A stretch of 34,654 nucleotides of DNA, from the NCBI GenBank assembly GCA_018399975.1, contig JAGYNU010000004.1:1-34654 (forward strand), written 5' to 3'. Both the position numbers and the translations under genes were made by a program. This stretch comes from Candidatus Omnitrophota bacterium. Its GTDB lineage: Bacteria > Omnitrophota > Gorgyraeia > M55B152. Shown one piece after another: positions 1 to 34,654 of the stretch (positions within the stretch are counted from its first letter, which is position 1; each line of letters begins with the position of its first letter). Below the pieces are notes generated by a model. The model searched no databases. It had not been told where the DNA came from and saw nothing but the letters and a program-made list of their open reading frames with translations.

Positions 1-45
1 CAGGGTAAATCTCTTTGATATTTCCCCTGAGTATCGCGGGCATAC

Positions 46-64
46 CCGCCACAAACATTGGCGG
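46..64. repeat. CCGCCACAAACATTGGCGG palindrome, copy 1 of 3
   Basis: Exact 19-mer shared with 21501-21519 and 21554-21572. Confidence 0.9.
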
Positions 65-88
65 ATTTCCTGTCTGCCGACAGGCAGG

Positions 89-141
89 AATTCGACCATA
101 TGATTTACACTCCTTACAGTCGTGTAAATCATGGTCTCATT
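89..141 (+). repeat. Variable-stem hairpin element A
   Basis: AATTCGACCATA-TGATTTACAC-loop-GTGTAAATC(A)-TGGTCTCATT; same conserved ends as 21524-21601. Confidence 0.75.
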
Positions 142-156
142 AAAGGAGGGGGATAG

Positions 157-615
157 ATGATAGGAAAAATCGAAAAAGAATTTAAAGATGCTATGAAAAG
201 CCAGGATAAAGTTAAAATATCTGCGTTAAGGATGCTCAGAGCTGCTATAAAAAATAGAGAGATAGAAAAACGTCCCGATAAAATAAATAATCAAGATATA
301 ATAACAGTTATAACAAAACTTGTAAAACAGCATAAGGATTCTATTGAACAATTTAAAAAAGGAAATAGGGGGGATTTAGTAGAAAAGGAAACACAACAGT
401 TGAATATAATAGAGAAGTTTCTTCCTGAACAATTGTCAGAAGAAGAAATAAAAGATAAAGTTAAACAAGTCATTTGTGAGTTAAATGCTAAAACTATGAA
501 AGATATGGGACAAGTTATGAGTAAATTAATGAAAGAATTGCAAGGTCGTGCCGATGGTAAACTTGTAAATGAATTAGTATCTGATATTTTATCAAATGTA
601 AATGAGAATGATTAA
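157..615 (+). CDS. GatB/YqeY domain-containing protein
   Basis: 152 aa; YqeY-like pattern (KSQDKVKISALRMLRAAIKNREIE...FLPEQLSEEEI...MGQVMSKLMKELQGRADGKLVNELV); strong SD AAAGGAGGGGG upstream of ATG. Confidence 0.93.
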   Translation: MIGKIEKEFKDAMKSQDKVKISALRMLRAAIKNREIEKRPDKINNQDIITVITKLVKQHKDSIEQFKKGNRGDLVEKETQQLNIIEKFLPEQLSEEEIKDKVKQVICELNAKTMKDMGQVMSKLMKELQGRADGKLVNELVSDILSNVNEND

Positions 616-650
616 ATAATAAAAGTATTATATACAAAGGGTTTATTATT

Positions 651-1481
651 ATGAAAGAAAACAATATAAGTATAATAGGTTGTGGAGTTATTGGGTCGTT
701 ATTAGCTAAAGAAGTAGATATGGGTAATATCAAAAATATTAAGTTAAAATCAGTTTATGACCAAAATATTGATATTGCTAAGAAGTTAGTTGACGGTTTG
801 AGTTTAAAGCCTGTGGTGTGTGAATCAGTAAAAGAAATTTATCTTGATGGGAAAGTTGATTTAGTCATTGAATCTGCTTCTCAAGAGGCAGTAAGAAAAT
901 ATGCAGTAAAAATTTTAGATGCAGGAAAAAATTTAATGGTTATGAGTGTCGGAGCTTTTAGTGATGAAAAATTGTTTAAGCAAGTTATGGGTTTAATAAA
1001 AAAAAAGGATAGGAAACTTTATATTCCTTCCGGAGCAATTTTAGGGATTGATGGTATAAAAGCTGCAAAACAAGCAGGAATTCAAAAAGTTATTTTAACC
1101 ACAAGTAAACCTCCAACAACTTTGTCTAAAACGAAATATGTGCAGAAAAAAAAGCTAAGGTTAGAAAAATTATCAAAAAAACAGGTTATTTTTGAAGGGT
1201 TTGCTAAGGAAGCTGTTGATGCTTTTCCAAAAAGCGTAAATGTAGCTTCAACACTTAGTCTTGTTGGTATAGGATTTGATAAAACTATTGTTAAAGTTAT
1301 AGCTGATCCTTTATTAAAAAACAATGTTCATCATATTTATGTTAAGGGAAAAGCAGGCGAATTTGTCACTAAGGCTTCTAATATACCATCTCCTGAAAAT
1401 CCTAAAACCAGTTATCTTGCTGCACTTTCAGCTTTAAGAATGCTTGCCAATTTGACGGATTCTATTATAATAGGAACTTAA
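651..1481 (+). CDS. nadX: L-aspartate dehydrogenase (NadX-like)
   Basis: N-terminal Rossmann motif ISIIGCGVIGSLLAKE; ESASQEAVRKYAVKILDAGKNLMVMSVGAF; IPSGAILGIDGIKAA; overall layout of the aspartate dehydrogenase family. Confidence 0.88.
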   Translation: MKENNISIIGCGVIGSLLAKEVDMGNIKNIKLKSVYDQNIDIAKKLVDGLSLKPVVCESVKEIYLDGKVDLVIESASQEAVRKYAVKILDAGKNLMVMSVGAFSDEKLFKQVMGLIKKKDRKLYIPSGAILGIDGIKAAKQAGIQKVILTTSKPPTTLSKTKYVQKKKLRLEKLSKKQVIFEGFAKEAVDAFPKSVNVASTLSLVGIGFDKTIVKVIADPLLKNNVHHIYVKGKAGEFVTKASNIPSPENPKTSYLAALSALRMLANLTDSIIIGT

Positions 1482-1574
1482 TTTGTTTTAGAAAGTATTT
1501 AGTGATTAAGTATAGATTTCAAAACATAAAGCTAAATCTTTGTATTGTAATAAGTTAGAAAAATCTTCGAAAAC

Positions 1575-1603
1575 TTGACTTTTGCTTTAAAAGGTGGTAT
1601 ACT
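1575..1603 (+). promoter_or_regulatory. Sigma70-type promoter for the PilZ gene
   Basis: TTGACT (1575-1580), 17-nt spacer, TATACT (1598-1603). Confidence 0.7.
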
Positions 1604-1612
1604 AATATTGAC

Positions 1613-1966
1613 ATGGATAGTGAAAAGAGAAAAAATCCAAGATTAGAGGCTAATTATATAGCTAATTACAGAACAAGCGAGAGTAGTGACCAAGGTTATC
1701 GTATGGTTACTTTAAAAAATATTAGTGCTGGAGGTGCTTTGTTTACTACAGCTGAAAGATTAAATGTGTCTACCGATGTTGATATGGAACTTAATATACC
1801 AGGGTCTAAACGTACTCCTTTAACGGCTGTTGTAGTTAGAGCTAATCAAGTACATAGGATGAATTTAAATCTTTATGAAATAGCAGTTAAGTTCAATGTA
1901 AAAGGGGCTTACCAAAGTTCTATTAATTATTTAGACAATTTAATAAAAAAAAGATTAGCTTATTAA
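1613..1966 (+). CDS. PilZ domain protein (candidate c-di-GMP receptor)
   Basis: N-terminal RKNPR (RxxxR) and NISAGG (D/NxSxxG) c-di-GMP-binding motifs. Confidence 0.88.
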   Translation: MDSEKRKNPRLEANYIANYRTSESSDQGYRMVTLKNISAGGALFTTAERLNVSTDVDMELNIPGSKRTPLTAVVVRANQVHRMNLNLYEIAVKFNVKGAYQSSINYLDNLIKKRLAY

Positions 1967-2028
1967 ATAGTAAGTTAATCAGATTTAACCTTCCCTTTTT
2001 TATCTTATATTTATTTTTGCGAAAATAT

Positions 2029-2057
2029 TTGACATTTAACTCTTTTTATAGTATACT
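2029..2057 (+). promoter_or_regulatory. Sigma70-type promoter for the GH94 membrane protein gene
   Basis: TTGACA (2029-2034), 17-nt spacer, TATACT (2052-2057). Confidence 0.72.
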
Positions 2058-2135
2058 TTTATAATAAAATTCAAAAACTTTATAAAGTTTCCGAAGAGAA
2101 GATTTATTCTTTACATTATTGAAAGGAGTTAAGTA

Positions 2136-5100
2136 GTGTTGTTTAAGAAATTGGTTTTATTGCAATTCTTTAAAAACAAGTCTTATCAGAATCTAAATTT
2201 AACATTTCTATTTATCCAATCATTTATTATTATTCTTCTATTATTTCATGTGGCAGTTGCAAATAGTGCCATTGAAAAATCTCATTTTAGTATTTTAGAC
2301 GCAAATAAAAAAGGAACATTTAATATTGGTTTAGCAGTGGGGTCGGTTTTTACTATTTTTGATAAAGATATTAATAAACAGGTTTTAAAATTTGATTATT
2401 CTACATTTCCTAAAACTATGGTTGGGGTATGGACGAAAAAATATCCATCTAATTTAAATAGATATGAGGTGGATGCTATCAAGGTAGGAGTAAAGGTTCC
2501 ATATCGTAAACAATTAAGAGAAATTTCTGTAGAGCTGGAAATTAAAGGCGAAAAAAAATGTCAAACAGTACCGATTTCTCTTCAAGCTGGTTGGAATTTT
2601 TCTCATGAATCTATTAAATGGAATAAGATAGGGAAATTAAAGGAAATCGTTTTTGTAGTAAGTACAATTTCCAGCAAGGCAGTAACTAGTCCAATTGGTG
2701 GTGGGGAAATTCTTGAAACAGGTAATATTGGAAGTGTTTTTGATTCTGATAGTGGAGTAAATATAATTAGTTCGACGCATGGAGGGGAGTTGAAAGGAAC
2801 TTTATATTTTTCTCTTGACTTTTATAAAATGACCTTTTTGCAGAAATATTTTATTTTTTTAAAAATAAGTTTGATTTTTATAATGAGTTTTTTGGCAGGT
2901 TTAATTATAAATTTTTCAAGAAAATTATTTAAATTATATAAACCTCGCAGACAGTTAAAGCATAAGAAAGAAAATCATAAATTTCCCAAACTTTTTAGTT
3001 TAACAAGACTAAAAAGAGATTTTTTATACGGAGTAATATCTGTTTTGATTATTGGTATTGCTTTTGTTATATATTCTGTAGGGACTGTTAGTCATCTTGA
3101 CAAAGGATTTAGTTGTGGTTTTCTAATTATAGGTTTAATGGGAGCAGTAATTGCCGAATTATTAAAATATGTTATTACTAATAAACATCTTACTTCTTTT
3201 GAAGTTTTTCAGAATGTTTTGTTAACAGGGTTGTTGGTGGCTTCTTCGAGCAGGTTAGCAGTTTTTCAAGCACCTTCCAGTTGGACTCAAATATTAATGT
3301 TAAATAACATTATAGCAGCGCTTGCTTTTTTATTTTATCATATTCTAAATGCACGTTCATTAGCTTGTTATAAAAAACATTTAAATTTTGTTATAAGTGC
3401 TTCTATTATCGTTACGCCATATCTTTTTAATTGGTTAATGTTATTAGAAGATATAGCTATTATAAAAGTTGTTATCAATCAGATAAGTGGGGGATTACTT
3501 TTATCTTGGCCTATAATAGTTAAGGTTATAAGCCGATTGTTTATTGCTTTTATTTTTAATGCGATTGTCATGAATGGTTTTAGTTTAGTGATTAGAGGTG
3601 AAATACTTAAGAGTTTTAAAATTCATCTTTTTATTTTCTTTGTTTCTTTAGGAGTTGTTATAGCTCCAGTAATTGCCGATTTAGGTTCTGCCGAAACTAT
3701 TGGTTCTTTGCCTGCTTTGATTAGAGGCATTATTGCCATTTTAACTACAATGTTATCATTTGCAGGTTTATGGGGGGAAGTATATCTTATAACAGGAATG
3801 GCTTTAGATGGAGGTAAACATACTGCACCATCTTGGGAAACTGTGTCTGACCATGTAAAAACGGGAATGAGAAAAGGAATGGTATATAGTGGTATATTAT
3901 TGGGACTTTTGTATATATTGAATATATTATTAAAACCGGAAATATTACAAACTATTGCATCTAATTTACCAATTTTATTTGGTATATTAGCAGGAGCTTT
4001 AGTTTTTCCGTTACTTAAAACTATTATTGAAACTTTTGATGGTAGTATACCTTTTTCTCAAAGAACAAGATATAACTATCGTGATGCGGTTTTGTACGCT
4101 AGAGGTGCGGTTGCCGGTTTTGGTTTTTCTTATGCTCTTGTTCATAAAATTATCCAAGAAAATATGTCTGACCGCATTTTGTTTGGTTTAATTGTGGGTT
4201 TATTTGCATCTACTGGGGTAAGTATATTAAGAGATATAGTTTACTCTTACATGGGTAAAGGAAAAATTCAGTCATGGCGGTTGTATTTTATTGATGGATT
4301 GTTAGGTGCTTTTGTTGGAAGTGGGCTTGCTTTTTATATAGATAAGTTACAAGTTCCAGTAGTAATTGAAAAGTTTAAACTTTATACGAGTGCAGGTTTT
4401 GCTCCTCAGAATTATATTACTTATCCATTAGTTAATAAATGGGGCCGTATAGATTTAGGCAGTTATACTGGAGGACCTAAACTTCTTTTTACTGAATCTT
4501 TAGCAGGTGTTATTAATTGGGCGATTGCTGCATGGCTATTTGCTATAAATAAAGTATTTATGCAGGCTTTTTTTGAAAAACATATAGCTCCTATAAAGTT
4601 TTTCTTTTCGAAAGAAGGATTCTCATTGTTAATTGAGCATATGATTTACGTTCTTAGATGGGGCTTATGGATGTCGCCTATTATATTTACATTTTTACGA
4701 ATGATGCCTGATCCAACTTGGTACAATCAAGATGGAGCTATTCGTACATTATTTGCTGTTTTTCATAGACTTACGATGTCTCCAGAAGCTTTCAGGCAGT
4801 GGAGTTTAAATATTTTTGTTGGGATTATGGCATATAATTTTTTTAGAGTTTTTATTTGGATGGATCATATGGGATTACGTGTTGCTACCATGGTTAATTT
4901 AAGTTTTCTTGGGTTGGATAGATTAGACGAAAAAATTGCGCGATTTATTGGCCCTGCAGCTGCACAGAGATATATTCCCGAAGCTGTTAAAAGATTTGCT
5001 ACGTGGGCTCCATTACTTATTCCTTTTTATTTACCTCGCGGAGAAGAATGGAATTATGTGTGGAATACTTCCGAATCTATACAAAAAGCAAATGCAGGGA

Positions 5101-8100
5101 TTGGTTTAGTTTCTTTATTCCAATCTTTAACATTATCAGGGAAGGTTATTATAGTGATTTTAGCTGTATTAGTTTGTATGGCAATTTCTTTTGGAATTCG
5201 TTTATTAAGGGAAAGATATAGGCGCCGACATATAAAAAGTTATAGTTTAAGTAATAGAAGATATGAAGTTGTTGTTAAAGAAAATGGAAGCATATATAGT
5301 GAAGTTTTGCATAAGAAAAGGCATGAATTTCCAAAAGAATATGATATCAGCAGACGTTCATATGATATTATAGATCCTTGTGGGAGAATACTTTATTTAG
5401 TAGATATAGATAAAAAACAAGATAGCAAAGAAAAATTTTGGCCAGTTCTTGGAAATTATCCAGCAGATAAATTTAAGCTTTCTGATATTTGGAAAGAAGA
5501 AAGTTCTATCAAAATTGTTAATACGAATAATAAGATTAAGACAGACATAAGTATTAGTTTACCGACAGAGAATAGTACAGTGGAGATTTGGAATATTTCT
5601 GTCAAAAATTTAGCAACTCAACAACGAAATATAAAAATTGTTCCATATTTAGAATGGTTATTAAATGGATGGATTCATGACAGGTTTCACACACAGTATG
5701 CCAGGTTGTTCCCTGCCATGGAATATATAACAGAGGCAAATGCTATTTTATCATGGCAGAGAAGTACGAAAGCTATGGGTTTTTTAGCAGTAGATATTCC
5801 TCCGGAAGGTTTTTTAACTTCACGTTTTGCTTTTATAGGCCGTGCTCAAAGTATTTGGAAACCAAGAGCTTTAGAGACATTGGATTTTGTGGATGCTCAA
5901 GATACTGAACGTCTTCCTACATTTGATCCTATAGGAAGTTTAATGATAGACGCTAAATTAAAACCAAAAGCTTCTAAAACTGTCCGTTTAATTATTGGTT
6001 ATGCTGGAAATACTAATTATGTTGGAAGTAAAAAGCGTGCATTAAAAATGATCAAAAAATATTTAGACTTGCAAGAGAATAAATTAAAAGTATCCTCTAA
6101 AAAAGAAAATCCAGTATTAATTACTCATGGAGATATTCCTCAGGGAACTGCGAAACCATATTATAAGTTTATTGATAATGGCAATAAAATGCTTGTTCAT
6201 ACTCCGTATACACCTCGTCCTTTTGACCATGCAATGTCAAATGCCTTAGGGCATTCTGTTATGGTAACTAATCGTGGGCTTCATACCTCTTGCAATGGTA
6301 ATTCGCAACAAAATCGTCTTACTCCTGATTGGGCTGATGTTGTTACTAAGGAAATACCATCAGAAGCGATTTATTTATATGACCCGGATGATGATGAGTG
6401 GTATTCTCCGACATATCATCCATTAAATAATCCTGAAGTTGACACTGAATCGGAGTTTGGAGTTGACGGAACAGCTCTTTTTAGAATGAATCATAGGAGT
6501 GTTTCAACAGAATTAACAGTATTTGTTCCACCTGATGATCCTTTAGGTGTGTATCTTTTACGCATAAAAAATAATGCAGATTTTTCCAGGAGAATTAGAA
6601 TAGCTCCTTATTTTCAAATGGTATTGGCTTTTCAGCCTGAGAATACAGGTTCTTTACAGAAAAAATATGATGAAAAGTTAAATGCATTATTTTTCTATAA
6701 TCCTCGCAACATGTTTCGTAAAGGTTGGGCTTTTGCCTCTGTATCTGAATCAGTTGATTTTGTTGAAACCAATAGAGGTAGATTCTTTGGATTAAATAGG
6801 GGAGTAGATCACCCTTTTATGGTGGAGAATGGGAAACCTGATATTAAACATATGTCGGACGATACGCAAATAGCTTCTTTTTTAACGTCTGTAACTATTC
6901 CTGCAGGAGAAGAAACTACTATTGCAGTAATCTTAGGGCAGACTCGTAAAAAGAAAGATGCTATTAGATTAGTCAATAAGTATCAAGATATGGAAATAGT
7001 AAAAAGTCAGCTTAAAAATACTCGAAAATGGTGGCTTAATTTAATGGAGACAGTAAAGTTAAAGACAAACAAATCTGAATTTGACTATCTTCAAAACTGG
7101 CTTAAATATCAAGCTATTGCAGAGCGTGTTTTTGCAAGAAGGGGGTTTTATCAGACCAGTGGTGCATATGGTTTTAGAGATCAATTACAGGATACTGTAA
7201 ATATAATGGCAGTTGATCCAGCACTTGCTCGCAAACAAATTCTCTTACATACAGCTCATCAGTTTATCGAAGGAGACGTATGTCATTGGTTTTTTACTTT
7301 AACTGACGGACGTAGTGCTTTTTCATTTCGTTCTCATGCTTCTGATAATCCAATATGGCTTGTTTGGGGAGTATCAGAATATATTAAAGCTACGTCTGAT
7401 TATGCTATTCTTGATGAAATGGTTTCCTATATGTGGTCTGAATTTCCTTTTGCAGACCTTCCAAAAAATAAGATAGGCTGGGGACATTTATATCATCGTT
7501 CAACACGTTCGGATACTGTTTATAAACATTGTTTAAAGTCTATAGAGCTTGTATTAGAAAAGCGTAAAGGCAAGCATGGTTTACCCTTAATTCGTACGGG
7601 GGATTGGAACGATGGATTAGATGAAATAGGGAGTGAAGGTAAAGGAGAAAGTGTATGGCTTGGTTTTTTTGCATATTATATTTTAAAAGACATGCTACAT
7701 GTAATAGAGAAAAAAGAGGGTAAAGAACGAAAAAAATATTATCAAAAAAAATTAGAACAACTTAAAACTGCTTTAGAAAATACGTGGAGAGAAGATAGAT
7801 ATTTGCGAGCATTTCATGATGATGGTACCGAGATAGGCATAAAAGATAGTGGGATATGGGAAATTGATGCTTTAACCGTAGCTTGGGCTATAATAGCGGA
7901 TATCAATTTCGAGAGAGGCGTTACTGCTTTTCACACTGCTCTTGACATTCTTGAAAAAAGGCACCTTGTATTACTTGGTTGGCCGGCTTTACGTGAGGAT
8001 ATAGAACCATATCTTGGTAGAAGTAGTAAATATCCAGAAGGCGTCCGTGAAAATGGAATGTATTGTCATGGTGCTCAGTGGTTAATTAAAGCAGCTAGGG

Positions 8101-8495
8101 TTTTAGTAGATAAATTCGAAAAAAAAGGTGAGTCTGATAAAGCAAATGAATATAGAAAAATTGCTTATAGGTTATGGCGTAAAATAACACCCGCTTCTCA
8201 TACTACACCTAAAGAAATTGAAATTTATGGTGGGCAACCAAACAAACAACCTGCCGATATTTTAACCAATTTCAAACCTGGAAGAATGATTTGGAACGGT
8301 TATACAGGTGCTGCGGGTTGGTTATTCCGTCAATCTTTTGAAGGTGTTCTTGGTACCGAACTTAAAAATAATGAACTTATATTACCTGATGACATAGATA
8401 AACCAAGAGGAAAGTTAAAAATCGAATATATTTCTCGAGACCTTACTGATAGTCCACTTAAATCCATTCCAGAGCAACAAGAACCATCTTCATAA
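2136..8495 (+). CDS. Large polytopic membrane protein with C-terminal GH94 / glycosyltransferase-36-type domain (NdvB C-terminal-like)
   Basis: 2119 aa; GTG start after GAAAGGAG; many hydrophobic helices in the N-terminal half; C-terminal half carries two supersandwich-like blocks and the GH94 pattern GAYGFRDQLQDT...ADNPIWLVWG-like segment...LIRTGDWNDGLDEIG. Confidence 0.85.
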   Translation: MLFKKLVLLQFFKNKSYQNLNLTFLFIQSFIIILLLFHVAVANSAIEKSHFSILDANKKGTFNIGLAVGSVFTIFDKDINKQVLKFDYSTFPKTMVGVWTKKYPSNLNRYEVDAIKVGVKVPYRKQLREISVELEIKGEKKCQTVPISLQAGWNFSHESIKWNKIGKLKEIVFVVSTISSKAVTSPIGGGEILETGNIGSVFDSDSGVNIISSTHGGELKGTLYFSLDFYKMTFLQKYFIFLKISLIFIMSFLAGLIINFSRKLFKLYKPRRQLKHKKENHKFPKLFSLTRLKRDFLYGVISVLIIGIAFVIYSVGTVSHLDKGFSCGFLIIGLMGAVIAELLKYVITNKHLTSFEVFQNVLLTGLLVASSSRLAVFQAPSSWTQILMLNNIIAALAFLFYHILNARSLACYKKHLNFVISASIIVTPYLFNWLMLLEDIAIIKVVINQISGGLLLSWPIIVKVISRLFIAFIFNAIVMNGFSLVIRGEILKSFKIHLFIFFVSLGVVIAPVIADLGSAETIGSLPALIRGIIAILTTMLSFAGLWGEVYLITGMALDGGKHTAPSWETVSDHVKTGMRKGMVYSGILLGLLYILNILLKPEILQTIASNLPILFGILAGALVFPLLKTIIETFDGSIPFSQRTRYNYRDAVLYARGAVAGFGFSYALVHKIIQENMSDRILFGLIVGLFASTGVSILRDIVYSYMGKGKIQSWRLYFIDGLLGAFVGSGLAFYIDKLQVPVVIEKFKLYTSAGFAPQNYITYPLVNKWGRIDLGSYTGGPKLLFTESLAGVINWAIAAWLFAINKVFMQAFFEKHIAPIKFFFSKEGFSLLIEHMIYVLRWGLWMSPIIFTFLRMMPDPTWYNQDGAIRTLFAVFHRLTMSPEAFRQWSLNIFVGIMAYNFFRVFIWMDHMGLRVATMVNLSFLGLDRLDEKIARFIGPAAAQRYIPEAVKRFATWAPLLIPFYLPRGEEWNYVWNTSESIQKANAGIGLVSLFQSLTLSGKVIIVILAVLVCMAISFGIRLLRERYRRRHIKSYSLSNRRYEVVVKENGSIYSEVLHKKRHEFPKEYDISRRSYDIIDPCGRILYLVDIDKKQDSKEKFWPVLGNYPADKFKLSDIWKEESSIKIVNTNNKIKTDISISLPTENSTVEIWNISVKNLATQQRNIKIVPYLEWLLNGWIHDRFHTQYARLFPAMEYITEANAILSWQRSTKAMGFLAVDIPPEGFLTSRFAFIGRAQSIWKPRALETLDFVDAQDTERLPTFDPIGSLMIDAKLKPKASKTVRLIIGYAGNTNYVGSKKRALKMIKKYLDLQENKLKVSSKKENPVLITHGDIPQGTAKPYYKFIDNGNKMLVHTPYTPRPFDHAMSNALGHSVMVTNRGLHTSCNGNSQQNRLTPDWADVVTKEIPSEAIYLYDPDDDEWYSPTYHPLNNPEVDTESEFGVDGTALFRMNHRSVSTELTVFVPPDDPLGVYLLRIKNNADFSRRIRIAPYFQMVLAFQPENTGSLQKKYDEKLNALFFYNPRNMFRKGWAFASVSESVDFVETNRGRFFGLNRGVDHPFMVENGKPDIKHMSDDTQIASFLTSVTIPAGEETTIAVILGQTRKKKDAIRLVNKYQDMEIVKSQLKNTRKWWLNLMETVKLKTNKSEFDYLQNWLKYQAIAERVFARRGFYQTSGAYGFRDQLQDTVNIMAVDPALARKQILLHTAHQFIEGDVCHWFFTLTDGRSAFSFRSHASDNPIWLVWGVSEYIKATSDYAILDEMVSYMWSEFPFADLPKNKIGWGHLYHRSTRSDTVYKHCLKSIELVLEKRKGKHGLPLIRTGDWNDGLDEIGSEGKGESVWLGFFAYYILKDMLHVIEKKEGKERKKYYQKKLEQLKTALENTWREDRYLRAFHDDGTEIGIKDSGIWEIDALTVAWAIIADINFERGVTAFHTALDILEKRHLVLLGWPALREDIEPYLGRSSKYPEGVRENGMYCHGAQWLIKAARVLVDKFEKKGESDKANEYRKIAYRLWRKITPASHTTPKEIEIYGGQPNKQPADILTNFKPGRMIWNGYTGAAGWLFRQSFEGVLGTELKNNELILPDDIDKPRGKLKIEYISRDLTDSPLKSIPEQQEPSS

Positions 8496-8584
8496 ATAAT
8501 ATACTATATACTCCAACCTAAACTATTTAAACTATTACTACATAAGTAAACTATTATACTACATAAGCTATACAAACTTGTCGT

Positions 8585-8623
8585 AACTGGACACTTTTAC
8601 GCCGGGCGTGAAAGTGTCCAGTT
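8585..8623 (+). repeat. 39-bp near-perfect palindrome, copy 1
   Basis: AACTGGACACTTTTACGCC-G-GGCGTGAAAGTGTCCAGTT; related copies at 12646 and 17712. Confidence 0.9.
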
Positions 8624-8867
8624 AGCGGGTTTTGCTTATTTTTATAGAGTAATTGTAGTTGTTAAACGGCCAATAGGAAGTTATTTGATAGTAGTATAAT
8701 ATAAACCAGGGTTCATGTAAGGTGTTTATTTTTAGTAATTTAACATTATTATACGATTTTAGTAAAAAGGTACCAGATACTTGACTTTTTCATTTTAATC
8801 TTGCATGCTTAATTTATAGTTTTCAAAAGCCATAAATGATTTAATTTAAATTAACTTAAAGGTAAAT

Positions 8868-10040
8868 ATGAAATATTTTAAGGTAGCTATAATAGTATGT
8901 TTGGTTATGATTTTTGAGTATTTTTTATCTTTGAATTTTGTTCAATCTCGTATGATTCGACAAGACTTTATATCTGTAGAAGATATATTAGTGAATGATG
9001 TTTTGGAATATAGGCATGCTAAAACAATCAAAGAAATACAAGGAATTTGCTCTGGGTATATTGAAGAAGAAAATTTATTATCTCAAGATAAATTGCAAGT
9101 AATATTAGATAAGTTAGTAGATAAAGGCCTAGTTATAAAAATAACATTATCCGATGGTTTAAATAGTCGGGGAGAAGATATTTATTTAAAGTTTAGAAGT
9201 AGAATTGTAAATGATGCGTTTATTAATAAAGTTCAGAAAATCCTTATAAACGATAAAGGCGATACTATAGGGAGATATGTTGTTCCTGAAATGACCCCTA
9301 AGGAATTCCATAGGCATTTAAATGAAATTAAAAATGAATTGATAGGTATTTATGTTAATAAATTTAAAGAAGAAGGTTTAGCTGAATTTTTGTCTGAAGC
9401 ATTTTATCAAGCTTTTAATATTATAGGAGATAGTTTAGCTGATATAAGAAAAGGCCTTATCTTTTCTATTAAAAAAGCTGATAAACTTATTGAATCTAAA
9501 AAAATTAATATCGATGAACTTCCTGTTTTTTGGAGTAATTTAGAGAATTATAAAAAAATACTTACGAAAAGAAATCGTAGAGAAGAAAGTAAAGAATTCA
9601 ACGCGTTATTTGATTTAATAATTTCTATCATAGGGATGAATATTGATGATGGAGCATTAAACCAAACAAATAAGTATTTAGATATATATTCTAAAGCAGA
9701 AGATGATTTCAATAAAGAAATATTAGGTGTTCTAATCTGTGGTTCATGGGCTAGGGGGAGGCCACTTGAAAGCACTGACGAAGATTTTGTTATAGTTTCT
9801 AATGTGTCTGGTCATGAAACTTTTGCGGGGGATTTTTTTAAACGTGTATTATATCAAATAGGTTTTAATGCAGTAGAGGTAGATACAGTGGATTTTTTAG
9901 CTATGGATAATATAAAGAAATGGGGTAAATATTTTTCACCTTATGCTGAGTTTATTGGATGGCAACCTTATATTATCATTACATTATCTCCTGAAAATTT
10001 AGCTTTGATTGAAAATGAAATAGATAAAATAGCTAAATAG
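8868..10040 (+). CDS. Hydrophobic-leader protein with winged-helix-like region and C-terminal polymerase-beta-fold nucleotidyltransferase domain
   Basis: N-terminal hydrophobic segment AIIVCLVMIFEYFLSL; C-terminal GVLICGSWARGRPLESTDEDFVIVS (GS...DxD) and later acidic VEVDTVDF. Confidence 0.7.
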   Translation: MKYFKVAIIVCLVMIFEYFLSLNFVQSRMIRQDFISVEDILVNDVLEYRHAKTIKEIQGICSGYIEEENLLSQDKLQVILDKLVDKGLVIKITLSDGLNSRGEDIYLKFRSRIVNDAFINKVQKILINDKGDTIGRYVVPEMTPKEFHRHLNEIKNELIGIYVNKFKEEGLAEFLSEAFYQAFNIIGDSLADIRKGLIFSIKKADKLIESKKINIDELPVFWSNLENYKKILTKRNRREESKEFNALFDLIISIIGMNIDDGALNQTNKYLDIYSKAEDDFNKEILGVLICGSWARGRPLESTDEDFVIVSNVSGHETFAGDFFKRVLYQIGFNAVEVDTVDFLAMDNIKKWGKYFSPYAEFIGWQPYIIITLSPENLALIENEIDKIAK

Positions 10041-10683
10041 TATAAATACCCCTTCTTTTTAAGTTTATATGTTTCAAAAGGCTATTTAATTATTTTTGAT
10101 TTTAAACCTACCTTTTTGTTACTCTAAAAAATATTATTTTATTAAAATCACCTATATTTTGTTTTAAAATCTAAAGTTATCCACATATTATCAATAATAC
10201 ACTCTAACTCTTTTATTTACAGTACTTTATATTAAAAGTGCATATATTATCAAGTTAACATAACATATATTATCGGACGTTGTATTTTGATAAAGGGTAG
10301 AGGTTTAAACTCGTGCATTGAATATTTAAATATTTATTCCAGGGAATTTTTTATAATATCGGTAGGAAATTCTAGTTTTAATCTAATCTATTTTAATTGT
10401 ATCCAGTAATTGTGTAATTCTATTCTGTAGAATAAATTGGCGTTACTTGATATCTTAACCCTTTACTTTCTTCATATATTCTTCCTTCTAAGTTTTCTTC
10501 AACCATTACATACAACTTAAAATTTGAATCTGAGCTATCATTATATTTTTTATTTTATATATTCGCACAGGTGAAAATTACTAATTTTTTAAAAAAAAGA
10601 TATAAACTTGAAAATTTTCTTAAAATCAGGCATATTTATAGATATAGTAACAATATATATTTTAACAATAGATTCAATAAATT

Positions 10684-11860
10684 ATGTTATTACAATACTT
10701 CAGATTAATTACAGTTTTATGTTTAATATTTAATATTTTATTTTCCCCTATTATTATCTTTCTGTGTCTGAATTGTTTCAGTTTTCAATTCCATGTTGAT
10801 TTTAATGAATTTTCCAATGCAAATTTTCGTACAGTTAGAAACTTAGGATTAAAAAATTTCTTTTCTGGAAATCAGGGAAAATTTTTCACTATGGATTCTT
10901 TAAAGCAAAAGACAGGAACATCGGATTTAAAGCAGGAATTAGATAGTTTAGTAGATGAAGGATTTGTTATAAAGATTACTTCAGAAGAATTAGAAATGTC
11001 GACAGATATGACATTTTACGGAGTTTTAAGAAAAAGATTAGTTCCTGAAGATTTAAGTAATGAAGTTTCTGCCCTTTTTAAAGATGGAAATGAGCAAAGA
11101 GGATCTTGGTTTATTGGATTATATGAGGTTTCTGAACTTAAAGAAGATTTAAAAGGACTTTTTCAATTCAAAAAGTCTGTATTTCATTCAAAATATTTTT
11201 GGTGAAGAAAATATTGCTTTATTTGAAGAAAAAATATTTCCTTCCTTTTTAGAAATTTACGGAGATAATTTAGAGCGTTTCACAGGTCATTTATCCAGAA
11301 TGTTTGAAAAGATGAAACTTTTAGAATATTCAAAATATGAGAATCTAGAAGATTATGCCGATGAATTAATTGTTCAAGAAATGGATTTTTTCATAGATAC
11401 GCAGCTATATAATAATAAGGAACGTAATGTATCAAAGTTAATAAAGGAAATAGCTATAACACTGTATAATAGTATCCCAGAATTTAAATCTAGATTTTCT
11501 AAAAACGGAGATACTTTTGTAGGATTTATGATTTTAGGCAGCTGGGCATATTTAAAACCATCGCCGGATGCCGATTTGGATTTGGTTATAATAACCGATG
11601 GTCCTATAACTACTAAATCTTCCAGCGTTATAAGAGATGAATTGAAATATTTAATGCCTAAAGATATAGATAAAATTCAATATTTAGATTGCCAATTTTT
11701 AGATATTTCTAATCCAATTAGTTTTAATATCTTTAATTTTCCGAATAGCGTGCTTTTAATAAGAAATTTTATATTACTTACAGATACCTCTAAGAGTTTT
11801 AGTCAAATATTAGATTTGATATCCCAATATTATCATAATGGTAGATTAAACAAAAGTTAG
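10684..11860 (+). pseudogene. Paralogue of the 8868-10040 nucleotidyltransferase protein, split by a frameshift (ORFs 10684-11205 and 11300-11860)
   Basis: ORF1 has a hydrophobic leader and the block DLKQELDSLVDEGFVIKITSEEL similar to LQVILDKLVDKGLVIKITLSDG; ORF2 has GFMILGSWAYLKPSPDADLDLVIIT. The ORF2 frame is open from about 11153, overlapping the end of ORF1 (11205). Confidence 0.7.
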
Positions 11861-12025
11861 TTTTTAATTATATTTTATTAATAGATTTTGTATGCCTGAA
11901 GATAATAGATTGGATATTTTTGTTATAGAATATGCTATCTATATATTAGACCAAAAATTAAATTGTTTTAATTGTTTTTCGAGGTATTTTACGAAAAGAA
12001 TTTTAATATGTAGAAGCTATTTTTT

Positions 12026-12550
12026 TTATTGGAAAGGTATTTTTATTAGTTTTATTTCATCTATCCATACTGTTCCTGTTCCATTAATAACTACATTTAG
12101 CTTTATATTTTTAGGTTTTTCATTTTTTCTTAAGAAAAATGAAGTTTGTTCTGTTGTCCAATTATTTGTTCCTGTTAATGGAGTTTGTAGGTCTCTTGAG
12201 AAAAATTCTCCTTTTCCGGGGAAATAACACCACATTTCCAAATAGGCTTGTCCTTTTAGATTTTCTGTTCGCATTTTTGCTTCGTAATTTAAACGAGCAT
12301 TTTCAACATTTATATCTTTGACTTCAAATAGTCTTATAGTAGTTGGGTTATCTACGGTTATTTTTAAAGAGCCTCTTCCGTCATTCGAGATTTTTTTATC
12401 AATTTTTACTACAGACTGTGTTATAACATTTTCTAAATTATTTAAAGGAAAACTCGCTAACTCAGCTTTTCTATTAGAAAATTTGGAACATCCTATTAGA
12501 AAAAGTAGTATTATAAAAATTATTAAAACGATATTTGTGTTTTTTTTCAT
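12026..12550 (-). CDS. Putative lipoprotein, possible beta-sandwich/carbohydrate-binding-like domain
   Basis: Signal peptide with lipobox-like LIGCS; downstream region resembles a beta-sandwich (GRGSLKITVDNP...AYLEMWCYFPG...VWIDEIKLIK). Confidence 0.75.
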   Translation of the reverse strand: MKKNTNIVLIIFIILLFLIGCSKFSNRKAELASFPLNNLENVITQSVVKIDKKISNDGRGSLKITVDNPTTIRLFEVKDINVENARLNYEAKMRTENLKGQAYLEMWCYFPGKGEFFSRDLQTPLTGTNNWTTEQTSFFLRKNEKPKNIKLNVVINGTGTVWIDEIKLIKIPFQ

Positions 12551-12645
12551 ATATTTTATTCTCTTTATTTTATAAGGCTTCTTTATATTTAATTATATTA
12601 TAATACTACTGTAAAGGATAATCGTCAAGGCTTTTAAAATGTTGT

Positions 12646-12684
12646 AAGTAAACACTTTCTCGCCCGGCGTAAAAGTGTTTACTT
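12646..12684 (-). repeat. 39-bp near-perfect palindrome, copy 2 (inverted relative to copy 1)
   Basis: Plus strand: AAGTAAACACTTTCTCGCC-C-GGCGTAAAAGTGTTTACTT; overlaps the stop codon of the sirtuin gene. Confidence 0.9.
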
Positions 12685-13462
12685 AAGTAATTTGATTATA
12701 TAGGTTCCATATTTCATCTAAAGTTTCAGCAGCCCCTGCAGGTATTTTTATATCGATTATGTCTGACACTTCAGTTGTTGAAGGGTTTATTTCGATTGTA
12801 GGTTTATTTGTTTGATTTGCTTTAAAAATAGGTTCCTGAATATAAGGAAAAGTGTTTGTTGTTCCGATTGAAAAGTAAATATCAAAACCTTTTGATACTT
12901 CTCTATTGAAAATTTGTATGTTTTTTTCCTTTAGCATTTCTCCAAAAAATACTACGTCTGGCCTAATGAAATTTTTACAATTTGGGCATATCGGTGGTAT
13001 TTTTTTGATATGACTGTAATCTTTTACTTCTTTTTCCCAGTTACATTTTGGACATATTAATTTATGCATATCACCATGTATTTGAATCACATTATTTGAG
13101 CCGGCTTTTTTATGGAAACCATCTATATTTTGAGTGAGAACCCATACTCGATTGAATTTTTTTTCCAATTTTGCGATTACTTCATGAGCACGATTAAATG
13201 TAGTATTTCTACAGCGTTTTTCAATTTGTAAAAGGTATTTCCAGGTTATTTCAGGTTTGGTTTGTAATGTTTGTCCAGCAAGTGCGATTTCTATAGGGAT
13301 TCCTTCATCAGTTTTTTTTTGATTATATAAGCCTCCTATACCATGATAAGTAGGTAATCCTGAATCTGCTGAAATACCAGCTCCAGTTACAAATAGAATA
13401 CTATTACAATTTTTAAGTAGATTTACAACTTTTCTTATTTGTTTTTTAATTTTTGGGTCCAT
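12683..13462 (-). CDS. SIR2-family NAD-dependent protein deacylase
   Basis: GAGISADSGLPTYHG, TQNIDGFHKKAG, QIHGDMHKLICPKC...CPNC zinc ribbon, FFGEML. Confidence 0.93.
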   Translation of the reverse strand: MDPKIKKQIRKVVNLLKNCNSILFVTGAGISADSGLPTYHGIGGLYNQKKTDEGIPIEIALAGQTLQTKPEITWKYLLQIEKRCRNTTFNRAHEVIAKLEKKFNRVWVLTQNIDGFHKKAGSNNVIQIHGDMHKLICPKCNWEKEVKDYSHIKKIPPICPNCKNFIRPDVVFFGEMLKEKNIQIFNREVSKGFDIYFSIGTTNTFPYIQEPIFKANQTNKPTIEINPSTTEVSDIIDIKIPAGAAETLDEIWNLYNQIT

Positions 13463-13477
13463 ATTGGTAAAGATTAA

Positions 13478-13984
13478 TCAGTGCCTTCTGGGTTTTAAAA
13501 GTTCTAGTATACCTATTCCAAGATAAGCCCATATTATATACCATAATCCCCTATTTATTTTTATTTGTAATACGAGTTTATTGAAATCTGTAGTTTTGAT
13601 TTTGTAAATTAAAATGCATGATATGGTTATTGCGATTAGTCCGAGTAGAAAGTTTAGCCATCGACTAGGAATAGTTCCCAAAGTTATAATTAGTATGATT
13701 AGAGCTAAAAGAGGAATGCTCCAGACTAAATAACTTTTTTTGTCGATATTTTTTATGCCCGGCTTTAAAAGATTAGCTATATTTATTATTAAATGTGCGT
13801 TTTTACTATTAGCAATTTTAGGAATATCAAATCCTTTAATATCAAATGAATTTTGTTTTTCCCCTGTTATTAAATTAGAAAATTTGGATGATTGAGCTTG
13901 TTCTATACTTATCCAGGGAAGAAAAAAAGATATTATAACTATTATAGATAAAATACTTATCAGGAATTTTAATATAGTGTCCAT
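13478..13984 (-). CDS. Membrane protein of unknown function
   Basis: 168 aa with several hydrophobic helices; stop lies just upstream of the sirtuin start, suggesting cotranscription. Confidence 0.6.
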   Translation of the reverse strand: MDTILKFLISILSIIVIISFFLPWISIEQAQSSKFSNLITGEKQNSFDIKGFDIPKIANSKNAHLIINIANLLKPGIKNIDKKSYLVWSIPLLALIILIITLGTIPSRWLNFLLGLIAITISCILIYKIKTTDFNKLVLQIKINRGLWYIIWAYLGIGILELLKPRRH

Positions 13985-14150
13985 AATTGACTCCTTTTTT
14001 AAAATTTATTTTTTACTATATAATACTATGGAAATGGAATGTGTCAAGTTTAAAGAATAGTTTTGTGGATAGTTGTTTGTTGTGTTAGAGAAATATTTGT
14101 GGTTATTAGAATTACATTAAATAAATTGCATATATAAATTTCCCAACTTT

Positions 14151-14390
14151 TTATTTATGCACTTTATTTTCTTCTCTTGTTTTTATTAATAGTAATTTAC
14201 AATTAAATTTCTCTTCGATTGATTTAACAAGCAAATCGTATGATTTTTCTGGCAAATCTGCTTCAAATTTAATTATATTGGAACTTAAAAAATTGAAATG
14301 TGTATCTAATTTCAAATCGTCTATGTTTACTTTTCGAGTTCCTTTTTTTAAGTCTCCTTTTTCTAATACTATGCAGGTCATATTTTGCAT
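14151..14390 (-). CDS. Small hypothetical protein
   Basis: 79-aa ORF with a charged, globular-looking composition and AAGGGGGAAA-type SD upstream. Confidence 0.5.
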   Translation of the reverse strand: MQNMTCIVLEKGDLKKGTRKVNIDDLKLDTHFNFLSSNIIKFEADLPEKSYDLLVKSIEEKFNCKLLLIKTREENKVHK

Positions 14391-14407
14391 ATCTTTCCCC
14401 CTTCAAT

Positions 14408-14450
14408 AAAAAAAAGACAGTTATCTAATTATAACAAACTGTCTTTTTTT
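14408..14450 (-). terminator. Rho-independent (potentially bidirectional) terminator
   Basis: AAAAAAAAGACAGTT ... AACTGTCTTTTTTT inverted repeat located 3' of the FAH-family gene. Confidence 0.8.
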
Positions 14451-14523
14451 ATTTTAACTATTTCCATATTTCCTCTAAATTTTATGATACTACTATAATA
14501 TAGTATGTCAAGTAAAAATATAT

Positions 14524-15291
14524 TTATATTTTTTTGACTTGGTTGGTCAATTTACCTATGTTTTCAATTTTTATTTCTATTATATCGTTACATTCCATTT
14601 TTCCTACTCCAGCAGGTGTTCCAGTAGAAATAATATCGCCTGGTAATAGAGTCATTATATTAGATATAAAAGATACAAGTGTTTGAATTGAAAAAATAAA
14701 ATTAGAAGTTGAAGAATTTTGTTTTAACTTTCCATTTAAATAAGACTGTATTTTTAAGTTAGATGTGTCTATTTCTGTTTCGATCCAAGGACCTAACGGA
14801 CAAAACGTATTGTATGATTTTGCTCTTGTCCATTGGATTTCTTTTTTTTGTATATTTCTTGCGGTTACATCATTAAGACAAGTATATCCTAATATATATT
14901 CACTAACTTTTTTTTCTGGTATATTTCTACCTCTTTTTTTTATTATTAAAGCTAATTCAGCTTCGTAATCTAATCTTCTTATTTTATTGGGATATATGAT
15001 GTCGTTTTGGTGTCCTATAAGGGAAGTTGCTGGTTTTAAAAATATAATAGGATTTTCAGGTATATCCATGTTTAATTCTTTTGCATGGTCTTTGTAATTT
15101 AAGCCAGTTAGTATTATTTTAGGGGAAGGTCCCGTTGGTGGTAATAAAGTTATCTTTTCAATCGGTATAATAGAGCTTTTAATTAAATTTATTTTATTGA
15201 AAGGATTTTGTTTTGATATTTTAATTACTTTTTTGTTTTTTAGCACACCCCATTGTTTTTTGTTTTTATATATGTATTTTAAGATTTTCAT
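14524..15291 (-). CDS. Fumarylacetoacetate hydrolase family protein
   Basis: KIILTGLNYKDHAKEL, DYEAELALIIKKRGRNIPE, YTCLNDVTARNIQ, LLPGDIISTGTPAGVG. Confidence 0.93.
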   Translation of the reverse strand: MKILKYIYKNKKQWGVLKNKKVIKISKQNPFNKINLIKSSIIPIEKITLLPPTGPSPKIILTGLNYKDHAKELNMDIPENPIIFLKPATSLIGHQNDIIYPNKIRRLDYEAELALIIKKRGRNIPEKKVSEYILGYTCLNDVTARNIQKKEIQWTRAKSYNTFCPLGPWIETEIDTSNLKIQSYLNGKLKQNSSTSNFIFSIQTLVSFISNIMTLLPGDIISTGTPAGVGKMECNDIIEIKIENIGKLTNQVKKI

Positions 15292-15302
15292 AATAGTACA
15301 AA

Positions 15303-16061
15303 CTATTTATTATTAATCAGATAATCTTTTACGTCTTCAGGTATAGATTTCATTAATTTTTCTTTTTCTTCTGTTGGTAATATTTCATACATTAAGCGTC
15401 CGATTTCTTTTAACACTTCTTTATTTTTTCTATATCCGGGAGTAATTTGCTTTAAATAGTTTTTGTCCTTTTCTTTATCTCCTGTTAATCCCGAATATAT
15501 TTTTTTCATATCGTCTAAATTATTACAGAAAGAATTTATTTTATATTGATGAAGTTTGAGTATTTTTTTTGAGAATGCATTAGGATTTTTATTAAATACA
15601 TTTTCTGTCTTTTTGGAAAAGAGCGCTTTTTTTTTATTTAAAGTTATTGAATTTTTATAGAATTTTAGTGCTTCTTTGATACAGGATTCAGATAATGCTA
15701 CATAGTAATCTATGTCTTTATCGTTTTTGGTAATGATTTGCTTTAAAATATTAAAATTAAATAAAGCTAAGTTTGTATATTCGACTATATCGATTATATT
15801 TGATGGTTTATCTGTTTTGTTAATTTTTATTTTTTTAGATATGTTATAATCTTTATAGAAATTTGTAATATCGAAATAGAAAGTTTTTTCATGTCCACAC
15901 TGACTGCATTTTGTATCAATTACATCAACTGGTTTTTCATCTTTAGTTACTAAACGTTGTATCTCCCAATTTAGTGGGCCTTTCCCGCATTTTTCACAGT
16001 TGCGTAAAAATATATATAATTTTTCTTCTAAAACTGAGTTAGACTTTAATAAATTTTTCAT
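15303..16061 (-). CDS. Hypothetical protein with N-terminal zinc-ribbon-like Cys pairs
   Basis: CEKCGKGPLNWEIQ...CSQCGHEKTFYFD; 252 aa; next to the FAH gene. Confidence 0.6.
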   Translation of the reverse strand: MKNLLKSNSVLEEKLYIFLRNCEKCGKGPLNWEIQRLVTKDEKPVDVIDTKCSQCGHEKTFYFDITNFYKDYNISKKIKINKTDKPSNIIDIVEYTNLALFNFNILKQIITKNDKDIDYYVALSESCIKEALKFYKNSITLNKKKALFSKKTENVFNKNPNAFSKKILKLHQYKINSFCNNLDDMKKIYSGLTGDKEKDKNYLKQITPGYRKNKEVLKEIGRLMYEILPTEEKEKLMKSIPEDVKDYLINNK

Positions 16062-16136
16062 AAGTTATATTAAATATGTTAATATAAAATCCGGTATAAA
16101 TCAAATCTTAGTTTTGAAAAAAAGGTATAAAATTTT

Positions 16137-16655
16137 TTAAGGTTTTTCGTAATAATATATATAATAATAAGGGGTTAGTAAGGCTTGGTTTAATTCTTTA
16201 TGTATTTGCATTCCACATTTTTCTAAGGCTGCTATTACACATCTTGTGATGACTTTTAATCTGTTCCAGCAGCTGGGGTCTTCGGATTCCCCTTCTAATT
16301 CTAAATCTCCCGTGATGCTACTGATGGATATTGTATTTGTTGTTTTACGTATAATAATACTAACTTTATATTCGTATCCGTGACCGGCTGGAACTTGCAT
16401 ATCGTTTATTTCAAAAGGTAAGCTTAAATTGTTTATATCAGCTTTTTTAAATTTTTCTTTTAAATCTTGCACCAGTTTTTCTCCTCTTTTTGATGACATT
16501 ATTTCTTCAACCATTTCGTTGGGAGTATCTTCCTCTTTGGATTTTATAAATTGTTCTATTATATTTGGTTTTCTAACAGTACGGCTAAAACAATTACAAT
16601 TAAAAAAAAGAATAAATAAAACGGCTAATAGTATAATAATTTTAATATTTTTCAT
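16137..16655 (-). CDS. Secreted hypothetical protein
   Basis: N-terminal signal-like MKNIKIIILLAVLFILFFNCNC; 172 aa. Confidence 0.55.
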   Translation of the reverse strand: MKNIKIIILLAVLFILFFNCNCFSRTVRKPNIIEQFIKSKEEDTPNEMVEEIMSSKRGEKLVQDLKEKFKKADINNLSLPFEINDMQVPAGHGYEYKVSIIIRKTTNTISISSITGDLELEGESEDPSCWNRLKVITRCVIAALEKCGMQIHKELNQALLTPYYYIYYYEKP

Positions 16656-16658
16656 ATT

Positions 16659-17228
16659 TTAAGTTGGTTTTTCTAATTCTTTTAAGTAAGCTGTTTTAAA
16701 TATTTCAAACATTTTTTGTTTTAGAGTTTCATTTATATCTATTTGATTAATTATTTTTTGGATTTGTTCTGTCGGTGTTGTGTGATTTCTAATGAAAATT
16801 GCTATTCTTTCTTTTTGAAATTCATCGTAAGCAGTTAAACGTGTATCTTCATAATCTATAATTTTGATTTCTATTTCTTTTCCATCATTCTTAACAAATG
16901 TATTTTCACTTAACCAATCACTATATAAAATGTTATTTTTTTCTAAGATAGCTAATTTTTCTCCTAATTTTTTAAAAAGCTGTCTATAATTTTTTTCTTC
17001 AGATATCCAATTTGTATAATGCATTAAGTCGCCTAGCTTTGTTCCGTGGGCATGTTCTGAAACTATGTATCCTAAAGGGATATATATGCTGCGGGGAGCA
17101 ATTCCTAATTTGCTTGCTTTTTCAAACCTTTCTCCTTCGATGTCTTCTTCTGCCCATTTTAGATATATTAAAACTGGTCCTTTATTTGTATTTACCTCAT
17201 ACATGTATGCTCTAACACGGTTGTCCAT
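16659..17228 (-). CDS. Small protein-kinase-like fold protein (APH/lipopolysaccharide-kinase-like)
   Basis: IYLKW (candidate ATP Lys), GERFEKASKLGIAP, ILYSDWLSENTFV (catalytic-loop-like DxxxxN), IKIIDYEDT (metal-binding Asp). Confidence 0.6.
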   Translation of the reverse strand: MDNRVRAYMYEVNTNKGPVLIYLKWAEEDIEGERFEKASKLGIAPRSIYIPLGYIVSEHAHGTKLGDLMHYTNWISEEKNYRQLFKKLGEKLAILEKNNILYSDWLSENTFVKNDGKEIEIKIIDYEDTRLTAYDEFQKERIAIFIRNHTTPTEQIQKIINQIDINETLKQKMFEIFKTAYLKELEKPT

Positions 17229-17544
17229 ATCCGGGTTGAGGTATAGGATTTGAGATTCCTAATATATTATTAACTTCTGGTATTTTAAGAACAAATTCAC
17301 GTATTGCATTATTTATGAGATTTAATTCTTCTTTTTGATTAAATTTTTTAATATAACCGTTAAAGCTAATTTCTTGATTATATTCGATAAAATTTTTATT
17401 AGGATATTGACTTGGAGTTCTTATAATCCTATTGATATGCGATATATAAGAATTATTTTCGAAATTAACACATAAAAAGCCTGCATAAAATAATATTAAA
17501 GGAATTATTATGTAATATATGTTTTTTTTGCCTTTTATCTTCAT
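17212..17544 (-). CDS. Short hypothetical protein with N-terminal hydrophobic segment, overlapping the kinase-like gene
   Basis: 110-aa ORF; 3' end overlaps the kinase ORF start by 17 nt. Confidence 0.45.
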   Translation of the reverse strand: MKIKGKKNIYYIIIPLILFYAGFLCVNFENNSYISHINRIIRTPSQYPNKNFIEYNQEISFNGYIKKFNQKEELNLINNAIREFVLKIPEVNNILGISNPIPQPGYGQPC

Positions 17545-17711
17545 TATATTAGTTTATGGTTTTTTCCATTTGAAAACCTTTTATAAATGCATTCCTGAAC
17601 TAAATATACCTAATGAAAAGCAAAAAGTCAAATTTTTATACTTTTAAGTTGTTTATTTTAAAATAGTTATATGTTTTTTTATGGTAAGCTATAAGGTAGA
17701 TTTTTGTGCTT

Positions 17712-17750
17712 AACTGAACACTTTCTCGCCCGGCGTAAAAGTGTTCAGTT
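17712..17750 (-). repeat. 39-bp near-perfect palindrome, copy 3 (same orientation as copy 2)
   Basis: Plus strand: AACTGAACACTTTCTCGCC-C-GGCGTAAAAGTGTTCAGTT; overlaps the stop codon of the M50 gene. Confidence 0.9.
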
Positions 17751-18360
17751 AATAGAGATTTATGCCCATTAATCTGGCAAGCCCAATTACGATAGGAATT
17801 ACTATTTTGTGGATAATATTAAACATAAGTAATACTATAAGTATGATAAAGCCGAATCTTTCTATTTTACTGTATTCGTATGCTAAATCAGGAGGAAGTA
17901 AACCCATCACTACCCTTGAACCGTCTAATGGAGGTATGGGGATTAAATTAAATACTGCAAATAATAGATTTATAAAGATTCCATTTATTAATATTTGATA
18001 AAAAAAACTATTAAGGGGAAATATTTTTACAATAATGCTTAAAATAAAAGCAAATATAATATTAGCTAATGGGCCTGCTAAACCCACCCAGATAATATCT
18101 TTTTTAGGGTCTCTTAAAGCATTATAGTTTATTGGAACTGGTTTAGCCCATCCAAACGTAAATCGCCCTCCGGACATTATAAGCAAAAATATAGGAAATA
18201 ATACTGTTCCGATAGGATCTATGTGAGCTAATGGATTTAAAGTTAACCTGCCGGAATAAAGAGCTGTATTGTCTCCTTTTTTATATGCTACCCATCCGTG
18301 TGCATATTCGTGTATGGTTAAGGCAAAAAAGAATATTATTAATGTTAAAATAAAACTCAT
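17749..18360 (-). CDS. M50-family site-2-protease-like metalloprotease
   Basis: HEYAHGW (HExxH), several TM helices, NLIPIPPLDGSRV. Confidence 0.92.
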   Translation of the reverse strand: MSFILTLIIFFFALTIHEYAHGWVAYKKGDNTALYSGRLTLNPLAHIDPIGTVLFPIFLLIMSGGRFTFGWAKPVPINYNALRDPKKDIIWVGLAGPLANIIFAFILSIIVKIFPLNSFFYQILINGIFINLLFAVFNLIPIPPLDGSRVVMGLLPPDLAYEYSKIERFGFIILIVLLMFNIIHKIVIPIVIGLARLMGINLY

Positions 18361-18386
18361 AATGCTATTTTATATTTTTATATAGG

Positions 18387-18929
18387 TTAATTTTTATTTA
18401 TATTTTTGAGCACGTTTTTGTGAATTTCAAAAAAGTTATTACTGTGTAACACCATTTTGACCAATTTAATTTCAGATTTTCCTTTTAAATATTTTATTAT
18501 AGTTTCAAAAGCAATTTTGGCAGCTTTTTCGATTGGATAACCAAAAGCTCCTGTACTTAAAGCAGGAAAAGCAATAGATTTGATTTTATTATTATCAGCA
18601 AGCTTAAGAGAATTCAGATATGATTTTTTTAATAGTTTTGGATCTTCTTTTGTTCCATGATATACAGGGCCGACAGTGTGTATGATATATTTATTGGGTA
18701 ATTGATATGCCTTAGTAATTTTTGCCTCACCTGTTTCACATCCATTTAATTTTTTGCATTCTTTCCAAAGTTGTGGGCCTGCAGAATTGTGTATGGCTCC
18801 AGCTACTCCACCACCTGGAGCCAGTCTTTTATTAGCGGCATTTACAATTGCTTCGGTGTTCTGAAAAACAATATTGCCTTTTGATAATTCTAATTTAGAA
18901 TTTTTTACGTTTACTTCTGTTTTATCCAT
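18387..18929 (-). CDS. Macrodomain protein (YmdB/MacroD-type ADP-ribose hydrolase-like)
   Basis: AIVNAANKRLAPGGGVAGAIHNSAGPQLWKEC, GEAKITKAYQLPNKYIIHTVGP, ALSTGAFGYP. Confidence 0.93.
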   Translation of the reverse strand: MDKTEVNVKNSKLELSKGNIVFQNTEAIVNAANKRLAPGGGVAGAIHNSAGPQLWKECKKLNGCETGEAKITKAYQLPNKYIIHTVGPVYHGTKEDPKLLKKSYLNSLKLADNNKIKSIAFPALSTGAFGYPIEKAAKIAFETIIKYLKGKSEIKLVKMVLHSNNFFEIHKNVLKNINKN

Positions 18930-18936
18930 AGATAAA

Positions 18937-19119
18937 TTACTTTTTTATAAGCGATACTAATCCAATTAAAATAAATATACTGGATATTATCAAACCAGTT
19001 ATCGATTTTGGCCCTGTAATATCGTTTGTAGGTTTACCAACTATTATATCAAAGGTGCATACAAATGCGATTCCTCCAATACCAAATAGTAATAGAATTA
19101 TACTTTTTGTTTTTTTCAT
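18937..19119 (-). CDS. Small two-helix membrane protein
   Basis: Start placed at the internal ATG (19119; MKKTKSIILLL) because it follows AAAGGAGGATACTAT; the listed ORF start at 19185 lacks this. Confidence 0.6.
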   Translation of the reverse strand: MKKTKSIILLLFGIGGIAFVCTFDIIVGKPTNDITGPKSITGLIISSIFILIGLVSLIKK

Positions 19120-19159
19120 ATAGTATCCTCCTTTTATAATCTTCAGATATAATCTTTGA

Positions 19160-19318
19160 TTATACCTGACAACTTTTATTACCAAAATTTATCAATAATC
19201 CTATCTTGTATCCCGATGCTTTTAAATAAGATAAAACCTGTAATTCAAATACTCTGGGAATATTACCTGTTACAGCCTTAACTTCAACTATAACCTTATC
19301 TTCTATAATTAAATCTAA
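19160..19318 (-). pseudogene. GxxExxY-family protein remnant (C-terminal fragment)
   Basis: My translation: LDLIIEDKVIVEVKAVTGNIPRVFELQVLSYLKASGYKIGLLINFGNKSCQV*; preceded in frame by TGA. Confidence 0.75.
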
Positions 19319-19342
19319 TCAAGATATCCTCTTTCTTTCTCT

Positions 19343-20134
19343 TTATAGGATATCTTTCTTAAATTCAACATAGTCTTTTAATATTTCCAGGTGGTCAAAA
19401 GCCATATTTTTCGGTAAATTATTTATTTTATTTAAAGGGTAAATTTTAAATAATTTTATTTTTTTTGCATCAGAACCTGCTTTTAAGTTAATTTTTTTAT
19501 TTTTTTTAATTCTTCCTATAAAAACAGTTGATATAGTATGGTATCGCGGGTCCCTTTTAGGATCTGAATAAATCCGAAATTGTTCTAATCGATTTATCTT
19601 TAGATTTGTTTCTTCTTTTGCTTCTCGTTTAGCAGCATTTTCTAAGGATTCCCCGTAATCCACGAATCCACCGGGTATAGCCCACCCAAAAGGTGGATTT
19701 TTGCGTTCTATTAAAACAATAGAGTTTTTTATTTCTATAATTACATCTACGGTTGGAATAGGATTACGGTAAGTTTTCTTTTGAATATATTCAACGTGTT
19801 TTGAAAAAATTTGTTGAAATATGTTAAAGTCAATATTATCTAAATATAGAGAGATTTGTTTTGTAGGAGTTTTGTCGATTAAGTATCCTAATATTTCTTC
19901 TGCTATAATCTTTGCAGTATAAAGACAGTTTTTTGTATCTTTTGTGAATTCCGATATGCAGAATGAGATAGATTTTTTGTTTTTAGCTAAATTTTGTTTG
20001 ACAAAATTCCTTAGTTCTTTTTCATTCTTTAAAAGTTTTTTAGTTGTATTTATTATCTTAGCTTTTGTGATGTTTTTTCTTGAGCTATATTTTAGTATTT
20101 TTATGCTGGTATTTTTAATTTTAGTTTCATACAT
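19343..20134 (-). CDS. NUDIX hydrolase with unassigned N-terminal extension (about 130 aa)
   Basis: NUDIX box [24 protein letters not shown]. Confidence 0.88.
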
Positions 20135-21082
20135 TTATTCATTTACATTTAATTTTTTTAGATACTTATAATACTCACTATCTGTTGTAAGCAATATTGT
20201 AGTAGCAGAATCTACGGTATTTTTATATGTTTCCAGTGTTTTTAAAAAAGAGTAAAATTCTGGAGATTGGCTATATGATTTGGCATATATTTCTATTGCC
20301 TCGGCGTCTGCTTGCCCTTTTATTTCTTGTGCTTTTTTATATGCTTCTGAGTTGATACGTTTTAGTTCTTTTTCCATTTTACCTTCTATTTTTGCTTTTT
20401 CTCCTTGGCCTTCCGAACGGTATTTTTCAGCAGCACGTTGTCTTTCCGATATCATTCTGTCATAAACCCTTTCTTGCACTTCTCTTGCATAATTAATACC
20501 TTTTATTCGTACATCTATGAGTTCAATACCATAGGCACTGATATCTTTCGTTGCTCTTTCTAATATCATTTCAGTTAAACTTTTATCTAAGGTTTTATCT
20601 TTGGCAGGACTTTTAACTTCAAGTATTAATTGTTCTTCTTTTAAAATATTTTCCAATCTATCTGTTGATCTAACTACTTCTAATAAATCTCTGCTGGTTA
20701 TAACATCTCTGGTAGCAGAAGATATAACGTCATCTAATCTTGCTTGTGCGCCTATTTCGTTTGTTACAGATTCTAAGAATTTTAAAGGCTGGACAATTTT
20801 CCATCTTGCTGTAGTATCTATCCAAATATATCTTTTATCATTAGTTGGTATTTGATTTCTTTTACCATCCCATTGTAATATACGTTTATCGAAATAATTA
20901 GCAGTTTGTATAAAAGGGACTTTAAAGTGTAAACCCGCATCTTTTATAGGACTACCTATAGGTTTACCAAATTGTGTTATTACTACCTGTTCATATTCAT
21001 TGACTGTAAATATTGCACCGCTTGCAACTAAAAATACTATAAAAATTATTATACCTGTTATAACAAAAATTGGTTTCTGCAT
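20135..21082 (-). CDS. hflC: HflC-like SPFH/prohibitin-family protein
   Basis: N-terminal TM then FTVNEYEQVVITQFGKPIG...GLHFKVPFIQ...ERVYDRMISERQRAAEKYRSEGQGEKAKIEG; SD AAAGGAGGGGAGG. Confidence 0.9.
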   Translation of the reverse strand: MQKPIFVITGIIIFIVFLVASGAIFTVNEYEQVVITQFGKPIGSPIKDAGLHFKVPFIQTANYFDKRILQWDGKRNQIPTNDKRYIWIDTTARWKIVQPLKFLESVTNEIGAQARLDDVISSATRDVITSRDLLEVVRSTDRLENILKEEQLILEVKSPAKDKTLDKSLTEMILERATKDISAYGIELIDVRIKGINYAREVQERVYDRMISERQRAAEKYRSEGQGEKAKIEGKMEKELKRINSEAYKKAQEIKGQADAEAIEIYAKSYSQSPEFYSFLKTLETYKNTVDSATTILLTTDSEYYKYLKKLNVNE

Positions 21083-21500
21083 TTTTCCTCCCCTCCTTTA
21101 ATTTACTCACTTCGTTCGCAAATACACAGATTAGCACAGATTTTTAAAACACCACACAGATTAGCACAAATAAGATACAATAACCAAGATACAGGAAACA
21201 AAAAAGATACAATATTCAATATTTAATATTCAAACTAATACTTTTGTTTGGTTATTGGAATTTGGTTATTATTTGTACCTTGTATCTTGTTACTTATTAC
21301 TTGTTACCTGCTACCTGCGACCTGTTACCTGCAGCTTGCGACTTGTTTTTTGTATATTGTAATTTACTTGTTACTTGTTACCTGCAACTTGTTACCTGCT
21401 ACCTGCTACTTGTTACTTGTATATTGTTTGTTATTTGTATCCTGCAGCCTGCAGCTTGCAGCTTGCAGCCTGCAGCTTGTTTTCGTCATTTATTTGTATT

Positions 21501-21519
21501 CCGCCACAAACATTGGCGG
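21501..21519. repeat. CCGCCACAAACATTGGCGG palindrome, copy 2 of 3
   Basis: Identical to 46-64 and 21554-21572. Confidence 0.9.
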
Positions 21520-21523
21520 ATGA

Positions 21524-21601
21524 AATTCGGTCATACCACTTAGTTTTACTACCCCGCCACAAACATTGGCGGGCAGGCGTTCACTAAGTGGTGTCCTCAT
21601 T
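21524..21601 (+). repeat. Variable-stem hairpin element B with a nested palindrome in its loop
   Basis: AATTCGGTCATA-CCACTTAGT-...-CCGCCACAAACATTGGCGG-...-ACTAAGTGG-TGTCCTCATT. Confidence 0.75.
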
Positions 21602-22071
21602 TCACTTGCTTTTCTCTGATTTTGTTTGGTTATTGTAATTTGTCATTCTCATGTCCTATGTCCTATGTTCTATGTTCTAATTTTCCTTAACCTCAGATAG
21701 CCTGTAGCCTGTAGCTTGTTTTTCGTCATTCTGATTTCGTCATTTATTGTTTATTGTTTTCGTCATTCGTCATTCTGATTTCGTCATTTATTTGTAATTT
21801 GTTTGTATATTGCAATTTGTTATTTGTGACTTGTAATTTGTATCTTGTATATTGTTTATTGTTTGTAATTTGTATATTGTAATTTACTTGTTACTTGTTA
21901 CCTGCAACCTGTTACCTGTTACTTGTATATTGTTTATTGTTTGTAATTTTCTTGTATATTGTATATTGTTTGTAATTTGTCATTTGTAATTTGTCATTTG
22001 TTTGTATCCTGTTACCTGTTACCTGTTACTTGTTACCTGCGACCTGTTACCTGTTACCTGCAACCTGTATC

Positions 22072-23421
22072 TTACTTTTTATGATACGGGAATTTATCTA
22101 TTTTGGGATTATATAGACAGACTCTATTACGCCCCTCATGTTTTGCTCGATAAAGGGCCATGTCAGCATAATTTATTAAATCATCAAAAAAACTTGTATT
22201 TTCTGGATACAGACATGCTCCTAAACTAACTGTTATATTTATGGTTTCATCATAAATTTTAAAAGAATTACTTTCTATTTCTTCTCTTATTCTGTTTGCA
22301 ACAAGTTTAGTGCCTTCTAAATTTGTATCTGGTAATACTACTGCAAATTCTTCCCCACCAAATCTACCAACTAAATCGACTTCACGTACTGTATCAATAA
22401 TAATATCCGAAATTTTTTTTAATAAACGGTCGCCTACTAAATGTCCATACTTATCATTATGTTTTTTGAAATGATCTATGTCCAGCATCAGAAAACTTAA
22501 AGAGAGGCGGTGTTTAGCAGAACGCCTAAATTCTTCCCCAAATCTTTGCAGAAAGTGCCTTCTCGATAATACTCCTGTTAACTCATCTTTAATTGCAAGT
22601 TCATGTATTTTTTCGTAGAGGCTAACCTTTTTTAACTGTAGTGCAAATTGAACACTAAAAATTAAAATATTAAAATATTTTTCATATGGCAAATCTGTTA
22701 TTACTAAAATTCCCATTATTTTTCTTTCAGAAAAAAGAGGGATTGCAAGTAAGCTATTATTTTCTAATTCAAAATCTAAAGAAATGGATTTTGGTTCTCT
22801 TTTATTTTGGCTTATAAAAAAAGGTTCTTTTATCTGTTTTATTTTCTCGATTATTTTTTTGTCTTTTGTATTTATTTTAACTGTAGAAATTTTTGTTTTA
22901 AGAATGTTTCTATCTTCCTCTTTTTTTTCTAAGAAATATTCTACATCAGTAGATTGATGGTCTTTAAAAACTATAAATTTACAACTTTTAAAAGAAAAGT
23001 TTTCTTGTATTATATCATTAAATATTTTAAATACTTGTTCGAATTTTAGTCCTTTAGACATCTTTTTTGTTACTTCATATAAATTAGCCGTTTCTTTAAC
23101 TTTATTTGAAAGGGTTGTATTTACAGTTTTTAAGTCTTGTATGCGTTTTTCTAATTTATTCAAGGTTTCTTTTGTCAAATTTTTGTTTCTATCTATTTTA
23201 TTAAATTGGGCACGTTTAATTTTATTGAATTCATATGAAATTAATGGAATTGAATTCAATGCTGCTAAAGTAATAAGTAAGAAATATATGTCTTGGTTTA
23301 AAAATATTCCATATATCGAAACCAAAAAACTTATAATAATTGTTAATGTATATGATAATTTAATGTTAAATTTTAAAGCTATTGGCAAAATTAATATTGG
23401 GATAAAAATTATGAATAACAT
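22072..23421 (-). CDS. GAF-GGDEF diguanylate cyclase
   Basis: RHFLQRFGEEF...LMLDIDHFKKHNDKYGHLVGDRLL...REVDLVGRFGGEEFAVVLP; N-terminal hydrophobic helices; GAF-like middle. Confidence 0.93.
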   Translation of the reverse strand: MLFIIFIPILILPIALKFNIKLSYTLTIIISFLVSIYGIFLNQDIYFLLITLAALNSIPLISYEFNKIKRAQFNKIDRNKNLTKETLNKLEKRIQDLKTVNTTLSNKVKETANLYEVTKKMSKGLKFEQVFKIFNDIIQENFSFKSCKFIVFKDHQSTDVEYFLEKKEEDRNILKTKISTVKINTKDKKIIEKIKQIKEPFFISQNKREPKSISLDFELENNSLLAIPLFSERKIMGILVITDLPYEKYFNILIFSVQFALQLKKVSLYEKIHELAIKDELTGVLSRRHFLQRFGEEFRRSAKHRLSLSFLMLDIDHFKKHNDKYGHLVGDRLLKKISDIIIDTVREVDLVGRFGGEEFAVVLPDTNLEGTKLVANRIREEIESNSFKIYDETINITVSLGACLYPENTSFFDDLINYADMALYRAKHEGRNRVCLYNPKIDKFPYHKK

Positions 23422-24845
23422 ACTTTATTTCTTCCTGCTGTTTTTGCTTTGTATAAATTTATATCAGCTTGATTTATTAATTCATTTTTTAAATTTGTAT
23501 CATTTGGATAGTTTGCTACTCCAATTGATATAGTAATTCCTGTTTTCTTTCTTCTAAGAATAATTGAGTAATCTTGTATTCTTTTTCTAATGTTTTCAGC
23601 TTTTTTAATTGCCGATGGTTTGTATAAATCTGATAAAAGTATTATAAATTCTTCCCCCCCAAATCTGGCTACAACTCCATTAGGCCCAGTTTCTTCTATT
23701 AATATCTTAGCAACTTCTTTTAAAACAATATCTCCTGCAGTATGTCCATAAGTATCATTGTATTGTTTGAAATGGTCGATATCTATCAATAATACAGTTA
23801 TTTCTTTGTTATATCTTGATGCTATGCTAAATTGTTTATTTAAACTTTGATAAAAATATCTTCTTACAAATAATTCTGTTAAGTCATCTTTTATCGCTAA
23901 TTGTTCGGTGCGATTGTATAATAGTGCATTTTCAATAGCAGTTGCACTTAAGTCAGCTATTATGTCTAATAGTCTTAAATCATCCGAGGTGTAAACCCCT
24001 GCATTTTTGCTGTCCAACCTTAAAGTTCCTACTATTCGGTTTTCTGTAATTAGAGGGACCGAAATTATGGATTTAAAATCTCTTTTTACATTTTCTATAT
24101 CTTTAGCGCTAAATCTAAAATCTTTGTTTATATCATATATGTTTATAGGTTGTCTGTGGCGAAAAACCCATTGATCGAAAATATCACCTTGCTTTTCTTT
24201 TATATGGATTTTGCCTTTATCACTTTTGCTTGAAAGTAATGATAGTTCTAATTTAACCTCATCTATCCCATATAAAATACACATATTCGATTTTTCGATT
24301 AAATTAAGGGTTTTTTCAATTATATGTTCGGATAATTCGTTTATATCGAGTGTAGAACTTAATACTTCGATAAAATTTTTGAGCATGGAATATCGATATT
24401 TTTTCTTATTAAAAGCTTTCGACATTTCATTTTGTTTATTATACTGATTGAGTATTGTATTTTTCTGTTCCTCTAAATCTTCTAATTTTAATTTAGCTTT
24501 ATTTTTCTTTTCTATGTATTTATTATAAAAATAATTTAAAATTATTATATTAATTGTTAATATTAAAACATGGAGCAAGAAACAACTGGTTTTTAAACCT
24601 ATAGCTATTAAAAATATTAATATTAGACTAATTCCAAAGATAATCTCTGCATAAATTGGCCCAATGAGTAACCATAGCAACATAATAAGAGGATTTATGG
24701 TTAATAGTAAGGAGTGAATTCGTGCATATTTTATATTCAGATTTGCAAATTCTATATTAACTAGTTTTATACTTATAAAAGATATGACGAAAAAGAATAA
24801 AATGGATAGTAAAGAAATAAAACTTTTTCTAATAAATTTTTTCAT
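23409..24845 (-). CDS. GAF-GGDEF diguanylate cyclase (membrane-anchored)
   Basis: LLIDIDHFKQYNDTYGHTAGDIVL...ARFGGEEFIILL; start moved to ATG at 24845 (MKKFIRKSF) because the N-terminal extension to 24944 is translated palindromic repeat. Confidence 0.9.
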   Translation of the reverse strand: MKKFIRKSFISLLSILFFFVISFISIKLVNIEFANLNIKYARIHSLLLTINPLIMLLWLLIGPIYAEIIFGISLILIFLIAIGLKTSCFLLHVLILTINIIILNYFYNKYIEKKNKAKLKLEDLEEQKNTILNQYNKQNEMSKAFNKKKYRYSMLKNFIEVLSSTLDINELSEHIIEKTLNLIEKSNMCILYGIDEVKLELSLLSSKSDKGKIHIKEKQGDIFDQWVFRHRQPINIYDINKDFRFSAKDIENVKRDFKSIISVPLITENRIVGTLRLDSKNAGVYTSDDLRLLDIIADLSATAIENALLYNRTEQLAIKDDLTELFVRRYFYQSLNKQFSIASRYNKEITVLLIDIDHFKQYNDTYGHTAGDIVLKEVAKILIEETGPNGVVARFGGEEFIILLSDLYKPSAIKKAENIRKRIQDYSIILRRKKTGITISIGVANYPNDTNLKNELINQADINLYKAKTAGRNKVCYS

Positions 24846-24859
24846 AAAAATATGGAATC

Positions 24860-24914
24860 CCACGGGCTCGCCCCGTGAAATACAAAAGTATATTTCACGG
24901 GGCAAGCCCTGTGG
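24860..24914. repeat. Long hairpin element CCACGGGCTCGCCCCGTGAAATA...TATATTTCACGGGGCAAGCCCTGTGG
   Basis: Near-complementary arms of about 23-26 nt with a short loop; shares GCCCCGTGAAAT with 28170-28181. Confidence 0.85.
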
Positions 24915-25075
24915 TACCTTTATGTACCCGTCTTCGCCAAACACTTATTGTGTTTGGTTTCGCCGAGGTTATCCGCCAACACATTTAGATGGCTCCTTTA
25001 TTTGGTGACATCTCGCCGAAGCATAATTTTCGCATTCATCTACGGGTAAACCCGTGGTTTTCTGCGAAGGCGGAT

Positions 25076-25130
25076 AAAAAAATCCGTTAGAACGAAAATT
25101 TCTTTTTGATTAAGAAAAATTCCTAACGGA
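25076..25130 (-). terminator. Rho-independent terminator of the ABC ATPase gene
   Basis: Minus strand: TCCGTTAGGAATTTTTCTT...CTAACGGATTTTTTT; hairpin followed by a T tract. Confidence 0.85.
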
Positions 25131-25162
25131 AAATTATGTGTAAATCTCATTTATTAATTATA

Positions 25163-26266
25163 TTATATAATGGTTTTTTCAGTTTCTATATCGAAAAAAT
25201 GACATTTACTCATATCGAAAACTAATTCTAAATCCTGATTAACTTCCGGAGCCCCTCTTGGGTCGACTTTTGCAATAAAGCTGTTTTTCCCCGTATCTAA
25301 ATACAATTGCACTTCTGCTCCCCGGGGTTCAACTACTTCTACAGTAACTTTTACGACGTTTTCCGGAGGTGCATCTGATGTGAAAAGTTTATCATAAATA
25401 TCTTCAGACCTTATTCCAAAAAGTATATCTTTAGATTCGTAATTTTTAATTTGTTCAATCATTTCGTCTACGATTTTAACTTTAAAGGTGCCTTCGCTAA
25501 AATAATACTTACTATTTTGTTTTATTATTGTGCCTTTCATGAAATTCATAGAAGGACTGCCTATGAAACCAGCTACAAATTTGTTTATGGGGTTATTATA
25601 GAGTTTATTTGGTTTATCTATCTGTTGTATGTGTCCATCTTTCATTACTACAATTTTATCTCCCATAGTCATTGCTTCGATTTGGTCATGAGTTACATAA
25701 ATCATTGTAGATTGAAGTTTTATATGCAGTTTATTTAATTCTGTGCGCATTTGGTCTCTCAATTTTGCATCAAGATTACTTAACGGTTCATCAAATAGAA
25801 AAACTAAAGGTTTTCTAACTATAGCTCTTCCTACTGCTACTCTTTGTCTTTGTCCTCCTGATAATTCTTTAGGTTTCCTTTCTAAAAATTTTTCTATGCC
25901 TAAAATTTCGGCAGCTTCTTTAACTCTTTGCTCTATTTCGGTTTTAGGATATTTTCTTAGCTTTAGTCCAAAGGCCATATTATCGTAAACAGTCATGTGA
26001 GGGTATAATGCATAATTCTGGAATACCATTGCGATATCTCTATCTTTGGGAGGAGTATGGTTAACCATCTTATTTCCGATAAATATTTCTCCATCTGTTA
26101 CTTGTTCTAAACCAGCTATCATTTTAAGAGTAGTGGATTTACCACATCCAGATGGGCCAACTAATACTACGAATTCTTTATTATCGACTTCTAAACTAAA
26201 GTTTTTAACTGCTTCTATATTTTTTAAGTAGGTTTTACTAACATTTTTTAAACTTACCTGAGCCAT
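25163..26266 (-). CDS. ugpC: Sugar ABC transporter ATP-binding protein (MsmK/UgpC/MalK type)
   Basis: GPSGCGKSTTLKMIAGLE, LSGGQRQRVAVGRAIVRKP, LFDEPLSNLDAKLR, C-terminal MalK-like regulatory region. Confidence 0.93.
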   Translation of the reverse strand: MAQVSLKNVSKTYLKNIEAVKNFSLEVDNKEFVVLVGPSGCGKSTTLKMIAGLEQVTDGEIFIGNKMVNHTPPKDRDIAMVFQNYALYPHMTVYDNMAFGLKLRKYPKTEIEQRVKEAAEILGIEKFLERKPKELSGGQRQRVAVGRAIVRKPLVFLFDEPLSNLDAKLRDQMRTELNKLHIKLQSTMIYVTHDQIEAMTMGDKIVVMKDGHIQQIDKPNKLYNNPINKFVAGFIGSPSMNFMKGTIIKQNSKYYFSEGTFKVKIVDEMIEQIKNYESKDILFGIRSEDIYDKLFTSDAPPENVVKVTVEVVEPRGAEVQLYLDTGKNSFIAKVDPRGAPEVNQDLELVFDMSKCHFFDIETEKTII

Positions 26267-26333
26267 AAAATACCTCTTTTAATTTTAATTAATCAAAAAC
26301 TTTAATTATTATATATATTGAAGTTGGCAAAAA

Positions 26334-27185
26334 TCAAGTGTTAATCAATAAAATATCGAATATTGAATTAAGCGTTTTTTTTAGTTCTTTTCTATGGACA
26401 ACCATATCAATTTGTCCGTGTTCCAACAAAAACTCTGAACGTTGAAAACCATCGGGTAAATCTTGATGAATCGTTTGTTTTATTACTCGAGGCCCTGTAA
26501 ATCCTATTAAAGCTTTGGGTTCTGCAATAATAATATCGCCTAATGATGCAAAACTTGCTAAGACACCGGCCATAGTAGGATTAGTCAATATCGATATAAA
26601 TAATCCTCCAGTTTTTTGAAAATTAGATATAGCCGCGGAAGTTTTAGCCATTTGCATTAAAGAAAACATTCCTTCTTGCATTCTAGCTCCACCGCCAGAT
26701 CCAGAGATAATTATAAGGGGCAATCTTTCTTTTTGGGCTAATTCTACTATCCTTGTAATTTTTTCTCCGACTACTGAACCCATAGAACCCATAATAAAAC
26801 GAGAATCGGTTATTCCTATTGCAACTTTTCTATTATTTAATGTTCCTGTCCCTGTTGCTGCTGCATCAAAATTTTTGGTTTTTTTTTGCTCCAACTTAAG
26901 TCTTTCAGTATAATTATGTGGATTCTTAAAATTTAATGGATTTTTAGGTGCAATATTTTTATTTATTTCTTTAAAACTATTTTTATCTAAAAGTAAATCA
27001 ATTCTTTCATTAGGGGTAAGTGACAAATGATGTCCGCACTTAGGGCAAACTTTAAAGTTCTCTTCTAATGATTTTTTAAATATTATTTTCCCGCAATTTT
27101 TACATTTAGCCCATATATTAGGCGGAATATCTATTTTTTTTGATGATTTTTTAACCCAATTTTTCTCTTTTTCAAAAAAAGCCAT
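26334..27185 (-). CDS. accD: Acetyl-CoA carboxylase carboxyltransferase subunit beta
   Basis: Zinc ribbon CKNCGKIIFKKSLEENFKVCPKCGHH; GSGGGARMQEGMFSLMQMAKTSAA; GFTGPRVIKQTI. Confidence 0.96.
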   Translation of the reverse strand: MAFFEKEKNWVKKSSKKIDIPPNIWAKCKNCGKIIFKKSLEENFKVCPKCGHHLSLTPNERIDLLLDKNSFKEINKNIAPKNPLNFKNPHNYTERLKLEQKKTKNFDAAATGTGTLNNRKVAIGITDSRFIMGSMGSVVGEKITRIVELAQKERLPLIIISGSGGGARMQEGMFSLMQMAKTSAAISNFQKTGGLFISILTNPTMAGVLASFASLGDIIIAEPKALIGFTGPRVIKQTIHQDLPDGFQRSEFLLEHGQIDMVVHRKELKKTLNSIFDILLINT

Positions 27186-27189
27186 GATA

Positions 27190-27843
27190 TCATTTTTCCG
27201 TTGATAAAATTTTAAGAAAATTATTTGCTAAAGCTACACCATCAGAAGCATTTTCTCCATAGGCATCTGCTCCAATCGATTCAGCATAATCCTTTGTCAC
27301 TGCTGCTCCTCCTACCATAATTTTTACTCCGCCATTAAAAGATTCATTTCTTAAATACTCAATTGTACTTTTCATATTTGGTAAAGCAGTAGTAATCAAA
27401 CATGATATTCCGACGATAGTTATATTTTTGTCTTTTAATTCCTCTAAAAATTTTTCTTTAGATACATCTACTCCTAAATCAAAAACTTTAAAGCCTGCTC
27501 CTTTTAACATCATAGATACTAAATTTTTACCTATATCGTGTAAATCACCTTTAACAGTGCCAATTATTATTTCACCCTTATGCTTGATATTTTCGCTTGT
27601 GAATAACGGTTCTAATATAGATAATCCTGCATGAACAGCTTTAGCAGCAATTAGTACTTCTGGTATAAAGATTCTGTTTTCTTTGAATTCTTCACCTATT
27701 ATTCCCATTGCATATAATAATCCGTCATCTAATATATTTTTTATGGGAATATTTTTTTCTAAGGCATTTTTTACAATTTCTTCTACTTTTGAAATGTTTC
27801 CTGTAGATACATATTCATATAAACTTTTAAGAGAATCCTCCAT
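27190..27843 (-). CDS. Corrinoid (B12-binding) protein, methyltransferase-cognate type
   Basis: GTVKGDLHDIGKNLVSMMLKGAGFKVFDLGVDV (DxHxxG) preceded by a B12-binding-2-like helical cap. Confidence 0.93.
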   Translation of the reverse strand: MEDSLKSLYEYVSTGNISKVEEIVKNALEKNIPIKNILDDGLLYAMGIIGEEFKENRIFIPEVLIAAKAVHAGLSILEPLFTSENIKHKGEIIIGTVKGDLHDIGKNLVSMMLKGAGFKVFDLGVDVSKEKFLEELKDKNITIVGISCLITTALPNMKSTIEYLRNESFNGGVKIMVGGAAVTKDYAESIGADAYGENASDGVALANNFLKILSTEK

Positions 27844-27866
27844 TTTTACTCACTTTCTTTTTAGAT

Positions 27867-27936
27867 TACAGATTTCAGACTACAGACAACAGAAAACAGA
27901 CTACAGACTACAGAGAACAGACAACAGATATCAAAC
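27867..27936. repeat. Ten phased 7-bp units (TACAGAC-like)
   Basis: TACAGAT TTCAGAC TACAGAC AACAGAA AACAGAC TACAGAC TACAGAG AACAGAC AACAGAT ATCAAAC. Confidence 0.9.
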
Positions 27937-28028
27937 TTCGTATCACAGAATTATGTATTTGTTTTTTCGTCATTTGTTGCTTTTCTCTGATTTTATTTGA
28001 TTATTATATTTTATTTGTAATTTATTTG

Positions 28029-28215
28029 TTACCTGCTACTTGTTACTTGTATATTGTTTATTGTTTGTAATTCCTGCCTGCCCGCCGCGGCGGACCTGTC
28101 GGCAGACAGGTGTTTATTGTATATTGTATATTTACTTGTATCTTGTTTCTTGTATCTTGTATCTTGCTGGCCCCGTGAAATCTTATTTCTACGGGGTTAC
28201 CTGCTACCTGTTACC
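28029..28215. repeat. Second heptad-repeat block (TACTTGT/TATCTTG type) with embedded palindromes
   Basis: TACCTGCTACTTGTTACTTGTATATTG... and TACTTGTATCTTGTTTCTTGTATCTTGTATCTTG, interrupted by palindromes at 28069-28110 and 28171-28196. Confidence 0.8.
28171..28196. repeat. Palindrome CCCCGTGAAATCTTATTTCTACGGGG
   Basis: Inverted repeat sharing CCCCGTGAAAT with 24860-24914. Confidence 0.8.
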
Positions 28216-28221
28216 TATTGC

Positions 28222-28683
28222 TCATTTACACTTTTCACACAAACCATAAAAACTTAACTGGTGCGAATCTATTTTAAAATTATACTTCTTCTCCAGTAAA
28301 CCTTCAACCTTATTAACAAATTTCAATTCATTATCCAAATATTCTTTATAATCGATAACTTTCCCACAATTCTTACATATTAAGTGATGATGATGAATAG
28401 CTTGAGGCCCCTTAGATAACTCATACCTTGCTCTTCCATCACCAAAATCAAGCTTTCTAACTATACCCATATTCTCCAATAAGCCCACTGTCCTATAAAC
28501 TGTAGTTAAGCCAATATTAGAATATCTTTTATGAACTTGATGATAAATATCTTCTACACTTAAATGGCCAGCAGTTTTATTTAAAACCTTTAATATAGCT
28601 TGCCTAGGCTCAGTTATTCTATAACCATTATCTACAAACTGCTGATGCCACCATGGAAAATTTCTGTTTCTTGTCCTCGACAT
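28222..28683 (-). CDS. fur: Fur-family transcriptional regulator
   Basis: HLSVEDIYHQVHKRYSNIGLTTVYRTVGLLENMGIVRKLDFGDGRARYEL; HHHHLICKNCGKVIDY; C-terminal CEKC-like motif. Confidence 0.94.
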   Translation of the reverse strand: MSRTRNRNFPWWHQQFVDNGYRITEPRQAILKVLNKTAGHLSVEDIYHQVHKRYSNIGLTTVYRTVGLLENMGIVRKLDFGDGRARYELSKGPQAIHHHHLICKNCGKVIDYKEYLDNELKFVNKVEGLLEKKYNFKIDSHQLSFYGLCEKCK

Positions 28684-28710
28684 AAAAAAATTACTCCTTA
28701 TTGTTGCTTA

Positions 28711-28766
28711 TTGAAAATGATTCCCATTTCCAACATAAACATAGCATGCCCTTTTTCATTTGTCAA
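28711..28766 (-). promoter_or_regulatory. fur promoter with overlapping Fur-box-like dyad
   Basis: Minus strand: TTGACA (28761-28766), 17-nt spacer, TATGTT (28738-28743), then dyad TTGGAAATGGGAATCATTTTCAA (28711-28733) and SD AAGGAGT. Confidence 0.75.
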
Positions 28767-28848
28767 GCCAAATTCTATTAAATTAAAAAGAAGATAAGAT
28801 TTATCAGTACCAATGAGATACAAAATATTTTAATAATATACACAATTT

Positions 28849-29340
28849 TTAAATTCTTTTTTCATATAATATAAAATTTCTTCCGGGACTGTAATAATCT
28901 TTAACTGCAAAAGAATCTTTTATCTTAACGACTTTCCCTTCTCTTTTACTAATATTTTTGTATCCGTTTTTCTTAAATAGATTTTTAGATGCTATATTCT
29001 GCGGATCTACTGTTGTTTCTATTCTTTTTAAACTCAAATTTTTAATTTCTTTCTCCAATTCAGACAACATCTTTGAACCTATGGATTGTCCTTGGGAAAA
29101 AGGTTCTATTCCAATTTGCCAAAGAAAATACGTATCTTTATGTCTCTGAGAAACAAATCCCATAATGAATCCTATGATTTTACCATCGGATTTTAAGATA
29201 TAACAAGTGTTCCCAAAATACCTAAATATTATCTTATATAAATGTTTGGGATACAATTCAAGAGGTTTACAACCTAATACAAATTTATGAACCTCTAAAA
29301 AATCAGATTCTTTTACTCGCCTTACATTTAATTTATCCAT
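28849..29340 (-). CDS. GNAT acetyltransferase resembling EctA (diaminobutyrate acetyltransferase)
   Basis: CKPLELYPKHLYKIIFRYFGNTCYILKSDGKIIGFIMGFV...KDTYFLWQIGIEP...RIETTVDPQNIASKNLFKKNGY; start placed at MDKLNVRRV (29340), overlapping the upstream gene by 8 nt. Confidence 0.8.
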   Translation of the reverse strand: MDKLNVRRVKESDFLEVHKFVLGCKPLELYPKHLYKIIFRYFGNTCYILKSDGKIIGFIMGFVSQRHKDTYFLWQIGIEPFSQGQSIGSKMLSELEKEIKNLSLKRIETTVDPQNIASKNLFKKNGYKNISKREGKVVKIKDSFAVKDYYSPGRNFILYEKRI

Positions 29341-30652
29341 TTTTTTGATAATCCTTTTTTTTACCAACCATCTTTTCAGAACCAATATCTTTACGGTAAT
29401 GAAAATCTCCATTTACTAAAGAAATAGCTTTCTCAATTTTTCTATTGGCTTCAAAAATAGTATCTCCTTTTGAAATAAAAGCAATTCCTCTCTCCTTTCC
29501 TACATTTAACATTCCATCCTCTTTAATTCCACAACTATAGTAAAAATCTACTCCTAATTTTCTTATTTTGTCTTTTGGAAAAGAAATATTCAAATTCTTA
29601 TTTAATGCCATGGGATATCCTTTAGGAACTATATATTTACAAACTGTAGCTTTAGTTTGAAAATAAAGTTTAATATCTTCCCCTTTTAATAAACTAAAAA
29701 TCACATCTGCTATATTATCTTCTAAAATAAACAATGTATTAAGCCACTCCGGGTCCCCAGGTCTAAAATTATATTCAACCAATTTAACGCCATCATCAGT
29801 TAATATAAACTGACCGTACAAAAAACCACAGCATTTTTGGCCGGTTTCCTTTTCAAAAACTTGAATTGTCTTCTTAACTATATTTAAAGCAAATTCATAA
29901 TCTTTTTCTTCTATAAAAGGTAATAAATATCCAACATCAGAATATGAACCCATACTAGCCGTGTTTAACCCTTTGTCCCCAGGTAATAATTTTTTAAAAT
30001 CCTGAACTGCCGGAGTCAAAACGATAGTATTTTTATATATTAAAGTCTGAATCGTAAATTCTTGTCCTTTAATCTTTTCTTCTATTAAAACCTTGGATAT
30101 ACCTCCAATTTTATTATGTAAAATTTTTTGTATATAATCAATAACATCTTCTTTGTCTTTTAACTGCTCTTTAAAAACTTTAACTCCCAACCCTTCTGTA
30201 AGACCTACAGGTTTAACTGCAACTTCCCATTTTAAACTTTTTGCATAATTAATTGCTTTATTTTTATCTTTAAAAACTTCAAATTCGGGAATTACATTAA
30301 TACCATACTTCTTCATTAAATTCCTAGTAAATACTTTATCACATTCTAATTTTGCAGCCTCTTTCCCAGGTCCAAATACAAGGACCCCTTCATGTTTTAA
30401 TTTATCTACTAAACCTAAAGAAAGCGGAACAGCAGTTGTTATTAAAACTAAATCTGCACAAATGGACTTAACATACTCAACAATGCCACTCAAATCATAT
30501 AAACTGCCAATTTTATAACCATCAACTAAAGAAATAATCCCCGGATTTTTTGCATCAAGATAACAGAAAACTCTATAAAAAGAATTACCTTTAATATTTT
30601 TAATTGTTATATGTTCTTTAGCCCAACTGCCTACAACTACTATATTTTTCAT
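29333..30652 (-). CDS. PurD-like (phosphoribosylamine-glycine ligase-like) ATP-grasp protein, divergent
   Basis: PurD-like layout: VFGPGKEAAKLECDKVFTRNLMKKYGI, AVKPVGLTEGLGVKV, NTASMGSYSDV, GFLYGQFILTDDGVKLVEYNFRPGDPE, DFHYRKDIG. Confidence 0.8.
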   Translation of the reverse strand: MKNIVVVGSWAKEHITIKNIKGNSFYRVFCYLDAKNPGIISLVDGYKIGSLYDLSGIVEYVKSICADLVLITTAVPLSLGLVDKLKHEGVLVFGPGKEAAKLECDKVFTRNLMKKYGINVIPEFEVFKDKNKAINYAKSLKWEVAVKPVGLTEGLGVKVFKEQLKDKEDVIDYIQKILHNKIGGISKVLIEEKIKGQEFTIQTLIYKNTIVLTPAVQDFKKLLPGDKGLNTASMGSYSDVGYLLPFIEEKDYEFALNIVKKTIQVFEKETGQKCCGFLYGQFILTDDGVKLVEYNFRPGDPEWLNTLFILEDNIADVIFSLLKGEDIKLYFQTKATVCKYIVPKGYPMALNKNLNISFPKDKIRKLGVDFYYSCGIKEDGMLNVGKERGIAFISKGDTIFEANRKIEKAISLVNGDFHYRKDIGSEKMVGKKKDYQKNG

Positions 30653-30675
30653 ATTTTACGCCTTAATTATCGAAT

Positions 30676-31980
30676 TTATTTTTTTCTTCTATTTATTCTA
30701 TCAGTATTTTCTGGAGTAAGAGAAAGGGTTCTATCATAATAAGAAAGCAATTTTACTATTCCTGTAGCTTTGTATTCCGGAGCTCCGGTAAGTTTTAAAT
30801 TCAATTTACAATTATTACAATCTCTATCACAGAAAACCGGCTCATATGAATCAGGTTCTTTATACGACGTGATTACTCCTTCATAATTTCGTAATATTAC
30901 CTTACGGGTAGACCATGAAATCAAATAATTAGGCATTACTGGTATTTTACCGCCCCCGCCGGGAGCATCTATTACATAAGTAGGTACTGCTAATCCACTC
31001 GTATGCCCTACTAAATTTTCTATAATTTCAATACCTTTTCCAACAGGCGTGCGAAAATGGGATAAACCTTCTGTTAAATCACATTGGTATAAATAATAAG
31101 GCCTGATTCTATTCTGAAGTAACTTCTGCATAAGTTTTTTCATAATTCTGGGACAATCATTTACCCCCGCTAACAAAACCGCCTGGTTACCTAACGGTAT
31201 GCCAGCATCAGCTAATTTATCTATTGCCTTTTTAGCTGAATCAGTCAACTCTCTGGGATGATTAAATTGTGTATTTATCCATAGTGGATGATGTTTCTTT
31301 AACACTTCTACTAAACTATCCGTTATACGAAAAGGTAATACCACCGGCATCCTGGTCCCAATTCTCATTATCTCTACATGAGGAATTTTTTCTACCTTAC
31401 CTAAAATCCAATCAAGATAATCATCGGATAACATCAAAGGATCTCCCCCCGAAAATAATACATCTCTTACTTCGGGAGTTTCCTTTATATATTCAATACC
31501 ACGTTCTATCACATCTTTAGAAGGAATATAATCAACATCTCCTACCTTTCTTTTTCTTGTACAATGTCTACAATACATAGCACATTTATTGCTTATAGTA
31601 AATAAAACCCTATCAGGATATCTATGTGTTATACATTCTACCGGACTATCTTCATCCTCATGTAACGGATCTCGCATATCATATTTTGTAATAATTAATT
31701 CATTAGGATCTGGAAAAGCCTGTTTAAAAACAGGGTCCAGTTTATAATTTTCTTTATCAATTAATGATAAATAATAAGGAGTTATAGAAACAGGGAATTT
31801 ATCTATTGTCTTCTGTATTTTATTTCTTTCTCCTCTCTCGAATTCTATTCCGGTTAATCTCTCAAATGTTTCTATATTTTTTACAGAATGTTTGAGATGC
31901 CACTTATAATCTTTCCATTCATCAAAATCATTTATATTATTGTCATAAATTTCTTTCTCCTGTAAATTATTTATATCCAT
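30676..31980 (-). CDS. kamA: Lysine 2,3-aminomutase (radical SAM, PLP)
   Basis: [16 protein letters not shown] radical-SAM CxxxCxxC; YQCDLTEG and [15 protein letters not shown]-terminal [19 protein letters not shown] before ATG. Confidence 0.94.
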
Positions 31981-32423
31981 TTTACTCTCCTTTTGTAATT
32001 AAATTTAATTTTATATAATATACAAACCTGTATTTAATTTATCTCTTAACATTATATTTTTAAAATAGCTATTAGGGGATGCTAAAAGAATGAGATAAGA
32101 ATAGAAGCCGGAAAGTCCTTTTAAAACTTAAAATTATAAAAATGCTAACTTTCCCAATCCATTTTAATTATATCAAATATACATAAAAAATAAAAGAAAA
32201 ATTAAAAAGTTTAAGTATTATATTAAAAGATATAAAACCACTTATTAAATGTTATCTAAAATATAAAGATGAAACCGAAAATGTCACTTAACAACTAATA
32301 TATTACAAAAGATTTTTATGCATGTTAATTTGATTTATATAAAAATATATGGCATATTTTAATATATCACATTATTAATATATACTTATAATTTGCGTAT
32401 ATCTTATTTTAAAATATACAGTT

Positions 32424-34196
32424 ATGAAAAATGTAAATAAAAAAATACTCGTAATAAACATATTAGTAATTTTAAATTTTATTGGCATATCAAATATATT
32501 ATATAACCAATCATACGTTCTATCTTTCAATCAATCTATCTTTAGAATTATACGTAACATAATAAATAACAAGTTAATTTCAGGAATAGACAATAATAAT
32601 CTTATTATAGCACATAATAAAACCGAAGCTAGCAAATTTGTAACACAAATGTTGATAAAAAAAATAAAAAAAGTGTTAGATTCAAAAAAATACTGTACAA
32701 TAAGCCTCCCTACCGGAGGGACTCCTCAGATAATATATGAATTATTACGAAATCAATATAAAGATTCAATAGATTGGTCAAGAGTGATATTTTTTCAATT
32801 AGATGAATATATAGGTTTACCACCTACCCATCCGCAAAGCTATCAATATCAACTCAGAAAAGATATATTAGAACCTTTAGAAATTCCAGAAGAAAACATG
32901 TATTTCATAAATACTCAATCAAAAAATCTGGACGCATTTTGCAAAGCGTATGAACAATTAATTAAAGATAAAGGTGGAATAGACATAATGCTTTTAGGAA
33001 TCGGGCCAAACGGACACATAGCATTTAACGAACCCGGTTCAAGTATTAACTCACAAACCAGGATAGTTCCTGTAAGTGAAACTACGAGAAAAGCCAATGC
33101 CCGTTTTTTCGAAGGAGACATAAAACAAGTCCCAACTAATGCAATAACTATAGGATTAAAAACAATCCTTGAAGCTAAAAAAATAATGCTCATAGCTTCA
33201 GGTCTTGGAAAAGCAAATGCTATTTATCAAAGTGTAGAAGAATCTCCTACTATTAACATTCCTGCTTCTGTCTTACAAAATCATCCACAGACAGATGTTA
33301 TAATCGACCAAGAAGCTGCTAAAGGTAAATTGCTTGACATAGTAAAAACAAAAATAAGACAACAATTAAACGAATTATTCTCTGACAAAGATATTGAACT
33401 TATACTTTCTGACTTAGACTATACTTTAGCTGCAGGATCCAAAACTACAGATAAAGTAAGACAAGAATTAATACAACAAATAGTAGATTTGACACAAAAC
33501 CAAAATAAAAAATTCGCTATTGTAACAGGGGCAAGATTAGAAAATATTATGATTAGGGTAATAAATTTATTGCCTTCCGATTATACTGCCTGGGAAAACT
33601 TATATGTTTTTGCATATGGAGGAAGTGCAGGTTATAAATTCTCACCTGACGGCAAAATACAGGAAATAGAAGATTGCGATTATACGTTTACAGAAAATCA
33701 AACAAATATCATCAAAGATACTATAGAACTATTTTCAAATTCAGAATTCGGAAATGAGTTTGAAAAATCAGAATTTTCAGTAAATAACGATACTAACTCA
33801 ACCTACAAATGTGTAGTTTTCCTTGAAGATATTCCTAGAACAAAAGAAAGATGGGAAAAATATGTTGAGTTCTTCAACGAAAAACTATCTCCTTTAGGCA
33901 TAACAGTTAACGGAGGAAGCAACTATCACGCAATAGATATCACTCCGGTTGACAAATCCAAAGTTTTAGAGTTTCTGCATAATGATTTGGAAATAGGTTA
34001 TAATCAATCCATATACATAGGCGATAGTTTCGAAAGCATATTTTCTAATGATAGACCTGTAGTTAGACTTTTAGGTCCTGAAGGTTTAATATTTAACATA
34101 GGTTCACATCAAGAAGTTAATTCAAAAATTATTTCATTAGGACTTAAAGGCGATTTAGGGACAGAATTAATTTTTGACGCTATTTTAGAAAAATAA
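32424..34196 (+). CDS. Glucosamine-6-phosphate deaminase (NagB-like) fused to a C-terminal HAD phosphatase-like domain, with N-terminal hydrophobic leader
   Basis: SLPTGGTPQIIYELL, FFQLDEYIGL, LLGIGPNGHIAFNEPGS (NagB); LILSDLDYTL, AIVTGARLENI, SIYIGDSFESIF (HAD); leader MKNVNKKILVINILVILNFIGISNIL. Confidence 0.88.
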   Translation: MKNVNKKILVINILVILNFIGISNILYNQSYVLSFNQSIFRIIRNIINNKLISGIDNNNLIIAHNKTEASKFVTQMLIKKIKKVLDSKKYCTISLPTGGTPQIIYELLRNQYKDSIDWSRVIFFQLDEYIGLPPTHPQSYQYQLRKDILEPLEIPEENMYFINTQSKNLDAFCKAYEQLIKDKGGIDIMLLGIGPNGHIAFNEPGSSINSQTRIVPVSETTRKANARFFEGDIKQVPTNAITIGLKTILEAKKIMLIASGLGKANAIYQSVEESPTINIPASVLQNHPQTDVIIDQEAAKGKLLDIVKTKIRQQLNELFSDKDIELILSDLDYTLAAGSKTTDKVRQELIQQIVDLTQNQNKKFAIVTGARLENIMIRVINLLPSDYTAWENLYVFAYGGSAGYKFSPDGKIQEIEDCDYTFTENQTNIIKDTIELFSNSEFGNEFEKSEFSVNNDTNSTYKCVVFLEDIPRTKERWEKYVEFFNEKLSPLGITVNGGSNYHAIDITPVDKSKVLEFLHNDLEIGYNQSIYIGDSFESIFSNDRPVVRLLGPEGLIFNIGSHQEVNSKIISLGLKGDLGTELIFDAILEK

Positions 34197-34219
34197 ATTA
34201 TTGAATATATTCTCCCCTT

Positions 34220-34654
34220 CTAAAATCTATAACTAATGCCTACTTCAAAATTTCTCTCTGGAGCAGGGTAGTAATTTTTAGCCGTTCCCGTAGAATTAGT
34301 CACAGCATATTCTGAATATTCTTCGTCAAAGATGTTATTGATTCCTAAAAATATCTCTACATTGTCCCTAACATAAGATAGTTTACCATCAATAGTAAAA
34401 TAATAATCTAACTTGTCAACCTGGTTTTTCTGGTCGCTTATCATGTATCTATCGCCTACATATTTTCCTATAATAGATAAATTTAATTTATCAGAAAGTT
34501 CTATTTTACACCCAGCATTTCCCAACCAATTGGGCACAGCAGGAATTTCATTACCTGAATAATTATCTCCTTTAAATTTAGTTTTTTGATAAGAAAAATT
34601 TAAAAAAGTTAAAACGTTATCGAAAAACTTAAAATTTATGCCTGCCTCTATACC
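34220..34654 (-). CDS. TonB-dependent receptor, C-terminal part (runs off window edge)
   Basis: Frame open to 34654; VPNWLGNAGCKIEL...GINNIFDEEYSEYAV...YYPAPERNFEVGISYRF, ending in aromatic F typical of outer-membrane barrels. Confidence 0.88.
   Translation of the reverse strand, partial: GIEAGINFKFFDNVLTFLNFSYQKTKFKGDNYSGNEIPAVPNWLGNAGCKIELSDKLNLSIIGKYVGDRYMISDQKNQVDKLDYYFTIDGKLSYVRDNVEIFLGINNIFDEEYSEYAVTNSTGTAKNYYPAPERNFEVGISYRF

Follow-up and report, generated by a model that had tools for sequence, protein, structure and literature searches.

A dispersed, probably mobile REP-like palindrome with matched arms in a draft genome of Candidatus Omnitrophota

Palindromes of the window and their neighbouring genes

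The window, i.e., the whole stretch of 34,654 nucleotides that was analysed, is contig C44 of a draft Omnitrophota MAG comprising 1.18 Mb in 109 contigs and estimated to be about 89% complete. It contains three copies of a long palindrome, all of them 3' of a gene. Copy C44a (8584..8624, plus strand) starts 89 nt past a gene for a protein of 2119 aa with a GH94 (Glyco_hydro_94) domain (2136..8495, plus strand), and has the outer arm AACTGGA/TCCAGTT and a core with T18. Copy C44b (12645..12685, minus strand), with the outer arm AAGTAAA/TTTACTT and A18 in the core, overlaps the TAA stop of a Sir2-family gene (12683..13462, minus strand). Copy C44c (17710..17752, minus strand), with the outer arm AACTGAA/TTCAGTT and likewise A18, overlaps the TAA stop of an M50-family peptidase gene (17749..18360, minus strand). 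The positions, the sequences and the three arm pairs given in the original prediction were all recovered as described, but the palindromes extend 1-2 nt further than the 39 bp assigned to them. Their inverted-repeat arms are 20-21 nt long, 90-95% complementary and separated by a 1-nt centre. The 25-nt core occurred three times in the window, together with one reverse-strand self-match, and not at all in dinucleotide shuffles. That two of the three copies begin within the TAA stop of the upstream gene had not been remarked in the original prediction. Truncation of these two genes by palindrome insertion was considered and rejected. The M50 protein ends within 1-3 residues of the ends of its relatives, and homology of the Sir2 protein to solved Sir2 proteins runs up to residue 251 of 259; both C-termini look natural, and the palindromes therefore sit at natural gene ends. 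Elsewhere in the window, a carboxyltransferase-domain protein encoded at 26334-27185 has its nearest relatives, at 57-65% identity, almost exclusively within Candidatus Omnitrophota.

Number and distribution of copies

Searching the whole MAG raised the number of copies from the three of the window to 13, placed on seven contigs: three each on C31 and C44, two each on C17 and C43, and one each on C23, C30 and C59. The two copies on C43 form a head-to-head pair, 13 nt apart, and several subtypes of the palindrome neighbour one another on a single contig. No further copies were found in the genome when the core was relaxed to 19 nt with three mismatches. All 26 exact matches to the 13-nt single arms lay within the 13 palindromes, and the one extra match carried a mismatch. 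Solitary arms are thus absent from the assembly, which therefore holds no full insertion sequence with these ends.

A search of 383 further genomes of the class, allowing up to three mismatches, detected no copy; its single match had three mismatches and a different core, and was chance-like. The exact 25-mer was absent from 84,980 species genomes and from IMG/VR, collections that may lack the nearest kin of the window's genome, and the 41-mer was absent from phage and plasmid collections, where these nearest kin are possibly not included. The relatives compared all came from outside the genus and the family of the window's genome. A look-alike centre in genome G024 (TTTTAAGCCGGGCTTAAAA) was rejected as a family member: it was single-copy, and the looser core pattern occurred about one to two times per genome where present. 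It is regarded as a coincidence, since a reversed-pattern control scored too. The palindrome family appears to be limited to the lineage of the window's genome. From the copy number, the mixing of subtypes and this confinement to one lineage, we infer that the family has dispersed by movement of its 13 copies.

Anatomy and covariation of the arms

Two zones could be distinguished in the alignment of the 13 copies. The apical core of 25 nt, ACACTTTYACGCC G GGCGWRAAAGTGT, was almost invariant and varied at three positions only (CACTTTTACGCCGGGCGTGAAAGTG). One of these was T18, replaced by A in C17a, C44b and C44c. The core also contains a T.G mismatch, which was retained in 11 copies and had been symmetrised once each way, C43a showing C.G and C59 showing T.A. 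The outer 7-nt arm, on the other hand, was present in five paired versions: AAGTAAA, AACTGAA, AACTGGA, AAGTATA and AAATGGA. Within the 39 nt, paired changes were confined to the outer 7 of the 19 pairs, which would occur by chance with a probability of about 0.007. The palindromes were 41-43 nt long in the window and reached 45 nt where GCTAAG...CTTAGC was retained (C30, C31c), while the symmetry of C59 extended to 57 nt, entering sequence not common to other copies.

The compensated arm changes reported for the window were borne out over the 13 copies. Pairing was found in 95.2% of the cells (21 pairs, 13 copies), and sliding the partner columns by 1-3 positions lowered it from 95% to 29-49%. 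There were 18 double-changed cells against 5.7 after shuffling, and the covariation score was 0.201 against 0.078; neither value was reached in any of 500 shuffles. Double changes were seen in five pairs, a number matched in 58 of 500 shuffles and hence not exceptional alone. These shuffle statistics ignore shared descent, and their significance is overstated insofar as the copies have ancestry in common. More is told by the pattern of individual changes. Firstly, three copies were half-changed, i.e., C31a (A.C), C43b (G.T) and C43a (at the foot). Secondly, G-C/C-G and A-T/T-A swaps distinguished copies from each other with no copy in an unpaired intermediate state.

Placement and hairpin-forming potential

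All 13 copies were situated in non-coding DNA except for 2-6 nt at stop codons. With a coding fraction of 0.885 in the seven contigs, such placement has a chance of about 6e-13. At least four copies, C31a among them, supply or overlap a stop codon, contributing the last 2-6 nt of the reading frame. Every gap for which both flanks were known lay between co-directional genes, and no copy was found in a divergent gap. The nearer neighbour was the 3' end of the upstream gene in 8 of 10 placeable copies (sign test 0.055), or in 9 of 10 if a doubtful ORF of 72 aa was left out (sign test 0.011), which agrees with the enrichment at 3' ends expected from the window. In the window, all three copies lie 3' of a gene and in the same orientation relative to it, and the original prediction had taken both features as a rule. 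Genome-wide the 3' bias was largely kept but the common orientation was not: six copies had the same orientation relative to the upstream gene and seven the opposite one, so the uniformity of the window is a coincidence. Genes adjoining the copies had unrelated functions.

The core is conserved and symmetrical and the sites are dispersed, as might also be the case for a protein-binding site, either an operator or a chromosome-organisation site, common to the 13 loci. We consider this highly improbable. The copies mostly follow genes rather than occupy promoters, their neighbours have no function in common, and recognition of a duplex needs no matched palindrome of 39-45 bp with covarying outer arms.

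RNA folds predicted for the copies were strong on both strands, from -20 to -32 kcal/mol with z of about -6 to -8. Intrinsic (Rho-independent) terminators consist of a G+C-rich hairpin with a T tract directly after it. In our palindromes the hairpin was present, while the sequence near the 3' foot contained at most five T in any 8 nt, and only 1-2 in four copies. The view that these are not classical terminators, originally founded on the three copies of the window, thus extends to all 13. Canonical terminator-like sites in the window numbered 9 against 7.3 by chance, i.e., no excess. Rfam covariance models gave no match above the gathering score in the window, and below that threshold, at E <= 1, the only matches were eukaryotic miRNA hairpins. 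Integron attC sites, which stand 3' of every cassette gene in constant orientation and in arrays, were rejected as well; the orientation of the palindromes is mixed and the copies are mostly kilobases apart among ordinary genes.

A hairpin may nevertheless serve at RNA 3' ends in other ways. If transcribed, it would block 3'-5' exonucleases or aid factor-assisted termination, selection would preserve stem pairing, with the apex as the part that a protein or RNase reads; since the palindrome is near-perfect, such an element would work in both orientations. This rival has to be taken seriously, given that it too would be marked by a conserved apex and covariation in the lower stem, and we hold it to be possible though fairly unlikely. 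The bias towards upstream 3' ends, with four copies starting at or inside a stop codon, the absence from divergent gaps, the strong folds of both strands, a lower stem less conserved than the core and the chance-level number of canonical terminator-like sites in the window are all consistent with it. It fits poorly with as few as 13 sites per genome, beside functionally unrelated genes and absent from relatives, and with the lack of a T tract after the hairpin. The core mismatch would be G.U or A.C depending on the orientation, yet both orientations are equally common. Moreover, transversional swaps of whole pairs are hard to reach through selection alone when no intermediates are seen, and symmetrisation in both directions is less well explained.

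Search for a mobilising enzyme and comparison with known repeats

A RAYT/IS200-like transposase had been suggested as an object of search, and three Y1_Tnp genes were indeed present in the genome. Each resembled the NCBIfam model of REP-associated tyrosine transposases with a score below the cut-off. The studied palindrome stood beside a Y1_Tnp gene at none of the three loci, in an assembly with 11% of the genome missing. One of the three, the C2 Y1 gene, was flanked on both sides by another tagless palindrome, the longer copy of which measured 41 nt, made up of two 20-nt arms around a 1-nt centre. The core of this palindrome was unrelated to the one studied here and had only two copies in the genome. 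Y1_Tnp genes occurred in 48 of 59 sampled genomes of the class, and long palindromes rarely flanked the Y1 loci of these class-mates.

The alignment of the flanks of the 13 copies revealed no GTAG or CGTC tag, just a weak CT/AG foot. TnpA-REP enzymes vary in their dependence on the GTAG tag and cleave at a CT adjoining the REP (PMC8266576); five of the 13 copies had CT directly before the 39-mer, a lead only. No consistent target-site duplication longer than TA was seen around the 13 copies. In 10 of 13 copies the 39-mer was preceded by T and followed by A, giving TA...TA ends such as would be left by a MITE, a DDE (IS630/Tc1-like) transposon of which just the two terminal inverted repeats are left, bordered on either side by a TA target duplication. 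These ends are indistinguishable from a further step of palindrome, and we regard such an origin as very unlikely: the outermost bases vary most, the reverse of transposon ends, consistent longer flanking direct repeats are lacking, and the absence of single arms leaves the assembly without a full-length parent.

Repetitive extragenic palindromes (REP), with the super-families GTAG and CGTC, lie close to 3' ends, provide stop codons and occur as oppositely oriented dimers (PMC3733652). The studied palindrome resembles them in being a dispersed, extragenic palindrome within 20-45 nt, near the 3' ends of upstream ORFs, with termini that give stop codons, with dimers of opposite orientation, and with a family that appears restricted to a species. 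It differs in having no unpaired GTAG or CGTC tag, in its 13 copies in 1.18 Mb compared with the usually high number of REPs (often >100), in adjoining no RAYT gene, and in being near-perfect with a 1-nt centre. CGTC REPs are likewise without a dedicated transposase (PMC3733652). The terminal inverted repeats of TIRYTs are tagless palindromes flanking Y1 transposase genes, some of them self-complementary, moderately abundant and arranged in dimers (PMC3733652). Our palindrome is similarly tagless and self-complementary, and the C2 Y1 gene of the same genome is flanked by tagless palindromes, albeit other ones; it differs from TIRYT repeats in flanking none of the three Y1 genes. It is therefore a tagless, orphan, low-copy REP-like palindrome, which falls outside REPs proper by tag, copy number and RAYT linkage.

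Discussion

We favour, with some reservation, the explanation that the palindrome is a short non-autonomous DNA repeat of REP-like, hairpin-forming type that spread in its lineage and whose arms stay matched chiefly through template switching. It is probably a mobile, lineage-specific REP-like element without the GTAG/CGTC tag. A mutation arising in one arm would be copied into the other when the replication fork or a repair polymerase changes template inside the hairpin, i.e., by quasipalindrome correction, and both the half-converted copies and the two-way symmetrisation may be due to such switching. Compensatory changes are known to arise by template switching (PMC8794818). Quasipalindrome correction explains why arms match, why half-converted intermediates occur and why symmetrisation runs either way (PMC8794818); as a mutational process it leaves the dispersal of the palindrome unexplained. 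The core may be the part recognised by a mobilising or binding protein, and only core-intact copies would then spread or persist. The bias towards 3' ends could stem from selection against insertions in coding sequence, promoters or ribosome sites, and a hairpin at the 3' end of an mRNA, possibly of mild benefit, might add to it. As for the mobilisation route, a single-strand HUH/Y1-type transposase seems the most plausible, as a candidate class only.

Several observations speak against a mobile repeat. The assembly has no transposase gene with the palindrome at its flanks and no solitary arms such as would mark the ends of a longer element, and a tag, a consistent target-site duplication longer than TA and an empty site for comparison are all missing. 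A functional RNA hairpin would likewise show a conserved core above a lower stem that covaries. Between the two options offered at the outset, selection on pairing and a copying mechanism that keeps the arms matched, the half-converted copies, the two-way symmetrisation and the intermediate-free swaps favour copying, with selection the less likely of the two.

A second family of dispersed palindromes, CCACCA...TGGTGG, was found in sampled Omnitrophota genomes, mainly of another family, f25 (G054, G024, G114, G078); G104 and G113 had one copy each. Although the search pattern placed no constraint on the stem dinucleotide, it paired in 12 of 13 copies, in five different sequences, and one copy was half-converted. 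As in the palindrome of the window, the copies are dispersed and their arms vary in matched pairs, whereas the sequence is unrelated and conservation lies at the foot instead of at the apex. Since this family covaries too, matched-arm behaviour is not unique to the window's family, and it supports a general arm-matching process. Rather speculatively, Omnitrophota might carry several unrelated families of tagless palindromes, spread as single-strand hairpins by a Y1-type or other enzyme that reads the hairpin and not a foot tag, the arms being self-templating and diversifying in matched pairs.

Paired arm changes are often taken to prove that an RNA structure is under selection; here they probably come from DNA template switching, which calls for caution in RNA discovery that relies on covariation. 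The palindrome also widens the range of REP-like repeats to include an uncultured phylum, and it lacks the tag on which known TnpA-REP enzymes variably depend.

Additional and variant palindromes

A second palindrome family, with the pattern CCACCA-NN-TTTTT...AAAAA-NN-TGGTGG, was present in six other Omnitrophota genomes, G054, G024, G114, G078, G104 and G113 (position 1501 of the fetched loci L261-L273). The free dinucleotide was paired in 12 of its 13 copies, with five different sequences, and a single copy was half-converted. Its copies were overlapped by ORFs, mostly short ones.

In the draft genome to which the window belongs, the Y1/RAYT-like gene on contig C2 (L023:3610-4392) had palindromes on both flanks, tagless and with the core TGTTCGAAGCTWAGCTTCGAACA. 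The upstream copy had extended arms and measured 41 nt, and only two palindromes with this core were found in the genome. Immediately past a second Y1/RAYT-like gene, on contig C49, AAAAAGTTCAACCGCGTAGGTTGTG occurred in two direct copies (L024:3738-3840). At 24864-24909 the window itself carried a 19-nt inverted repeat whose halves, GGGCTCGCCCCGTGAAATA and TATTTCACGGGGCAAGCCC, enclosed a loop of 8 nt. The repeat fell within the 5' portion of a predicted GAF-GGDEF ORF on the minus strand (23409-24944), annotated from a GTG codon, although the gene may really begin downstream of the repeat.

Within the main family, the copies with A instead of T at core position 18 (C17a, C44b and C44c) were exactly those that lay in sense orientation and shared 2 nt with the stop codon of the upstream gene; this could be chance, or these copies could form a sub-lineage that prefers targets of its own. 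In the extended copy on contig C59 (L019:582-638) the arms were lengthened to 28 nt, and the added part, TCTTGTT/AGCAAGA, was absent from the other copies. The extension looks as if symmetrisation, the matching of the two arms, had spread outward from the palindrome element.
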